Of a stretch of 64,000 nucleotides of DNA, positions 1 through 64,000 are shown in pieces (the stretch's first letter is position 1; every line of letters begins with the position of its first letter). The notes under the pieces were generated by a model. It saw only the letters and a list, made by a program, of their open reading frames with translations, was not told where the DNA came from and did not search any database. The DNA is taken from the NCBI RefSeq assembly GCF_023277115.1, contig NZ_JALQCS010000001.1:1792001-1856000 (forward strand), given 5' to 3'. Made by a program: the position numbers and the translations under genes. Source of the DNA: Acidithiobacillus acidisediminis (GTDB lineage: Bacteria; Pseudomonadota; Gammaproteobacteria; Acidithiobacillales; Acidithiobacillaceae).

Positions 1-168
1 CCTCACCTCATCAACATCGACCCCTACGGCGATGCCTGGATCGCCCGTATCCGCGCCGATGATCCAGAACATGCCCTGGATACGCTCCACACCGGCACCG
101 AGGCCATCGAGGCCCTGCAGGCCTGGATTCAACGCTACGACGTCCAGTGCATGCGTTGTTCCGATTAA
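1..168 (+). CDS. GcvH-like lipoyl-carrier protein, C-terminal part
   Basis: The frame is open from the first base and stops with TAA at 166-168, giving 55 residues. It contains NIDPYGDAWIARI, which matches the C-terminal part of the GcvH/lipoyl carrier fold (the family motif is around DPYGxGW), followed by an acidic helix. The lipoylated lysine lies upstream of the window. The tail ends with two cysteines (CMRCSD). GcvH proteins shuttle an aminomethyl group in glycine cleavage; sulfur oxidisers also carry GcvH-like lipoate-binding proteins (LbpA) for the sHdr pathway, and the fragment does not tell these apart. The next gene starts 2 bp after the stop. Confidence 0.65.
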   Translation, partial: PHLINIDPYGDAWIARIRADDPEHALDTLHTGTEAIEALQAWIQRYDVQCMRCSD

Positions 169-170
169 TC

Positions 171-1088
171 ATGGCCTATTTTACCCTCCATCCCAGCGCA
201 CCCTTTCGCCTCGACCTCACGGTCTGGGTGCTGCGCCGTCAGGCCCACAATGCCATAGACGTTTGGGATCAGGGTACCTACCGCCGCAGCTGGATCTATG
301 GCGAGGAGCGCTTGGCGCTGCGGTTGTGGCAGACCCGTGGGCCGATGGATCCGGTTCTGGAAGCGGAAATCTACGCAGGTCCCGATGACGACCGTGCCAT
401 TGCCTGGGTCCGCGAGCGCCTCCAGTGGATTCTCGGGATCAATCGCGATCTGGCGCCCTTTTATGCCTTCGCAGCCAAAGATCCTCGCCTTGGGGCGCTC
501 GTGGAGCACTACCGGGGATTTCGCCCGCCTCGTTTCGATTCCCTCTATGAGGGGCTGATCAATGCTATAGCCTGTCAGCAGCTGAGTCTGCAGGTGGGTA
601 TCCATTTGCTCAATCGTTTATGCAGGATCTGCGAAGGAGATAGCGGCGGCCTAGATCGAGCCCTTCCTTTCCCACCCCCGCAGCAGATCCTGAACTTGGC
701 GCCGGAATTATTGCGTGACATCGGCTTCAGCCAGCAAAAAATACGGAGTGTACGCGCCGTAGCGGAAGCCGCCAGCGCCGGTGATTGGGACGAGCGGGCG
801 TGGCCAGGCATGCCGGTAGAACAGATTAGGGAACGCTTACTATGGATTCGGGGAATCGGGCGCTGGTCCGTAGAATATGTGCTCCTGCGAGCTTTGGGTC
901 AGCTCGAGATCTTCCCCGGCGACGACGTGGGGGGACGAAAAAGTCTCCTGCGCTGGCTCGGTGGCGACGCCACGGTCGTCGGTTATGAAGAGACGATTGC
1001 GCATCTCAAACCCTGGGCGCCTTTCGCTGGCATGGTGTATTTTTTTATGCTCCTGCGTCGCCTGGAAGAAGCAGGCCACATCACCTAG
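171..1088 (+). CDS. DNA-3-methyladenine glycosylase II, AlkA-like (HhH-GPD)
   Basis: A 305-residue base-excision repair glycosylase that removes alkylated bases. An AlkA-type N-terminal domain is followed by the HhH-GPD core: a helix-hairpin-helix LLWIRGIGRWSVEY near residues 222-235, then FPGDDVGGR, where the second Asp is the expected catalytic residue. A helix reading RDIGFSQQKIRSV is also typical of the family. The ATG at 171 sits 2 bp after the upstream stop; an alternative in-frame ATG at 147 overlaps that gene and would add eight residues. Neither has a convincing ribosome binding site, so translational coupling to the upstream gene is likely. Confidence 0.85.
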   Translation: MAYFTLHPSAPFRLDLTVWVLRRQAHNAIDVWDQGTYRRSWIYGEERLALRLWQTRGPMDPVLEAEIYAGPDDDRAIAWVRERLQWILGINRDLAPFYAFAAKDPRLGALVEHYRGFRPPRFDSLYEGLINAIACQQLSLQVGIHLLNRLCRICEGDSGGLDRALPFPPPQQILNLAPELLRDIGFSQQKIRSVRAVAEAASAGDWDERAWPGMPVEQIRERLLWIRGIGRWSVEYVLLRALGQLEIFPGDDVGGRKSLLRWLGGDATVVGYEETIAHLKPWAPFAGMVYFFMLLRRLEEAGHIT

Positions 1089-1173
1089 AATCCGAAATGC
1101 GCCAAAATCAGCGTGGAGTAGAACTTGAGAGGAAATATACCAAACAAAAATCGAGAAAGCCGCTGAGGAATTC

Positions 1174-1416
1174 ATGGTGAAAAGTAGCCCACAATTCAAT
1201 ATTGGTGACCACGTGACCTGGAACTCGGAGGCTGGCTGGATGACTGGGAAAATCATCGCCATTCACGAAAGTGACTTCTCTGTACACGGGTATATCCACC
1301 ACGCCACTCTCGACGCACCGCAATATGCCATACGTAGCGACAAAACCGCACACATCGCATATCACAAAGGGAGCGCGCTGCGTCTCTTGGAACCTGGCGG
1401 ATGCCAGCCTACTTGA
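1174..1416 (+). CDS. DUF2945 / hypervirulence-associated TUDOR-domain protein
   Basis: An 80-residue cytosolic protein matching the DUF2945 pattern. It begins with a basic strand (FNIGDHVTWNSEAGW), then GKIIAIHESDF, a GYIHHATLDAPQYAIRSDKT block and a terminal AYHKGSALR block, all in the family order. The fold is a small beta-barrel of the TUDOR type and the function is unknown. The last 16 bp overlap the start of the transporter gene, so the two are probably co-transcribed. Confidence 0.8.
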   Translation: MVKSSPQFNIGDHVTWNSEAGWMTGKIIAIHESDFSVHGYIHHATLDAPQYAIRSDKTAHIAYHKGSALRLLEPGGCQPT

Positions 1417-2461
1417 GAGCTTTTTCCCGACGGCTCGACCTTGCCGCCCAGGGTCTGGCGCCCGCGTACTTTGCCCTGGTCATGGCCACCGGTGTGTTGT
1501 CCTTGTCCAGCGATACCTTCGGTTTGCCGCTGTTGGCGCGATATCTTTTCGGACTCAATATTGTTTTTTATGCCGTCTTGTGGGTCCTTACCCTGTGGAG
1601 AAGTCTGTATTTCCCTCAGCGATTGTGGAATGATCTTCTGAACTATCAACGCGGCCCTGGCTTTTTCTCTATAGTGGCCGCATCTAGTGTGCTTGGTAGT
1701 CAGTGTATATTGTTGGTGCAGTATCGTGATATTGCTCTGGTGCTTTGGATTTTGGGTGCCGTGCTGTGGTTTCTCCTGAATTACGGTATTTTCACACTTT
1801 ACACCATTCGGCTCGACAAACCTCGGCTAGAAAACGGCATCAGCGGAATTTGGTTGCTTGCGGTGGTGGCGGCACAGTCTCTGGCAGTACTGGCGTTGCA
1901 GTTGGATGGTTCGTGGAGTGCACTACATCGTCTGGAATATAATTTTGTTGCCTTATCCCTATGGCTTTGGGGAGGTATGTTATATATTTGGATTATGGTT
2001 CTTATTTTTTACAGATACATTTTTTTCGCTTTCATGCAGAAGATCTCGCTCCGCCGTATTGGATCAACATGGGTGCCATGGCTATTTCTACTTTGGCTGG
2101 ATCATTGCTCATAGAGCAAGGGACGAGCGCCCCTTATCTTCATTCTCTACTTCCTTTCCTCAGGGGATTTACCATTTTTTATTGGGCTGCTGGAAGCTGG
2201 TGGATTCCCTTACTCATTGCTCTGGAGATCTGGCGCTACGGCCATCAAGGTCTCCATTTCCGTTACGATCCCCAATATTGGGGTATGGTGTTCCCCCTCG
2301 GTATGTACAGTCTTGCAACCTATAACATGGCAAAGAGTATGGTGCTGCCGTTCTTGCTGCCGATTGCCGACATCTTTTTCGCTTTGGCGCTGGCTGCTTG
2401 GATATTCATCTTTGTCAGTATGCTACGAAGTTCCACTTCGTCAACTATATTTGCTAACTAA
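1401..2461 (+). pseudogene. TDT/SLAC1-family transporter (TehA-like), frameshifted
   Basis: Two overlapping frames together give one multi-pass membrane protein of the tellurite-resistance/dicarboxylate transporter (TDT/SLAC1) family. The first part (from 1401) carries the family start LAPAYFALVMATGVLS and about five membrane segments. The second continues as FFRFHAEDLAPPYWINMG and ends after the typical DPQYWGMVFPLGMY motif. The switch falls in a run of seven T at 2020-2026; one extra T would restore a continuous 353-residue frame. It may be a real 1-nt deletion, a sequencing error, or, less likely, programmed slippage (2021-2027 reads T TTT TTC). The family exports small anions. Confidence 0.75.
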
Positions 2462-2554
2462 GTTCCATGGAAAAAGATCCATAATCAGCATGATAGACCA
2501 CGTTATTGAGTCCGTGCTAAAATAGTGTATAGTTACCTATATGGCACACACACT

Positions 2555-3205
2555 CTAGTAGCGCATACCAGTCTCACTGGATCGCGGATGCAAGCTCGTC
2601 TTGGCCGAAGGGCGCCATGAAATTTCTGTCCGCCAATTTCGAAGCGTATTCAGGTCCTCTGGAATACCGAGGCCGACGCCATCCCCAAAATCTACTGCGG
2701 TATACAGCACGATATCCGCTACGGTAAATCGTTGCGGTACGATCGTGCTGCGTTCAGTCATTACCGAATCCAACCAACGCATACCGTCGTGCATCAGTTT
2801 CACGAGACTAGGCACACATTCAGGAAGAACAACCATACGTTCTTGGTACATGGACAAGCCCTTGCCATAATGAAAGGCGGCATAGAGAGGCTCGGTAATG
2901 CGCCGTTCCACCCGCCGTTGCCACATTCGTGTTTCGGCCCGCTCTTGCGCTGTGCTACCAATGAGCGCTGGCTCCGGATGAATTTCTTCCAGGTACTGAA
3001 AAATCGCACCGCTTTCTGCCAGCCAGAAGCCGTCATCCAATTCGAGCACCGGAACCTGGCCAGAAGGATTGCGAGCTACAAACTCAGGCTCGCGATTTTC
3101 GCCCTTATCGATATCCAGATCACGCATAGGAATACTCATCCCTTTTTCTAGCATAAACATGCGTACTGCGCGCGGGTTGGGGCGTGCACCGTGATATAAG
3201 AGCAT
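2555..3205 (-). CDS. Glutathione S-transferase family protein
   Basis: A 216-residue GST. The N-terminal thioredoxin fold starts MLLYHGARPNPRAVRMF, with the cis-Pro region NPSGQVPVLELDDG and the glutathione-binding LAESGAIFQYLEE around residues 55-75. The helical C-terminal domain contains FTVADIVLYTAVDFG, the usual D-containing capping motif. The ATG at 3205 was chosen over an upstream codon because GGAGGT lies 5 nt before it. The gene stands between the transporter and the ferredoxin gene, same strand as the latter, with 38 bp between them. Substrate unknown. Confidence 0.85.
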   Translation of the reverse strand: MLLYHGARPNPRAVRMFMLEKGMSIPMRDLDIDKGENREPEFVARNPSGQVPVLELDDGFWLAESGAIFQYLEEIHPEPALIGSTAQERAETRMWQRRVERRITEPLYAAFHYGKGLSMYQERMVVLPECVPSLVKLMHDGMRWLDSVMTERSTIVPQRFTVADIVLYTAVDFGDGVGLGIPEDLNTLRNWRTEISWRPSAKTSLHPRSSETGMRY

Positions 3206-3243
3206 AGTTAACCTCCGATGTCTTGCAGATAGTAACAAAAACC

Positions 3244-3864
3244 TCAGTGCCAGAAGCTCAGATAGAAGCGTGTTGGCCCCAGAATCTCCACGCGGTGGGG
3301 CACATCGGGCGGGATCCAGACCGATTCATCGGCGCAGAGCACCCAATGACGCCCGCTTCCATCTTCAAGGCAATAGCGCAACTTTCCGTCGACGACGGTG
3401 AGTCGTCCCCAGACCCCGGCTTTGACGCGGTGGTTGTGTTGCAGCCCCTTGGGTGCAGTAGACTCCGTGAACTCGGGTGTACGCTCGTGTTCTTGCATGG
3501 GAGCTTCAGGTTCCGGCAGCGAATCTTTCTTGTCGGCACCGCCCAAATCCAGATAGGCTCTTTTTTGCGTAATATGTCGCCAGCGTTCCGCCTCCAGTAG
3601 AGCGGCCCTTTTTTGGATGATCACCGGCCACACTGCGGCGAGTTCGGCATTGAGTTCCAAGTATGCTTCACTCCCTTCAGGCAAATCTACATCACGAAAG
3701 ATGGCATCAACTGGGCACTCTGCTACACAAAGGGTGCAATCGATGCATTCGCGAGGGTCGATCACCAAAAAATTAGGCCCCTCATGAAAGCAATCGACCG
3801 GACAAACCGTAACGCAATCGGTATATTTGCATTGAATGCAAGACTCGGTAACAACGTGGGTCAT
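3244..3864 (-). CDS. Ferredoxin fused to a DUF1971 (TehB N-terminal-like cupin) domain
   Basis: A 206-residue two-part protein. Residues 1-105 are a seven-iron or 2[4Fe-4S] ferredoxin of the FdxA type ([18 protein letters not shown], then [16 protein letters not shown]) with its helical tail. Residues about 125-206 match DUF1971, the small beta-barrel found at the N terminus of some TehB proteins: [17 protein letters not shown], then [10 protein letters not shown] and FYLSFWH at the end. An acidic, proline-rich linker joins them. The 4-bp overlap at the start (ATGA, 3861-3864) couples it to the upstream membrane-protein gene. An iron-sulfur carrier linked to a cupin-like domain suggests a redox role; substrate unknown. 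Confidence 0.8.
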
Positions 3865-4374
3865 ATGTTCCCCCCTGTGCCACGTAAATCAAGCGGCCAA
3901 TGATCCCAGAGACTGAATACAAAATTGGTAATCCAGGGCGCGGCTATGATCCAGGCAAGTAGCAGATGACCCATGAGGCATGCACCGCAACCGCGCCAAG
4001 GGGCAATGCCAAGAACGACCGTAGCGCTCGCCGCCAACAGGAAGTCGCCATCGAATAAAGCATTGAGTCCATCGTGCAAACGCGATTCAGACCGGCCACG
4101 TAGTGGGTGGCGAAAAGTGCGACGATATTCTTCCGTGAACAGAAAAATACACCGCAGATGTACCCGCCCACGTTTTGCGCCCAACAGCCACAACTACTCA
4201 CCCAGCAAAAGCAGGCTGCAGCCAAACCATCCGCCGTATGCCAAGATAAAGCACCCCGCCACCCATGGCAAAAGCGAACCCAGAGAGTAGCTGAAAAGTA
4301 ACGGTAAAACGACGCCCAGCAAGGAAAAACCATACCCATAGAGGACGTCGATTCGCCTCCATACAGGCCTTCAT
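3861..4374 (-). pseudogene. Broken small membrane protein between hemerythrin and ferredoxin genes
   Basis: Reading on the minus strand from the hemerythrin stop there is a hydrophobic frame (YGYGFSLLGVVLPLLFSY, then two more membrane-like segments) that hits TAG at 4194-4196. It continues in the same frame into a soluble stretch and two further membrane segments (AASATVVLGIAPW and HLLLAWIIAAPWITNF), ending with a 4-bp overlap with the ferredoxin gene. The only ATG at the 5' end (4374, overlapping the hemerythrin stop) is in another frame. The ISPW-like pattern is faintly like SPW-repeat proteins, but I do not recognise the family. Decay or sequence error are both possible. Confidence 0.4.
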
Positions 4375-4901
4375 GAACTGCCATCCTCTTCACGCCGTCG
4401 CAGTATCATGGTCCTACCCAAGGCGTTGGCAGAATCTGGATCCAAGATTTGCCTGGCCAGGGGAAAAATTTCTCCGTCCTCCAAGGCGATATGGGCGCGG
4501 TTCATGATGACGAAGGGCTCGAGACGTAACGCTCGGGGCTTTTCCGTAACGATGAGATCATTCAGATCCTCTGAAAGATTCTGCCAGGCGGTTTCCAGTT
4601 GGCGGTGCTGATCCACAAGATTGCGCAAGGGGGCACGTAAGGCTCCTGGAAAATCCGGCCGTGCCAAAAGCCAGGGGAAAAGTCCCAGTTCCTCATCGGC
4701 GTGGTGGGCTGGGCCGGCCAAGCTAAAATAGCGCAGGATGCGTGTGATGGCTGTTTGCAGATCGCTGTCCACCCCATGCTTTTCGAGATGCTTAGGCATC
4801 CGCTGCAGGGTATCGCAGTGCTTCTCTATGCGCCGGTGACAGGCCAACAAGAGTCCTACCGGATCATCAAAGGATGGTGCGGGCGTATCCAGCAAATCCA
4901 T
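4371..4901 (-). CDS. Hemerythrin HHE-domain protein
   Basis: A 176-residue four-helix protein of the hemerythrin cation-binding family, which holds a di-iron site that binds O2, NO or handles iron-sulfur repair. Expected ligands are visible: H22 in LLACHRRIEKH, the HHADEELGLFPWL motif around residues 66-78, DQHRQLE, and MNRAHIALEDGEIFPLA near residues 132-148. It is divergent from the nitrate reductase operon and shares the 316-bp intergenic region with the FNR-like box, so it may be an anaerobic or NO-related gene, as in denitrifiers (inference). Confidence 0.85.
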   Translation of the reverse strand: MDLLDTPAPSFDDPVGLLLACHRRIEKHCDTLQRMPKHLEKHGVDSDLQTAITRILRYFSLAGPAHHADEELGLFPWLLARPDFPGALRAPLRNLVDQHRQLETAWQNLSEDLNDLIVTEKPRALRLEPFVIMNRAHIALEDGEIFPLARQILDPDSANALGRTMILRRREEDGSS

Positions 4902-5043
4902 GGTCTGACTCCTTCAAGCACATTGATATCTTGGCTGCAGCTGCCATTGATGGTGTTTTTCGACATCGACACGCCCTGGTGACTCCTAAGTGTTCATCCG
5001 CTTCCACTTTTCGCCAGGATAGCGCGTCGCACGGATGGTTGCC

Positions 5044-5057
5044 TTGATTTCCGTCAA
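5044..5057. promoter_or_regulatory. FNR/ANR-type binding site
   Basis: TTGAT-TTCC-GTCAA matches the FNR consensus TTGATnnnnATCAA at 9 of 10 defined positions. It lies in the 316-bp region between the divergent hemerythrin and narG genes, with its centre 167 bp upstream of the narG start codon. A class II FNR promoter would place the transcription start near 5092. The rest of the intergenic region holds no convincing gene. Confidence 0.6.
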
Positions 5058-5217
5058 GAAACCTCCGTTCACCAAGGACGCATTGGTGCAGTATCACCAC
5101 ACGGCGATTAGCATAGTCTATACTGAGCACAGTAGTGAGGATCAAGAAGCGGATGGCGCGGGTCGGGCCCAGCCTGTCCTGCGTGCTTTAGTGATGCCGT
5201 AAAATCGGAGGTAGTCG

Positions 5218-8200
5218 ATGAGTCACCTATTGGATCGCTTGAAGTTCTTGGTGCGGGACAAAGAAGGCTTTGCCGACGGCCACGGTATAAAACTGCGCGA
5301 CGACCGCCAATGGGAGGATGCTTATCGTCATCGTTGGCGCTATGACAAGATCGTGCGCACCACCCACGGGGTCAACTGCACCGGTGGGTGCAGCTGGAAT
5401 GTTCACGTCAAAAATGGCCTGGTGGTGTTTGAGATGCAGGCCCACGACTATCCCGAAACGCGCCCAGACCTTCCCAATCACGAGCCTCGTGGGTGTCAAA
5501 GAGGTGCCAGCTTTTCTTGGTACCTCTACAGTCCGCACCGCATCAAATATCCCATGGTGCGCGGGCGGTTGCTTGAGCTTTATCGTGCCGAGAAAGCGCT
5601 GGGTAAAGATCCGGTAGAGGCCTGGCGGGCGATTCAAGAGGATCCACGCAAGCGGAGTAGCTATGTTGCCGTACGCGGTCTGGGGGGGTTCGTTCGCAGC
5701 TCCTGGGACGAAGTCAATGAGATTATTGCTGCCGCCAACATTTATACCATCCTGCAGTACGGTCCGGATCGCATTGCCGGATTTTCCGTTATTCCTGCCA
5801 TGTCCATGATCAGTTATGCCTCGGGCGCCCGTTACCTTTCCCTCATCGGTGGCGTGCCGTTGAGCTTCTACGACTGGTATTGCGACCTGCCGCCCTCCTC
5901 GCCCCAGGTCTGGGGAGAGCAGACGGATGTGCCGGAATCGGCCGACTGGTTCAACTCCACCTATATCATCGTGGCCGGCACCAATATCCCGGCCACGCGC
6001 ACCCCAGATGCGCACTTTTATTCTGAAGTTCGCTACAAGGGGACCAAGGTGGTTGCCATGGCCCCCGATTATGCTGAATACGTCAAGTTTGCCGATGAAT
6101 GGTTGCCCGTCCGGGCCGGTACCGATGCGGCATTCTTTTTGGCTATGGGGCATGTCGTTTTGCAGGAGTTCTATATCCAAAAAGATGTACCCTACTTCAT
6201 GGACTACGCTCGCCGTTTCACGGATCTACCCATGCAGGTAATGCTTCGGGCTCTGCCGGACGGACGCCATGCGAGTGACCGGTTTCTGCGTGCGAGCGAT
6301 TTTACGGACCAGCTGGGACAAGACTCCAATCCAGACTGGAAAACCGTCATTTTCGACGAGCTAAGCCATAATTACCGTTGTCCAAATGGATCGATAGGAT
6401 TCCGTTGGGATGAGGCTGAAGGCAACTGGAACCTGCTGCAAGAGGATGCCAGCAGCCATACGCCTATTGTCGCCGAACTCTCGGCTCTAGGGAAACCCGA
6501 CGCTGAACTTGTAACTATGGTTTTCCCGCACTATGGCAAACGCGGCGAGGACACTCCTATCTTGATGGAACGCAAAGTTTGTGCGCGGCGCCTGCAGACA
6601 ACCCAGGGCGAATCTCTCGTCTGCTCTGTTTTTGATTTGTTACTGGCTCAGTATGGTGTGCGCCGACCTGGCGTAGAAATAGTGCAGGAGGATGATCGGG
6701 TTGCGGACTATACGGACCCTGACCATTGCTTTACCCCGGCTTGGCAAGAGACCATCACAGGAATATCCCCGGACGTGTGCGTGCGTATTGCCCGAGAGTT
6801 CGCGCAAAATGCTGTAGCCACGCAAGGTCGTTCCATGGTGATAGTGGGAGCGGGTACCAATCATTGGTATCACAACGACATGAACTATCGCTCTATCATC
6901 AACTTGGTACATCTTTGCGGTTGCGTTGGGCAAAGTGGTGGCGGGTGGGCACATTATGTCGGACAAGAGGCTCTCCGGCCCCAAGCAGGGTGGCTTTCCC
7001 TGGCTTTTGCCAGCGACTGGCACCCCCACGCGCGTCAAGCCGCCGGAACGAGCTATTGGTATCTTCACACGGATCAATGGCGCTACGAGCGTGTCCATCC
7101 AGAACAGCTCCTGCAGCCGGCTGCCAAGGCCAGCTATCGAGGCCGCACGCTCGCGGACTACAATGTCGTCGCCGAGCGAATGGGTTGGTTGCCTGCGGCA
7201 CCGCACTTTGATCGTAATCCCCTGGAGATTCTGGCGGACCTGGAACGGGAGGGACATTCTACGAACGCGGAAGCCACCGAGGCCGTTGTCACGGCCTTGC
7301 AAAGCGGTGAGCTACGATTCGCGAGCGAGGATATCGACCACCCCAATAATTGGCCACGCAATCTTTTCGTGTGGCGCAACAACCTGATTGGCACCAATGC
7401 CAAGGGACACGAGTATTTCCTCAAACACTTGCTAGGTGCGGAGAATGCCGTGTTGGGACAGGACGATGCAGGCTCTGCCAGTCAAGAGATCCGATGGCGT
7501 GAGCGCGCGCCCATAGGCAAGCTGGACCTCATGGTCGACATCAACTTTCGCCTGAACAGCACTGGCGCTTACTCTGACATCATCTTGCCTACGGCTACTT
7601 GGTACGAGAAGAACGATCTCAACACCACCGACATGCATCCCTTCATCCACCCCTTGGGGGCAGCGGTGGACCCGGGGTGGGAAAGTCGCAGCGATTGGCA
7701 GATTTTTCGGCATATTGCGCAGCAGTTCTCCCAACTTGCCCAAAAGCACCTGGGTACCCGGAAAGATCTTTTGGCGCTAGCTCTACTGCACGATAGCCCC
7801 GACGAGCTAGGCCAGGCCATAGGCGTGGACGACTGGAAAAAGAATGGCTCTCGCCCAGTTCCGGGGCGGAATTGCCCGCGCTTGGAGATCGTCACCCGAG
7901 ATTACCCCCAAATCTATCAGCAATACTGCAGTATAGGGCCGCGTCTGCAAAGCTCGGGCAACGGTGCCAAAGGCGAGCATTGGGAAGCGGGACAGGAAAT
8001 AGAGGAGTTGCTGCACATCAACGGTGCCTTTCCAAACGAGTCTAATGAAGGCGCGCAACGTCCCTCTCTCAGCGCCGATATCCACGCCTGCGATATGGTG
8101 TTACATCTCTCTCCCGAAACCAACGGCGAGGTTGCCCATAAAGCCTGGTGTTCGCTGGAGAAGAAAACGGGCCTCAAGCTCGCGCAGCTGGCTGCTGACC

Positions 8201-9000
8201 GGCGTGGCGAGAAATTTCACTTCCACGATCTTCAGGTACAGCCTCGGAAAGTCATTTCCTCGCCCACGTGGAGCGGACTAATGTCTGAGGAAGTCAGTTA
8301 CAGTGCAGGATACATCAACGTGCATAATGCCGTTCCCTACCGAACTTTGACAGGGCGCGGCCAATTTTACCTGGACCATGAATGGTTTCTGGATTTTGGT
8401 GAGGGACTGTGTACTTACCGCCCACCGCTACCCACTCTAGCGGTTCACGGTTTACCTGAACGCTTCGATACCACGAATGGCCTCGTGTTGCGGTTCCTCA
8501 CCCCTCACGACAAATGGGGCATTCACAGTACCTATCATGATGATCTACGCATGCTTCACCTCTCCCGAGGTGGCCCACATATCTGGATTAGCGAAAGAGA
8601 CGCGGAAAGCCTGGGGATTGCCGATAACGACTGGCTCGAAGGGATCAACGAAAATGGTGCGTTGATGGCCCGCGCGGTGGTCAGCCAAAGGATTCCCGAA
8701 GGTGTGGCCATCATGTACCACCAGCAGGAAAACACCATCAACGTCCCGGGCTCTCCGAGCACGGGCAAACGTGGTGGTATCAACAACAGCGCCACTCGCG
8801 TCATCGTCAAACCTACCCATATGGTTGGGGGCTATGCCCAGCTGGCCTGGACATTGAACTATTACGGCCCCGTAGGTAGTCAGCGCGATTCGGAAATCCT
8901 CATCCGCAAGGTGAGTGACGCACAAATTCACTGGCTGGAAGCGCCCCTATCGGCACGGGACGAGGCCAATCTTAGACAGGCCGTGGAGGATTCTCAGTGA
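5218..9000 (+). CDS. narG: Respiratory nitrate reductase alpha subunit NarG
   Basis: A 1260-residue molybdenum enzyme subunit that reduces nitrate to nitrite on the cytoplasmic face of the membrane in complex with NarH and NarI. The FS0 cluster ligands are present: H50, C54, C58 and C93 in HGVNCTGGCSW and EPRGCQRGASFSWYLYS. The Mo-coordinating Asp is D223 in YCDLPPSSPQVWGEQTDVPE. The C-terminal domain has the expected YHQQENTINVPGSPSTGKRG signature. Length equals the family norm of about 1250. GGAGG lies 7 nt before the ATG. The stop overlaps the narH start by 4 bp. No frame breaks. Confidence 0.98.
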   Translation: MSHLLDRLKFLVRDKEGFADGHGIKLRDDRQWEDAYRHRWRYDKIVRTTHGVNCTGGCSWNVHVKNGLVVFEMQAHDYPETRPDLPNHEPRGCQRGASFSWYLYSPHRIKYPMVRGRLLELYRAEKALGKDPVEAWRAIQEDPRKRSSYVAVRGLGGFVRSSWDEVNEIIAAANIYTILQYGPDRIAGFSVIPAMSMISYASGARYLSLIGGVPLSFYDWYCDLPPSSPQVWGEQTDVPESADWFNSTYIIVAGTNIPATRTPDAHFYSEVRYKGTKVVAMAPDYAEYVKFADEWLPVRAGTDAAFFLAMGHVVLQEFYIQKDVPYFMDYARRFTDLPMQVMLRALPDGRHASDRFLRASDFTDQLGQDSNPDWKTVIFDELSHNYRCPNGSIGFRWDEAEGNWNLLQEDASSHTPIVAELSALGKPDAELVTMVFPHYGKRGEDTPILMERKVCARRLQTTQGESLVCSVFDLLLAQYGVRRPGVEIVQEDDRVADYTDPDHCFTPAWQETITGISPDVCVRIAREFAQNAVATQGRSMVIVGAGTNHWYHNDMNYRSIINLVHLCGCVGQSGGGWAHYVGQEALRPQAGWLSLAFASDWHPHARQAAGTSYWYLHTDQWRYERVHPEQLLQPAAKASYRGRTLADYNVVAERMGWLPAAPHFDRNPLEILADLEREGHSTNAEATEAVVTALQSGELRFASEDIDHPNNWPRNLFVWRNNLIGTNAKGHEYFLKHLLGAENAVLGQDDAGSASQEIRWRERAPIGKLDLMVDINFRLNSTGAYSDIILPTATWYEKNDLNTTDMHPFIHPLGAAVDPGWESRSDWQIFRHIAQQFSQLAQKHLGTRKDLLALALLHDSPDELGQAIGVDDWKKNGSRPVPGRNCPRLEIVTRDYPQIYQQYCSIGPRLQSSGNGAKGEHWEAGQEIEELLHINGAFPNESNEGAQRPSLSADIHACDMVLHLSPETNGEVAHKAWCSLEKKTGLKLAQLAADRRGEKFHFHDLQVQPRKVISSPTWSGLMSEEVSYSAGYINVHNAVPYRTLTGRGQFYLDHEWFLDFGEGLCTYRPPLPTLAVHGLPERFDTTNGLVLRFLTPHDKWGIHSTYHDDLRMLHLSRGGPHIWISERDAESLGIADNDWLEGINENGALMARAVVSQRIPEGVAIMYHQQENTINVPGSPSTGKRGGINNSATRVIVKPTHMVGGYAQLAWTLNYYGPVGSQRDSEILIRKVSDAQIHWLEAPLSARDEANLRQAVEDSQ

Positions 9001-10550
9001 AAGTTCGCGCGCAATTTGCTCTGGTTTTTAATCTCGACAAGTGTATCGGCTGTCATACCTGTTCCGTAACCTGCAAGAATACCTGGACCAACCGTCGCGG
9101 CACTGAATACATCTGGTTCAATAATGTCGAAACCAAACCCGGCATAGGCTACCCCAAAAACTGGGAACATCAGGATCACTGGCACGGCGGCTGGGTACGC
9201 AAGAACGGCAGGTTGCAGTTGAAACAGGGCGGACGCCTCTGGGAGTTGATGACCATATTCGCTAATCCGCACCTTCCCGAAATTCTCGACTACTACGAGC
9301 CGTTTTCTTTCAATTATAGCCATCTAGTCGACAGCCCACTTGTGGAAACGGCCCCTGTGGCCCGACCCGTATCCCTGGTGAGTGGACGCACACTAGACAA
9401 GATCGACTGGAGCGCCAACTGGGAAGACCAACTGGGCGGAACGTATAAAACCCGCTCAGTAGATTACAACCTGCGGGATGTGCCCGATAGCGAACTGCTT
9501 GGCGAATTCGAAAAAACCTTTTTTTTCTATCTCCCGCGCATGTGCAACCATTGCCTTAATCCGGCTTGCGTAGCCGCATGCCCGTCTGGAGCGATCTATA
9601 AGCGAGAAGAAGACGGCATTGTGCTTATTGATCAGGATCGTTGTCGGGGATGGCGTATGTGCATTTCCGCCTGCCCCTACAAGAAAGTGTATTTTAATTG
9701 GGAGTCTGGTAAGTCGGAAAAGTGTATTGCGTGTTACCCTCGAGTAGAGTCTGGCCTACCGACTATCTGTTCCGACACATGCGTCGGCCGTATCCGCTAT
9801 AACGGCATCATGCTGTACGATGCGGACCGTATTGCCGAGTACGCCAACACCGAAAACCTCGAAGACCTTTATGAAGCACAGATCCAGATCTTCCTGGATC
9901 CACACGATCCAGAAGTTATAGCCCAGGCTCGCTTGGATGGCGTTCCCGATTCATGGATCGACGCAGCTCAACGATCGCCAATTTATAAAATGGCCGTGGA
10001 CTGGAAAATAGCACTTCCCCTGCACCCAGAATTTCGCACCTTGCCCATGGTTTGGTACGTTCCGCCACTGTCGCCCATGGGCCGCGAGATTCATCCCAAG
10101 CGCATACCGCAAAGCGCGGAGGAGGTGCTTCCTCGATTGGAATCGTTACGGATTCCCATCGACTATCTGGCCAGCCTCTTCACCGCAGGCAAGCGTGAGC
10201 CAGTACTCGCGGCGTTGACCAAACTGATCGCGATGCGTGCTTATCAACGCGGTCTGCATGTGGACAAGCGCGCTAATCTAGACGTGTTAGCCGGCGCGGG
10301 TCTCGATGCTGCTACGGCGCAGGATATGTATCGCTACCTAGCCCTTGCCCATTACCAAGATCGTTTTGTCATTCCCACGAGCCATCAGGAAACCATGATG
10401 GACGATCCCTACGATTTCCAGGGGCAGAATGGTTTTGTCTTCGGTAACGATAGCAGCACCGGTATCAGTGGGGCTGAGATTTTCCCCAAGCGCCGCAAGG
10501 AGAGCCCCGGCGCAAACGTGCAACCTCTACACTTCCGTCCTTATCGATAG
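8997..10550 (+). CDS. narH: Respiratory nitrate reductase beta subunit NarH
   Basis: A 517-residue iron-sulfur subunit that passes electrons from NarI haem to NarG. Four cysteine groups are visible: C16-C26 in CIGCHTCSVTCKNTW, CNHCLNPACVAACPSGAIYK near 182-201, CRGWRMCISACPYKK where a Trp replaces the second Cys and marks the [3Fe-4S] cluster, and the set CIACYPRVESGLPTICSDTC. Start is GTG at 8997 overlapping the narG stop (GTGA), the usual nar arrangement; an RBS-like purine stretch lies inside narG. Confidence 0.98.
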   Translation: MKVRAQFALVFNLDKCIGCHTCSVTCKNTWTNRRGTEYIWFNNVETKPGIGYPKNWEHQDHWHGGWVRKNGRLQLKQGGRLWELMTIFANPHLPEILDYYEPFSFNYSHLVDSPLVETAPVARPVSLVSGRTLDKIDWSANWEDQLGGTYKTRSVDYNLRDVPDSELLGEFEKTFFFYLPRMCNHCLNPACVAACPSGAIYKREEDGIVLIDQDRCRGWRMCISACPYKKVYFNWESGKSEKCIACYPRVESGLPTICSDTCVGRIRYNGIMLYDADRIAEYANTENLEDLYEAQIQIFLDPHDPEVIAQARLDGVPDSWIDAAQRSPIYKMAVDWKIALPLHPEFRTLPMVWYVPPLSPMGREIHPKRIPQSAEEVLPRLESLRIPIDYLASLFTAGKREPVLAALTKLIAMRAYQRGLHVDKRANLDVLAGAGLDAATAQDMYRYLALAHYQDRFVIPTSHQETMMDDPYDFQGQNGFVFGNDSSTGISGAEIFPKRRKESPGANVQPLHFRPYR

Positions 10551-10558
10551 AAACCAAC

Positions 10559-11104
10559 ATGATTCGCCAACCTCTGTTTCACATCCTCGCCCTGCTGTTG
10601 GACTATCCGGACGACGCGCTACGCGCCGCCCTTCCGGAACTCCACACGGACCTGCTTGCAGAAGTCCGTCTGCACTCATCTGAGAGAAGCACGGTACTAC
10701 AGCATCTCGACTGGATGGAGATGCAAGAGCCGCTTGCACTGGAGGCGAAATATGTCGAGACCTTCGATTGGACTCCAAGCTGCGACTTGCATTTGAGCAC
10801 GCATCTTCTACCAGAAGACGACCGCGGTCGAGGATCTGTGCTATTACGCTTACTGGAGCACTATTCGGCGCACGGTTGGATCCCCAGTAATCACTGTCTG
10901 CCAGATTACCTGCCAGTGATTCTGGACTTTGCCGCCACACTCACCACGGAGGAGAGTCGCGTCTTTCTGGCGGGCGCGCAGGAGTCGATCTCCATTCTTG
11001 AGCAAAATCTGCGCAGCGTTCACAGTCCATATGCAGAGCTGGTGGCGACAATCCTTCCGTATGCGCAACTCGTTGACAAGCTTCGAGCAGGAGTGGAGAC
11101 ATGA
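10559..11104 (+). CDS. narJ: Nitrate reductase assembly chaperone NarJ
   Basis: A 181-residue all-helical TorD/NarJ-family chaperone that holds apo-NarGH during molybdenum cofactor insertion and membrane attachment. The family pattern is visible: ILALLLDYPDDALRAALPEL at the N terminus, ETFDWTPSCDLHLSTHLL around residues 62-79, and LPDYLPVILDF near residue 115. It starts 8 bp after narH and its stop overlaps narI by 4 bp. Confidence 0.93.
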   Translation: MIRQPLFHILALLLDYPDDALRAALPELHTDLLAEVRLHSSERSTVLQHLDWMEMQEPLALEAKYVETFDWTPSCDLHLSTHLLPEDDRGRGSVLLRLLEHYSAHGWIPSNHCLPDYLPVILDFAATLTTEESRVFLAGAQESISILEQNLRSVHSPYAELVATILPYAQLVDKLRAGVET

Positions 11105-11799
11105 TCTGGTCTTGGAATTATTTTTTCTTTGGCGTCTACCCTTTCATTGCCGGGACGACATTCCTTGTCGGATCGGCAATCCGTTATGAGCGAGAGCAGT
11201 ACGGTTGGTCAAGTTTCTCCAGCCAGATCCTTGCATCAAAACGCTACATGATGTGGGCAAGCAATCTCTGGCATGTCGGTATTCTCACCCTCTTTCTTGG
11301 CCATTTTACAGGGTTTCTCACTAACATTCTCGAGTGGTTAGGGGCTGATCCCGTCGAACACCAGTGGATTGCCGCTAGTGCTGGAATCACCGCAGGTGTG
11401 CTTGCCATGATCGGGGGGCTCATGCTCCTGCTTCGGCGGCTTCTCGATCCCAAAGTCCGGTATGCTAGCCGCTTTATGGATATTTTTATTCTCGTGTGGT
11501 TGTTGATTACCCTGAGCTTTGGGCTGGGTACCCAGTTTGTCAGCGTCCCGGACGCGGTATCGGGACATGTTCAGAACATGCAGATCCTGATCCAGTATGT
11601 GCGGAGCATAGCGACATTCCAGCCAGATCCCGCTCTCATTCGCACTATTCCCATTATTTATAAGATCCATATGTTTTGTGGAATGACCGTTTTTTTGCTT
11701 TTTCCTTTTAGTAGACTGGTACATATCTGGACTGTACCGCTAAATTATGCCATCCGCCCTTATCAGCTGGTACGGGCTAAGATTCGGTCAGTGATATAG
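11101..11799 (+). CDS. narI: Respiratory nitrate reductase gamma subunit NarI
   Basis: A 232-residue, five-helix membrane subunit with two b-type haems that oxidises quinol at the periplasmic side. Histidines placed as expected for haem ligation are in NLWHVGIL and FLGHFTGF (helix 2) and in KIHMFCGM and RLVHIWTVP (helix 5). The N terminus (NYFFFGVYPFIAG) is typical of the family. The ATGA overlap couples it to narJ. Confidence 0.96.
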   Translation: MIWSWNYFFFGVYPFIAGTTFLVGSAIRYEREQYGWSSFSSQILASKRYMMWASNLWHVGILTLFLGHFTGFLTNILEWLGADPVEHQWIAASAGITAGVLAMIGGLMLLLRRLLDPKVRYASRFMDIFILVWLLITLSFGLGTQFVSVPDAVSGHVQNMQILIQYVRSIATFQPDPALIRTIPIIYKIHMFCGMTVFLLFPFSRLVHIWTVPLNYAIRPYQLVRAKIRSVI

Positions 11800-11808
11800 G
11801 GGGTGGAT

Positions 11809-12228
11809 ATGCACGTCAGCGATATACCTGGATTGCGCCAATGGCAACGTGCGATCGCGCCGGCTACAGTTTTGAGCCGTGCGGAAGCTCAGCTAGTGGA
11901 AGCAGGTTTTACCCTCTTCGATCGCATTGATCACGCGCAGGCGGCGAAATCTGCCGGCCTGTTTCTGCCCTTTTGCGTAGTGTTGATTTTTGGTCGGCCC
12001 AGCGGCGGTACCGAACTCATGCGCGTTGCTCCTACGCTCGCCATCGATTTGCCAAGCAAAATGCTCATCTACGAATGTGAGTCCAATATATCGTTGGTAG
12101 CGGTGACGGAACTGGCATACACCGCCCAACGCCACGGTCTCCGGAGCGACCGGTACCTAGCCGAGGTCCGTGCTTTTGATCATGAAGTCAGCACCATCGT
12201 TACCAATATCCTGATGGATACAAACTGA
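11809..12228 (+). CDS. DUF302-domain protein
   Basis: About 139 residues. The second half follows the DUF302 pattern: a strand containing LIFGRPSGGTELM, then PTLAIDLPSKMLIYE and a helix with AYTAQRHGL. DUF302 proteins are small alpha/beta proteins of unknown function, sometimes next to sulfur or metal genes. The ATG at 11809 has a GGGGG tract 6-7 nt upstream; an in-frame GTG at 11803 is possible. Its place between narI and narK, with 9 and 41 bp gaps, puts it in the nitrate operon, which is not a standard nar component. Confidence 0.75.
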   Translation: MHVSDIPGLRQWQRAIAPATVLSRAEAQLVEAGFTLFDRIDHAQAAKSAGLFLPFCVVLIFGRPSGGTELMRVAPTLAIDLPSKMLIYECESNISLVAVTELAYTAQRHGLRSDRYLAEVRAFDHEVSTIVTNILMDTN

Positions 12229-12269
12229 TCCAATAGACGTGATAGTCAAAAAATCCCGGAGGACGATTT

Positions 12270-13586
12270 ATGGCGCAGAATGGTATCATGATCCAGGGTT
12301 CACCCCGTAGCGTTCTGGCTGGGTCAACCATTGGCTTCTTCATTGGCGCGGGGTCGGTCTCACTCTACGGGCCAACTGCGCACATTTTTGTGCAAGCCAT
12401 GCACCTATCTCCCACGCAAATTGGTTGGCTGGTCGGGATGCCCATGCTGACTGGCGCATTGCTTCGCATACCCTTTGGTGCCTCAGTCGATCACAACGGC
12501 GGGCGAACACCGTTCTTGATTCTGTTGATCGCATCTCTGGTTGGCATAGCAGGACTTTACTGGATGCTGTTGACCTTGTATCCGAACCATTTGGATGCAC
12601 GCTACTATCCCTATTTGCTATTGCTTGGCGCTCTCGCAGGCAGCGGTATTGCGACATTTTCTGTGGGAATTGGCCAGGTATCGTATTGGTACCCTAAAAA
12701 ACGGCAAGGGGCAGCGCTAGCCGTTTTTGGTGGGCTGGGAGATTCCTCGCCGGGTTTTGTTGCCCTTATTCTTCCAAGCGTGATATTACTAACCGGATTG
12801 TGGTCTGGCTATCTTTTTTCCTTGGCCATGATTATTCTCGGCATACTTCTGTACTTCCTCTGGGGGCATAATGCCCCGTTTTTTCAGTATGCGCATCGTA
12901 TGGAAAAACGCGAAGCGATGGTACGTGCAAAAGCAGATGGAGAAGAATTGTTTCCTACGGGCGGCGTTTGGCATTCACTCAGATTGTCCGCACGCCATTG
13001 GCGAACCTGGCCTTTAGTGGGGCTATACTTTACGAATTTTGGGGGATTTCTTGCGCTCACGGTCTGGCTTCCCACCTTCTGGGAAAGCTATTACCATACC
13101 AGCACCATGACGGCCGTCATTCTGACCGCGACCTTCTCTTTGCTCGCTGCCTTCATTCGCGTTTGGGGTGGAGTGCTTTCGGATCGCAAGGGTGGTGAGA
13201 AGGTAGCCATAATTTCATTGATCATCCTGCTCATTGGCGCGGTCATCATGACCCTCTCACAGACGCTCTGGTTGACGGTAATAGGAGAAATTTTGGTCGG
13301 TGCCGGAATGGGCATTAACAATGCAGCGGTTTTCAAGTTAGTACCCCACTATGTGCCGGATGCCGTGGGTGGTGCGTCGGGATGGGTTGGGGGATTGGGT
13401 TGTCTGGGCGGGTTTGCTGTGCCGCCGCTACTGGGTGGATTTGTAGATCGCTTTGGCGTGCAGGGATACTCCCTGGGTTATAGCGTATATATCGGACTGG
13501 CAATCGTGAGCTTGCTGTTGGTTTGGATTCTAATCAAGACCCAAGAGCAGATCGGCGAAGGACACTCCTTCTCGTCGAAGCGTTGA
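12270..13586 (+). CDS. narK: NarK-type nitrate/nitrite MFS transporter
   Basis: A 438-residue 12-helix major facilitator transporter of the NarK/NasA group, moving nitrate in and/or nitrite out. Visible features are FFIGAGSVSLYGPTA in helix 1, RIPFGASVDHNGGR in the first MFS loop, GIATFSVGIGQVSYWYPKK with the nitrate-binding glycine-rich region GLGDSSPG, and a second Gly-rich segment GASGWVGGLGCLGGF. GGAGGAC precedes the ATG by 7 nt. It ends the nar operon; the next gene is convergent with a 2-bp gap. Confidence 0.9.
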   Translation: MAQNGIMIQGSPRSVLAGSTIGFFIGAGSVSLYGPTAHIFVQAMHLSPTQIGWLVGMPMLTGALLRIPFGASVDHNGGRTPFLILLIASLVGIAGLYWMLLTLYPNHLDARYYPYLLLLGALAGSGIATFSVGIGQVSYWYPKKRQGAALAVFGGLGDSSPGFVALILPSVILLTGLWSGYLFSLAMIILGILLYFLWGHNAPFFQYAHRMEKREAMVRAKADGEELFPTGGVWHSLRLSARHWRTWPLVGLYFTNFGGFLALTVWLPTFWESYYHTSTMTAVILTATFSLLAAFIRVWGGVLSDRKGGEKVAIISLIILLIGAVIMTLSQTLWLTVIGEILVGAGMGINNAAVFKLVPHYVPDAVGGASGWVGGLGCLGGFAVPPLLGGFVDRFGVQGYSLGYSVYIGLAIVSLLLVWILIKTQEQIGEGHSFSSKR

Positions 13587-13588
13587 TC

Positions 13589-14032
13589 CTACGGCGCATC
13601 CGATTCCCCGGACTCCCTCGTAGGGTCCGGTCGCTGCGCGGTTTTTGGCAAGTGACTACATACAAAATCCCTGAGGACCAAGGCACCATTGTGCTCCCGA
13701 TCCTGGGCGGCATACAGCAGTATGAGGTCTTTTCCCCTCGCCGCGGCCAGCAAGCTGCGGGCTTCAGCTTCGTGATCTTGCAGCTCGACGAGATAACGTT
13801 GGCGAAACTCCGGCCACAACGACGGATCGTGATGAAACCATTGGCGTAGTGCTGTGCTGGGAGCAAGGTTTTTGGTCCAGTCATCCAGGGGGAGATCCGT
13901 TTTACGCTGTCCCCGTGGCCATAGGCGCTCCACGAGCACACGGTATCCTGGCGGAATGGGTTTGTCATAGACGCGCCAGACGTGGATGGTGCAGAGTCCA
14001 TCTAATTCTTGGGCTTGCGGAGCAGGAGACAT
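13589..14032 (-). CDS. DUF488-family protein
   Basis: A 147-residue protein matching DUF488 (YeaO-like): IHVWRVYDKPIPPGYRVLVERLWPRG at the N terminus, then WFHHDPSLWPEFRQRYL in the middle and LLYAAQDREHNGALVL, the HN-containing motif, near the end. Function unknown; nuclease or DNA-related roles have been suggested for the family. The ATG at 14032 is preferred to an upstream ATG at 14062 because the family alignment begins near here. Confidence 0.8.
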   Translation of the reverse strand: MSPAPQAQELDGLCTIHVWRVYDKPIPPGYRVLVERLWPRGQRKTDLPLDDWTKNLAPSTALRQWFHHDPSLWPEFRQRYLVELQDHEAEARSLLAAARGKDLILLYAAQDREHNGALVLRDFVCSHLPKTAQRPDPTRESGESDAP

Positions 14033-14119
14033 TTTCCCGATACTTCTTTCGTGGTTACGCAAGGCTGTATCCCAGTAGTCGACACGTGGCGCGTGACTTC
14101 GCTTCTGGTCCGGCGATCA

Positions 14120-15337
14120 TCACCGCTCCAGTGTTTCCGTCCAGTATGGATCCTTTAGGGATCGGCGAGCCGCGATTCCTGCGCGTACAGCATCGGCTTT
14201 TTCCCAGACATTCCAGAGCAGTACACCCTCCACCCGGTCATCAGATCCATAATAGATGACGGCCTTTCCCTCCTCGGGACTCGCTACACGCAGCACCCGC
14301 CGGGAATCGCAGCGTCCCACGGCCTCGAAGCCGAGGTCAAAGATATCACTGAAGAAAAGCGACTGATGCCGGAAAGGCTCCTCTCTCCCAGCCATCGCAC
14401 GCCCTGCCGCCTTTCCCGTCGCTTCAGCATTATCCCAGTGCTCCAGCCGACAGGGTGTTTGCCATACGGGGTCTGGGTAAGTCGCAACGTCTCCCGCAGC
14501 CCAGATGTGCGCGTCGCTGCTGCGCAGCTCGGCATTGACCGCGATCCCGCCTTTGTCCAGTGCTAGACCTGCCTGCTGGGCGAGTTCAAGCTGGCCCTCC
14601 ATGCCCAGTGCGTAAACCAAAAGATCACCAGCGATAGGCGCGTGCTCACGGAAGTCCGCGCGCACATGGCCTTCCTTCCAGCTCAGCGTTTCCAAGCGGT
14701 GGCGTGGATACAGCAGGACTCTGGCTTGGTGGTAGCGGGAGAGGACGGCTTTTTGCAAGACTGGTGGGAAGATATGGGCCAAAGGCGCGTCGCCGGCAAA
14801 AGCGTAGTGGACTTTTAAACCCTCTTGCTGGGAGAGCGCGGCCGCAATCTCTGCGCCAAGGAAACCACCTCCCACCACCAGTAAGCGAGAAACTGACTGT
14901 GCCGCAGTCCGAAGCCGACGATAGTCCGAGAGGCTGCGCAAGACATGGACGCGCTCCCGCAGTTCGGTGTTGGTAAGTTCGGGCTGCCGTGCACGGCCCC
15001 CCGTAGCTAGAAGGAGACGCTCGTAGCGATAAATTTTCCCGGCGGCGCTGGTGAGAGTCTTGGCCGCAGCGTCTAGTTTCACTACCACGTCCCCGAGCCG
15101 TGTCTGCACACCCAAATGTTCCCAATCGGCGGCGGAACGCAGGGGTAAGTCATCCAGCGCTACCTTATTCGTCCAGAGACCCTTTGATAAAGGTGGACGT
15201 TGATAAGGCAATTCTGTCTCTGCTCCCAGCATCAGCAGCCTGCCACCATCGTCCGACTCGCGGATAGCCATCGCTGCGGCTGCTGCCGCTGGACCCGCGC
15301 CAACGATGACGTAATCCCAAGGGGATATGTCGTTCAT
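14120..15337 (-). CDS. FAD-dependent NAD(P)H oxidoreductase (ferredoxin reductase / AIF-like)
   Basis: A 405-residue flavoprotein. The FAD-binding Rossmann fold is at the N terminus (YVIVGAGPAAAAAAMAIRE), followed by PYQRPPLSKGLW, the hallmark of the rubredoxin/ferredoxin reductase and AIF group. The NAD(P) fold is near residue 155 (LLVVGGGFLGAEIAAAL) and the second FAD motif IWAAGDVATYPDP is near 290. Its electron acceptor is unknown. GGAGGT lies 4 nt before the ATG. Alternative: AIF-like persulfide or nitrite-linked reductase. Confidence 0.85.
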   Translation of the reverse strand: MNDISPWDYVIVGAGPAAAAAAMAIRESDDGGRLLMLGAETELPYQRPPLSKGLWTNKVALDDLPLRSAADWEHLGVQTRLGDVVVKLDAAAKTLTSAAGKIYRYERLLLATGGRARQPELTNTELRERVHVLRSLSDYRRLRTAAQSVSRLLVVGGGFLGAEIAAALSQQEGLKVHYAFAGDAPLAHIFPPVLQKAVLSRYHQARVLLYPRHRLETLSWKEGHVRADFREHAPIAGDLLVYALGMEGQLELAQQAGLALDKGGIAVNAELRSSDAHIWAAGDVATYPDPVWQTPCRLEHWDNAEATGKAAGRAMAGREEPFRHQSLFFSDIFDLGFEAVGRCDSRRVLRVASPEEGKAVIYYGSDDRVEGVLLWNVWEKADAVRAGIAARRSLKDPYWTETLER

Positions 15338-15476
15338 TACTTACCTCCAGCATCCCGCAATGTCATGGATCTTTCCTAACCCTCCGCACCATCGCGAAGC
15401 GGCGCACCTACTTAATCACTATAGACCAGGCGGGATCCTCATGCCGCTGAAGACACTCCCCCGGCAAAGGGTGAGA

Positions 15477-16640
15477 TCAAGAGTTCTTGGCGATGATTTT
15501 CTGTGCCAATTGTTGCGCCTGCAGCAATTCGCCGGTATAGATTTTGGTATGGTATCCCCGGTTTGGGGTCGTCGTGATCGGTTGTAAAACGGTCTTGGCT
15601 TCCTTGTTGTCGTCGATAGCGATTCGCGCAATCATCGATAGACCCGGGCGCAAGGGGTGGCGGCGGAGCTCTGCCGGCCGCAAGCTTATCCGGATCGGTA
15701 CCCGCTCCACGATATGGATGTAATTACCCGTCGCGTTTTCTGGAGGCAGAACGGCAAAGGCACTGCCAGCGCCGGGCAGGAGCCCCTGAACGGTGCCGTG
15801 AAAGATGACACGGTCGCCATAGTAATAACTCTCCAGTCGCACCGGTTGCCCTGGCCGCAGTTGATCCATCTCGGTTTCTTTGACGTTGGCTACTACCCAG
15901 AGATCATCCAAGGGTACGATGGTGAAGAGCCGCTCTCCCGGGTGAATCATCAGACCGGGGTAGGCGCTGCGTTGGGCTACGAAACCGCTGATGGGGGCAC
16001 GCAGATCCCGCCTGGCCCAGTCGATATAGCGGCGCTCCAGCTCGGCCACCACCGCCCGCACCTGGGGGTTGTTTTGCAAGGTGGTGCCTCCCACCAGTGC
16101 TTGTGCTGCCTGGAGTTTGGCCGCCGTTGCGGCGATCTCTGCCTGTAGCGCGTTTACGTCTTGCACAGTATTGGCAATCTGAATGGTGGCTACGGCGCCG
16201 CTCGCCTGCGCGCCACGATACCGCTGGAGATCATCGCGAAGCTTCGTCAATTGTGCCTGTTGGGCGCGGAGTTTTGCTTGGGTTTCCTGTACCGCGGCAA
16301 ATTCCTGACGCAGTTGTCGCACCGTGCGTCCCAAGGCGGCCTCGCTGGCTTGCAGAGCCAGCAGACTGCGGTCTCCCTGGAGACTCGCAAGGATGGTGCC
16401 GGCGCGCACGTATTCGGTGTTTTCCACATATACCCGCCGGATCGTACCCGCGCTTTGCGCCTGGACGGGCGTGACATTTCCCTCCACGTAGGCATCGTTG
16501 GTAGCAATACGCTGACTGCCCACCAGCACCCACCACGCCGCCCACCCCATCAGCAGCAAGGCGAGGATGAGGCCAAATACGAGGTAATTGCGACGGGAAC
16601 GAATAGGTGTTTGGGAAAGGTCTTCTGGCACCTCAGTCAT
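15477..16640 (-). CDS. HlyD/EmrA-type periplasmic adaptor of a tripartite efflux pump
   Basis: A 387-residue membrane fusion protein. One N-terminal membrane helix (LVFGLILALLLMGWAAWWVLV) is followed by the biotinyl-lipoyl half motif NDAYVEGNVTPVQAQSAGTI, a long coiled coil rich in Gln and Ala (about residues 90-195), the second lipoyl half DLRAPISGFVAQRSAYPG, and a beta-barrel. It bridges the MFS pump and the outer-membrane channel. The ATG at 16640 overlaps the stop of the OMF gene by 8 bp; an upstream extension of the frame inside that gene is not used. Confidence 0.9.
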   Translation of the reverse strand: MTEVPEDLSQTPIRSRRNYLVFGLILALLLMGWAAWWVLVGSQRIATNDAYVEGNVTPVQAQSAGTIRRVYVENTEYVRAGTILASLQGDRSLLALQASEAALGRTVRQLRQEFAAVQETQAKLRAQQAQLTKLRDDLQRYRGAQASGAVATIQIANTVQDVNALQAEIAATAAKLQAAQALVGGTTLQNNPQVRAVVAELERRYIDWARRDLRAPISGFVAQRSAYPGLMIHPGERLFTIVPLDDLWVVANVKETEMDQLRPGQPVRLESYYYGDRVIFHGTVQGLLPGAGSAFAVLPPENATGNYIHIVERVPIRISLRPAELRRHPLRPGLSMIARIAIDDNKEAKTVLQPITTTPNRGYHTKIYTGELLQAQQLAQKIIAKNS

Positions 16641-18057
16641 CCTTTGTTGCTTGTCGATATCCTCCGCCCAAGGCGGATTCCAGTAGAGCCCAGTTTTGCC
16701 AACGTGCGGTGGCGATGGCAGTTTGCTGTTGGCGAACCTGAACACAGGTGATTTCTGCCGCGATACTGGGCAGAGCGTCACTCAGACCCTGGCGCCAAGC
16801 TTGCTGGCGCAACTCCCACTGTGCCTGCGCCGCTGCCGCGGCGCGGTGTTCGGCCTGTTCTTGGCGTTCTAGCTTCTGCGCCGTGCTCAGGCGATCGGCA
16901 ATTTCGCGTAAAGCTGCCAGGAGGGTGCGCCGATAGCGATCCTGGGCGGCGAGAAACACCGCATTCTGGGCCCGCAGGTGGGCACGTAGGGCACCTCCCT
17001 CGAAAATCGGCAACGTAATGACCGGGCCGACGGCATGAGCGAAATTCCCCGGGTCAAACAGATCGCCCAGGTGGATACTGTTCCAACCGGCGAGCAGACG
17101 AAGATTGATGTCTGGGTAGAAGGCAGCCCGTGCCGCCCCAACCTCCGCCGCTGCCGCTTGCACTGCCCAGCAGGTGGCGACGATGTCGGGGCGCCGAGCG
17201 AGCAGTCGCAATGGGAGATCCTTCGGCAACCCCAGTGCTGGGGTGAGCGCCTGCGTTGTTATGGTAGCGGACCCTATCGTCATGGAGGGTCCTTCGCCGC
17301 AGAGTGCGGCCAGGGCATGCTCCTCGGTAGCGATGGCCGCTCGCAGCTTGGCGATGCGCTGGGCGGACTCGGCTAGGGCTAAATCTTCGGCATGGATCTG
17401 GCTGGCGTTGAACAAGCCTTGCTGAAAACCGCCCACAGCCACGGCCTTGGCCTGCTCTTGCAGGGAGTGCAGATGTTCTGTCTGCTGGAGCAAGCGTCGG
17501 TCACCTTCGAAAGCGAAATACTGGACGACGACCGCAGTACTGACCAAGAGCCGTGCCTGAGCTGCCTCCGCCTGGTTCATGGCCAGGCGTCCGCGAGCTG
17601 CCTGCACCAGATCGCGATCTTGTCCCCAGAGATCGACGTGATAGCGGATGTCGATGGGATTGAGTGCGCCAAAGGTATTGCTCGTGCCATTGGCGTTGAG
17701 ATGCAGACCTTGGGCCGAGAAATATTGCTGCGTGAACGCGAAATTGGCATCGAAATGGGGTAAGAGCCGTGATCGCGCAGCGCCGACATCGGCTTGCGCC
17801 AGCAGCACCTTTGCAGCTGCGGCTCGTAAATCCGGATTCCGCTCGAAAGCGATCTGTACCAGACGGTCAAGCCCCGGGTCTTTCGCACTCCGCCACCACT
17901 CTTGGGCGGGCCAGGGTGCCGTTGCTATCCCGATGGGTCTGGGAATGTGCAAATCCACCTTGTCTTTCGGATTGTCGGGTAGCTGCTCAGGCAAGCGCGC
18001 GCAGCCGCTCACCACGAGCGAGAAGCACAGCATCGTCGATGCAAAACGTATCTTCAT
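16633..18057 (-). CDS. NodT-family outer-membrane efflux lipoprotein
   Basis: A 474-residue TolC/OprM-like channel. It has a lipoprotein signal peptide with the lipobox LVVSGC (Cys near residue 19), then PWPAQEWWRSAKDPGLDRLV and two OEP repeats rich in Ala/Gln/Leu helices; ARRPDIVATCWAVQAAAAEVGAARAAFYP is the conserved second-repeat motif. It provides the outer-membrane exit duct for the pump. The start overlaps the MFS stop (ATGA at 18054-18057), so the three genes are one operon: MFS, OMF, adaptor. Confidence 0.9.
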   Translation of the reverse strand: MKIRFASTMLCFSLVVSGCARLPEQLPDNPKDKVDLHIPRPIGIATAPWPAQEWWRSAKDPGLDRLVQIAFERNPDLRAAAAKVLLAQADVGAARSRLLPHFDANFAFTQQYFSAQGLHLNANGTSNTFGALNPIDIRYHVDLWGQDRDLVQAARGRLAMNQAEAAQARLLVSTAVVVQYFAFEGDRRLLQQTEHLHSLQEQAKAVAVGGFQQGLFNASQIHAEDLALAESAQRIAKLRAAIATEEHALAALCGEGPSMTIGSATITTQALTPALGLPKDLPLRLLARRPDIVATCWAVQAAAAEVGAARAAFYPDINLRLLAGWNSIHLGDLFDPGNFAHAVGPVITLPIFEGGALRAHLRAQNAVFLAAQDRYRRTLLAALREIADRLSTAQKLERQEQAEHRAAAAAQAQWELRQQAWRQGLSDALPSIAAEITCVQVRQQQTAIATARWQNWALLESALGGGYRQATKDD

Positions 18058-19619
18058 GGTTCCACCAGCTCGGCAATGGCCGTTTGCTCCGCAACACTCT
18101 CGGGACTCTTTTCCTTTGGCGCTCGTGACAGCAGGCTCCACAGGGCCAGCCCGCCAAAAATCCCGGCAGCCAGGTAAAAAATCTCGTTGAAGGCGAGCAT
18201 GGCGGCGTGTTGTCGTACCGACGCCGCGAGCAGGCCGGGGACATTGGCAAAATGGCGCTCGGCGGCATGCCAAAAGAGCAGATTGCTGCCCTGCACCTCT
18301 ACCAGAAAATGGCGATGGAGATCCAAACGCCGTTCCCACAGGGCTGCTACGAGGGGAATTCCCATGGCCTGACCGGTGCTGCGGAGAAGATTCAACGCGA
18401 CGGCAGCACGCTGCTCCGATGGGCCAGAAAGCCCCCAAAGCCCGATCCGTGCCCAGGCAGCAAAGGCCCCACCAAGACCCAAACCCACTAGCATGGGCGC
18501 CTCGACCAGGCTGCTAGGCGAGACCGGAAGGTCGTAGCTGGAAAGCCACCAAGCCGCCCCACTGAGCAAGAGCAGGGAAACGAGCGCCAGTGGGCGCGGA
18601 TCGTGGCGGCCCAGATACCAGTGAGAGAAGGTGGCGCTTGCGGGTGCAAAAATGGCCATACTGAGAAGAAGCTCGCCAATGGCACGAGCACTGAAGCCAA
18701 AACTGAGCTGATACTGAACGATAAGTAACGCCAGCGTACCCTGAAATGCCAGCGCGGTGAGAAAAACGCCAAGGGCCGCAACGCGAAAATTGACATAGCG
18801 AAAACTGTGCAAATCCAACGCTGGCAGGGTCTGTCGCCGCAACCACCAGACGGTCGCCCCCCCCAACACCAGAGTCAGCATCGTCAGCAGGCGAATCTCC
18901 GACGAGCGCCACCAGTCGTCTTTACTCCCCAGATTGCAAAGCATTTGCAGGCTTACTAGGCTCGCCACCAAAAGGGCATAGCCCAACCAATCCATCGATG
19001 GCCGTTCCCCTTGGCGCTCCGGCGGCTCCCACAGCCATATTCCCAGAAAACTCATCAGCAGAATGGGCAGATTGAGGAGGAACAAGCACCGCCAGCCCCA
19101 CGCATCGTCAATCCAGCCCCCAAGAAAAGGCCCAATGGCAAAGGGCGTGATGGCGGCTATGCCCCAAAGAAATAAGCCATGGTCGCGCCGGTCACTGTGG
19201 TAGTGGCGCAAGAGCAGGTTGAGGGAAAGGGGGATACTCAGCCCCCCAGCGAGGCCGGCGACAATGCGAGCGGCCAAAAACGGCACATATTCGCGCGTTG
19301 TAGCATTGATCAGCGACGCAAAAAAAATGGCTGCTAAACAAAAGAGTAGGCCATTGCGATTGCCAAAACGTTGGCTGGCCCAATGCCCCAGAGGCAGGCC
19401 TAAGCCCAAAGCCAGGAAGTACAGGTCTTGGGTCCAGTCACCATAGATCATATTGCGCCCCAAGGAGCCAATGACCCGGGGGATCATTGGCAGGTAGGCA
19501 CCACCATTGAAGAGGACCAGGAAATGCTCCAGGCCAATGGCTAGGTTTACCGCCAGAAATCGGTTGGAAGCCGAATACGCGCTGGCACTTTGTAACTGGC
19601 GATGAAGGATGTGAAACAT
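18054..19619 (-). CDS. DHA2-family (EmrB-like) MFS multidrug transporter
   Basis: A 521-residue inner-membrane drug/H+ antiporter with about 14 hydrophobic helices. It carries the loop motif LGHWASQRFGNRNGLL, the helix-5 antiporter motif region LWGIAAITPFAIGPFLGGWIDDAWGWRCLFL, and late helices AAGIFGGLALWSLL. Start was set at ATG 19619; an upstream TTG at 19661 would extend it by 14 residues. It forms the operon with the OMF and adaptor genes and is transcribed away from the LysR regulator 84 bp away, which probably controls it. Confidence 0.88.
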   Translation of the reverse strand: MFHILHRQLQSASAYSASNRFLAVNLAIGLEHFLVLFNGGAYLPMIPRVIGSLGRNMIYGDWTQDLYFLALGLGLPLGHWASQRFGNRNGLLFCLAAIFFASLINATTREYVPFLAARIVAGLAGGLSIPLSLNLLLRHYHSDRRDHGLFLWGIAAITPFAIGPFLGGWIDDAWGWRCLFLLNLPILLMSFLGIWLWEPPERQGERPSMDWLGYALLVASLVSLQMLCNLGSKDDWWRSSEIRLLTMLTLVLGGATVWWLRRQTLPALDLHSFRYVNFRVAALGVFLTALAFQGTLALLIVQYQLSFGFSARAIGELLLSMAIFAPASATFSHWYLGRHDPRPLALVSLLLLSGAAWWLSSYDLPVSPSSLVEAPMLVGLGLGGAFAAWARIGLWGLSGPSEQRAAVALNLLRSTGQAMGIPLVAALWERRLDLHRHFLVEVQGSNLLFWHAAERHFANVPGLLAASVRQHAAMLAFNEIFYLAAGIFGGLALWSLLSRAPKEKSPESVAEQTAIAELVEP

Positions 19620-19703
19620 GGCAGCTCTGCAAAAATCCAGAGCGGAGCCTAGCAATGGCAAAGCTATCGGACCAATAGGAAGTTATGATAGAAACTATCG
19701 GCT

Positions 19704-20600
19704 ATGGCGATATCTACTCCTTCCTTGGAACTCCTCGAGACCTTTCTCGCTCTGGCAGAGAGCGGCAGCGTGAGCAAAGCCGCGCAAATCCTGCACCGGA
19801 GTCAGCCAGCCATCAGTGAACGACTGCAGCGACTGACGGAACTGGCCGGGGAGCCCCTCTATTACGGGATGGGTCGCGGTGTTCGCCTAACGGCAGCGGG
19901 GGAAGCCTACCTCGCTCCTGCACGCCGCCTTCGGGATCTCAAGCGGGAATGGTCAGACATGGTGCAGCGCCGGCGGCAGTTGCAGGAAGGCGTTCTCAAG
20001 ATCGCCGCCACCAATACCGTAGCCAATTACTTTCTGCCCCAGTATCTCGTGCGGTTTCGGCAGGACTACCCCGAGGTGGAACTGCAATTGCGCGGAGGAA
20101 TCACGGATTGGTCTCAGTATTCTCTGCTGGATTGGGATCTCTTCTTTCTCGAAGAGGGCACACCAATGACGGGGCTGCCGCCCCACTATGAGGCTAGCCC
20201 TTGGCTCGAGGACGAGATTCTTGCCATTTTCCCCAGGGGGCACGCCTTTGCGGAAAAGCCTAAGCTGGATTTAGCGGATTTGGCGAGCGAACCACTGGTC
20301 TGGCGGGAAGAGCAATCGGGCATTCGCCAGCGTATCCTGCAAGAGTTCCGCAAAATTGGTATCGAACCCAGCATTCGTATCGAAGTCAACGGTGTCGAAG
20401 CCATGGGAACGGCCGTGGCGGCCGGGCTGGGTATCGGCTTTATCACCAGCACCGCCTTGTGCCATCGCCCAGATTGGGCAATCGAGAGTCGCCGGGTTGG
20501 CGACCCGATCCACTGGACCCTATATCTGGTCGCCCCCAAAATCCCCTATCGCTCTCATACCATCGCACGTTTTTTAGAGTACCTGAACCCAGCCAAATAA
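19704..20600 (+). CDS. LysR-family transcriptional regulator
   Basis: A 298-residue LTTR with an N-terminal winged helix-turn-helix (SLELLETFLALAESGSVSKAAQ, then HRSQPAISERLQRL) and a periplasmic-binding-protein-like effector domain (EGVLKIAATNTVANYFLPQYL from residue 93; LGIGFITS near residue 245). Divergent orientation to the efflux operon fits the classic LysR layout, suggesting it senses an efflux substrate. No matching T-N11-A operator was proven. The 208 bp downstream of it hold no gene that I can support. Confidence 0.92.
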   Translation: MAISTPSLELLETFLALAESGSVSKAAQILHRSQPAISERLQRLTELAGEPLYYGMGRGVRLTAAGEAYLAPARRLRDLKREWSDMVQRRRQLQEGVLKIAATNTVANYFLPQYLVRFRQDYPEVELQLRGGITDWSQYSLLDWDLFFLEEGTPMTGLPPHYEASPWLEDEILAIFPRGHAFAEKPKLDLADLASEPLVWREEQSGIRQRILQEFRKIGIEPSIRIEVNGVEAMGTAVAAGLGIGFITSTALCHRPDWAIESRRVGDPIHWTLYLVAPKIPYRSHTIARFLEYLNPAK

Positions 20601-20808
20601 AAAAACCAAGGCGATGGGAAGGAAGCATTTTGGGCCCACTAGGCGCGTTCCTAGAAAGATCGAAATGACCGCTTTCAGTCTGTTACCGCCGTCCACCTCT
20701 GCTCAGCCTACAGCTTTCCATCGCCCATCGGCAAGTGCGAGCTCGCTGCTCCGTCCCAATGGCCGCTAGGTCTCCCCACTTAACCCGCCCTCATTCGGTC
20801 CCATGCGC

Positions 20809-21687
20809 CTAGGTCCTTTGTACTCGCAACTCTGCACTCAGGCGACGAACTCGCTCCGTCAAAGCGGATTCCAGCGCCGAAAGCCGCTTTTCCTGCCAAT
20901 GCTCCGGCGGGTAGAGCAACGTCCCCACCTGTTGCAGTCCATCCCAGCGGCCCCGGGCGGTTTGATGCGCTAGGTATAACTCAATCGAGGCCAGCAAGGT
21001 ATCTGGCCATTGCTCTTGTTCAGCAACAGCCAACAGGCGATAAGCTAACAGCGTGCCGAGCCGCTCCTCGGCAAAAACGAGGTGCAAGTCCGTCAGGTAC
21101 ACCCCCTCGATCAGTTGGTAGGGCGCTCGACTGGCGGCGGCCAGAGGACCCCGGATGAGCTGGCACAGCGCCTCGAAGTCCTGGCGCTTGCGACTGTGAG
21201 CCTCCACTTCGAACCATTGCAATTCCGCACCGTCGTCATCCACTTGCAGAATCGCCCCATCGGGGATCTTGTTCGCTACCACAATCTGAGGGGTGCGACG
21301 GGTGAGGATTTCGTATTCCGTCCAGACCTGATTCCCCTCCACGAGCCGGTCAATCAGGGTGTTGTTGATGAGGCTGCGATGGCGGACGTTGCCCAGGCGG
21401 AGATCCAGCCCTGACTTGGCGGGCACCGTGGGCCGGGCTTGATGCAGATGCACGACTCCGGCGGGACGTAACACATAGGCAGAGCCGCCGCCGTCGATGA
21501 CCCGCCTCAGAATCCAGCCTTGAGATTGAGCTTTGGCGATGAAGCGCTGGCCGAGCTTTTCCCGGGTGACGGGCGTACTCCCCGGCCATAGGAGCCGGCT
21601 GATCTGCTCGCGGGTGAGCCAGCCGAAGCGGGCGATGGCCTCCAGGCCGTCGAGAAGATTGGTCTGGTGCTGCTGTATCGTATCCAT
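20809..21687 (-). CDS. Replication-relaxation-like winged-helix plasmid protein
   Basis: A 292-residue protein starting MDTIQQHQTNLLDGLEAIARF, with a winged-helix (WLTREQISRLLWPGS; then a wing around GGGSAYVLRPAGVVHL) as in the replication-relaxation family of plasmid/phage proteins. A second part (about residues 100-190) contains QWFEVEAHSRKRQDFEAL, a restriction-fold-like E-x-E...K pattern, and LHLVFAEE. The C terminus is basic and helical. Start is set at ATG 21687; upstream the frame runs into the GC-rich hairpin region and is not protein-like. It belongs with the Rep and integrase genes. Confidence 0.6.
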   Translation of the reverse strand: MDTIQQHQTNLLDGLEAIARFGWLTREQISRLLWPGSTPVTREKLGQRFIAKAQSQGWILRRVIDGGGSAYVLRPAGVVHLHQARPTVPAKSGLDLRLGNVRHRSLINNTLIDRLVEGNQVWTEYEILTRRTPQIVVANKIPDGAILQVDDDGAELQWFEVEAHSRKRQDFEALCQLIRGPLAAASRAPYQLIEGVYLTDLHLVFAEERLGTLLAYRLLAVAEQEQWPDTLLASIELYLAHQTARGRWDGLQQVGTLLYPPEHWQEKRLSALESALTERVRRLSAELRVQRT

Positions 21688-21832
21688 GCGGGAGTATAGC
21701 GACCCCGCGCCCAGGTCTTGAGGCCATAGGTCGGCAACGGCCCCCGGTGTGGCGTTTTCTCCCGTAGGGGGCTCTGTACCGACCCTCGCCTTCTGAGGGT
21801 TCCGCGCGCTCTCGCGCTCTCCACCCAGGAGA

Positions 21833-22250
21833 CTGGCCACCTTGGTGGCCAGAGTTTGGGGCAGGAAGCCCGGGAATTGGGGGCTGGACGCCCCATTCCC
21901 AGGCCCAGTGCTGGACGCACTGGCCTGCCCCCTTTACAGCGGTCCCCCGGGCGCTTTGCGCCCGGCGGCAACCCGCTCACGCGGTGCCGCTGGACGCGCA
22001 CCGGTGATCAAGTTGCCCCCGGCCTGCGGCCCGGGGGACGGGGGCTACGCCCCCCCGACTGCAAACCGGCACCTGGGGGTGCCTGGACCCGCAGCTCCGC
22101 GCTGGACGCGCGTCACTTCGCGGGCCCTTTTCATCGGCGCCCCCCCAGCCTCCCTCCGCTCCGTGCTGGACGCACGGATCGTCTGGAGGGGTTCCGCAGG
22201 TCGGCAGTGCCGACCGCTGCACCCCACGGCCACCGCTAAGCGGAGTGGCC
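21833..22250. repeat. Array of GC-rich mini-hairpins, several with an identical TGGAC loop
   Basis: More than ten short inverted repeats are packed in about 420 bp. Five have the loop TGGAC between GC-containing arms that differ yet stay complementary: GGGGC/GCCCC at 21880-21894, AGTGC/GCACT at 21907-21921 (extended by AGGCC/GGCCT), CGGTG..CGC/GCGCACCG at 21982-22003, CGCGC/GCGCG at 22098-22112, and CCGTGC/GCACGG at 22161-22177. Others use 1-4-nt loops: CTGGCCACC/GGTGGCCAG (21833-21852), CCGGGCGC/GCGCCCGG (21947-21965), GGGGGC/GCCCCC (22040-22054), GGCACC/GGTGCC (22068-22083), GGTCGGCA/TGCCGACC (22199-22215). It is flanked by replication genes. Confidence 0.85.
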
Positions 22251-22324
22251 GCGGCTCCCCTCGCTTCTACCCTGTCTGACTGCGGCCCATCCTCTTCCTT
22301 GCGTGTCCGGTTGCTACACTGGAC

Positions 22325-23761
22325 ATGCAAAACGATATAACCCCTCCCTCTTCACCAGCCTCCGACACTCCTCCAGGATGGACCCACTGGTTGACCACAC
22401 TGCGCAAGGGTGTGGGTGCCGTCAATGTCAATAATTTATGGCGCTGTATCTTCTGGCGTTTGCGCGAGTATCCCCCAGAGGGGCCCATGCCACAATGCGT
22501 CATCGACGAGATCTTGGACTTAAAGGCCGAAATCGACCGGATCCACCGGAAGTATTCGGAAAAACGCGAAAAACAAAAAGCGGCTCTGCAGCGAAGTCAG
22601 CTCCTCGCCACGCAGAAATCTGCAGCTGCCAAAAAACTTCCCCGCATTCTGGCCCTGTGGCAGTCCCGACTGCCAGAACGCCCTTACTGTACAAATGACT
22701 TCGAAACCGGCGTCAGGATACGGCCCACAGGCTTGGCGGTGACTTTACGAGAAATCCAACCGAACAAACCCTGGGAAAATCAATGTCTCGTCATTGACCT
22801 GGATCATGCCCATGATCTCCCCGTCGATGTTCCGCCTCCGAATATCCTGGTAACAAACCCAGTATCCGGCCATCGGCATGCCTTCTATCTCTGGAAAACC
22901 CCCATCCTGATCGGCCCGAACGCCAGCCGAAAAGCCCAAAACTTTTTTACCGATGTGGCGATTGCATTGCGCATCGCTCTCAATGGCGATCCTGCCTACC
23001 AGGGAACACTGTGTCACAACCCCCTGCATCCCCATTGGCAACTGGAGATTCTTGTGCAGAAACCATACCAACTGCGCGACTTTCGCGAAGTCCTGGATCG
23101 CATCAAGGCCACTCACCGACTCCCGCGAAGAGGGAGACAAGATGACACCCTGGCAAGCCTCGGAAGAAACTGTGCAACTTGGGAAAGCTGTCGCAGACTG
23201 GCATACACCTACGGTCCTCAACAGGATCTATTGGATCGGGTAACGGCCGATGTGAATGCCTATAATCTGCAGAATAACTCCCCCCCGCTATCGGACCGAG
23301 AGTGCCACCACATCGCAAAATCCATCGCGAACTATGTGCAAAGTGGCCGCCACCAACTGTTCGTCAGCCGGACCCATTCACCAAAACTGCAAGCCCAGCG
23401 TGGGCGCAACAGCGGAAAAGCACGGCGCAGTCGATCCGAAGGGGCACGGGCGACGGCGGTGGCGCTGTATCGAGATGGCAAAAAACAGACGGAAATCGCC
23501 GAGATTCTAGCCGTCCATCAGTCTACCGTCTGCCGCTGGCTTAAAGCGTATCCGAAAATATGCACGAACCTAATCAGGATAAAAGCGGGGACGGCGGGCA
23601 AAAGCGCCGACCGTACCGCCAGATTGGGAAGAAAAGGGGCGGCGCGTCACCGAGGTCAGGGGGGTGGGTTCGAGCGCCGGGGCGGAGCCCCAGGAGCGGC
23701 CTTCCGGAATCCAGCCACACCAATCCTATCCTCTCGCGGTGATCCTCCGGGTGAAGGGTAG
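22325..23761 (+). CDS. ColE2-type plasmid replication initiator (replicase/primase, PF03090-like)
   Basis: A 478-residue Rep. The core around residues 115-265 follows the ColE2 replicase pattern: RPYCTNDFETGVRIRPTGLA, then CLVIDLDHAHD (acidic catalytic region), PPPNILVTNPVSGHRHAFY and a CHNPLHPHWQ motif. A PriCT-like helical region SDRECHHIAKSIANYV follows near residue 325, then a resolvase-like HTH AVALYRDGKKQTEIAEILAV near 375-395. Proteins of this kind prime leading-strand synthesis at a nearby origin. The tail after about residue 415 is low in complexity and overlaps the integrase 3' end by 36 bp; it may not be fully functional coding sequence. A GGGGC-GGA-GCCCC hairpin lies in it (23679-23691). 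Confidence 0.75.
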   Translation: MQNDITPPSSPASDTPPGWTHWLTTLRKGVGAVNVNNLWRCIFWRLREYPPEGPMPQCVIDEILDLKAEIDRIHRKYSEKREKQKAALQRSQLLATQKSAAAKKLPRILALWQSRLPERPYCTNDFETGVRIRPTGLAVTLREIQPNKPWENQCLVIDLDHAHDLPVDVPPPNILVTNPVSGHRHAFYLWKTPILIGPNASRKAQNFFTDVAIALRIALNGDPAYQGTLCHNPLHPHWQLEILVQKPYQLRDFREVLDRIKATHRLPRRGRQDDTLASLGRNCATWESCRRLAYTYGPQQDLLDRVTADVNAYNLQNNSPPLSDRECHHIAKSIANYVQSGRHQLFVSRTHSPKLQAQRGRNSGKARRSRSEGARATAVALYRDGKKQTEIAEILAVHQSTVCRWLKAYPKICTNLIRIKAGTAGKSADRTARLGRKGAARHRGQGGGFERRGGAPGAAFRNPATPILSSRGDPPGEG

Positions 23762-25411
23762 AGGTTTCGGAAAGGACAACGGTACCTCGACCTTGGCCAT
23801 TTGTTGGGCTTTTACCTCGATGGAGTAACCATCGCCATAGCTGTCCCCCACGTTGGCGACCTGGCCGGGGCTCGCGTGACCGGTCAAGGCATGGTGTAGC
23901 TCCCGCGGAATCAAGGCGTTTCGGCAGAGATCCTTGAAGGTGTGGCGAAAGCTGTGGAAGGTGACCTCAGGGGGTAGGTTCAGGGTCTGATGAAGGAAAC
24001 GGCCAATCCACTTGCCCACGACCTCACTATCGGTGCTGACTTGGCTGCGGCTGCGCAGGAAGGGCCAGAGGCTGCGGTATCCGGCGCTGCGGATGGCTTC
24101 CACATAGGCAAGGAAGCCCAGCTCGATGAGTTTGGGATGGATGGGAACATCGCGAATGCTGTTTTGGTTTTTGGCCTGCAGGATTCGGAAGTGGGGGACG
24201 GGTTCCCGGACAATGTGATCGACGGTGAGCTGACCGATCTCGTTGAGCCGGGCGCCGGAGTACAGGGCAATGAGGGGAATCCAAATGCGCGCGTGGTAGC
24301 CTCCCCCACCGGTGCTAGTGGTGATGCCGTAGAGCGCTTGGGAGGAGAATATCTGGGCCAGCTCGGCCTGGGTGAAGGATCGGCGGCTAGATTCCGGGGC
24401 GATGCCTTCCTTGGTGGCAAAGCGTTTGTAATCGAATCCGGAAAATGGATTTTTCTCCAACAATTCGTCCTTGACGGCGATGGAAAAGATCGCTCCGACA
24501 AGGGTACCCTTCTTCTCCAAGGTTTTAGCGCTGTTACCGCGCTGATCCCGTTCGTGGCGCAGCCAATCCGTCACCTGGGCGCGGGTCAATGTGGCTGGGG
24601 TGGCTTTGGGCAGGAAACTGGACAGCGACTGGATCAGGCGCTGGAGCTCTCTGTCGGTGCGGGGCTTGCGCGGGCAGTCCTGGCGCCAGTGGTCGAGCAG
24701 TTCCTGCCAACCAAGATCCGAATTTCGGGAAGTGGCGGCGTTGGTGGAGGTGGTGGGCTCCCAGACGGCCGGCAAGGGAATATCCTCTGGCGTCAGCTTG
24801 GGTTGCACCAGACGGCCCGCCTGGCGCTGGGCCAGGATGTCGTAGCCCTCTTGCAGCGCGGGAAGGACGTCCAGGACCAGTTGGCGCTCTTCTGCCGCAC
24901 TGACGGCCAGTTGATGCCCCTTGCCCACCAGTAGGGTGCGAATAGCGGGGACAAAGGCTTCGGGCTGCCCTCGGGCCAGGGCTTGGGCAATCTTAGCCTG
25001 GACCTCCTGGATGTTCTCCTGGAGCTCTTGATATTCTTCATCGTCGATCCCTTCCCGGCGCCAGGCCAAGTCGGCTTCAAGGCTGGAAAGCCACAGGGCC
25101 CGCAGGCCGGAGACCAGTGCCGGAGTAACCTCGGTGATGGGTTTGAGGGGATGGTGCGGGGCCCTGGCGACGTAGCGCGCGAAGGATTGGGCGTAGTCCG
25201 CTTCCTGCTGGACCTGTTGCCGCAGGCTGTGGAATTGCTGATCCACCTGCACGGCCAATACACGGGCCTGGCTGACCGCCTGGCGGTAGTCTTTCCCTAG
25301 GGATCGCTTGATTTCACGCTTGCCGACAGCGGCCCGTAGGGACTCTGGAACGACGATGCGGAAAACATAGCCATGAGGGGTCTTGTAACAGTTGCTGGGC
25401 AGGGCGGGCAT
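23726..25411 (-). CDS. Tyrosine-family site-specific integrase (DUF6538 N terminus)
   Basis: A 561-residue phage-type integrase. The N terminus YKTPHGYVFRIVVPESLRAAVG is the arm-binding DUF6538-like module, followed by a core-binding SAM-like domain (near residues 285-365). The catalytic domain shows the first Arg in YSGARLNEIGQL, H-x-x-R in FHSFRHTFKDL, the second His in LTGHAS and the Tyr in SYGDGYS. GGAG...AAGG precedes the ATG at 25411; an upstream extension was rejected for lack of homology. An att-like tRNA fragment lies about 100 bp upstream. Confidence 0.9.
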   Translation of the reverse strand: MPALPSNCYKTPHGYVFRIVVPESLRAAVGKREIKRSLGKDYRQAVSQARVLAVQVDQQFHSLRQQVQQEADYAQSFARYVARAPHHPLKPITEVTPALVSGLRALWLSSLEADLAWRREGIDDEEYQELQENIQEVQAKIAQALARGQPEAFVPAIRTLLVGKGHQLAVSAAEERQLVLDVLPALQEGYDILAQRQAGRLVQPKLTPEDIPLPAVWEPTTSTNAATSRNSDLGWQELLDHWRQDCPRKPRTDRELQRLIQSLSSFLPKATPATLTRAQVTDWLRHERDQRGNSAKTLEKKGTLVGAIFSIAVKDELLEKNPFSGFDYKRFATKEGIAPESSRRSFTQAELAQIFSSQALYGITTSTGGGGYHARIWIPLIALYSGARLNEIGQLTVDHIVREPVPHFRILQAKNQNSIRDVPIHPKLIELGFLAYVEAIRSAGYRSLWPFLRSRSQVSTDSEVVGKWIGRFLHQTLNLPPEVTFHSFRHTFKDLCRNALIPRELHHALTGHASPGQVANVGDSYGDGYSIEVKAQQMAKVEVPLSFPKPLPFTRRITARG

Positions 25412-25514
25412 TACCTTCTCCTCGTCCCGCTCGCTCCGTTTTGTACCGGCTTTTTGTACCACTGAGCCTCCTGAATGCCTTGATACTATTGCCATTCAGT
25501 ATATTAGTACAAAT

Positions 25515-25535
25515 TGGCGGAGAGGGTGGGATTCG
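25515..25535 (-). other. Putative att core: tRNA-Ser 3'-end-like sequence
   Basis: On the minus strand these 21 bases read as the end of a serine tRNA: the 3' half of the T-loop and T-stem (CGAATCCCAC), then CCTCTCCGCCA, ending in a genomic CCA. The rest of a tRNA is absent: the 5' T-stem is followed too closely (loop two bases short) and no anticodon arm can be drawn. Such partial tRNA ends mark the boundary of elements integrated by tyrosine integrases, and the integrase gene begins about 100 bp away. I did not find the second copy in the window. Confidence 0.5.
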
Positions 25536-25747
25536 CCCACACACCCATACAATTATTTAAAATTCAATAAGTTACGAAACACTTCCTTGGTTGGTTAGTG
25601 ACAGCACCTAGTTACAAAGCTCTTCTCTCTAAACACCTGCATTATAACAGACATGCGCCCTCATCCAAGCCGACGTAACTGTCCACCAACTTTGGCAATC
25701 AAGCGCAAGTATTGCAGGTCGAGTGAGGAACTCTGCTCCCGAATGGA

Positions 25748-28601
25748 TCAAACCTCCCTTCCCAGGCGTTGATAACGTCGTTCAAACGCTTCTTCGCCGC
25801 CTTCCATCACTTGGCAGACTTCGCGGCGCATGGCCTGATCCTGCAACGAGCCGGTTTGCTTCACATGGCACTGGTGATTGAAGTCCAGCACGTGGATCAG
25901 CTCCGCATCGCCATTGACCACGATGTTGGGGTTGTGGGTCACGATGATGAGCTGACGGCGCAACTTGTTGCTGCGGATCTGCTGCACGACCAATCCGTAG
26001 ATCAGGTGGTTATCCAGGTCATCTTCTGGCTGGTCGAGCACCAGCGGCTCGTTGCCGTGCGCCAGCAGGAAGGCTAGCATGGCGGCAGCGCGCTGCCCGG
26101 CAGACGCCTGGCCGATGGACTGAAAGTCCCGTCCGTCACCCTTGCGGCTGTACTCGATCTGCAAACCATCTTCGGGGAACCAGCACAGAATGTGGTCGAT
26201 GAATTCCGGGCGCTTGTCGGCCTCCGCCTTCAGGAATTTATTGAACCAGCCGCCAAACTCCCCCTGCCCGCGACAGGCGTATCTTCTGCGTCAATAGCGC
26301 CTGCTCGAAGGCCGCCGTGTCCCATACGCCCGGCTGCTCGACCAGATCAACCGTGCCCAGCAGATCGGCCACGAGCCCTTTGGGGGATGCCCCCTCTTGC
26401 TCCTGATACAGGTCGTCCACGTACTTGCCTTCAGCGGCCCCAAGCACCTCCCGCAGGGAGCGCTCAATGCCCTGCGCGTCCCGGCTGTAAGGGATCAGTT
26501 CGATGCGTACAAAGGGATTGCCTTGCAGCGTTGCCTGCAGAAATGCGCTCCGTTGGGCGCTGATGGCGCGGCGGGCCAATTGCACCTGTTCCAGCAGCGA
26601 TTTGGCCTTCTTTCGCAACTCGGTGTGCTGCTTCTGCAAGGCTTCCAGCTTCTTCAGCTCGGTTTCCAGGCGCCGCTTTTCTTGTACTAGGCGGCCGTAC
26701 TCACTGGGGTCGCTGACGCCTTGTTGCTGCAAGTCAGCCTTGAGCTGCTCGTAGGCCGTCTTGGCCGCGCCGATCCGCGCAAACCAGGGCGAAGTCTCCA
26801 GTTCACCTCTCAGGACTCGCCCACGCGCCTGCAGCACGTTTGCCGCGCTCTCGACTTCCTGCCGCGCCTTAACGATGGCGGCGTGCAGCGCTTGGACAAT
26901 GCTCAGTGCCGGGCCGTCCTCGGCGGTATCGAACAAGCCTTCCGGCAAGTCTTCCGCCAACAGATCGTCGGCAAGCGCTTTCAAGCGGGTTGCCAGTTCG
27001 GCGGAGGCTTCGAACTGGCGTTCCAGCTCGCGGCTTTGCCGGTTGGTGTGCTCATAGTTTTTCAGCAGGGTGGCATGATCAGCGCCCTCGAAGCGGGCCA
27101 GCTTGCGCTGAATATCTTGCAGGGCCAGCGTCAACGCCTCACGTCCTTGCAGCTTGCCGTCCAGCTCGCGCAATTGCGCCCGTGCGGCCAAGAAGGCACG
27201 CTTGACATCCTCGAAAGCGGCTTGCTGCGACTGTGTGCCCGCCGCATCGTCAATCACCTTGAGCAGCGCCTGCTGGCTGTCACCGGCCAGCGCGGCGATC
27301 TGCCCCTGGCTGAACAGGCGCAACGGAAAGCGTTGCTCGGTGACGGCCTGGCTAGCAGGAGGCTTGAAACTGCCCGTAGCGGCGTCCCATTCCTCCACCG
27401 CGTGGCCCTGGCCATCCTGCCGCCAGATCAGGCGATAGGGCACGCCATCGCGCTGCACCCGCACGTAGATGGTCGTATCTGCCAGCAGGCCGCCTTCGTC
27501 ATTGCGGTTTTTGGCGACCTTGTTGAAACGGCTGAAGATTTGCCCGGCTTCCGAGGTGGGCGATAACTCCTTCTCACGGCGATAAGTCAGGCGCAGCGCA
27601 TGCACGACGGTCGACTTGCCGGTGCCACGACCGCCGATAAGCGCGTTGAAATAGGGATTGAGCGGCAAGCTGGCAGTCTGTCTGCCCCGCCCCATGTAAC
27701 GTGCGTCGCAGATTTCAATCGATTCGATGAAATGCTCGGGCGTATTGAACGGCGCAAAGTCGCGGATTTCATCGCTGCGCCGAACAGAGACTTCCTGTCC
27801 ATCCAGCAAGGCAAGACGCAAGCCTTCCAGGCTAGGCCGGGCCATCTTGATCCAGGTGTAGCGCGAACCGGGAACAGCCGTACCTTGGAAGCTGTGGCAA
27901 TCGGTGCCCACTACGCTGGCAAAGCGTAGTTTCAGTTCATCCAGCACCATAGGCACGGGGCGAGAGGATACGGTCCACTCCAGCGCCAGGATGCCGGGTT
28001 CCCGCAAGACAGCCTTAACCGTGTTGGCATCCATCACGCATCTGCGCGTACCAGTCTCGACCTGTAACAGCCCCTTGTCGCCATTAGCATGTGCCGGAAT
28101 GGCAAGCCCCCCTGCCGCCAGAATGCGCTCCACCACCTGGGCGGCACCGATGCGGGTCACACCATCGCTGCCACCACGCGTGCCTTCGTACTCCACCCGC
28201 GCCAGCAGGTCGCTGATGGTTTGACTGTTAGCGGACGGGTCGAAGATCGCCAGCAGGTGAAAACCGCCCTGCACCGAGATTTCCACTCCAGGGAAGAGGT
28301 GCAGCTCACGGAATCCGGTAGGTGGCGCGCCTGCATCGGCCTCGCGCTTCATCTGCGCATAGGCCGCCTTAAGCCTATCGATCCACTCGCCTGTGTTGTG
28401 GTCGGTGATGGCCAGGCAGTCGATCTCGGCGGCCATGTACTTGAGCAGCCAGGCCTGCGGCGTCAATTCATTCGGCGTACCGATGGCGGCCTGCCATGCC
28501 CCGGTGTCCTTGGAGGCCGGAGTGTGGGTATGGAAATCGAACTTCCACCAGCGTGCCCCGGGGTATGGCCAGGGTTGGCTTGCGTTAACGCTCATGTCCA
28601 T
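25748..28601 (-). pseudogene. TrlF-family PHP-SMC-like ATPase in the R-M operon, one frameshift
   Basis: About 950 codons if one base is removed. The N-terminal PHP phosphoesterase has all metal motifs: FDFHTHTPAS, AITDHNTGEW, LFPGVEIS, IPAHANGDKG and GTDCHSF. The ATPase has Walker A IGGRGTGKSTVVHAL near residue 340, a coiled coil, and, in the other frame, signature ASAGQRAAAML and Walker B LVLDQPEDDLDN with IIVTHNPNIV. The frame breaks at five G on the minus strand (26260-26264): four G restore the frame exactly. Start ATG 28601 lies 4 bp after hsdR. Likely a DNA-acting nuclease/ATPase with a defence role. Either a natural mutation, phase-variable tract or sequencing error. Confidence 0.8.
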
Positions 28602-28605
28602 TCTC

Positions 28606-31581
28606 TCAGTAATACTGCCGGATGTAGCTGTACGCTTTCTCGAACAGCTCTTCATCGGCATGCAGCTTGTACTTGAACAAGGATTTCCTGAGCGCCTTCT
28701 TGATCTCGCGCTCGCCAGCGAGGGTGTCCTGCCAACCGGGAAACCGGACCAAGCGCACGATCTCGTCGATATCTGCCACCACGCGTTCGACCATGATCGG
28801 CGTCTCGGCGGTCTTTACTTCATTGAACAGCTCGGTCAGCGCTGCCTTGCCACGATCCTCGTCCTCTTCCGGAGGCGTTTCCTTCTCGGCCTGCAGCACT
28901 TCCTTGGCCAGTTGCAGCAGTTGCTTGAGAAACTCGACGCTGTTGAGCACGCCGCACTCGAAGCGATCGCGCAGGGCATCCAGGCGTTCCGAGAGGGCCT
29001 TGAACTTTGGGTTGCCGAGGTGCTTCCGTAGCCGCCGCGCCACCTTGATCTCGATTTCCTTGGCCTTCTTCGGGTATGAGTTTGAGAGCACCGCTTCCAA
29101 CAGGTCGGCGTCCAGGATGAGCGTGTCCAGGTCGTCTCGCACGGTATCCACGTGCACGTTCTGGTGGATCAGCTTGATGGTCTTGGCCCCGAGGGAATGC
29201 CAGATCAGCTTGCCGTAGCCACTGGAGGGTTGCACCGACTGGTATACCTGCGAGAGCCACTTGTAGTCCTTCTCGTACTCACCGAGGATCGGATCTGGCG
29301 AGATGGCCTCCCAAAGCTTGTTAAGCAGGCTGTACTCGACCGCGAAGTTGTCGCGCACCTCGTTGTTGGGCAGGCATTGCTGGGCGGCGATCAGGCCCTC
29401 GTAACCCTCGACCGTACGATCCACGCCGGCAAAGAAAGCCAAGCATTTATGCATCGCCTCCGGCAGCCGGTCCTTGAGTTCCTGGATGTTCGATACCACT
29501 GCCGTGACGCTCTTGTCGTCGAACTCCAGCGCCTTGGCCACGTCGTCGAAGATGCCGAGGTAATCCACTATGAGGCCATGGGTCTTCTGCTCGGAGTAGG
29601 TGCGGTTCACCCGGCAGATGGCCTGGAGCAGCGTGTGGTCGCGCAGCGGCTTGTCCAGATACATCGCCTGCAGGATGGGCGCGTCGAAGCCGGTCAGCAG
29701 CTTCGAGGTGACGATGATCAGTTTGAGCGGGTCGTTGGGGTCGCGGAGGCGGTCAAGCAACCGCTCCTCTTCATCCCGCGTGCGCGCATAGGCCTTGTAC
29801 TGCGGCTCGTTGGCATTGACCGTCATCACGATGTCGGAGGCCTCCGGCGGCAGCAGCTTGTCCAGCTCCTGCTTGTAGAGCAGGCAGGATTCGCGGTCGA
29901 AGGTGACGATCTGGCCCTTGAAGCCGTTCGGCTCCACCTTGCTCTGGAAGTGCTGGACGATGTCCTCGCACACGCGTCGGATGCGCTCCAGGGTCTTCAC
30001 CAGCACCGCCATCTTGGCGGCAGTCTTGCCGAGGTTGTCACGGTCGAGGTCGGAGAGACCGCCGGTCATCTCCTTGAAGGCGGCATCGATGGCTGCCTTG
30101 TCGATGTGCAGCTCCAGCAGGCGCGGCTCGAAGTGCAGCTTTAGTGTCGCACCGTCGCGGATCGACTCCTCGAAGCCGTAGCGGCTCAAGTAGCCCTTGT
30201 CATCCTCCTCCGCGCCGAAGGCATAAAAAGTATTGCGGTCGAAGCGATTGATCGGCGTACCGGTCAGGCCGAACAGGAAGGCATTCGGTAACGCATCACG
30301 CATCTTGCGGCCGAGGTCGCCTTCCTGGGTGCGGTGCGCCTCGTCCACCAGCACGATGATGTTGCCGCGATCGTTCAGCACGCCATCGGCTTCGCCGAAT
30401 TTGAAGATCGTCGTGATGATGATCTTGCGCACGTCCTGCGCCAGCAGTTGGCGCAGCTTGTCGCGGGAGTCGGCCTTCTCGAGGTTGGGAATATCGGCTC
30501 CGGTGAAGGTGCCGGTGATCTGGGTATCGAGATCGACACGGTCGACCACGATCAGCACCGTGGGATTCTTCAAGCGCGGATGCAGGCGCAGCTTCTGCGC
30601 CGCGAACACCATCAGCAGCGACTTGCCTGACCCCTGGAAATGCCAGATCAGGCCCTTCTTCGGATAGCCGGCCAGCACCCGCTCGACGATCTTGTTGGCC
30701 GCCTCGTACTGCTGATAGCGGCAGATGATCTTGATGCGCTGCTTTTTCTTGTTGGTGGCGAACAGGGTGAAGTTGGCCAGGATGTCGAGCACCACATGGG
30801 GCCGCAGCATGCTCTCGGCGGCCAGTTTCAAGCCTCTCAGCGGGTGCTTGAGCGCGTCGCCGTCATCCTCCAGGTTCCACGGCCCCCAATCCTTGATGGG
30901 CAGGCCGAGCGAGCCGTAACGATATTCCTTCCCTTCGGTGACCACCGAGAACACATTGCAGACGAACAGCTCAGGCACGAATTTCTCGTAGTCGTCATGC
31001 ACCTGCAGCGCGCCATCCACCCAGCTCACCGCCGAGCGCGTCGGCGTCTTGGCCTCGATCAAAACCAGCGGCAGGCCGTTGACCAGCAAGACCAGATCGG
31101 CGCGGCGCTCGGCGCTGCCGGCGCGGAAGGTGAACTGCTGGGTGACGACGTACTGGTTCTGGTCGAGCTTGTCGAAATCGATCAAACGAACCGGCACATG
31201 CTCGTTGTTCTGGCCGAAGGGCATGGAACGCTCGCCCCTGAGCCAGGCCGTAAATTCCTCGTTGGCGCGGATCAGGCCGTCGGAGCGCACCGCGAGCACG
31301 ATGGCACGCAGCTTGTAGAGCACCTCATCAGCGCGGTCCGGCTGGGCGGCAATTTCCGAGTTGAGGCGGATCAGCGCCTCGCGCACCCAGGATTCAACCA
31401 GCACGTCCTGGGGCTGACGCGGGATCTCAACGCTGGCGACTCGTCGCCACCCGATTCCCTTGTGGCTGCGGCCGTAGGCGGCTTCCGACTCCTGTACGAC
31501 ATTGGTCGGGACGGACTTACCCGGTCCGGAAAGCAGGTCGTAAAGGCAGGCTTCGACAGTATTGGATTCGTTAAACGCCAT
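28606..31581 (-). CDS. hsdR: Type I restriction endonuclease subunit R
   Basis: A 991-residue motor and nuclease subunit. The nuclease site is RRADLVLLVNGLPLVLIEAK (Asp...Glu-x-Lys) near residues 158-177. The SF2 translocase has Walker A HFQGSGKSLLM near residue 315, the DEAH box VLVDEAHRTQEGD near 412, GLTGTPINRFDRNT (motif III) near 433 and a motif VI-like QAICRVNRTYSEQ near 665. The C-terminal helical part would bind HsdM. GGGGAG lies before the ATG at 31581; the start overlaps hsdS by 11 bp. The frame is intact. Confidence 0.95.
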   Translation of the reverse strand: MAFNESNTVEACLYDLLSGPGKSVPTNVVQESEAAYGRSHKGIGWRRVASVEIPRQPQDVLVESWVREALIRLNSEIAAQPDRADEVLYKLRAIVLAVRSDGLIRANEEFTAWLRGERSMPFGQNNEHVPVRLIDFDKLDQNQYVVTQQFTFRAGSAERRADLVLLVNGLPLVLIEAKTPTRSAVSWVDGALQVHDDYEKFVPELFVCNVFSVVTEGKEYRYGSLGLPIKDWGPWNLEDDGDALKHPLRGLKLAAESMLRPHVVLDILANFTLFATNKKKQRIKIICRYQQYEAANKIVERVLAGYPKKGLIWHFQGSGKSLLMVFAAQKLRLHPRLKNPTVLIVVDRVDLDTQITGTFTGADIPNLEKADSRDKLRQLLAQDVRKIIITTIFKFGEADGVLNDRGNIIVLVDEAHRTQEGDLGRKMRDALPNAFLFGLTGTPINRFDRNTFYAFGAEEDDKGYLSRYGFEESIRDGATLKLHFEPRLLELHIDKAAIDAAFKEMTGGLSDLDRDNLGKTAAKMAVLVKTLERIRRVCEDIVQHFQSKVEPNGFKGQIVTFDRESCLLYKQELDKLLPPEASDIVMTVNANEPQYKAYARTRDEEERLLDRLRDPNDPLKLIIVTSKLLTGFDAPILQAMYLDKPLRDHTLLQAICRVNRTYSEQKTHGLIVDYLGIFDDVAKALEFDDKSVTAVVSNIQELKDRLPEAMHKCLAFFAGVDRTVEGYEGLIAAQQCLPNNEVRDNFAVEYSLLNKLWEAISPDPILGEYEKDYKWLSQVYQSVQPSSGYGKLIWHSLGAKTIKLIHQNVHVDTVRDDLDTLILDADLLEAVLSNSYPKKAKEIEIKVARRLRKHLGNPKFKALSERLDALRDRFECGVLNSVEFLKQLLQLAKEVLQAEKETPPEEDEDRGKAALTELFNEVKTAETPIMVERVVADIDEIVRLVRFPGWQDTLAGEREIKKALRKSLFKYKLHADEELFEKAYSYIRQYY

Positions 31582-32770
31582 TGCTGCTCCCCCCTACGAT
31601 CTCTTTCAAGGCGAGAGCCTTCAGGGCTTGTGCCTTGGCCTTGCGCCTTTCAATGTCAGTCCGTGCCTCTCGAATCGCACCGATTTCTTCCAGCAAGGCA
31701 TCCTGTTCTTCGATCGGCGGAACCTTCAGGGTGTGTTGTCGAATGTCACCGCCGTTGATTTTCCAGATGCCATTGGTGGACTTGGCGCGCAAGATCAGCC
31801 GTTTGTGTGTGCTAGGCGTGTTCCATTGCAGGGCGGCGAACTGTGGCCGAATGATCTTGCTGTCGAACTGAAGCCGGATGAGCAGATCAGGATAGAAGCA
31901 TCCTTGTGGCACGGTATCGACAAGGCCGCATTTTCCGGTTAACAGCTTATTGCCATTCCCTCTCACCACCAGCACATCGTCCTTCTTCAGCGCGAAGGCG
32001 GCAGCTTGATCGTCGGTCACTTCCGCATACTTGATGTTGCCCTCGGTGACGATGCAACCGTCCCTAACCGCGCTGATGCTTAAAGTGGGATAACCTCGCT
32101 CGTCGGCGTTAACCTTTGGCGAGAGGCCATTTCTCGGTGGTGTTACGACCAGCTTCTCGACCGGATGAAGGCAGCCGTCGGGAATGGAATCAAACGCATA
32201 CTCCAGTCGCGAAAACTGCAAGCCAGTGGCCGATGCAAGCGCTGAATCCAGCGCAACAAGATTCTCTTCCAGCGCACTTAGCATGAGAACCAAACGTCGC
32301 TGCTCTTCGAGTTGCGGTAAGGCGAACTCAAATCGCGCCAAGTCAGAGAAGTTGATATACGGATTCACTGAGCCTTTGGAGTTCTTGACGGAGAACTCGT
32401 TAAAAGCATCCGTTTGCATGAGGAACGGAAGGAACTCGGGCAGCAGCTCCTCCACGTTCTTTGGCTCAATCACAAAGGTAGTGTTGGCGCAGATGCCATC
32501 GAAGTCTGCGACAGCCACCTTGCGGAGGTAAGTTCGCCGAGAGCCGTAAAGCACCTGCCCTGGCCGGAAGCGCATATGAAATGCAGGCCCGAGATAGCCA
32601 CTACCGATCTCACCCCAGCGACGGATTCGCAAATCGTCGGTATCCATGTGGTCACCGGCGACATAGCGCTCCAGTCCTGAAGTCTCTGGCTCAACCTTTT
32701 CCTTAACTTGGCGCACCACGTCGCCGAATTTCACCTGGCGCCCGCCTGGCTTTTTGACCTTATCAAGCAC
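31571..32770 (-). CDS. hsdS: Type I restriction-modification specificity subunit S
   Basis: A 399-residue protein with two target recognition domains. The first is about residues 10-165 (including GSGYLGPAFHMRFRPGQVLY and the TRD-end motif INFSDLARFEFALPQLEEQRRLV) followed by a helical spacer. The second is about 210-365 (DDVLVVRGNGNKLL; GGDIRQHTLKVPPIEEQDALL) followed by a second helix. It sets the bipartite DNA target. The GTG start at 32770 has GGAGG 6 nt upstream, inside the hsdM end (8-bp overlap). Target sequence cannot be read from the protein. Confidence 0.9.
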   Translation of the reverse strand: MLDKVKKPGGRQVKFGDVVRQVKEKVEPETSGLERYVAGDHMDTDDLRIRRWGEIGSGYLGPAFHMRFRPGQVLYGSRRTYLRKVAVADFDGICANTTFVIEPKNVEELLPEFLPFLMQTDAFNEFSVKNSKGSVNPYINFSDLARFEFALPQLEEQRRLVLMLSALEENLVALDSALASATGLQFSRLEYAFDSIPDGCLHPVEKLVVTPPRNGLSPKVNADERGYPTLSISAVRDGCIVTEGNIKYAEVTDDQAAAFALKKDDVLVVRGNGNKLLTGKCGLVDTVPQGCFYPDLLIRLQFDSKIIRPQFAALQWNTPSTHKRLILRAKSTNGIWKINGGDIRQHTLKVPPIEEQDALLEEIGAIREARTDIERRKAKAQALKALALKEIVGGSSNGV

Positions 32771-34280
32771 GCTCGACCTCCTCGACTTCCAGGCCATCAA
32801 GCGTTTCCACCAAAGCATCCATCTGCTGCCAGAAGGCGCGACCGTCGCTTTGCCATTGCTCCCAGGCCGCGTTCAGGCTGACGGCCTCATTGGTGCCCTT
32901 GCCGTTCGCCGCGCTCGTCGCGCGCTTCACATACAGCGGAATGGAGAGATTGGCGCCGTTGCTGGCGATCTGGTTCAGCGTCGCCACCGCTGCAAAGCCA
33001 TCGATCGGCGCGAAGGCGCGGAAGGCTTCCAGGATGCGTTGCTGGTGTTCCGGCTTGAGGAAGCTCTGCGCCCGTTCACGGGTGACTTCGTTCAGCGCGT
33101 TGATGAACAGCACCTTGCCCTTGCGTTCGGCTAGCTTGCGCCGGTTGCAGACCATGACGCAGGACTCCATCGGGGAGTTGTAGAACAGGTTCGGCCCGAG
33201 GCCGATCACGGCTTCGACCCAGTCCTGCTCGACCATCTTGGCGCGCATCGCCTGTTCCTCGTTGCGGAACAGCACGCCGTGCGGCCACAGGATGGCGCAG
33301 CGGCCACGGTCTGACAGGCTGGCAAGGATGTGCTGCTGGAAGGCGTAGTCGGCCCGACCTTGCGGTGGCGTGCCGAGGAAGTTGCGCCCCCACTTATCCT
33401 GGCCCCAGGCTTCGCGGTCCCACTGCTTGATGGAGTACGGCGGGTTGGCGAGGATCACGTCGAACTTGCGCAGCCGGTCGCCTTCGATGTGCTTTGGATC
33501 GGACAGGGTGTCGCCTCGGATGATCTGGAAGTCCTCGACGCCGTGCAGAAAGAGATTCATCCGGGCGATACCGGAGGTGATCAGGTTGCGTTCCTGACCG
33601 TAGAGCTTCAGGGTGCGGTACTCGCCGCCGCTGCGCTTGACCTCGGCCAGCGCGGAAATGAGCATGCCGCCGGTGCCGCAGGTGGGGTCGTAGATCGACT
33701 CGCCGGCCTGCGGGGCCAACAACTGCGTCATCAGATGCACAACGGTGCGGTTGGTATAGAACTCGGCGGCCGTATGGCCGGAGTCGTCCGCGAACTTCTT
33801 GATCAGGAATTCGTAGGCATTGCCGAGCTCGTCCTCGGGCACGTTGGCCACCGAGAGCGTTTGCGTCGAGAAATGTTCGATCAGGTTCTTGAGGGTTTCA
33901 TCCGGCAGGCGCTCGCGGTTGGTCCAGGGCGCATCGCCAAAAATGCCGGCCAGCATGTCCGGGTTGGCGGACTCGATCTGCCGCAAGGCTGACTGAATCG
34001 CCATGCCGACGTTTTTCGGGACCTGACGCACGTCCTTCCAATGCGCGCCCTCCGGTATCTGGAAGCGATGGTTCTCGGCGAACTCGGCATAGGAGAGATC
34101 GTCGCCTGACTCCTTGAGCGCAGCCTGATATTCCTCATCCCAGACATCGGAAATACGCTTGAAGAACAGCAGCGGGAAGATGAACTGCTTGTAGTCGCCG
34201 GCATCGATGAGGCCGCGCAGCAGCACGGCGGCGCCCCAGAGATAGGATTCGAGTTCTTGTTGAGTAATGCGGGCACTCAT
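32763..34280 (-). CDS. hsdM: Type I N6-adenine methyltransferase subunit M (first copy)
   Basis: A 505-residue HsdM. It has the N-terminal helical HsdM_N domain (LWGAAVLLRGLIDAGDYKQFIFPLLFFKRI), the SAM motif IYDPTCGTGGMLISAL near residue 195 and the catalytic ILANPPYSIKQWD near residue 275. It is the copy next to hsdS. The ATGA overlap at 34277-34280 couples it to the upstream hsdM-like gene. It differs clearly from that paralogue, so this is not a recent duplication. Confidence 0.93.
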   Translation of the reverse strand: MSARITQQELESYLWGAAVLLRGLIDAGDYKQFIFPLLFFKRISDVWDEEYQAALKESGDDLSYAEFAENHRFQIPEGAHWKDVRQVPKNVGMAIQSALRQIESANPDMLAGIFGDAPWTNRERLPDETLKNLIEHFSTQTLSVANVPEDELGNAYEFLIKKFADDSGHTAAEFYTNRTVVHLMTQLLAPQAGESIYDPTCGTGGMLISALAEVKRSGGEYRTLKLYGQERNLITSGIARMNLFLHGVEDFQIIRGDTLSDPKHIEGDRLRKFDVILANPPYSIKQWDREAWGQDKWGRNFLGTPPQGRADYAFQQHILASLSDRGRCAILWPHGVLFRNEEQAMRAKMVEQDWVEAVIGLGPNLFYNSPMESCVMVCNRRKLAERKGKVLFINALNEVTRERAQSFLKPEHQQRILEAFRAFAPIDGFAAVATLNQIASNGANLSIPLYVKRATSAANGKGTNEAVSLNAAWEQWQSDGRAFWQQMDALVETLDGLEVEEVERA

Positions 34281-35779
34281 TGCAGCCAGCCTCCTTCCAC
34301 CATGACCTTGGCCAGCCTGTCTTCCGCTTCCCGGCAGCGGGTGAGCGCATCCTTGAATGCCGCGATAGCCTCGGGCAGCGGCGGGACCTCCTCCTGCAGC
34401 GGCGGCAGGACATAGCGCGAGATATTCAGCGTCCAGTCCTCGGCCTTGATTTCATCGAGGCCGACGATGCGTACCGCGTCCTGCACATCCTCGAACTTCT
34501 CGAACCAGCCCTGGATTTCAAGGGCATGCTCTGGCTCCAGATAGTTCTGTGCGCGACCGCGCCGGAACAGCCTGGATGCGTCGGCAATCATCACCTTCTG
34601 ACGCCGCCGGGCCGGCTTCTTCTTGCGCAGTACCAGGATGCAGGCGGCGAGGCCTGTGCCATAGAAAAGGTTGGGCGCCAGGCCGATGACCGCCTCGACC
34701 AGATCCATCTCCAGTAGCTTTTGGCGGATACCGCCTTCGGCCCCTTTTCGGAACAGCGCGCCCTGGGGCAATACCACGACCATGCGTCCTGCCCCTTCGG
34801 CCATCGACTTGACCATGTGCTGCACCCAGGCGAAGTCACCGCTGCTGGACGGGGGCAGTCCGGCAAAGTTGCGCCCGAAGGGATCGTTCACCCATAGATC
34901 TTCGCCCCACTTTTCGAGGGAAAAGGGCGGATTAGCGATCACGCAATCGAAGCTCGCCAGACGGTCACCCTCGAAGAATGCCGGGTTGCGCAGGGTATCG
35001 CCGCGCACGATCTGAAAATCCTCGATGCCGTGCAGGAACAAGTTCATGCGGGCAATGGACGAGGTGGTGAGGTTTTTTTCCTGCCCGTAGAGCTTGCCCC
35101 ACAGACGCTTCACATCGCCGTGTTGTTCTTGAACGTGCTGAACGGCTGCCAGCAACATGCCGCCCGTGCCACAGGCCGGGTCATAGATGGTTTCGCCCTC
35201 TTTGGGGTCGAGCATCTCGATCATCAGCCGCACGACACTGCGTGGTGTATAGAACTCGCCGGCCTTCTTGTTGGTGGCGTCGGCAAATTTCTTGATCAGG
35301 TACTCGTAGGCATCGCCCAGCACATCGGAGGCGATGTTTTTGTTGCCGAAGGAGATGCGCGAGAAATGCTCGATCAGATCCTTGAGCAGCGCGTCGGAAA
35401 GCCGATCCTTGTTGGTCCACTGGGCGTCGCCGAAGACCCCATACAGGGTGTCCGGGTTGGCCTTCTCGATCTCGCGCATGGCGCGTTGCAGGGCATTGCC
35501 AACATTGGTCACCACCGCGCGGACGTCATTCCAGTGGCAGTCATCCGGGATCTGGAAACGATGCGACTCTGGGAAGAGGGCCAGTTGAGCATCGCCGGTC
35601 TCGTCGACGATCTCGTCGTATTCCTCGTCCCAGACATCACAGACCCGCTTGAAGAACAGGAGCGGGAAGATGTAGGTCTTGAAGTCAGCCGCATCCACCG
35701 GGCCGCGCAGGATGTTGGCGGATTCCCAGAGGTGGCTTTCAAGCTGACTGAGGGAGATGGTCGGGGTTGCTTGCGTCAT
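34277..35779 (-). CDS. Second type I N6-adenine methyltransferase subunit M
   Basis: A 500-residue HsdM paralogue and the first gene of the operon. It has the N-terminal domain LWESANILRGPVDAADFKTYIFPLLFFKRV, the SAM motif IYDPACGTGGMLLAAV near residue 200, and catalytic VIANPPFSLEKWG near 288. Two HsdM subunits in one type I operon are unusual; they could pair as a heterodimer on the two half-sites or give a second specificity with another S subunit. I found no second hsdS. No clear ribosome binding site precedes its ATG. Confidence 0.92.
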   Translation of the reverse strand: MTQATPTISLSQLESHLWESANILRGPVDAADFKTYIFPLLFFKRVCDVWDEEYDEIVDETGDAQLALFPESHRFQIPDDCHWNDVRAVVTNVGNALQRAMREIEKANPDTLYGVFGDAQWTNKDRLSDALLKDLIEHFSRISFGNKNIASDVLGDAYEYLIKKFADATNKKAGEFYTPRSVVRLMIEMLDPKEGETIYDPACGTGGMLLAAVQHVQEQHGDVKRLWGKLYGQEKNLTTSSIARMNLFLHGIEDFQIVRGDTLRNPAFFEGDRLASFDCVIANPPFSLEKWGEDLWVNDPFGRNFAGLPPSSSGDFAWVQHMVKSMAEGAGRMVVVLPQGALFRKGAEGGIRQKLLEMDLVEAVIGLAPNLFYGTGLAACILVLRKKKPARRRQKVMIADASRLFRRGRAQNYLEPEHALEIQGWFEKFEDVQDAVRIVGLDEIKAEDWTLNISRYVLPPLQEEVPPLPEAIAAFKDALTRCREAEDRLAKVMVEGGWLQ

Positions 35780-36213
35780 TTGGATGGCGTGCTTTTGAGT
35801 GAGGTTTACGCGAAGCCATCGGTGAGCAAACCGTGTGTGCTGGCGTACCCCAGCACCAAGATTTCGATCATCACCACCACCGAACGGCGCTCCCGATTAG
35901 CAGCTAGGCGTAACATCTGTTTGATCTCCGAGGATGATCGGACGGAGTGGGTCCTGACATTCAGACGTCATGGCGGACAGTTTCTGAGACCCACACCGAA
36001 TCATTATATTGCTTTTTGCTTTTTACCGCCACAATTATGGAGTTGATTCACCCGCTCCACACCCCCAGCTTGCTCTCCCCCATCAAAACCCGCGCGGATC
36101 CCCCCCCAGGTGCCGAAGTGCGAGAACGGTTGCTATATTCTGTGCAGGGCAAACCGAAAACCGCACGAACTACGGGACAATCAATCAGTTGTACTCCCTT
36201 ATAGGACAAACCC
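35780..36213. other. Intergenic region between the R-M operon and the recombinase genes
   Basis: This 434-bp stretch separates the divergent hsdM operon and the first serine recombinase. No protein-like frame was seen. It contains an extended -10 like motif TGCTATATT at 36131-36139 on the plus strand, upstream of the recombinase. Confidence 0.4.
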
Positions 36214-36408
36214 ATGAAACAGGAACTGTATGACCTGGCCGACCTCTTGGCCGACGTAGCGCTATCCATCATCAACCACACCAACCCAGAAGGGGGGAAC
36301 CCATGCTCATCGGAATATACGCCCGATATTCAACCGCCGACCAGTCGGAAACATCCATCGCCGACCAGATCCGCCGATGCCGAAACACCATCGCGCACAA
36401 GAAGATAA
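36214..36408 (+). CDS. Possible short upstream ORF of the serine recombinase
   Basis: A frame of 64 codons beginning MKQELYDLADLLADVALS, a regular acidic amphipathic helix, preceded by AGGACAAACCC. It overlaps the recombinase start at 36303 in another frame and its second half is the shadow of that gene. It could be a leader ORF that couples translation to the recombinase, or chance. No homology recognised. Confidence 0.3.
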   Translation: MKQELYDLADLLADVALSIINHTNPEGGNPCSSEYTPDIQPPTSRKHPSPTRSADAETPSRTRR

Positions 36409-37976
36409 CCGCTACCCGGGAAATCATATTCCAGGACGCGGCGATCAGCGGCTCAGCGAACGCACAACCCGCTCGTTCGGGCTATGCTGACCTGCTAAAC
36501 GCGATAGAAAACCAACAAGTGAATTGCCTTGTTGTCGACGAAATCTCTCGTCTCAGTCGCGATCCATCAGAGATCATCCGGATCACCGAACGGATTGAAA
36601 AACACAATATCCTGCTGTTGTCTTCCGATGGGATCGACTCCCTTGAGCCGGACTGGCAAATGCGTTTGGCCCTGGCAGGAATCATGGGGAAGTCCGAACT
36701 GGATAATATCCGGTACCAGACGAAACGCGGCCTACGGGGACAGCTGGAAAGAGGATATATGATCGCTCCACCGGCTTTTGGTTACACTCGTATTCGGGTT
36801 AATGCTGCCGGTTTGCCGGCAGTCAATGAAGAGGAAGCGACCGGCACGATCTGGAAAGTCAACGAAGCACAAGCAACTATAGTCCGTCAGATTTACGAGC
36901 AGAGAGCCAGTGGAGTAGCGCTCGGAGAAATTGCCCGGGAATTGAACGACAAAAAGATTCTGCTGCCACGTGCAGGTAAAAAAGGACAATCGGTGTGGCT
37001 ACCGACCACCGTACATCGACTCATCACAAATCCCATTTATCGAGGCGTTCTTGTACTCCACGGAAGCGAATCGTATCGCGCCACCCACAAATCGCGGGCA
37101 GAGGAACCGATCGAATACCACCGCCCGTCTCTGCGTCTGGTTTCGGACGAGGTCTGGGCCAAGTGCAATCCTACCTCCTCCAGACCACGGACAAAAAAAA
37201 GAAACTCCCATTTTTTGTCCCGCTTGGTCACCTGCGGGTTGTGTGGCCGGTATTTGAGCATGACATCCGCGTCACACAACTGTCGAAGCCTGTTCTGCTC
37301 CGCATGCTCGGTACGTAGGAAAGTATCTGGCGACAAACACACCCAGACAACCAGCGTGTCCCTCAACGCAGTAAAGGCATTGATACGACAGGTTCTCCTA
37401 TTCACGATAAGTAACCCCGAAGTATTCTCTGCATACCAGAACGCCCTCAACTGCAAGCTCACCAATACATCGCGTGACCGACTCAGTCAAGTGCGAAAGA
37501 AACTGCGGACTTTATCCAAGGACTATCAGAACACTCTGGATCAGTACATCGCTGGGAACGATACACTCGAATCCCAGGTCGCGTTACTGGGCCTACGACG
37601 GCAAGCGCTAAAAACCGAAAAGGAACTTTTGGAGAACCAGTTGCGGAGCCTCGACGAAGAGAGCATACAGCACCAACTTTCCATCACGCCAAGCGATCTG
37701 ATCGATACGCTTATGGAAGATTCAAAAGTCTACGAAGATCGCTTGTACCCCATTTTAAAGGCGATATTTCCGTCGATCCGACTGATGGGACGACGTTCGG
37801 ATAAGGCCGCAGTATTTAAGGTACAAATAGACTTAGGTCAGGCCGTTGCAGCAGCATCTGGAACCGCGACCGTGGTCGCACATCCGATCACTACCACTTA
37901 TTCAGTATTGGCATCAAAAAGACAACCAGGGGTTTGGACAGTCACACCCTCTATCCCCCCAAAGGCCACAACCTAG
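36303..37976 (+). CDS. Large serine recombinase
   Basis: A 557-residue serine integrase/recombinase. The catalytic domain starts IGIYARYSTADQSETSIADQ with nucleophile Ser10, followed by VVDEISRLSRDPSE and the LDNIRYQTKRGLRGQLERGY helix region. The recombinase domain lies about residues 160-270 (GYTRIRVN...GEIARELNDKK). A zinc ribbon CGLCGRY...CSAC sits near residues 320-345, then a coiled coil (about 390-450). It has a clear rho-independent terminator 20 bp downstream. It is probably used to move the neighbouring island. Confidence 0.92.
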   Translation: MLIGIYARYSTADQSETSIADQIRRCRNTIAHKKITATREIIFQDAAISGSANAQPARSGYADLLNAIENQQVNCLVVDEISRLSRDPSEIIRITERIEKHNILLLSSDGIDSLEPDWQMRLALAGIMGKSELDNIRYQTKRGLRGQLERGYMIAPPAFGYTRIRVNAAGLPAVNEEEATGTIWKVNEAQATIVRQIYEQRASGVALGEIARELNDKKILLPRAGKKGQSVWLPTTVHRLITNPIYRGVLVLHGSESYRATHKSRAEEPIEYHRPSLRLVSDEVWAKCNPTSSRPRTKKRNSHFLSRLVTCGLCGRYLSMTSASHNCRSLFCSACSVRRKVSGDKHTQTTSVSLNAVKALIRQVLLFTISNPEVFSAYQNALNCKLTNTSRDRLSQVRKKLRTLSKDYQNTLDQYIAGNDTLESQVALLGLRRQALKTEKELLENQLRSLDEESIQHQLSITPSDLIDTLMEDSKVYEDRLYPILKAIFPSIRLMGRRSDKAAVFKVQIDLGQAVAAASGTATVVAHPITTTYSVLASKRQPGVWTVTPSIPPKATT

Positions 37977-37995
37977 GATCTCTATCCGCCTTTCA

Positions 37996-38019
37996 GCCCC
38001 AATACATTGGGGCCTTTTT
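37996..38019 (+). terminator. Rho-independent terminator after the first serine recombinase
   Basis: GCCCCAAT-AC-ATTGGGGC (37996-38013) forms a perfect 8-bp stem with a 2-nt loop gap, followed by CTTTTTA. It lies 20 bp after the recombinase stop. Confidence 0.85.
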
Positions 38020-38058
38020 ATGCACAGAAAGGGCTACCAAAAGGTAGCCCGTAAATGT

Positions 38059-38655
38059 TTACTTGACATCTCTCCTTTGGTTGCACAGCATAACAACGAC
38101 CTCATCTAGTATCTGATCCCAATCTTGGGGATCGGGGATCATATGGCTACCCGTGAGCGCCTGATATAACCGGGCGATCGTCTCTTTGACACGTTCCTCC
38201 GCGAGATACGCTGAGACGGGAAGCATCTCCCCCCAGACAGTATCACGTGCAATCGTATCGAGCGCCAGATCGATCACCATGCCTCGGCTGACCGCCTCGC
38301 GTCGTTCGTCGATATTAGCTATTCCGGCCGCCGATAGCGCAGCTATGATCGAAATACCGAGCCAGTCTGCAATCTTTGCAAAAACACTGACAGGCAAGCG
38401 CCGAACCCGATAGCCTCCGCGCATCAGGACTTGGTAGTCCGCCTTGCGGATACGCAATAGCTTGCGTACGTTTTTTACCTTCTGATTTCGCTGCTGGGCC
38501 ACCATAGTCACCCATGTTCGCAGCTGTTTGCCCTGCCCTTGCGACAAGCTATCGAACAGCGCTTTCAAACTCAATGGGGACTTCCTATCCGTACCCGCAC
38601 AAGTCCAGCGCAGATTCCGAATCGTTTGCACTTCCACAACAGACCGATTTTCCAT
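38059..38655 (-). CDS. Unknown HTH-like protein between the two serine recombinases
   Basis: A 198-residue protein starting MENRSVVEVQTIR; AGGAG lies 6 nt before the ATG at 38655. The middle is basic and looks like a helix-turn-helix (KVRKLLRIRKADYQVLMRGGYRVRR, with a helix VFAKIADWLGISIIAALS after it, about residues 65-115), resembling Cro/XRE-type folds. The C-terminal half is acidic and helical. It faces the second recombinase with a 270-bp shared region. I do not recognise the family; a regulator of the recombinases or a directionality factor are both possible. Confidence 0.55.
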   Translation of the reverse strand: MENRSVVEVQTIRNLRWTCAGTDRKSPLSLKALFDSLSQGQGKQLRTWVTMVAQQRNQKVKNVRKLLRIRKADYQVLMRGGYRVRRLPVSVFAKIADWLGISIIAALSAAGIANIDERREAVSRGMVIDLALDTIARDTVWGEMLPVSAYLAEERVKETIARLYQALTGSHMIPDPQDWDQILDEVVVMLCNQRRDVK

Positions 38656-38927
38656 ATGTGCTCCTTTTCCGTTTGACCTTTCACGCCACGCGCTGATTTC
38701 GAGGCTTCGTTGCGTACCTAGTATAGTCACCCGATTCGCAGTCTACGCCCCTATCCAAAATCTCCGTGCGATACCTGTCGCTATATTATCCAGGCCCACA
38801 AAGAACCGGTGTTCCCTTCATCCGAAACCTGGAAAACATCACCTAGTTGCACAGGGTGTTCCTATACTGTTTGCAGCCTCTCATACCGCTGCACATCCGA
38901 CCCTAACATCAACTACAAGGAGGCTTC

Positions 38928-40652
38928 ATGCCAACAGCAGCCATCTACGCACGATTCAGTACCGATAATCAGCGCGAGACCTCGATCGAGGACCAAGTTC
39001 GACGTTGCAAGGCTGTCGCTGAACGGAACGGCTATACCGTTCCTAATCATCTCATTTTCTCCGATTCGGCGATTTCTGGGAGTGAGAAAGCCACAACAAA
39101 ACGGGAGGGTTATAAAGCGCTCATTGATGCCTGGGAATCCGGCAAATTTGACTGCATCATCCTGGACGAAATCAGCCGCATCAGTCGCAGCCTAAAAGAA
39201 ACGATCAAGGTAACCGATCGTATCATGCAGACCAATGTCCGTCTTATCACGGCCGATGGGCGCGATTCACAAACAGCAAACTGGCTTGAGTTGCTGCAGA
39301 TTGGAGCGATTTTTGCGGAAAAATCCCTCCAGTCCACGGCCTTTCGCGTTCGAAGAGGCATGGTCGGCCAATTGCAGCGCGGCTATGAAGTCGGCTATCC
39401 GCCATACGGTTACGATGCTGTATCCGTTGGCGTCTCGGGAAATCCTGTGACCCCAGGAGAAGAACGCGTCGGCATGCGATGGATGATCAATCCGGAGGAA
39501 GCGAAGATCATTGTTCAGATGTTCGAGATGCGTAAGGCAGGAAAAAGTTTCAATCAAATCTGCCAGCATCTCAACTCCGCCGGCGTGAACCCCCCTCGCG
39601 ATCCCAGAACGCCGCAAGGAGTGGCATTCTGGCGACCTGGGACGATTCGCAGACTTATCGCGAATGAGACCTTTTGTGGGGTACTTGTGACCAACGATTT
39701 AGAACTCTCTGACAACACTACGGGAAAGACCGAGAAAGGCAGAACCACTCGCTACGATAGACCCCATCTCCGCATCATTGATGACGAACTCTGGATCGCG
39801 TGCAACAGTAAGAAAGGCGCACGCGCGAGTTATGGAGGAGGTAAAAATGCGTTAGCCGGACTTATCGAGTGCGGTACCTGTGGCACGAAGTTATCGCTGA
39901 GCAGTGCCGGCAAAGAGCAGAAACTTGTTCAATCTTTCTACTGTGCGAGTTGCCGGCAAAGAAAAAGCGTGGGCGCAGCATCGGCAGTCCGGGTTCCGGT
40001 CAATACCGCAAAAGCTGGGGTAGAAACCATGCTCCGTTTTTGCCTGCAGAGAATCGTTGATAATCCCGCTATTCGCGAGGAGTTTACCGCGCGACTGCGT
40101 GCCAAGCTTACCGGCGATAGGCAATCGGAATTACTTGCATTACAGGAAGAATGCAAGCAGGCAGAAAAAAAGTACACGCGCGCGGTGGAATTGCTCAGCA
40201 AGATAGGAGAGGAAGATCATCTCAGCAAAACAGTTGTTACGCTCCATGCGGCCTGGAAAACCCTGGAAACACGATATCACCGGCTGAAGTCGGCGATTGG
40301 GCAAGTCGACAAGAAAACCCTTGCCAAGCAACTGCGATTCGATCCCGCAAAAGCGGTGGCTTCGGTGTTCGATGCCGGGCTGCCTCCCGAACGGTTACGG
40401 GCGATGTTGCTTGGAGTCTTTCCCAAGATCATCGCGATCGGGAAGACGAATCGGTACACAACTCTCTTTCGGATTAGCCTCTGTCCAGGCGCTTTGGCTG
40501 CCGCTGCAACGGGCACGGAAATCCAGGATTCAGGCGTGGTGAGGTTATCGATCCGGTTGACGGCACGCACCAGCGGTGAACGCGGCTGGTTGGTCGAGGA
40601 GATTGAGGAGCCGGTGCGTCAGCCGACAGAAGAAAGCACACACCAAGAGTAA
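38928..40652 (+). CDS. Large serine recombinase (second, distinct copy)
   Basis: A 574-residue serine recombinase related to but different from the upstream one. The catalytic domain is AAIYARFSTDNQRETSIEDQ with Ser11 as nucleophile, ILDEISRISRSLKE and FRVRRGMVGQLQRGY. The recombinase domain is about residues 165-280. The zinc ribbon is CGTCGTKLSL...CASC near residues 318-345, and a coiled coil is near 395-430. AAGGAGG lies 5 nt before the ATG. A terminator follows 20 bp after the stop. Same orientation as the first. Confidence 0.92.
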   Translation: MPTAAIYARFSTDNQRETSIEDQVRRCKAVAERNGYTVPNHLIFSDSAISGSEKATTKREGYKALIDAWESGKFDCIILDEISRISRSLKETIKVTDRIMQTNVRLITADGRDSQTANWLELLQIGAIFAEKSLQSTAFRVRRGMVGQLQRGYEVGYPPYGYDAVSVGVSGNPVTPGEERVGMRWMINPEEAKIIVQMFEMRKAGKSFNQICQHLNSAGVNPPRDPRTPQGVAFWRPGTIRRLIANETFCGVLVTNDLELSDNTTGKTEKGRTTRYDRPHLRIIDDELWIACNSKKGARASYGGGKNALAGLIECGTCGTKLSLSSAGKEQKLVQSFYCASCRQRKSVGAASAVRVPVNTAKAGVETMLRFCLQRIVDNPAIREEFTARLRAKLTGDRQSELLALQEECKQAEKKYTRAVELLSKIGEEDHLSKTVVTLHAAWKTLETRYHRLKSAIGQVDKKTLAKQLRFDPAKAVASVFDAGLPPERLRAMLLGVFPKIIAIGKTNRYTTLFRISLCPGALAAAATGTEIQDSGVVRLSIRLTARTSGERGWLVEEIEEPVRQPTEESTHQE

Positions 40653-40673
40653 ACGTTCCTCACGTTATTTCTT

Positions 40674-40702
40674 CCCCGGAAAGTTGCATTCCGGGGATTT
40701 TT
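40674..40702 (+). terminator. Rho-independent terminator after the second serine recombinase
   Basis: CCCCGGAA (40674-40681) pairs with TTCCGGGG (40689-40696) around a 7-nt loop and is followed by ATTTTTG. It ends the recombinase transcript just before the IS5-family element. Confidence 0.85.
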
Positions 40703-40727
40703 GTTGGAGTTGCACGTTGACATTTAG

Positions 40728-41913
40728 GGAAGCTCTGCACAGCCTGAGCTGGTAGAATGAGGGGGTGCGCACAAGGCAGGAAGCGATCATGGCAGGTCAG
40801 ATGACATTTGCGGAGACAATGGGGCTGTCGCGCCGACACAAGGAGACCAAGCGGGAGCGTTTCCTTCGGGAGATGGACCAGGTGGTGCCTTGGCAGCCGT
40901 TGATTGAGTGCATCGCTCCCTACTACCCCAAAGCTGGACCGCGTGGCGGTCGCAAGCCCATGCCGATAGAGCAAATGCTACGTATTCACTTTCTGCAGCA
41001 ATGGTATGCCTACTCGGACCCAGGCATGGAAGAGGCCCTCTATGAAATTCCCTTGCTACGGGCCTTTGCCGGTATCGACTTGGGCCGTGACCTGATCCCC
41101 GACGAGTCCACGATCCTGCGCTTTCGTCGCCTGCTGGAGCAGCACGGTTTGGCGCAACAGATATTTGCCCAAGTACAGGAGCTGCTGGAAGCCTCCCACT
41201 TGATTCTGCAGGAAGGCAAGATGGTGGATGCCACCTTGATTCACGCCCCCAGCTCGACCAAGAATCGAGACCGCAAACGGGACCCCGAAATGCATCAAAC
41301 CAAGAAGGGGAACCAATGGTATTTCGGCATGAAGGCCCATGTCGCGACGGACACGCAAGGCCTGGTTCAGGCCGTCGAGTTCACCGCGGCCCATGTTCCG
41401 GACCATCGGGTGCTGGAAGAGCTGCTGACCGGAGACGAGAAGACGGTGCTCGCCGATCGTGGCTACGATTACCCGCAGGTCCATGAATTTTTGCACAAGC
41501 AGGGGATTCAGGATGCCGTGGCTCGACGTCGCTTTCCCGGCCAGAAGACGGGGCTACAGGCACTCCAGCGTTTCAACCGCCGTGTAGCAAGCATCCGTGC
41601 GCGGGGTGAACATGCCTTCCGCGTCCTGAAGTGTCAGTTTGGCTACCGCAAGACCCGCTATCGGGGCTTAGCCAAAAACGGTGCGCAACTGACCACCTTG
41701 TTTGCCCTGGTGAACCTCTACCTGGTTCGTAAGGAGCTCTGTTGGTTACGGGCGTAATCCGTCACAAAGACGAAAATCGGGTGATTTCCGTGGGCACCAT
41801 GCGCTCTTTGCTGTCTCTGGGGAGGAAAAAATGAGAATTTTGGTCGCCAAATCGATTTTGCGAGACAAACTCGCCCCAAATCACGACGATTTTACTACCA
41901 GTTCAGTGGTTCC
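40728..41913 (+). mobile_element. IS5-family insertion sequence (1186 bp)
   Basis: The ends are imperfect inverted repeats (GGAAGCTCTGCAC at 40728 and, on the opposite strand, GGAACCACTGAAC at 41913; 10 of 13 match). The element is flanked by a direct repeat TTAG (40724-40727 and 41914-41917), which fits the YTAR target duplication of IS5. One transposase gene fills most of it; the 156 bp after the gene carry nothing recognisable. Confidence 0.8.
40789..41757 (+). CDS. IS5-family DDE transposase
   Basis: A 322-residue transposase starting MAGQMTFAETMGLSRR. The DDE residues lie in KMVDATLIHAPSSTKNRD (first D), TVLADRGYDYP (second D) and RVLKCQFGYRKTRYRG...(E in GEHAFRVLKC, the Y-x(2)-R-x(3)-E-like block). 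N-terminal LRIHFLQQWYAYSDPGMEEALY is the DUF772 domain. About 70% similar by eye to the transposase of the two 1149-bp elements further on. Confidence 0.92.
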   Translation: MAGQMTFAETMGLSRRHKETKRERFLREMDQVVPWQPLIECIAPYYPKAGPRGGRKPMPIEQMLRIHFLQQWYAYSDPGMEEALYEIPLLRAFAGIDLGRDLIPDESTILRFRRLLEQHGLAQQIFAQVQELLEASHLILQEGKMVDATLIHAPSSTKNRDRKRDPEMHQTKKGNQWYFGMKAHVATDTQGLVQAVEFTAAHVPDHRVLEELLTGDEKTVLADRGYDYPQVHEFLHKQGIQDAVARRRFPGQKTGLQALQRFNRRVASIRARGEHAFRVLKCQFGYRKTRYRGLAKNGAQLTTLFALVNLYLVRKELCWLRA

Positions 41914-41917
41914 TTAG

Positions 41918-42254
41918 GTCACCTCTGGCCATCGTTCCAGAGGCACTGGGCTCGATCTCGGTCACACTTGCGCGATCGGTAAAACCCAGCCGTCCCCTGT
42001 GGCCTACGGGGCGTCCACCGTGGCATGGGATGCTCGCCGGGAGGGCCTCTCGCCGTCCTGCGCCTACCCTACAGCAATGATACCGCCGTACTCAGCCCTA
42101 TGCCGAGCCGCCAAATACTCTTCATCCTATTGTTTTTATGGACGAAATTAGCCATACCAGTATTGTCTCAACTGGTTCCCCTGAAGAGATAATTTAGCAA
42201 TTGGTAGGCAAGATGTTACCGGCCTGCTGACTGCCGCCATCCGCCGAGCGTAGT
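41918..42254. other. Intergenic region without a recognisable gene
   Basis: The 337 bp between the IS element and the HipA-like gene have no frame with protein-like composition on either strand. Base composition changes from GC-rich to AT-richer toward 42200. Probably remnant mobile DNA. Confidence 0.4.
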
Positions 42255-43694
42255 TTACTCTGAAGCGTCCGGAGCGAGAGCTTCCATATGCGCCGTAGCC
42301 ATCTCTCGAAAGTCCTGCGATATATGCGGATCCCTGGCGACATCCCCCCAGAACAATCGGGCCAGATCTTTGGCGAGCGATATTAGGGCATCCTCTTCCA
42401 CGTAGGCCGATATATCCTTGAAGCCTGGCACCACCGATCCCTGCGCCGCGGGCGCATATTGCATGGGAAGCATGTCGTATACGGGCGCCACGACGAAAGT
42501 CCGGGAACCAGCACTTGGCCCTGGCATAAAAGAGAGGTTCCCAGAGTGACGGTCGGTATTACCAATGAAATGCCCATACGCATCCAGAAGTCTTATCCGC
42601 TTCTCGGTATCCGGATCGATAAGTCCGAGCTCATGCAACTTTTTTGCGGCAGTAGCCCAACCCGGCAAGTCGCCAAGGACTTCCATCAGGATGAATCGCA
42701 TAGAAAAAACAGGAGTACGTCCGTACAGTCCAATCCGGTCAAATCGGGTGCTCTCCAAAAACCAGCGACCATCGGTTCCCTGCACAATATCCGTTGCCGC
42801 TGTGGGCACCCCGAACCTGGACAAAACGGAGAGCGCATGGAACTCGGCTCGAAGTAAATCGCACCACCGTCGGGCCACCGGGCTCTTTTCCTGGGCTGAA
42901 GGAGAGAACTTGACGATGACCTGCCAGATGGATCCGCTCGCATCAGCGACACACGCCGTAAACTTGGGCTGCTCTCCGCCTACACTGGAACGGGGTATCC
43001 ACTGTCCAGTCACGAGATCGTGAACACGTTGCGCATAAACCGCGGGACGTTCCGGGATGGCAACCACCTGTGTCTCTGCTTTTTGCCGTCCAAATAGCAC
43101 AGCGGATGATACGCCTATCAGAAAATTCCCTGGAAGATCCTCTCCCACGCGGGAAAGCAACCGAAGAACTTGGTGATCGCTCCATTCATGTACGTGCTCT
43201 GAAAGCTCTTCGGCGTCCAGTGCGGAATCCCTTAGCGCGAATAATGGCTGCGCGAGGGCGCGACCCAGATATCCTTGATAACGAAGGTCCTGCAGAAACC
43301 ACGGAATGCCTTCATAATGGGTTCGCACCCAGCCCTTCGGGAGCCGCCCTGCCATAGACTGCGCGCCGGGACCTGGCGTAAAGATGTACTCGTCGGCCTC
43401 AAGAACGGTTAGGGCACCGAAAGGCAACAACGTGCCTTGACCGTCTACGCGATAGACCGAAATTCGCCAAGGGCGACTCGGATCTCCGTCAACAGCTTTC
43501 GCCCAGGCATAACGGGTGGCCCGCGCAGCACCGATTTTGCACAGGAACCCTGGTCGCTCACGTTGGCAGCGCTCCATTAATCGAGATAAGGTAGGGGGCG
43601 ACACTCCCAACCGATCGCGAAGGTCCTGCCCCTTTTTGGACCCGGAACGCAACAAACGAGCAAGACTGTCTACCGACGCGCCCATATTAGGCAT
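42255..43694 (-). CDS. HipA-family kinase with N-terminal HTH (YjjJ/HipH type)
   Basis: A 479-residue protein. An N-terminal winged HTH (LARLLRSGSKKGQDLRDRLGVSPPTLSRLM) is fused to a HipA kinase. Kinase signs are EQPKFTACVAD with the ATP-binding lysine region VIVKFSP, the HRD-like GNTDRHSGNLSFMP near residue 375, and the DFG-like VYDMLPMQYAP near 405. This arrangement is that of E. coli YjjJ, a HipA homologue without a separate antitoxin gene beside it. HipA kinases phosphorylate tRNA synthetases and stop growth. No partner HipB gene adjoins it here. ATG 43694 was chosen over GTG 43697. Confidence 0.85.
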   Translation of the reverse strand: MPNMGASVDSLARLLRSGSKKGQDLRDRLGVSPPTLSRLMERCQRERPGFLCKIGAARATRYAWAKAVDGDPSRPWRISVYRVDGQGTLLPFGALTVLEADEYIFTPGPGAQSMAGRLPKGWVRTHYEGIPWFLQDLRYQGYLGRALAQPLFALRDSALDAEELSEHVHEWSDHQVLRLLSRVGEDLPGNFLIGVSSAVLFGRQKAETQVVAIPERPAVYAQRVHDLVTGQWIPRSSVGGEQPKFTACVADASGSIWQVIVKFSPSAQEKSPVARRWCDLLRAEFHALSVLSRFGVPTAATDIVQGTDGRWFLESTRFDRIGLYGRTPVFSMRFILMEVLGDLPGWATAAKKLHELGLIDPDTEKRIRLLDAYGHFIGNTDRHSGNLSFMPGPSAGSRTFVVAPVYDMLPMQYAPAAQGSVVPGFKDISAYVEEDALISLAKDLARLFWGDVARDPHISQDFREMATAHMEALAPDASE

Positions 43695-43720
43695 CACATC
43701 TGAAAAGATAGTTAATTGGT

Positions 43721-43749
43721 ATTATTACTATTAATATATTGATTGTCAA
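43721..43749 (-). promoter_or_regulatory. Sigma-70-type promoter of the HipA-like gene
   Basis: On the minus strand TTGACA (43749-43744) is followed after 17 nt by AATAAT (43726-43721), a 5 of 6 match to the -10 consensus. The start codon is 26 nt further down. The region is strongly AT-rich in a GC-rich neighbourhood. Confidence 0.65.
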
Positions 43750-43908
43750 ATAATATTTTGACATTATGCGCGCCATAGTGAAACGATTGAAAAGCACATC
43801 CTAAGAATGGTACCGATTTGTCGAATCCAGTAAAGGTGACCAACGCGATCCAATCGAAGGACCAAGACGCCACCTCGTCACCCCACCCCTCCAGCGGTAG
43901 CGGTCCAT

Positions 43909-44169
43909 TTGGCAAGGTACGGAAGCAGCGAATGGCTCCGGAGGTATCCCTGTGGACAAAAACCAGAGGTTCTCGTCCACCACGAGCATTTCCCCAACGT
44001 CAACAGTTACAACAAGGGAATCGCTGAGGTGGGCACCAGCACGATAGGCGCGCCAACTGGCAATGCGGTCATGGGCCTACAGCTCAAGGCAAATGAACAG
44101 GTCATCATTGAGGACACCGGCTTCAAACCTACGGTCGCGGTCGAGCCATTGCCTCTTCCTCGTTGTTGA
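43909..44169 (+). CDS. Unknown short ORF in a mobile-DNA remnant
   Basis: Eighty-six codons. The second half (TIGAPTGNAVMGLQLKANEQ and onward) has a protein-like alternation of polar and hydrophobic residues; the first half does not. No homology recognised and no clear ribosome binding site. It may be a fragment of a larger plasmid or ICE gene. Confidence 0.25.
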   Translation: MARYGSSEWLRRYPCGQKPEVLVHHEHFPNVNSYNKGIAEVGTSTIGAPTGNAVMGLQLKANEQVIIEDTGFKPTVAVEPLPLPRC

Positions 44170-44258
44170 CGGACGGGGTCAGGGGCAAGACCCTGAGAGA
44201 CCCTGCACTTCCGCCACACCGCCGTGCTGCGCTAGACTGCTCGGGTGGAGGTGGCGGA

Positions 44259-44408
44259 ATGTTTATCGACGTATGGATCACCCGCCTGGCACCCTGGCTG
44301 ATCGGGGTTGGCGGCTTGCTGGGAATAGTCTTGGCAGCAGTACTGCTCTATCTGCGAAGGCATCCTGAGGATCCGGGGGGTTCCGATCGGGTGGATCCTC
44401 CTTCCTGA
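44259..44408 (+). CDS. Small single-helix membrane protein
   Basis: A 49-residue protein: MFIDVWITRLAPW, then one hydrophobic helix LIGVGGLLGIVLAAVLLYL and a charged C-terminal tail RRHPEDPGGSDRVD. A GGAGGTGG tract precedes the ATG by a few bases, so translation is plausible. Function unknown. Confidence 0.4.
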   Translation: MFIDVWITRLAPWLIGVGGLLGIVLAAVLLYLRRHPEDPGGSDRVDPPS

Positions 44409-44602
44409 TGCTTCAGGGCACCTCGAAAACCCGTTTCGCCAAAATTCTGATGCCGTTAAATCAGAGAGTTGCACCGATGTCCATGCGGTAATTTGAGGTT
44501 ATTCGAGGTGCCCTTCAATTGTCCCGATGTCGCTTAGCCTTTCGCCGAGGCGTGCTTTGATCCTGGGGTATAGGGCTCCGGGCACGACACGGTAAGGGGA
44601 AG

Positions 44603-44697
44603 CTAAATCTTGGATATATTGGTCGGCAGCACTTCCAGGGAATAGCCATCGCCGTATCGTTCTCCCACCGACCCCGACGCATGGCCCATGTGTCAAT
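44603..44697 (-). pseudogene. Remnant of a second tyrosine integrase (C-terminal end)
   Basis: The minus strand encodes GHASGSVGERYGDGYSLEV and a short tail ending at TAG 44603-44605. This matches the end of the integrase at 23726-25411 (GHAS then SYGDGYSIEV), with the His and the catalytic Tyr region. No start or catalytic core is upstream, so an older integrated element has been lost here. Confidence 0.65.
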
Positions 44698-44735
44698 TGG
44701 CATCGAAATTTGAGCTGTTCACTTTTGCACGCTGA

Positions 44736-45008
44736 TCGGAACGCACGGACGATCTGGAACGGCTCATTGCGGCCATCCGCCGGATGCCCGGATTCCACGG
44801 CATCCGGCGGCAACAATGGGCGCTCCTTGCCTTGGGCAAAAGCTGCTGGAATCGTACCCACAAAATCCCCTGGACGGGGTGGCCCCAAGAGATTCCGTAT
44901 GTGGACAAGCGGCAGCCTGTCTACCACCGCCCCGAGCCCTTGCGCCTCGATGTGCTCGTGCAACTCCAGGCGCGACGCAGCGGGACACCGACTCAGAGCT
45001 TATCCTGA
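44736..45008 (+). pseudogene. Fragment of an unknown plasmid-like gene
   Basis: An open frame without a convincing start reads RTDDLERLIAAIRRMPGFHG and continues through WALLALGKSCWNRTHKIPW to a TGA at 45006-45008. The regular charged helix and Trp-rich segment look like real protein, but the first codon follows an in-frame TGA at 44733-44735. Probably the remaining C-terminal part of a gene of mobile DNA. Family not recognised. Confidence 0.35.
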
Positions 45009-45301
45009 GAGGCCCACAGCTTCCGCTGGATCATTGTATTGCGTACACTGGCGCCGTAGGTGCGATAATGGTAACCAGCGTATAGATCGCGTTGCAGGTG
45101 GCCATGACGACGAGTGACCAGGGCAAGTATTCGTGGTTTGCTAAATGGAACAGTCTGCCAGACAAGTTCGGCGCCGCGCGCCTCCGAGGATTGCCAGATC
45201 AGCGCCTGGGGAATATCTTGCACATGAGGCATGACGGCTTGAGACTGTAAGCGGTCGTTAGAAACAGACTTCAAATAGCTATTGTATTTCGCGTGTGGCA
45301 T
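44993..45301 (-). CDS. Unknown 102-residue protein at the end of the RiPP/lnt operon
   Basis: The frame starts MPHAKYNSYLKSVSNDRLQS at 45301, 1 bp after the restored stop of lnt. The spacing suggests it was the last gene of the operon before insertions. It is basic, without signal peptide or membrane helix. No homology recognised. It overlaps the convergent fragment ending at 45008 by 16 bp. Expression in the current arrangement is doubtful because two insertion sequences separate it from the operon promoter. Confidence 0.35.
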   Translation of the reverse strand: MPHAKYNSYLKSVSNDRLQSQAVMPHVQDIPQALIWQSSEARGAELVWQTVPFSKPRILALVTRRHGHLQRDLYAGYHYRTYGASVRNTMIQRKLWASQDKL

Positions 45302-45842
45302 ATTACTTACTCTCTTTTCTACGTAGATGCAGTAATTGATGATCTTTCCATCCGACCCGCAGAATTGTGAGCACAAGAAAACTGCCAATTAAAAATGGCC
45401 AGTCACCGTAGTCTCCAAAAGGAGTCTTTCCTTTCCTTGGAGATATTTTTCCATTTAAGAGGCTGCTGAAAAAGTCGGTGGTATACTGGGCAAAATGGTG
45501 CAGCGGGGGGTGGAAAGATGCGTGGAGCCAAGGTAGAGACCCAAGGGTTATTCAGCTACGTTTCCCCGGAGCAACGGGTGCCCCAGGACCATCCGCTGAG
45601 AGCGATCCGGGCTATCGTGGATCGCTCCCTGGCGGAGATGGATAGCCATTTCAGCACGATGTACTCGAGCTACGGTCGTCCCTCCATTCCCCCGGAGTTT
45701 CTCCTGAGGGCGCTACTGCTGCAGGTGTTTTACAGCATCCGCTCGGAACGGCAGCTGATGGAGCAACTCAACTACAACCTGCTGTTCCGCTGGTTTGTCG
45801 GTTTGGGAATGGACGACGAGGTCTGGGTGCCCACGGTCTTTA

Positions 45843-46991
45843 GGAGTCTCTGATTTAGCCATCTGATACAATGGGCTGACCGAGTAGCGAGGAGATGCTA
45901 TCCATGTCCGGACAGATAACCTTTGCCGAGGAGCCCAGCCTGTCGCGACGCCGCAAGCAGACCAAGCGAGAACGCTTTCTGGCCGAGATGGATGCCGTGG
46001 TTCCCTGGGCCAGGCTTGTGGCCTTGATCGAGCCGCACTACCCCAAGGGGGGCAGCGGCCGCAAACCTATGCCTTTGGAGCGGATGCTGCGGATCCACTT
46101 TCTCCAGCAATGGTTCGGCTACTCCGATCCGGGGATGGAAGAGGCCCTGTACGAGGTTCCTCTGCTCCGTCAATTCGTCGGTATCGACTTGGGTCGGGAC
46201 TTCGTTCCCGATGAGACCACGATCCTGAAGTTCCGCCGCTTACTGGAGCGCCATGCGCTTGCCCAGGCCATCTTTGCCGAGGTGCAGTCCGTGTTGCAGG
46301 AGAAAGGGCTCTTGCTGCAGGAAGGCAAGACCGTGGATGCCACCTTGATTCACGCCCCGAGCTCCACCAAGAACCGAGACCGCAAGCGGGATCCAGAGAT
46401 GAGTTCCACCAAGAAAGGGAATCAGTGGTATTTCGGGATGAAGGCGCATGTGGCAACGGATCTCCAAGGTATCGTACAGGCGGTGGACTTCACGGCGGCC
46501 AAGGTACCGGATCATCAGCGGCTGGAGGGGCTCCTTACCGGAGAGGAGTCGGTGGTCCTCGCTGACCGGGGCTATGACTATCCCCAGGTGCATGACACGC
46601 TGGTGGCCCGAGGCATACGGAACGCGGTAGCGCGGCGACGCTATCCTGGGCAGAAAACCGGCTTGGCGGCCCTCAAGCGCTACAACCGCGCCATTGCCCG
46701 GATCCGTGCCCGGGGAGAACACGCCTTCCGGGTGCTGAAGTGCCAATTCGGTTATCAGCGAACCAGATATCGGGGTCTGGCCAAGAACGGTGCTCAACTG
46801 ACCACGCTCTTTGCCTTGGCCAATCTGTACATGCTGAGGAGATATCTCCTGGCCGCGTAGGGAGTGGTGTGCCCAATATCCAATAATTCTCCAGAAAATG
46901 GGGGAATTTGACGGATAAGTGACCTGATAGCAACGTGCTTAGGTCAATACTGGGGACAAGGCGCACCTTTTTAGGCTAGGTCAGAGCTTCC
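45843..46991 (+). mobile_element. IS5-family insertion sequence, copy 1 (1149 bp)
   Basis: Starts GGAGTCTCTGATTTAGCC; the other end on the opposite strand reads GGAAGCTCTGACCTAGCC (14 of 18 match). Flanked by TTTA (45839-45842 and 46992-46995). It sits in the transposase gene of the larger element. A second copy lies in inverted orientation at 49175-50323. Confidence 0.92.
45904..46860 (+). CDS. IS5-family DDE transposase (copy 1)
   Basis: A 318-residue transposase from MSGQITFAEEPSLSRRRKQT; GAGGAG lies 9 nt before this ATG, three codons after an earlier ATG at 45895. DDE blocks: KTVDATLIHAPSSTKNRD, SVVLADRGYDYP and GEHAFRVLKCQFGYQRTRY. DUF772 region LRIHFLQQWFGYSDPGMEEALY. The gene is intact and identical in protein to the copy at 49306-50262. 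Confidence 0.95.
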   Translation: MSGQITFAEEPSLSRRRKQTKRERFLAEMDAVVPWARLVALIEPHYPKGGSGRKPMPLERMLRIHFLQQWFGYSDPGMEEALYEVPLLRQFVGIDLGRDFVPDETTILKFRRLLERHALAQAIFAEVQSVLQEKGLLLQEGKTVDATLIHAPSSTKNRDRKRDPEMSSTKKGNQWYFGMKAHVATDLQGIVQAVDFTAAKVPDHQRLEGLLTGEESVVLADRGYDYPQVHDTLVARGIRNAVARRRYPGQKTGLAALKRYNRAIARIRARGEHAFRVLKCQFGYQRTRYRGLAKNGAQLTTLFALANLYMLRRYLLAA

Positions 46992-49174
46992 TTTACTAAG
47001 AATCGCGATCGGTTGCTGGATCACGGGACGGTACGGGAATGCTTCCGATCCGTACTGGAACAGGCTCGCGGCCAGAATCTGCTCTCCGAAGAGCATTTCT
47101 CCGTCGATGGTACGCTGTTGGAGGCCTGGGCCTCGCAGAAATCCTTTCAGCCCAAGGATCCCGAAGATCGTAGCGGTGATGGCTCCGACTTCCGGGGCCA
47201 GGAGCGCAGCAATGAGACCCACGCATCGGTGACGGACCCCGATGCCCGGCTGTACAAGAAGGCTCCCGGAGAGGCGTCCCGTCTGGCCTACCTGGGTCAT
47301 GTGCTAATGGATAATCGGCATGGATTGATTGCCGGGGAACAGGTGACCACCGCCGATGGCACGGCAGAAGTGGATGCCGCTACCCAATTGGTGGATGATC
47401 TGGGCGGGAACCAGCGCATCACCCTCGGTGCCGACAAGGGCTATGACCGTCACGGCTTTGTTCAGGATCTCCGGGACCGGAATGTGACCCCGCATGTAGC
47501 GCGCAAGCGCAAAGGCTCGGCCATCGACGGGCGCACCACCCGCCACGCCGGTTACGCGATAAGCATCCACGTCCGGCGGCGGATAGAATCCATCTACGAT
47601 TGGATGAAGACGGTGGGAGGGATGCGGAAAACCCGATTCCGTGGCTTGGAACGGGTCGGTCTGCACTTTTCCTTGGTCACTGTCGCCTACAACCTGGTCC
47701 GCATGGTGCGGTTGGGGGTGGCCTGATGGGGGTACTGCGTCTGGAATCCGAAAATGGCCCAAAAAAGACTGCAACAGCGGACAAAACAGGACTGATAGGG
47801 CTGCCTATTCGGCAATTTTTGATCAAATCGGATAGCGCCACGGCGTTTCTACGGATTTTTTCCGCACCCTCTTAAAGCCCCTCTAAAATATGCAGGAAGT
47901 TTGTCTTGTATCTTTCCGCCAGGAGAAATAATCGCAGTCACCCCAGTATTTGTGGATCGAATATCGGGTTTTTCCTCTTCGCGTGCCTGCATGGCGGCCA
48001 TTTGCAAACTCTGCGGTAATGCCGTGCTATGTCCGAACCAGGAGTAATCACTGATGTTCGTCAGAAAAGAAGCTCCCTGTGTAACCCCCTTGCGCACGTC
48101 CCGAGAAAAGGACTCTTCGTAACATATCGTCATTCCTGCTTTTAAGCCCTTAACGTTCAGCGTGGAAGGCCCGTCGCCTGGAGTAAAGCTGCCCAATCCC
48201 GGCAAGAAATGGTGCACCAAAGGCGCAAGCAATTGCGGAAATGGAATGTATTCGCCAAAGGGAACCAGGTGTTGTTTTCGGTACCAATGCCATGGAGCCA
48301 ATCCATCGATATCCAACGCCGCATTATAGTAGTGGTGTTTTGCGTACTCGACAATTCCGAGAATGATGTTTGTGTGATGTTCTGCAGACCATCTTTGTAG
48401 ATTGCGGAGCAAGCCAGGAACCTGCGTCTGAAAAACTGGGAAGGCGGTTTCCGGCAAGACGACCAGATTCGTGCCTTTTGGCGTGGCAAGAATGAGCTTG
48501 ACGTAGGTATCAAGCACCGCGCTGAGTTTTGCTACATTCCATTTTTCTGTTACAGGAACATCGCCCTGGATGAGTCGTACCGTAAGCTGCTTATGCATCC
48601 GTGCAGTCCAGTGAATGTCTTGACTAAATGCCGCTCCGGTATAGAGCAGGACAATTCCACCGATTGCGGCGACGGCCTTCCTGCGGTTAGCCCGATGGCG
48701 GATAAGGAAAAGAAGCAAAGCAGCCACGCCGGCAGTTGCCAGGCCCACGCCGTATTGGCCCAGGAGCGGAGCCCATCCCCCCAGGAGACTCCAGGTCTGA
48801 CTGTATCCGGTGGCAAGCCAGGGAAACCCGGTGAAGAGATGGGCTTGAAGCCACTCCGCTCCTATCCACAGAAAGGGAAGCGCGAAGAGTCTGCTATGCG
48901 CCCACCACTTCGCGGCTACCCACAGGGAAAGGGCTGGATAAATAGCGCAGTAGAGTGCCAGCAGAGCAACGGCGGCCGCAGACAACAACCAACTCATGTG
49001 CGCATAATTATGAAGCGGTATAGCTAACCAATAGATCCCGGCTGCAAAGGCCCCGAAGCCAAACGCGAATCCTATCGTTGCGGCAGCGCTTGGTGTGACC
49101 GCATCACTGAGCCAAAATAGGGCCAGCAGGAGGACAATGGTCAGGAAGGAGAGATCAAAGGGTGCGAAGGCTAA

Positions 49175-50323
49175 GGAAGCTCTGACCTAGCCTAAAAAGG
49201 TGCGCCTTGTCCCCAGTATTGACCTAAGCACGTTGCTATCAGGTCACTTATCCGTCAAATTCCCCCATTTTCTGGAGAATTATTGGATATTGGGCACACC
49301 ACTCCCTACGCGGCCAGGAGATATCTCCTCAGCATGTACAGATTGGCCAAGGCAAAGAGCGTGGTCAGTTGAGCACCGTTCTTGGCCAGACCCCGATATC
49401 TGGTTCGCTGATAACCGAATTGGCACTTCAGCACCCGGAAGGCGTGTTCTCCCCGGGCACGGATCCGGGCAATGGCGCGGTTGTAGCGCTTGAGGGCCGC
49501 CAAGCCGGTTTTCTGCCCAGGATAGCGTCGCCGCGCTACCGCGTTCCGTATGCCTCGGGCCACCAGCGTGTCATGCACCTGGGGATAGTCATAGCCCCGG
49601 TCAGCGAGGACCACCGACTCCTCTCCGGTAAGGAGCCCCTCCAGCCGCTGATGATCCGGTACCTTGGCCGCCGTGAAGTCCACCGCCTGTACGATACCTT
49701 GGAGATCCGTTGCCACATGCGCCTTCATCCCGAAATACCACTGATTCCCTTTCTTGGTGGAACTCATCTCTGGATCCCGCTTGCGGTCTCGGTTCTTGGT
49801 GGAGCTCGGGGCGTGAATCAAGGTGGCATCCACGGTCTTGCCTTCCTGCAGCAAGAGCCCTTTCTCCTGCAACACGGACTGCACCTCGGCAAAGATGGCC
49901 TGGGCAAGCGCATGGCGCTCCAGTAAGCGGCGGAACTTCAGGATCGTGGTCTCATCGGGAACGAAGTCCCGACCCAAGTCGATACCGACGAATTGACGGA
50001 GCAGAGGAACCTCGTACAGGGCCTCTTCCATCCCCGGATCGGAGTAGCCGAACCATTGCTGGAGAAAGTGGATCCGCAGCATCCGCTCCAAAGGCATAGG
50101 TTTGCGGCCGCTGCCCCCCTTGGGGTAGTGCGGCTCGATCAAGGCCACAAGCCTGGCCCAGGGAACCACGGCATCCATCTCGGCCAGAAAGCGTTCTCGC
50201 TTGGTCTGCTTGCGGCGTCGCGACAGGCTGGGCTCCTCGGCAAAGGTTATCTGTCCGGACATGGATAGCATCTCCTCGCTACTCGGTCAGCCCATTGTAT
50301 CAGATGGCTAAATCAGAGACTCC
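49175..50323 (-). mobile_element. IS5-family insertion sequence, copy 2, inverted (1149 bp)
   Basis: Same length and ends as copy 1 but on the opposite strand: GGAAGCTCTGACCTAGCC at 49175 and, at 50323, the complement of GGAGTCTCTGATTTAGCC. Flanked by CTAA (49171-49174 and 50324-50327), which agrees with a YTAR target. It separates the first 23 codons of lnt from the rest. Confidence 0.92.
49306..50262 (-). CDS. IS5-family DDE transposase (copy 2)
   Basis: Identical protein to the transposase of copy 1, in the opposite direction, with the same DDE blocks and the same start at MSGQITFAEE. It is intact, so either copy can supply transposase. Confidence 0.95.
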   Translation of the reverse strand: MSGQITFAEEPSLSRRRKQTKRERFLAEMDAVVPWARLVALIEPHYPKGGSGRKPMPLERMLRIHFLQQWFGYSDPGMEEALYEVPLLRQFVGIDLGRDFVPDETTILKFRRLLERHALAQAIFAEVQSVLQEKGLLLQEGKTVDATLIHAPSSTKNRDRKRDPEMSSTKKGNQWYFGMKAHVATDLQGIVQAVDFTAAKVPDHQRLEGLLTGEESVVLADRGYDYPQVHDTLVARGIRNAVARRRYPGQKTGLAALKRYNRAIARIRARGEHAFRVLKCQFGYQRTRYRGLAKNGAQLTTLFALANLYMLRRYLLAA

Positions 50324-50389
50324 CTAATGGCCAACAAGCACCCAATGCCACAGCAAGTCCCCAACGCCATCGCAGGCGGAGGCGCTTCT

Positions 50390-51019
50390 TCATGCGATCG
50401 TTGCCAGAATGTTATGCAGTCCGAGCAGCCCGAGCCCATGTTGGAGGTGCCATCGTTTCGCCTTGGTATAATAGAGCAGCGTTGGGGTCGCCTCCTCGCC
50501 GGTTTCGGCAAGCAGCTGTGTGTTGTCCGACACCGCTCGACGGATCGCCAAGGGTGCTTGGTAGTCAGGACGAATGCCCCCTTCCTCGGTAATAACGTTG
50601 AAATGCGATTCATCGAAAGCTAGCGCCTGCGCTGGGTTTTTGGCAGCTAAAATAGCTGCCGCTTTGGCAGCGCTGGTGGGCTTCAGAAAGCCAACGAGAG
50701 CCACCCGCAGATGGAGTTTCCCAGCGCGTACCAGGGGCATGGCCTTTTCGTAGAACCGGTGACACCAGATGCAGTTCGGATCCATGAAAGCGGTCAGCTC
50801 TGGACCACGGTTGCCCACGAGAAAGGTATCCGCATGGCGCAATTTTTGGACGATAGTCTGAATGGGCAGGGCTTTCGGCGGGAGATCGAAGGAGTGTTCG
50901 ATGTGGTCAAAAGCGCTTTGAGGCGTAGCTGCAATTGCTGATGACGACAGAAAGAACGTCAGACCAAGAGAAACAATTGATATCCACCCGGAAATGTTAA
51001 AAAACCAGGCCTTGTTCAT
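50390..51019 (-). CDS. Periplasmic thioredoxin-fold protein, DsbC/DsbG-like (third of three)
   Basis: A 209-residue secreted protein. The signal peptide runs to SSSAIAATP (cleavage near residue 30). The active site is CIWC in AFMDPNCIWCHRFYEKAMPL, and the cis-Pro motif is ATPTLLYY. The segment GKLHLRVALVGFLKPTS is shared with the two other Dsb-like proteins of the operon. The ATG at 51019 has GGAGG 4 nt upstream. It lies downstream of the DUF2063 gene (42 bp gap) and its stop overlaps lnt (ATGA). Likely isomerase/oxidase for the RiPP or for other Cys proteins (inference). Confidence 0.85.
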   Translation of the reverse strand: MNKAWFFNISGWISIVSLGLTFFLSSSAIAATPQSAFDHIEHSFDLPPKALPIQTIVQKLRHADTFLVGNRGPELTAFMDPNCIWCHRFYEKAMPLVRAGKLHLRVALVGFLKPTSAAKAAAILAAKNPAQALAFDESHFNVITEEGGIRPDYQAPLAIRRAVSDNTQLLAETGEEATPTLLYYTKAKRWHLQHGLGLLGLHNILATIA

Positions 51020-51060
51020 TTGTCCTCCAAGATTACGGATCGTGGCAGAGCGTTTCGGTA

Positions 51061-51801
51061 TCAACCGACTCGAATGAGTCCAGCACGTTGGCAAGACTCG
51101 AGAATTTGTTGGTACTGTCCACCGGGATCAGCATAGAGTCCCCACTGCAGAGCGTCTTCGAGTGATTTCCCGGTACAAAGCTGGTTTAGAAAAACATAGG
51201 ACCCGGCAGGCAAAATCCAATAGATTGGTCCCTGATCTGTGGGAATCATGCCGATACCCAACCAAGCATGTCTGTGTAAATCTCCTTGAGTCCAATCCGG
51301 GAGATCATGATAACGAGTCACCTCTTCGTAGGTTACCCAGTGGGAGCGAAACAGGCGTGGGAGGCGATCCAGGTAAATGGCTTGACCAGATGCACGTCCC
51401 AGGAACAGCGCGGGTTCTCGTTCTCGCGGAACCAATGGGTGGCAACATTCCAGATTGCATCGATGAAGAAACCATTCCAGACGCGCAATCTCCCCAAGAT
51501 GTTGCAGACTCTTCCCACGAGAAATCAGAAAAGGACCCAAGTGCTCCCCGTAGAGCATCAGGTCCGGATCACTGGGTAAATAGAGTCCTCGATAGCTGTC
51601 TGCTAACTGGTTGAATGGGCCGACGCCGGCCATGTCGGCAACCGCTGGGTAAATGTTGGCCAAGGAATCCGCCAATCGGTTCTGCATACTTTGTCGGTAG
51701 AAAGACAACGCCGGAGCAGAGGGTTCATCGTCTACCGACTGCAGAATTCGGTTAGCCCAATCTCGCTGCCAGCGAAGTAATGCTTCCCTATTACCATTCA
51801 T
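51061..51801 (-). CDS. DUF2063-family partner of the MNIO enzyme (BufC/HvfC-like)
   Basis: A 246-residue protein. The N terminus (LLRWQRDWANRILQS) and YRQSMQNRLADSLANIYPAV near residues 34-53 are the DUF2063 DNA-binding-like fold; LARLEWFLHRCNLECCHPL-type residues follow near 105-120. In RiPP clusters this family binds the precursor leader and delivers it to DUF692. The start ATG overlaps the DUF692 stop (ATGA at 51798-51801). The C-terminal domain ends with helices resembling the winged partner domain (SLEDALQWGLYAD). Confidence 0.85.
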   Translation of the reverse strand: MNGNREALLRWQRDWANRILQSVDDEPSAPALSFYRQSMQNRLADSLANIYPAVADMAGVGPFNQLADSYRGLYLPSDPDLMLYGEHLGPFLISRGKSLQHLGEIARLEWFLHRCNLECCHPLVPREREPALFLGRASGQAIYLDRLPRLFRSHWVTYEEVTRYHDLPDWTQGDLHRHAWLGIGMIPTDQGPIYWILPAGSYVFLNQLCTGKSLEDALQWGLYADPGGQYQQILESCQRAGLIRVG

Positions 51802-52610
51802 ACTGCGGATTCCAGAGATTGTGCTGTCCTTACCAACTCGGACAACGAGGGCAGGTCGGCATCCCATTCCAGAATGCGAATGGCATCGGGAAAGCGCGCG
51901 CATGCGAATGCAAAGAGAGTCCGGGCCTGTTTTCCGGGGACACGACTGTGGGTGTCGACGGAGAGAACCGTTCCATCCACCTGCACCTGCTCACCGCCGG
52001 CAACATGAATTTCGGTAACTGCTGGTATGGGCAAACCACCCAGCAAAGCCCATGGATCCCCTCCATGGTTGTCACAATTGATTCGCAGGTTCTCGACGTC
52101 CAGCAGTAGTTGGCAGCCGGACTGCGATACCAACTCCCGCAAAAAATCCGCCTCTGAGTAGTCGTCTCGTCCATTCGGCGGGAGATAATAAGCAATATTC
52201 TCCAGGAGCAAAGGACATTGCAGAAAATCCTGTACCATTCCTATGCGAGACACCAGGTGCCGCAACACAACGGATTGTCGAGGAAGGGGATACTGATCAC
52301 TGAAATACTGGCCATCCAGTGAAGACCAAGCAAGATGGTCCGAGACCCGAAGAGGATCTATCTGATGGATTAGAGTACGTAGTCTCTTTAGATAGCTCGT
52401 ATTCAATGGGTCGCTGGAGCCGATGGAAAGTCCTACTCCGTGCAGGGTGATCGGATAACGCGCGCGCACCGCCTCCAGCTCTGCCAGCCAGGTTCGATCG
52501 GCCCCCAGATAATCCTCGCTGTAGACCTCCAGGACACTAACGTCGGGCTGCGTGAGCAGAATCCCCTCGACGTGAGGAGCCCGAAGCCCGATTCCTGTGG
52601 AAGCGTGCAT
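51798..52610 (-). CDS. MNIO (DUF692) iron-dependent peptide-modifying oxidase, BufB-like
   Basis: A 270-residue TIM-barrel enzyme of the multinuclear non-heme iron-dependent oxidase family (MbnB, TglH, ChrH, BufB). Visible features are GIGLRAPHVEGIL at the N terminus, EVYSEDYLG, TLHGVGLSIGS with the iron-binding His, VSDHLAWSS, LLLENIAYYLP, LLLDVENLRINC and IHVAGGE...DTHSRVP, which carry the His/Asp/Glu metal ligands. It should modify Cys residues of the upstream peptide, for instance to a thiooxazole as in BufA. The gene begins 60 bp after the peptide stop with a hairpin between. Confidence 0.92.
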   Translation of the reverse strand: MHASTGIGLRAPHVEGILLTQPDVSVLEVYSEDYLGADRTWLAELEAVRARYPITLHGVGLSIGSSDPLNTSYLKRLRTLIHQIDPLRVSDHLAWSSLDGQYFSDQYPLPRQSVVLRHLVSRIGMVQDFLQCPLLLENIAYYLPPNGRDDYSEADFLRELVSQSGCQLLLDVENLRINCDNHGGDPWALLGGLPIPAVTEIHVAGGEQVQVDGTVLSVDTHSRVPGKQARTLFAFACARFPDAIRILEWDADLPSLSELVRTAQSLESAV

Positions 52611-52631
52611 GGTACTCTAAACCAGTTCGTC

Positions 52632-52661
52632 GCCGGATTCCTGCGAGAACCGGAATCCGGC
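52632..52661 (-). promoter_or_regulatory. Perfect hairpin between the peptide gene and the MNIO gene
   Basis: GCCGGATTCC (52632-52641) pairs with GGAATCCGGC (52652-52661), a 10-bp perfect stem with a 10-nt loop, 8 bp after the precursor stop. No T-run follows on the minus strand, so it is more like an attenuator or mRNA-stabilising hairpin than a full terminator. This is the usual place to keep precursor output above enzyme output. Confidence 0.65.
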
Positions 52662-52669
52662 AAAGTACC

Positions 52670-52918
52670 TTACATGGTGGATTTCTTTTTTACGCCACTA
52701 CAACCATGACGCATCATTCCCCCTTTGTTCTCATAGGCTTTGCGTTTACCGCTGCAGCCATGGCGCATCATACCTCCCTGGGATTTTGCTGCGGACTGCG
52801 TTTTGCCCATGGGCGGGACCATGGTGTCGGCGTTAGCCAATGTGGTTATGGTGCCACCGGCCAAGCAACTGGCGAGAAACGTACTGGCGATTGTCTTGGC
52901 TACTTTGCTGTGTTCCAT
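52670..52918 (-). CDS. Secreted RiPP precursor peptide with two GGMMRHGCSG cores
   Basis: An 82-residue peptide. MEHSKVAKTIASTFLASCLA and the following GGTITTLANA form a signal peptide with AxA-type cleavage near residue 31. The mature part has two copies of GGMMRHGCSG (residues 48-57 and 66-75) 18 residues apart, joined by KRKAYENK and ended by VKKKSTM. Each repeat has Met, Met, His and one Cys, soft-metal ligands. It directly precedes the DUF692 and DUF2063 genes. AAGGAG lies 7 nt before the ATG. It lacks the four-Cys pattern of the DUF2282 bufferins, so it appears to be another precursor type. Confidence 0.8.
   Translation of the reverse strand: MEHSKVAKTIASTFLASCLAGGTITTLANADTMVPPMGKTQSAAKSQGGMMRHGCSGKRKAYENKGGMMRHGCSGVKKKSTM
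52694..52777 (-). repeat. Two tandem coding repeats of the RiPP core
   Basis: Two 30-bp units (52748-52777 and 52694-52723, reading minus strand) encode the same ten residues, with synonymous differences at several codons (GGA GGT versus GGG GGA; CGC CAT GGC versus CGT CAT GGT). The period is 54 bp. The synonymous changes show selection on the protein, not a recent slip duplication. Confidence 0.85.
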
Positions 52919-52965
52919 GGTATTACTCCTTCTTGCGTGTTGTCGATATAACGGGGTAGATTGGG

Positions 52966-53598
52966 TTAATCGTGCCCGTGCCATAAATGTGGTAACAGTT
53001 TTTTCAAGCTGGCTTCAGAAATGGCCCCTGGGATGCGTCCGATAGCTCCATCTTTGGCACGAAACAAGATCGCGGGAGTACCTTCGAAGCCCGCCTCGCC
53101 CATAATATCCAGATTCTGCCGCAGGTTTTTCCGGGTTGCAGCGGTTGGGGTTACCTTCGGCAAGGAACGATAACTCCCGCTGCGTAACGCTGGACCAACA
53201 ATGGTTTCAAAGTGCTTGAGGGCCTGCAACGGGTGCGGTGACTGCAGCCAGGCCGCCGCTTCGGCCGGACTTTGGGGGGTGAGGAAGGCGACCGGTACAT
53301 ATCGCACCGTCAATTTTCCAGCCCGAATCAAGGGTGCCTCGTGTTCATACATCACATGGCAATAAGGACAATTGGGATCCTGAAAATCGTAAATTATCGG
53401 ACCTGCATAGCCGTCCTGAATATAGGTGACGTGGTGCGGTAAAAACTGATTCCAAAAAGAACTGGCTGTCATTTTGGGAGCAGTATCCGAAGTCTTCGCA
53501 AAGGCGAGGTTTGGGGTAAGGAGGAAGAAGCCGAAGGTGAGCACTCCTCCCAAGATCCATTGCGCCCGCTGATTGTTCATCCATCGATTCATTCGCAT
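52966..53598 (-). CDS. Periplasmic thioredoxin-fold protein, DsbC/DsbG-like (second)
   Basis: A 210-residue secreted protein with a signal peptide ending near NLAFAKTS. The active site CPYC is in IIYDFQDPNCPYCHVMYEHE; the cis-Pro region is FEGTPAILFRAKDGAIG. It resembles the next gene closely in the core (APLIRAGKLTVRYVPVAFLTP). GGGAG lies 6 nt before the ATG at 53598. It precedes the precursor peptide gene by 47 bp. No dimerisation domain is present, so it is a monomeric DsbG/C relative. Confidence 0.88.
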   Translation of the reverse strand: MRMNRWMNNQRAQWILGGVLTFGFFLLTPNLAFAKTSDTAPKMTASSFWNQFLPHHVTYIQDGYAGPIIYDFQDPNCPYCHVMYEHEAPLIRAGKLTVRYVPVAFLTPQSPAEAAAWLQSPHPLQALKHFETIVGPALRSGSYRSLPKVTPTAATRKNLRQNLDIMGEAGFEGTPAILFRAKDGAIGRIPGAISEASLKKLLPHLWHGHD

Positions 53599-53616
53599 TC
53601 ACGTCTCCCGGAAGTT

Positions 53617-54225
53617 CTATTTGAGATTAGGAAGTAGGGTCAGCAGTTCCCCGCGGGAAACCATGCCGGGCAGTAAGCCCGTGGTACCGCTCTTGCGCTG
53701 ATAGAGAATGGCCGGGACCCCCATGGAATGGGTGCTTTGCAGCACGGCCATGTTGACTTGCAGCGCGTGAATGGTCTGAGGAGTCGGTTTGGCTGTGGGA
53801 AGACCAATGGGCCCGCTCGCTGCCAAGGGAGCCGCAAAACTTTTACCCGCCAGCACTTCGAAATGCCGGAGCGCAGACAATCGATGCGAAGATTGCAGAA
53901 TCGCGGCCGCCTCCGGTGTACTGCTGGGCATCAAATAGGCCACCGGAACATAGCGTACCGTAAGCTTCCCGGAGCGAATCAGGGGCTGCTCCTCGTTGTA
54001 CATGCCATGGCAATAAGGGCAGTTCGGGTCAAAGAAATCGTAAATGATGGGCCCTCTGCGCCCTTCCTGAATGTAGGTGAGACGCTGTCCGATCGTTGTC
54101 CAATAGCTGGCTTGGGCCATGGGTGGCAGGGGGCTGGAAACGGTCGCTGCCAGTGCCACCGGAGAAGAAAAAGCTGCCGCCAGCATCGTGCCTACGACGG
54201 CTGTTATCACTGAGTGTTTGCGCAT
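53617..54225 (-). CDS. Periplasmic thioredoxin-fold protein, DsbC/DsbG-like (first)
   Basis: A 202-residue secreted protein. A signal peptide (MRKHSVITAVVGTMLAAAFSS...ALA) is followed by LTYIQEGRRGPIIYDFF, active site CPYC in DPNCPYCHGMYNEEQ, and cis-Pro GVPAILYQRKSGTTGLLPG. A paralogue of the next gene, sharing GKLTVRYVPVAYL. AAGGAG lies 7 nt before the ATG at 54225. The DsbD gene is 28 bp upstream and probably supplies its electrons. Confidence 0.88.
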   Translation of the reverse strand: MRKHSVITAVVGTMLAAAFSSPVALAATVSSPLPPMAQASYWTTIGQRLTYIQEGRRGPIIYDFFDPNCPYCHGMYNEEQPLIRSGKLTVRYVPVAYLMPSSTPEAAAILQSSHRLSALRHFEVLAGKSFAAPLAASGPIGLPTAKPTPQTIHALQVNMAVLQSTHSMGVPAILYQRKSGTTGLLPGMVSRGELLTLLPNLK

Positions 54226-54253
54226 GGTTGTGCTCCTTGTGCATACATAAAAA

Positions 54254-56173
54254 TCAACGGTTATTCCCCGTTGTCCCCAACTTTTCCTGCAAATGGCGTA
54301 GCAACGTGTTAGGACCCTCATAGCCCTCATATTGCCCGACGAGATGACCGTCTGGGTTTACCAGCAAAACCGCTGGTGGGCCGAAGAGTTGGAAATGGTG
54401 CAGGAGTGCGGATGACTGGCTGTCATTCGCCGTTACATCCACACGAATCAGGGACAAAGGCCGCAACGCGCTCTCCACTCGGGGATTGTCATAGGTTTCC
54501 ACATCCATCCGCTGACACTCCACGCACCATTTTGCCCAGAAGTCCACCAGGACGGGATGGCCCTTGTCTGCGGCCAGCGCCGATCGCAATTGCGACAAGC
54601 TGCGAACCAAAGTGAAGTGCGGCGTACTGGTTTGTTGCTCCCCCGGGAGTGGCAAGTCATGCTGTACGAACGGTGCGAGCGGCTGGAGCACCTGAGAACC
54701 TCCCCCCAAAGCACCTATGAACAGGGCAACCCCGAACACCAAGGCCAGCAATCCGAGTCCTCGGCGGAACTGTTGCCATCCGGTAGGTGCGTAGTGAGAA
54801 CCAAATACACCCAGATAGACGCTGGAAACGATCGCCAGTGCTGCCCACAGGGCAAGAGCGACATTACCGGGAACAATGCGCGTGAGAAACCAGATCGCCA
54901 CCCCGAGCAAAACGACCCCAAAAATGGCCTTGACTCCATTCATCCAGGCACCGGCCTTGGGTAGGAAATGCCCGGCCGAAGTCCCGATGACCAGCAAGGG
55001 AACCCCCATCCCCAAGGCAAGAAGAAACAGTGCCAAGCCTCCCAGTAACACATTGCCAGTATGGGCAATAAACAGGAGGGCGCCGGCCAACGGTGCGGCA
55101 ACGCAGGGGCCGACGATCAGCGCGGAGAGGACCCCCATTAGCCAAGCGCCGGTAAAATGCCCACCCTTTCCATAGCGGGAGAGACGAGATTGGATGGCAG
55201 TCGGCATCTGCAGTTCGTAAAAGCCGAACATGGACAATGCCAGCAAGACGAATAGGGCGCTGAAGCTCCCGAGTACCCATGGGCTTTCAAAGAATGCCTG
55301 CAGATAGGATCCCGTAACCGCAGCCAATACCCCGGCAATGGCGTACGTTAGGGACATCCCCAGCACGTATGCCAAGGAAATCCAGAAGGCATGCCGTCTG
55401 GCCTGTCTTGCCGTCATCTGGTCCTCTACGTGCCCGACCACCAGGGAGGACAAAATCGGGATCATGGGGAAAATGCAGGGGGTAAAAGCCAACCCCAGGC
55501 CAGCGACAAAGAAGAGCAGTAATGTCCAAAAAGCATGGCTACCGAGTAGCCCTGCAGCGAACTGGCGATACCTACCGGAAGCCGCATGCGACTGCTGGGG
55601 CGCTACGGGTTTGACCAGTGGTGGCTTCTCCGGAGGTGACACCGTGGCCACGGCCGCTGTACTGGGTGTTGCTATGCTAGGCGCAAGCGTATAGGTCTTG
55701 GTTTCTACCGGATAACAGACGCCAGCATTGGCACAACCCTGAAAGCTGCTGGTCACCTGAATCTGTTTCGGGGGCTGACCCTGGAAATGGAGCGGCACGC
55801 GAACGGTGGTGGTGTCTCCCTCGTAGACGGCCAAGGTGCCCACCCCAGGAATGTGCATGGGTTTTCCTGGTGGCAGGGTGTAGGGTCCCAGCCGTACGGT
55901 GCCAGGTGTCACGTGCACCTGAATCCGGTTGCGATATAGGTGATAGTGTTTGGCTGCCACCCACTGCAGCACCAGTTCGTTCTGTGGTGCCATGTGCGCG
56001 CGGAATTGAAAGGCTTTGGCTGGAGCCAGAAACGAAGAGGAACTCCCCATCAGGGGGGAGAAGACTTCGCCCGCCAGAGCAACGGGGGGCAGACACAGCA
56101 AAGTGATCAGGAGGATCAAAACTCCCCTAGTAAATTGTTTAACTGCGCACTTTGCCACCCTCTCCACTCCCAA
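54254..56173 (-). CDS. dsbD: Thiol:disulfide interchange protein DsbD
   Basis: A 639-residue transmembrane reductant conduit. An N-terminal signal peptide leads to the alpha domain (QGCANAGVCYP holds its Cys pair), then eight membrane helices with Cys in GLAFTPCIFPMIPI and in GPCVAAPLAGALL, and a C-terminal thioredoxin-like domain with WCVEC in DFWAKWCVECQRMDVETYD. It carries electrons from cytoplasmic thioredoxin to periplasmic DsbC/CcmG-type proteins, fitting the three Dsb-like genes downstream. The start codon is unclear: TTG 56173, GTG 56167 or GTG 56158. It is the first gene of the RiPP operon. Confidence 0.92.
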   Translation of the reverse strand: MGVERVAKCAVKQFTRGVLILLITLLCLPPVALAGEVFSPLMGSSSSFLAPAKAFQFRAHMAPQNELVLQWVAAKHYHLYRNRIQVHVTPGTVRLGPYTLPPGKPMHIPGVGTLAVYEGDTTTVRVPLHFQGQPPKQIQVTSSFQGCANAGVCYPVETKTYTLAPSIATPSTAAVATVSPPEKPPLVKPVAPQQSHAASGRYRQFAAGLLGSHAFWTLLLFFVAGLGLAFTPCIFPMIPILSSLVVGHVEDQMTARQARRHAFWISLAYVLGMSLTYAIAGVLAAVTGSYLQAFFESPWVLGSFSALFVLLALSMFGFYELQMPTAIQSRLSRYGKGGHFTGAWLMGVLSALIVGPCVAAPLAGALLFIAHTGNVLLGGLALFLLALGMGVPLLVIGTSAGHFLPKAGAWMNGVKAIFGVVLLGVAIWFLTRIVPGNVALALWAALAIVSSVYLGVFGSHYAPTGWQQFRRGLGLLALVFGVALFIGALGGGSQVLQPLAPFVQHDLPLPGEQQTSTPHFTLVRSLSQLRSALAADKGHPVLVDFWAKWCVECQRMDVETYDNPRVESALRPLSLIRVDVTANDSQSSALLHHFQLFGPPAVLLVNPDGHLVGQYEGYEGPNTLLRHLQEKLGTTGNNR

Positions 56174-56386
56174 TCTTTCAAGAAACAGGGAAACTATGTC
56201 CGGTCAGGAAATCTGGGTAATCAGAAAGAACCACCTCCTGAAGAGGCTGGATCCTTCTCTGGTTACCACGGACCCTCTTTCCTGCGTTTTACTATCCATT
56301 GGGTGCGAGGCCCTCAGGTCACCCATCTTCCAGAACGCGTCGCGACCATTACGGTCCCAACCAGGGCTACGATTCCGTCTGGATCG

Positions 56387-56950
56387 TCAGGAATCCCGAA
56401 TAAATCGCACCTGCACCGGAGTGGGATAGCGCAGCATATCGGTGACGGGGGATGTCTGTTGCACGTGATCCAGGAGATCGGCGATTTCCTGGTCCGATGC
56501 AGGGCTTTTGATCCGGCAGGCAATATGGATCTCCTGACACCCAGGTCGCACCGATTCCGAGATTCCCAAAAACCCCTGCAGATCGATATCCCCCGTGACG
56601 TCCAGGGTCATTGTCTCAATGGTGATTCCACGCGCGGCGGCGTTGTAGGAAATCCCCACCGAAAGGCAAGCCGTCAGTCCCGCAAGCAACAATTCCACAG
56701 CGTTGGGCCCCCGATTGCTTCCCAGCAGCACCGGCGGCTCATCTCCTTCGAGCACAAAGGGTTGTGTGCGCGACGAATCTTCCTGTTTGACCCCGCGGAA
56801 TCCTTGAATCTGCGTCCGCACGTGGGCCCCGGTTTGCCATTCGGTGTGGGCCCGGAAGACAAACTTCGCAAGTTCGGGGTCTCCTTTCACGGCATCAATG
56901 GTTGCCATCAGTTGCGCAACGTCCACACCGTTCACTGGGGTTGAGTCCAT
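56387..56950 (-). CDS. OsmC-family protein
   Basis: A 187-residue OsmC/Ohr-like peroxiredoxin-type protein. The motif LLAGLTACLSVGISYNAAARGI carries the C-terminal Cys and PNAVELLLAG is the family core; a second Cys is in CQEIHIACRIKS. Such proteins reduce hydroperoxides or interact with sulfane sulfur. GGAGG lies 8 nt before the ATG. It is on the same strand as the persulfide dioxygenase operon, 76 bp after DsrE, so it may belong to it. Confidence 0.85.
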   Translation of the reverse strand: MDSTPVNGVDVAQLMATIDAVKGDPELAKFVFRAHTEWQTGAHVRTQIQGFRGVKQEDSSRTQPFVLEGDEPPVLLGSNRGPNAVELLLAGLTACLSVGISYNAAARGITIETMTLDVTGDIDLQGFLGISESVRPGCQEIHIACRIKSPASDQEIADLLDHVQQTSPVTDMLRYPTPVQVRFIRDS

Positions 56951-57026
56951 GCGTTTTCCTCCGGCTAATCAGTAGATTCAGAAATTGCTAAACCGTGAGA
57001 CAAAGAGAGCGCACCATTTGTTCCCA

Positions 57027-57365
57027 TCAAAAGCAGACCACCTCATCCACGGCACTGATCCAAGCCGAGAGGCCTTTCATGGAGCTCTTAGCGACACCCT
57101 TTGGGAGGGCGTCGATCCCCTGGGCTTGCAAGGAGCTTCCGCAACACTGGACCTCTAGTCCCAACTCCAGCAGTTCGTTCAGCAAGGCATGCGTGCTATC
57201 CCCTGCAGTCTCGGTACCTTTCAGCAAGAGAACTCCCTCTCCCGCAAGAAACAGGCGCACGTCCTTTCCGTCAGCCAGCATGGCCCCAGCGAGTCGGACA
57301 GCGGTGTCGGCCCTGGGGTTTGCCCGTTCCGGAGCGGCATGCAAAATTATGAGAGCAGTAGTCAT
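57027..57365 (-). CDS. DsrE/DsrF-family sulfur-relay protein
   Basis: A 112-residue protein starting MTTALIILHAAPERANPRAD, with a flavodoxin-like fold: AVRLAGAMLADGKDVRLFLAGEGV, then LELGLEVQCCGSSLQAQGI where the Cys pair replaces the single active Cys typical of DsrE. It would carry persulfide sulfur. The ATG overlaps the MFS stop (ATGA at 57362-57365). A longer frame upstream is a shadow of the MFS gene. Confidence 0.85.
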   Translation of the reverse strand: MTTALIILHAAPERANPRADTAVRLAGAMLADGKDVRLFLAGEGVLLLKGTETAGDSTHALLNELLELGLEVQCCGSSLQAQGIDALPKGVAKSSMKGLSAWISAVDEVVCF

Positions 57366-58651
57366 CCAGATACTCCTGTAGAAGCGGCGTGGGTTCGCGG
57401 GTGGGTTTCTTGTACGGAAAGCGCGATCCACAAGCCAGAAAACGCGACGATGCCGGCGGTGAACCAAATGGCGGGGAGAATCTTGTCGCTCCATTGTGCG
57501 ACCACGCCGAGCACCAGGCCACCAATGGCATAACCCGTATCTCGCCAGTATCGATAGGTGCCCAGGATGCGTCCACGCTCCAGTGGGGGCGCCACATCGG
57601 ACATGGCGGCGATCAGGTTGGGATAGAGAAGGGCCATGCCCAGGCCCATTACCGCCGCCGTGGCAATCCACGCGGTGAAGCGGCCGACCAGCGCAGTGCC
57701 TGCAAGCCCCGCAGCCAGCAGGGCGAAGCCTGCCAGGATGGGCGGTCTGCGACCGATGCGATCGGCGAGATGTCCGGTCCCAAATTGACCGAGCCCCCAG
57801 ACCATCGCATAGACACCGGTGATCCAGCCGATTTGCACGACGCTCAAGCCGTGAAACCGGAAAAAGACCGGGAAGAGGACCCAAACCAGGGTATCGGCAA
57901 TCTTGTTGGCGACCCCCCCCTGGCAGAGGGCCCGATAGGTGGCGTCCCGAAAAGAAACGTGCAGGAAAGTCGCCCAGGTGCTGACCTGAGAAGCCGTCTT
58001 TGTGGTTTCTGCCGATGGCTGACGCTGTGCATGCTCTGCGCGAACCCAATGGATAGTATCCTGGATCCCCAATAGTAGGAGTAGTGCAAGCGCAATGACC
58101 ACGAGTCCGAACGCCAACAGTGTCCAACGGGGACCGTAGACGACGGCAAGATAGCCCGTTGCGAGGCCCGCCAAACCCACCGCGATGTAGCCCACTGCCT
58201 CATTGATGCCAACAGCCAGGCCGCGCTGGTGGTTATCGGCCAGATCGATTTGGCTCGTGACGGTCATGGTCCAGGTGAAGGCCTGATTTACCCCCAAAAA
58301 AACATTGGCGCCGATGATCCACCACCAGTTGGGAGCAAAAAAGATCATTAGCGGAATAGGAATCCCCGCCAACCAGCCCAGGAATAACACCCGCCTGCGA
58401 CCGATTCGATCGGATAGCCCGCCGGCGACAAAGTTGAGAGCCCCTTTTACTAGACCAAAGGAAATCACAAAGGAGGCGAGAAAAAGGAAGGCGTGGCTAT
58501 CTACGCCAAAACGGTGGCTCATGGCAGGAAGGACATTTCTCTCCATGCCGATGATCAAGCCTACGAAAAAGACCTGAACCGTTTGCAGGAGGAACTGACC
58601 TCGATTGACGCCAATTCCTCGAGTATAGGTCGTGGTCTCCTCGGAGCTCAT
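57362..58651 (-). CDS. MFS transporter of the persulfide operon
   Basis: A 429-residue MFS transporter with 12 predicted helices. It has loop motifs GLSDRIGRRRVLFLGWLAGI and the second-half equivalent GHLADRIGRRPPILAG, and the helix-4/5 segment NQRGLAVGINEAVGYIAVG-like. The substrate cannot be read; context suggests a sulfur compound. ATGA overlaps join it to the ArsR gene upstream and DsrE downstream. Confidence 0.85.
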   Translation of the reverse strand: MSSEETTTYTRGIGVNRGQFLLQTVQVFFVGLIIGMERNVLPAMSHRFGVDSHAFLFLASFVISFGLVKGALNFVAGGLSDRIGRRRVLFLGWLAGIPIPLMIFFAPNWWWIIGANVFLGVNQAFTWTMTVTSQIDLADNHQRGLAVGINEAVGYIAVGLAGLATGYLAVVYGPRWTLLAFGLVVIALALLLLLGIQDTIHWVRAEHAQRQPSAETTKTASQVSTWATFLHVSFRDATYRALCQGGVANKIADTLVWVLFPVFFRFHGLSVVQIGWITGVYAMVWGLGQFGTGHLADRIGRRPPILAGFALLAAGLAGTALVGRFTAWIATAAVMGLGMALLYPNLIAAMSDVAPPLERGRILGTYRYWRDTGYAIGGLVLGVVAQWSDKILPAIWFTAGIVAFSGLWIALSVQETHPRTHAASTGVSG

Positions 58652-59007
58652 CCCTGATGGCCCTTGCGTAGAGGCACCACCGTCGCTAATGCCTCTTGAA
58701 GCTGGGTAGTGGTCTGCATTTGGTCCAGGATGAGATCGCGGACGATCTCGCACGTTTCCAGAACCTTGGGGCTGGTCAGACGATAGTGACAGAAGGTCCC
58801 GCACTTTTCGCAATGCACCAAGCCCCGAGCTTTCAGCACGCTCAGGTGCTGGGAAAGGTTGGCTTTGGAGAGGCTGATGAGTTCTGCCAATTCACCGGCA
58901 TTTTTCTGTCCCTCGCCCAGATAATGGATGATCTCCAGGCGTTTGGGGTGCGCAAGGGCAGAAAATACCTCAGAAAAAAGCGCATACCGAACGGTATCAT
59001 TCTTCAT
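58648..59007 (-). CDS. ArsR-family regulator, Cys-rich (sulfide/persulfide sensor candidate)
   Basis: A 119-residue winged-helix protein starting MKNDTVRYALFSEVFSALAH. DNA-recognition helix is NAGELAELISLSKANLSQHLSVLKA; after it come CEKCGTFCHYRL and CEIVRD, four Cys. In BigR/SqrR relatives a Cys pair forms a di-, tri- or tetrasulfide to sense persulfide. Here the Cys positions are not the standard pair and would have to be tested. The gene sits between the dioxygenase and MFS genes and overlaps both by 4 bp (ATGA). Confidence 0.8.
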   Translation of the reverse strand: MKNDTVRYALFSEVFSALAHPKRLEIIHYLGEGQKNAGELAELISLSKANLSQHLSVLKARGLVHCEKCGTFCHYRLTSPKVLETCEIVRDLILDQMQTTTQLQEALATVVPLRKGHQG

Positions 59008-59741
59008 GCTGCTTTCCCCAGATTGATGGCAACCATGCGCGCCATATCGGCGGGCTTTTCGGGAACGTCCGTGGTAAGCGAACGAACGAAAGCCTCGCGC
59101 TCCATGGTGAGGTAAGGGTCCCAACGTTTTTCAAAACCCAGAGTCGAAGAAGGCTTCCCGGACAAGCCTGCACCGCAGACGCTCCCGGCCGCGTGCCCTG
59201 GGAAAATCTCCAAGTCATCGGGCAGGGTGAGCAGTTTTTGGTGGAGGCTGTCGAAGAGTTTTCCCGCCATTTCCTCCGGCGTTCCACCCAGATCTGGGCG
59301 TCCCACTCCGCCAACAAAGAGCGTGTCACCGGTTAGGGCAAACCAGGGATCGGCACTTCTTCGCCGATCGCTGACCAGAAGACAGAGGCTGTCCAGGGTA
59401 TGACCGGGGGTGTAGAGCACTTGCGTTACGACATTTCCGGTTTCCAGGACTTCGCCGTCGTGAAGGCCGCGAATCGCAAACTGCACCAAGTCTACATCGC
59501 TTTCGTGCATGCAGTACGGTGCGCCAACCCGTTCCGCCAGGGCCCGCCCGCCAGATAGGTGATCGGCGTGAATGTGGGTGTCGATGACGAAGCTAATGGC
59601 AACTGCAGCCTTCTGTGCCTCTTCGAGGAACCAGTCCTCGTCGCCCGCTACCACATCCACGGCTACCGCGAAGCCCTTGCCTCCGCACCCGTAGAAGTAG
59701 GACAAGGTACCGTCGGCGCTTGCGCGTTGTTTGAAGAACAT
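59004..59741 (-). CDS. Persulfide dioxygenase (ETHE1-like metallo-beta-lactamase fold)
   Basis: A 245-residue mononuclear iron enzyme that oxidises glutathione persulfide to sulfite. Motif FVIDTHIHADHLSGGRALAE carries the H-x-H-x-D-H ligands; TPGHTLDSLCLLV gives the third His, and FALTGDTLFVGGVGRPDL the Asp. The ending FPGHAAGSVCGAGLSGK is typical of ETHE1/PDO. GGAGGT lies 5 nt before the ATG at 59741. First gene of the sulfur operon. The 244 bp upstream hold no recognisable gene. Confidence 0.9.
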   Translation of the reverse strand: MFFKQRASADGTLSYFYGCGGKGFAVAVDVVAGDEDWFLEEAQKAAVAISFVIDTHIHADHLSGGRALAERVGAPYCMHESDVDLVQFAIRGLHDGEVLETGNVVTQVLYTPGHTLDSLCLLVSDRRRSADPWFALTGDTLFVGGVGRPDLGGTPEEMAGKLFDSLHQKLLTLPDDLEIFPGHAAGSVCGAGLSGKPSSTLGFEKRWDPYLTMEREAFVRSLTTDVPEKPADMARMVAINLGKAA

Positions 59742-59985
59742 GGTTCACCTCCAGCATTCCGAAGTTAAGAAATAGTGCAACTAAAAGGTAGGCAAAATCT
59801 TCAGCCCTGTCAAGCTCGCGCCCTATGCTGCCAGTGGTGCTATAGGTGGCCGCCGATATCCAAACAGAGATGGAGCGCTGTCCCGGTGAGGACTGCAGGG
59901 CAGCGAACGGTAGGGTGCAATCGACAACGCCGTGGCGCCAGACATCCCTATCAGGAATATGCGCACGTTGCTCGATGGATACTTC

Positions 59986-60519
59986 CTAAACCCATGTCCA
60001 CAACAACTTCCAAACAATCACGGGTAGCGCTATGGCCCCGACATAGCGTCCAACAATTCGCCCCTTCCCATTGACGAGTATACTGGTCGGAGTCAGGATA
60101 ACGCCGCCTAGCGCCTGGCTGACACCCTGGCCGGCGGCCAGATACTCCGGATAGTTGATGCCCAACTCGCGCATCCTCGCACGTACGGCTTTCGCTGTAC
60201 TTCCATTTACGCCAATTCCAATAATGCTAAAGGACTTCCCGCCGAACCACTGCTGCAGTTGCACCAACGCTGGGGTCTCGGCCAAGCAAGCCGGACAGTC
60301 TGGGGCCCAGAAGTTGATAAGGATCATCCTCTTCGGTACCGCTGGCAGGTCAATAAGCCGACCACTCAGGCTTCGGACGACTAAACTCGGTAGTTGATGG
60401 GGGATATTTGCCGCCATAGGGCTGCCTCGCCATTGCGTAAACGCATAGACTCCAATCAGCAACCCGATCCAGATAACAAACTCTATCCAAAACCGTCTTT
60501 TTTTCAGAAAAGAAAGCAT
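59986..60519 (-). CDS. TlpA/ScsD-like membrane-anchored thioredoxin
   Basis: A 177-residue protein with one N-terminal helix (WIEFVIWIGLLIGVYAFT) and a periplasmic thioredoxin fold containing FWAPDCPACLAETPALVQLQ (CPAC) and cis-Pro region TPTSILVN. Family members reduce or oxidise periplasmic disulfides. Chosen ATG is 60519; an earlier one at 60555 would lengthen the cytoplasmic tail. It stands alone 244 bp from the PDO gene. Confidence 0.8.
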   Translation of the reverse strand: MLSFLKKRRFWIEFVIWIGLLIGVYAFTQWRGSPMAANIPHQLPSLVVRSLSGRLIDLPAVPKRMILINFWAPDCPACLAETPALVQLQQWFGGKSFSIIGIGVNGSTAKAVRARMRELGINYPEYLAAGQGVSQALGGVILTPTSILVNGKGRIVGRYVGAIALPVIVWKLLWTWV

Positions 60520-60631
60520 GATGGTGGATATCCTCGCCAAGAGGCACTTGGGCAAATATCAAGAGTCAGCACCCATTTCCCCGGGATATCCACCAAGTGG
60601 TTGAACCGACACACTACGTCCACTTGGGAAA

Positions 60632-61123
60632 TCAAGATGCCTTGATACTCTCCGCTTTGAGATGGATCTTTCCCTGATTTTTTAGGCGAGCTAGCAATAC
60701 CATCACACTTGCCGAACTCAGGGAAAGCATCTCCGCCAGGGCGTCTGGATCCTGGCTGCCGGCTTGTTCAATCCGATGGAGAACTTCATCCTCTCGGGCC
60801 GCGAGCCATTCTTCAAAAAGTTGGTACAGCTCCGGCTGGGCATAGGCCGCGAGCGCGGTGGTGCGCTGCATGGTTTCCAACATTTCCGAACACATCGCCA
60901 TGCACGATCCCATCATTTGTTGCATGGGATTGCCCCCTTCCGCGCCTTCCCCGTGCTGGTTCATCATCTTCTGCATCATCGCCATAGGACCCCCACCGCC
61001 TTGCCCCATCATTTTTTTCATCATTCCCATGCCCATCTCCATGGGGTTTCCACTCCCGGACTTTGCAGAATCGTCTTTTTCGTTGCCACTTTTTTCCGGT
61101 TCATCGGGTTTTGCTGATTCCAT
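60632..61123 (-). CDS. Met-rich protein with C-terminal winged-helix-like domain
   Basis: A 163-residue protein. An acidic N-terminus is followed by a very Met/Gly-rich segment (about residues 28-80: GMGMMKKMMGQGGGG, MMQKMMNQ, MQQMMGSCMAMCSEML) and then a folded C-terminus (LYQLFEEWLAAREDEVLHRI; SSASVMVLLARLKNQGKIHL) reminiscent of a winged helix. Met, two Cys and His could bind soft metals such as Cu(I). It has GGAG 8 nt before ATG 61123. It is a cytosolic protein by sequence, as no signal peptide is visible. Function unknown; family not recognised. Confidence 0.6.
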   Translation of the reverse strand: MESAKPDEPEKSGNEKDDSAKSGSGNPMEMGMGMMKKMMGQGGGGPMAMMQKMMNQHGEGAEGGNPMQQMMGSCMAMCSEMLETMQRTTALAAYAQPELYQLFEEWLAAREDEVLHRIEQAGSQDPDALAEMLSLSSASVMVLLARLKNQGKIHLKAESIKAS

Positions 61124-61191
61124 GACCACTCTCCTAAATTACTCAGATTTGTCACTGCCAACAGAATACCTGGGCAGTTCCGGTTTCTCCG

Positions 61192-61800
61192 TTATCCACG
61201 AAGTCGAAAAAGGCTACCGTAGTGATAGGGGGGCAACGTAATCACGTCTACCTGTTGGAAGCCAGCGGGTTCTACCACAGTTCGCACCTGCTCCGGCGTC
61301 ATGCGCAGTTCCGTGCGCGGTCCGCGTGCCTGTCCCAGGACCGGAGTTTCTTCCCGCGGGCGGGCATGCCAGTTGACGACGGCAAAAAGCCCGCCGGGCT
61401 TGAGGACGCGGGCGATCTCCCGGGCCAGCGCTGTCTGCTCGGGCACGCCGTGAAAGGTATTGGCCATGAGGCAATAATCTACCGGCTTCGGGAGCAGTTG
61501 ATGCAGATCCATGGCGTCGCCTTGCAAAAAAGAACAGTTCCTCAACCCGGCACACGCTGATTCAGCGGCAGCAAGCATTTGCTCGTCGAGATCAAGACCG
61601 AAGACTTCACCGTTTTCCACCTGTTTGGCGAGGGCGGCAGTGAAATAACCATCGCCGCAGCAAAGGTCCAAGACCGACATTCCTGTTGTCACACCAAGAT
61701 CCTGAATTACCCTCAAGGGATCAGGCCACAGGGCCTGCCACCAGTCTGGGTCAGGCATGATTGTCGCTGGGAATAAAGCCTCTTGCTTATCAACGTTCAT
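61192..61800 (-). CDS. Class I SAM-dependent methyltransferase
   Basis: A 202-residue Rossmann methyltransferase starting MNVDKQEALFPATIMPDPDW. SAM motif I is SVLDLCCGDGYFTAALAKQV (near residue 42-61), motif II FGLDLDEQML, then LQGDAMDL and ARVLKPGGLFAVVNWH. It resembles the UbiE/ArsM-like group, but lacks the conserved Cys set that ArsM uses, so arsenic methylation is not supported. AAGGAAG is just upstream of ATG 61800. It lies 13 bp after the SHOCT gene and may share its operon. Confidence 0.82.
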   Translation of the reverse strand: MNVDKQEALFPATIMPDPDWWQALWPDPLRVIQDLGVTTGMSVLDLCCGDGYFTAALAKQVENGEVFGLDLDEQMLAAAESACAGLRNCSFLQGDAMDLHQLLPKPVDYCLMANTFHGVPEQTALAREIARVLKPGGLFAVVNWHARPREETPVLGQARGPRTELRMTPEQVRTVVEPAGFQQVDVITLPPYHYGSLFRLRG

Positions 61801-61813
61801 GTAATCTTCCTTC

Positions 61814-62062
61814 TTACCCTTCCAGATCCTTGCGCATTTGCTGGTACTCTTCTCGAGTGATCTCCCCCCGGGCATAGCGTCGGTCCAGGGCTTCCCGCGG
61901 GGTTTCTGCCGATCCTGGCGTTTGGTGGGAACCGCCGCACATGGGGCCGCCGCCCATGCCACCGCGCATCATGAAAACCATAAAAACCACCATCAGCACC
62001 AAAAAAATCAGCGGGAAGATCCACCCCCATGGCATCCAGCCCCACCCTCCATTCATCCACAT
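61814..62062 (-). CDS. Short membrane protein with SHOCT domain
   Basis: An 82-residue protein: an N-terminal hydrophobic helix (WGWIFPLIFLVLMVVFMVFM), a Gly/Met-rich linker (RGGMGGGPMCGGSH) and a C-terminal SHOCT domain (LDRRYARGEITREEYQQM). SHOCT proteins often oligomerise or bind other proteins. GGAGG with a spaced start codon favours ATG 62062. It overlaps the ArsR stop by 10 bp. Linker His/Cys/Met residues might bind a metal. Confidence 0.82.
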   Translation of the reverse strand: MWMNGGWGWMPWGWIFPLIFLVLMVVFMVFMMRGGMGGGPMCGGSHQTPGSAETPREALDRRYARGEITREEYQQMRKDLEG

Positions 62063-62418
62063 GACCTTGTCCTCCGGTCTAATGAGGAAGTACTGCCGTC
62101 AACATCCTCATCGGGGCTGAGCAACGGAGTATGAGCCCCTACCCAAGCCTGCAACGACTCCAGAATCCCTAACAAGTCTGGGTCGGGAAGGCAGTAGTAC
62201 ACGAAGCTCCCGCGCCGTTCGGCGCGCACCAGTCCAGCTTCCCGCAGAATGCGCAAGTGGAAGGAGACATTGGTTTGGGGTAGCTCGGTGGCACGGATGA
62301 TGTCGGTGACTGGTCGGCATTCCGTCCCCAACGCACAAAGGATGGACAGCCGGTTCGGTTCGGCCAGGACTTTGAAAATCGGGCTGAGCAATCGAGCGGG
62401 GCAGGACGCTTCCGGCAT
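62053..62418 (-). CDS. ArsR-family transcriptional repressor
   Basis: A 121-residue protein starting MPEASCPARLLSPIFKVLAE. Winged helix: LSILCALGTECRPVTDIIRA, then ELPQTNVSFHLRILREAGLV and the wing RRGSFVYYCLPDPDLL. AAGGAG lies 6 nt before ATG 62418. It is transcribed with the SHOCT and methyltransferase genes and divergent from the GST-like gene. A palindromic operator is in front of it, so autoregulation is likely. Confidence 0.88.
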   Translation of the reverse strand: MPEASCPARLLSPIFKVLAEPNRLSILCALGTECRPVTDIIRATELPQTNVSFHLRILREAGLVRAERRGSFVYYCLPDPDLLGILESLQAWVGAHTPLLSPDEDVDGSTSSLDRRTRSCG

Positions 62419-62432
62419 AACATTCTCCTTGA

Positions 62433-62448
62433 TATGAGCACGCTCATA
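62433..62448. promoter_or_regulatory. ArsR-type palindromic operator
   Basis: TATGAGC-AC-GCTCATA is a perfect 7+7 inverted repeat 15 bp upstream of the ArsR start, with a further half site GCTCATAT at 62460-62467. Located between two divergent genes, it could control both. Confidence 0.65.
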
Positions 62449-62530
62449 CATGTATATTCGCTCATATTGATGATAGCGCATGCAGTTGTCAATAGGTTCC
62501 ACTTCCGTGCTGCCATCTGGGAGGATTTTC

Positions 62531-63196
62531 ATGCTGACGCTCATTCATTTTGACTTCTGCCCTTTTTGCCAGCGGGTGCGTTTGGCACTGGGTTACAAGG
62601 GAATCGTTTTTAACGAGCAGCCAGCGCGCTTTTATGGTCCAGAATACTTCCAATCGATTAGCGGCTTTGGTCGACTACCTGTTGTCGAGTACCCCGATGG
62701 AAGTCGCCAGGGCGAATCTCTGGAGATCATCGCAGAACTGGATCGCCGTTTTCCTGAGACACCGCCGCTCTGTCGCGGAGCCATTAGCGACTCGGAGTGG
62801 GAAGGTGTGCAGGCGTGGCGTGCACGCATCAGTGACATGCTATTTCGCCTGATCGCACCCACATTGCCGCAATATGCGAGTCTCGGACAGGATCCCCGCG
62901 CAATGACCTATTACCGGAACCGTATGGAGAGTTGGCTGGGAGATACGCTGGAGGGGCTGCAGAAGCGTCGTAAGGAGTGGTATGCCGGAATGGAGGTCGA
63001 TCTCCAGGACGTTGCCGCGCGCGTCGCCGTCCACGGCTTCTATACTCCCATGTTTTCTGTGGCCGACACGCTTATTACCGGCGATTTGACCGGCTTACGC
63101 CTACTGGAGGACATCCAGTTGCCACCCGAACTGACCACATACTTCGCACGCGTGGAAGCGGCTGCCCAGACCACGCTTCTGCCCACCCGGGGATAG
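62531..63196 (+). CDS. Glutaredoxin/GST-like protein (Grx2-type)
   Basis: A 221-residue protein beginning MLTLIHFDFCPFCQRVRLAL with the CPFC redox motif, a cis-Pro FGRLPVVEYPDG and SLEIIAELDRRFP. The helical C-terminal half is GST-like. This is the architecture of glutaredoxin 2. GGGAGG lies about 6 nt before the ATG at 62531. It likely protects thiols under metal or oxidative stress and may share control with the divergent ArsR gene. Confidence 0.82.
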   Translation: MLTLIHFDFCPFCQRVRLALGYKGIVFNEQPARFYGPEYFQSISGFGRLPVVEYPDGSRQGESLEIIAELDRRFPETPPLCRGAISDSEWEGVQAWRARISDMLFRLIAPTLPQYASLGQDPRAMTYYRNRMESWLGDTLEGLQKRRKEWYAGMEVDLQDVAARVAVHGFYTPMFSVADTLITGDLTGLRLLEDIQLPPELTTYFARVEAAAQTTLLPTRG

Positions 63197-63292
63197 CAAA
63201 GACGGCCTGGCTTTGTTCGTGAATCATCGGTAGTCGTCAAAGTGGCCCGCGGACGGCCGGTAAGTAAGGGAGAAACTGCGCGTGCGCTCCTG

Positions 63293-63321
63293 TTGACAGG
63301 TGACCCGATCATTACTATATT
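63293..63321 (+). promoter_or_regulatory. Strong sigma-70 promoter giving a probable leaderless mRNA
   Basis: TTGACA (63293-63298), a 17-nt spacer and TATATT (63316-63321) form a near-consensus promoter. The start codon ATG at 63329 is 8 nt after the -10 box, so transcription would begin at or next to it. An imperfect dyad (CTAT...ATAG, 63315-63338) covers the -10 box and start codon and may be the repressor operator. Confidence 0.7.
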
Positions 63322-63328
63322 TGTTCAA

Positions 63329-63718
63329 ATGAGCATAGAAGATACTGATCCGCGTTGTCTCGTCAACTGCTTTGAACCCGGCAAAGTCGCTGCCGCGCGC
63401 ATGCGTCTGGAACAAGATGAATCCGATATCAAAGCGGTTGTGCGCATATTTGATGTGCTGGGAAATCGAACGCGTCTGCGCATCCTGCTTGCTTTGGCGT
63501 CCGAAGAGCTTTGCGTCTGTGACATTGCGCACGCGCTCAACCTCAGTATCAGTGCAGCTTCTCATCAATTACGTGCATTACACGACCGGGACTGGTTGCG
63601 TATGCGTAATGATGGAAAGATGGTCTACTACCGCACCGATCCTCAGAAAGTAAAACAACTTCTCAGCATGACAAACGCCTTCCTGGAAGCCCGGATTGCG
63701 CAGCAGAAAGCAGGATAG
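63329..63718 (+). CDS. CadC-like ArsR-family metal sensor
   Basis: A 129-residue repressor. It has the N-terminal Cys pair C10 and C14 in DPRCLVNCFEPGKV, and C62/C64 in SEELCVCDIAHALNLSISAA, the same four ligands as CadC (Cys7, 11, 58, 60), which binds Cd, Pb and Zn. The HTH is SISAASHQLRALHDRDWLRM and the wing NDGKMVYYR. The ATG at 63329 gives the CadC-like length; it lies 8 nt after the -10 box, so the mRNA appears leaderless. It precedes a permease by 8 bp. Confidence 0.88.
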   Translation: MSIEDTDPRCLVNCFEPGKVAAARMRLEQDESDIKAVVRIFDVLGNRTRLRILLALASEELCVCDIAHALNLSISAASHQLRALHDRDWLRMRNDGKMVYYRTDPQKVKQLLSMTNAFLEARIAQQKAG

Positions 63719-63726
63719 GGGGCTGC

Positions 63727-64000
63727 ATGGATTGGTTGGGTACAGTACTCGATTATTCCAAAGAGTTCGGAGAAGTCGCGGTTTTTGGATTCTTGTTTGC
63801 AGGTTTTTTGCAGGCTGTGGCAAGACCTACGGTGGTGGCCAGGTATTTATCGGGATACTCTTTGTGGCGCGCCAACGCGATCGGCGCTACGGTTGGATTT
63901 TTTACCCCCTTGTGTTGTTGCACTGCGATTCCTACCGCGCTGGCACTTTGGCGTGGAGGTAGTCGCCCCGGGCCTGCCTGCGCCTTTTTAATTGCGACGC
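63727..64000 (+). CDS. PF03773-family permease, N-terminal part (runs off the window)
   Basis: The frame starts MDWLGTVLDYSKEFGEVAVF at 63727 and stays open to the end. The segment FFTPLCCCTAIPTALALWRG is the CxC-containing motif of the permease family (SPxCSCG in many members), which includes the ArsP organoarsenical exporter. At least two helices precede it. It lies directly after the CadC-like sensor gene, so it is likely a sensor-controlled metal(loid) exporter. Confidence 0.82.
   Translation, partial: MDWLGTVLDYSKEFGEVAVFGFLFAGFLQAVARPTVVARYLSGYSLWRANAIGATVGFFTPLCCCTAIPTALALWRGGSRPGPACAFLIAT

Follow-up and report, generated by a model that had tools for sequence, protein, structure and literature searches.

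The locus raises the question of what is made from a small open reading frame lying beside the gene of an MNIO (DUF692) iron enzyme on the minus strand of a 64,000-nucleotide stretch of Acidithiobacillus acidisediminis DNA (the whole stretch analysed, hereafter the window). We consider it probable, from the sequence and by analogy with characterised systems, that the frame encodes a RiPP precursor which the MNIO modifies, and that its exported product is captophorin- or bufferin-like and most likely buffers Cu(I). The precursor has the following parts:

52670..52918, minus strand: precursor peptide of 82 aa with two MMRHGCS cores (open reading frame with homologues beside the same MNIO)
52829..52918, minus strand: predicted Sec signal peptide, cut after ANA at residue 30 (hydropathy and motif test)
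52748..52777, minus strand: core 1, GGMMRHGCSG (10 of 10 residues the same in the G023 copy L054)
52694..52723, minus strand: core 2, GGMMRHGCSG (its counterpart in G023 is DSMMGHGCSS)

The frame opens with an ATG at 52918, with AAGGAG seven bases 5' of it, and its stop ends at 52670; it encodes MEHSKVAKTIASTFLASCLAGGTITTLANADTMVPPMGKTQSAAKSQGGMMRHGCSGKRKAYENKGGMMRHGCSGVKKKSTM. Reading the signal peptide and its cleavage site off the sequence by hydropathy and motifs, we predict a mature part of 52 aa (after A-N-A, residue 30) with 7 Met, 8 Lys, 2 His and 2 Cys, and a third Cys of the precursor, C18, lies within the signal peptide in a conserved FLASC that forms a loose lipobox. The two GGMMRHGCSG units described in the original prediction are indeed encoded here, on the minus strand, and each has the single Cys claimed for it, C18 adding one more to the precursor as a whole. 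The longer unit describes both cores of the window, but only MMxHGCS is conserved across relatives. Between the cores 7 of 10 codons differ, by seven nucleotides that are all synonymous (zero non-synonymous), and when seven random substitutions were simulated in core 1, 0 of 200,000 variants kept the protein; the cores thus appear to be selected at the amino-acid level rather than as DNA, as had been proposed. A Met pair and a His are soft or borderline metal ligands. Searches of the peptide against Pfam, NCBIfam and PHROG gave no family match, and against the PDB nothing significant. It has no DUF2282 domain, two mature Cys instead of the four-Cys pattern of Buf1 precursors, and MMxHGCS cores instead of the EGKCG repeats of Buf_EGKCG/oxazolin precursors, so the earlier description of a precursor that adjoins an MNIO and is unlike the DUF2282 bufferins holds.

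Two genes follow the precursor on the same strand:

51798..52610, minus strand: MNIO (DUF692) maturase, BufB-like (PF05114 E 6e-75; NF050167 268.7 bits)
51061..51801, minus strand: DUF2063/PME1 partner protein (PF09836 E 3e-9)

The first belongs to the MNIO family by its PF05114 domain (E 6.1e-75) and its metal-site residues, retaining all ten residues invariant among 34 MNIOs (H57, H92, E137, D171, N174, H202, D219, H221, E248, D250), including those that align with the positions N175/D242/H244 described for HvfB (PMC13419390) and with Asp249, the base of FonB (PMC13097082). Its AlphaFold model (pLDDT 89.9) matches 3BWW (TM 0.78-0.83), TglH and MbnB. It scores better with the BufB model (268.7 bits) than with the HvfB model (177 bits), and falls below the cut-off of the NF050167 BufB equivalog (310 bits) though it is nested in the Buf1 clade. 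At the specificity sites Arg16 and Phe250 of FonB (PMC13097082) it has Ala and Ala, reading LRA/WDA vs LRR/RDF in the Lys-Cys group, and it resembles the Buf1 enzymes in having no second Arg. The partner, with a DUF2063 domain (37.4 bits vs a cut-off of 27.2) and a two-domain fold with an RRE, is of PME type 1; the only good PDB matches of its model (pLDDT 78.2) are TglI (8HCI/8HI7) and NGO1945 (3DEE), at modest TM values of 0.46-0.56. Precursor, MNIO and DUF2063 gene stand in bufABC order, the DUF2063 start overlapping the MNIO stop by four bases, and a single cluster thus holds the MNIO, PME1 and Cys-containing precursor that make up the gene content of a captophorin system.

In the tree of 34 MNIO sequences the peptide-linked enzymes group together (100/100), separated by a stem of 2.55 changes per column; their clade falls within the Buf1-linked enzymes (95/95), apart from the EGKCG/EGNCS-linked ones. 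The tree tool warned of a possible false attachment of one further long branch (L037) to this clade, and we therefore regard nesting within the Buf1 group as likely rather than certain. With the invariant residues kept on a long branch among maturases of DUF2282 precursors, it is likely, on sequence grounds, that the enzyme evolved from a Buf1 maturase and then switched substrate. The clade also carries private or nearly private changes at conserved sites (N33D, L106Q and N173E in the window's enzyme at 51798-52610), the last giving DVEN for DVNN beside the metal-site Asn.

Evaluating the distribution of the peptide, we found it in 4 of 31 genomes of the order, all Acidithiobacillaceae and all with the same MNIO clade beside it: the window's genome, Acidithiobacillus sp. 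YTS05 (G007), a member of another genus (G013) and G023, which has two copies of the cluster. The motif is therefore not unique to the window, and the claim of a new multi-core MNIO precursor class stands as to a distinct two-core precursor, in a narrow family seen only in Acidithiobacillaceae. Identity to the window copy is 98-99% in G007 and G013 and 63% for both G023 copies, whose cores read GGMMRHGCSG and DSMMGHGCSS, the first with His changed to Asn in the second copy (L055). This copy is the one exception to MMxHGCS being kept in both cores of every orthologue, and only 2 of 8 residues are kept in the stretch between the cores. Related DUF692 genes lacking such a peptide had been named as a check, and every orthologue of the MNIO (62-100% identity) proved to have one; more distant MNIOs in the carrier genomes have other precursors. 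In a fifth genome (G015) the Dsb operon is present but the MNIO is missing; its peptide gene is frameshifted, with one MMNHGCSS left, and by its sequence is a decayed remnant after loss of the enzyme. The clusters of the window, G007 and G013 are 99.3-99.6% identical (over ~11 kb for G013, and 7 kb + 3 kb for G007), whereas their housekeeping lnt loci are only 72-78% identical, and so the cluster has recently spread horizontally.

The second G023 copy of the peptide (L055 6095-6380) has three amino-acid and no synonymous differences, the core His to Asn change among them; an extra transposase-like open reading frame lies between its DUF2063 and DsbG3 genes and its Lnt gene is split, so that this copy is perhaps decaying or adapting. 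Beyond the family, we searched 369 genomes of the class with a degenerate DNA pattern (MMxHGC followed by a Ser-like codon). Its six matches there all lie outside small exported peptides and away from any MNIO, and these look like chance, as by the motif test do weak tblastn matches of the peptide in other genomes (E 0.004-1). No copy of the peptide was found in plasmids and no MNIO in viral contigs; plasmid MNIOs were all under 60% identity to the window's enzyme (best 44%).

Around the module lies an operon rich in thiol-handling genes, whose order on the minus strand is MBL-fold, ArsR/SmtB, MFS, DsrE, OsmC, DsbD, DsbG2, DsbG1, peptide, MNIO, DUF2063, DsbG3, IS and Lnt:

58648..59007, minus strand: ArsR/SmtB-type regulator (NF033788 78.2 bits, above cut-off)
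57362..58648, minus strand: MFS transporter (PF07690)
57027..57359, minus strand: DsrE-like protein (PF02635)
56387..56950, minus strand: OsmC-like protein (PF02566)
54254..56173, minus strand: DsbD, membrane thiol reductant carrier (NF001419 512.7 bits, above cut-off)
53617..54225, minus strand: DsbG2, DsbG-like protein (NF008657 92.8 bits)
52966..53598, minus strand: DsbG1, DsbG-like protein (NF008657 112.9 bits), also beside the Buf1 modules of relatives
50390..51022, minus strand: DsbG3, DsbG-like periplasmic thioredoxin-fold protein (NF008657 108.6 bits)
47849..49174, minus strand: second, cluster-linked Lnt (apolipoprotein N-acyltransferase), its 5' end cut by the IS (TIGR00546 295.6 bits)

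At three loci of two relatives (L116 and L125 of G023, L118 of G017) parts of this same operon (ArsR-MFS-DsrE and/or DsbD-DsbG2-DsbG1-DsbG3) carry a standard Buf1 module of BufA1-like gene, DoxX, BufA1, MNIO and DUF2063, and a DsbG1 homologue lies within ~5 kb in 7 of 7 Buf1 loci examined with wide flanks. The MMxHGCS module therefore occupies the place of a bufferin module, which is our main argument for its function. The window's genome has two further MNIO loci. Near 555,700 of contig C1 (L058 4661-4951) is a BufA1 that no NCBIfam model matches, with a mature start AGMMPHGYVKC and one Cys short of the usual four, ITRG replacing the SCAG Cys; this three-Cys form is seen in most of the Acidithiobacillaceae Buf1 precursors examined. 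Near 1,758,950 (L059 4430-4768) is an oxazolin-like precursor, likewise without an NCBIfam match, whose repeats read GEGNCSRRM, not EGKCG; such EGNCS-type precursors were seen in eight Acidithiobacillaceae genomes, and the 10.5 kb of L059 contain no DsbG1 homologue. Elsewhere in the window, 26238-40652 is an apparent defence/mobile island with a TrlF-like ATPase, type I restriction genes (including two adjacent HsdM-like open reading frames) and two large serine recombinases.

The same neighbours could be read otherwise, as an operon for reactive-sulfur or thiol stress in which the peptide would handle sulfane sulfur, or thiophilic metals from sulfur oxidation, and not copper as such. The ArsR/SmtB regulator, the MBL-fold protein (a weak match to the sulfur transferase/dioxygenase Blh), DsrE, OsmC, DsbD and three DsbG-like proteins all suit such a role, and no copper gene was identified among the annotated operon genes. 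We nevertheless think it unlikely, because standard Buf1 modules sit in the same operon, the Buf1 family is tied to copper (PMC12452194), and Met-Met-x-His-x-Cys is a metal-site pattern. That the peptide works as an unmodified Met/His/Cys metal binder while the MNIO serves another substrate seems to us very improbable. Met-rich peptides do bind Cu(I) without modification (PMC9117721), but peptide and MNIO always co-occur, the peptide has decayed where the MNIO is gone, and no other small Cys-containing exported frame was found directly 5' of this MNIO.

The Lnt gene at the end of the cluster suggests, more tentatively, a lipidated (DAG-) RiPP, in which C18 of FLASC would be a lipobox Cys, triacylated and served by the cluster Lnt, with the cores anchored to the membrane. 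A second Lnt, additional to the housekeeping one, accompanies the peptide in 4 of 4 genomes (truncated in G007) and is found in 0 of the 27 genomes of the order without it, which have one Lnt each; the window, G023 and the G015 remnant share an identical FLASC; and lipidated bufferins and oxazolins exist (PMC12636315). Yet the window and G023 fall short of the strict PROSITE-type lipobox rule by one residue (K8), though both have the loose LASC, and the conserved A-x-A and continuous hydrophobic stretch suit signal peptidase I. The link of Lnt to peptide moreover rests on two independent lineages, and the gene is broken in three of the copies: truncated in G007, split in one G023 copy and, in the window, interrupted in its start by an IS at about 49175-50323 (4-bp CTAA repeat by comparison with the empty site, L056). 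It is uninterrupted in the other G023 copy and in G013, which lacks the IS. Lipidation is, in our view, possible though unlikely. The window's genome has another copy of this IS next to its Buf1 cluster (L058 8234-9635), where the linked DsbG-like gene is only a fragment.

For the favoured reading, an exported, MNIO-modified peptide, we propose a mechanism by analogy. In the cytoplasm the MNIO, with its DUF2063/RRE partner, would oxidise each MMxHGCS unit at its core Cys; the product would probably be a 5-thiooxazole, with loss of 4 H per Cys, as in the characterised MNIO-PME1 systems, which convert Cys to 5-thiooxazole and whose products generally bind Cu (PMC13097082). The modified peptide would leave by the Sec pathway. 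Once in the periplasm, each core may coordinate a soft metal through its thiooxazole sulfur, its His and its two Met and so serve as a buffer, most likely for Cu(I). Bufferins promote the growth of cells under copper stress (PMC12452194). The Met thioethers would still be able to act as ligands in the acidic periplasm of an acidophile. A Ctr1 peptide at pH 3.5 shifts Cu(I) to Met-only coordination because its His is protonated (PMC9117721), which would suit an acidophile. HvfA Cys residues form disulfides (PMC13419390), and DsbD with the DsbG-like proteins may keep the sulfur ligands of the window's peptide reduced by reducing their disulfides. Joining all of this, one may picture a bufferin-type maturase switched from DUF2282 to a two-core MMxHGCS peptide that is lipidated by a dedicated Lnt and reduced by DsbD/DsbG, giving an acid-proof Cu(I) buffer that is anchored to the membrane and built from thiooxazole and Met ligands, though we offer this as a speculation that is improbable as a whole.

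The module would offer a traceable case of an MNIO maturase changing substrate class, and since both precursor classes occur in the same operon of related bacteria, the specificity residues are directly testable. The module further connects MNIO peptides with a set of proteins for periplasmic disulfide reduction and with a second Lnt, neither link being found in the MNIO papers searched: the main survey does not mention Dsb or thioredoxin (PMC12452194), and a literature search for MNIO or bufferin joined with DsbD gave no relevant paper. Should the peptide prove to bind Cu(I) at low pH, it would reveal how acidophiles of copper bioleaching buffer the metal under conditions that protonate His and Cys thiols. 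The EGKCG oxazolins are an earlier example of precursors with a single Cys in each repeat, and the survey reported hundreds of unclassified small signal-peptide frames with 1-18 Cys before MNIO genes (PMC12452194), so the novelty of the MMxHGCS family is moderate. The peptide may form a class distinct from the groups named there (Buf1, Buf2, Buf_EGKCG, CxxxxC, adjamnio, TIGR04222), and Table S2 of that survey may list it (PMC12452194).

Among known systems, the DAG-RiPPs (lipidated MNIO products; DybA, NedA) share with the window's peptide export, MNIO modification (here predicted) and a conserved Cys in the signal region; unlike them, it fails the strict lipobox rule, and we found no cluster-linked Lnt described in the literature consulted. 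Like the precursors of Buf_EGKCG, oxazolins and fontiphorin (HvfA, FonA), it combines a short, repeated one-Cys core with a signal peptide and a DUF2063 partner, but its core is MMxHGCS, not EGKCG nor the EGNCS of Acidithiobacillaceae, and its MNIO is without the Lys-Cys specificity residues and sits in another clade. From the Buf1 bufferins (DUF2282; BufA1-BufB1-BufC1) it differs in having two short one-Cys cores in place of DUF2282 and the four-Cys pattern, in an operon where no DoxX was found and with an MNIO on a long separate branch, yet it shares with them the signal-peptide precursor, the order precursor-MNIO-DUF2063, the closest MNIO relatives and, in related bacteria, the same host operon.
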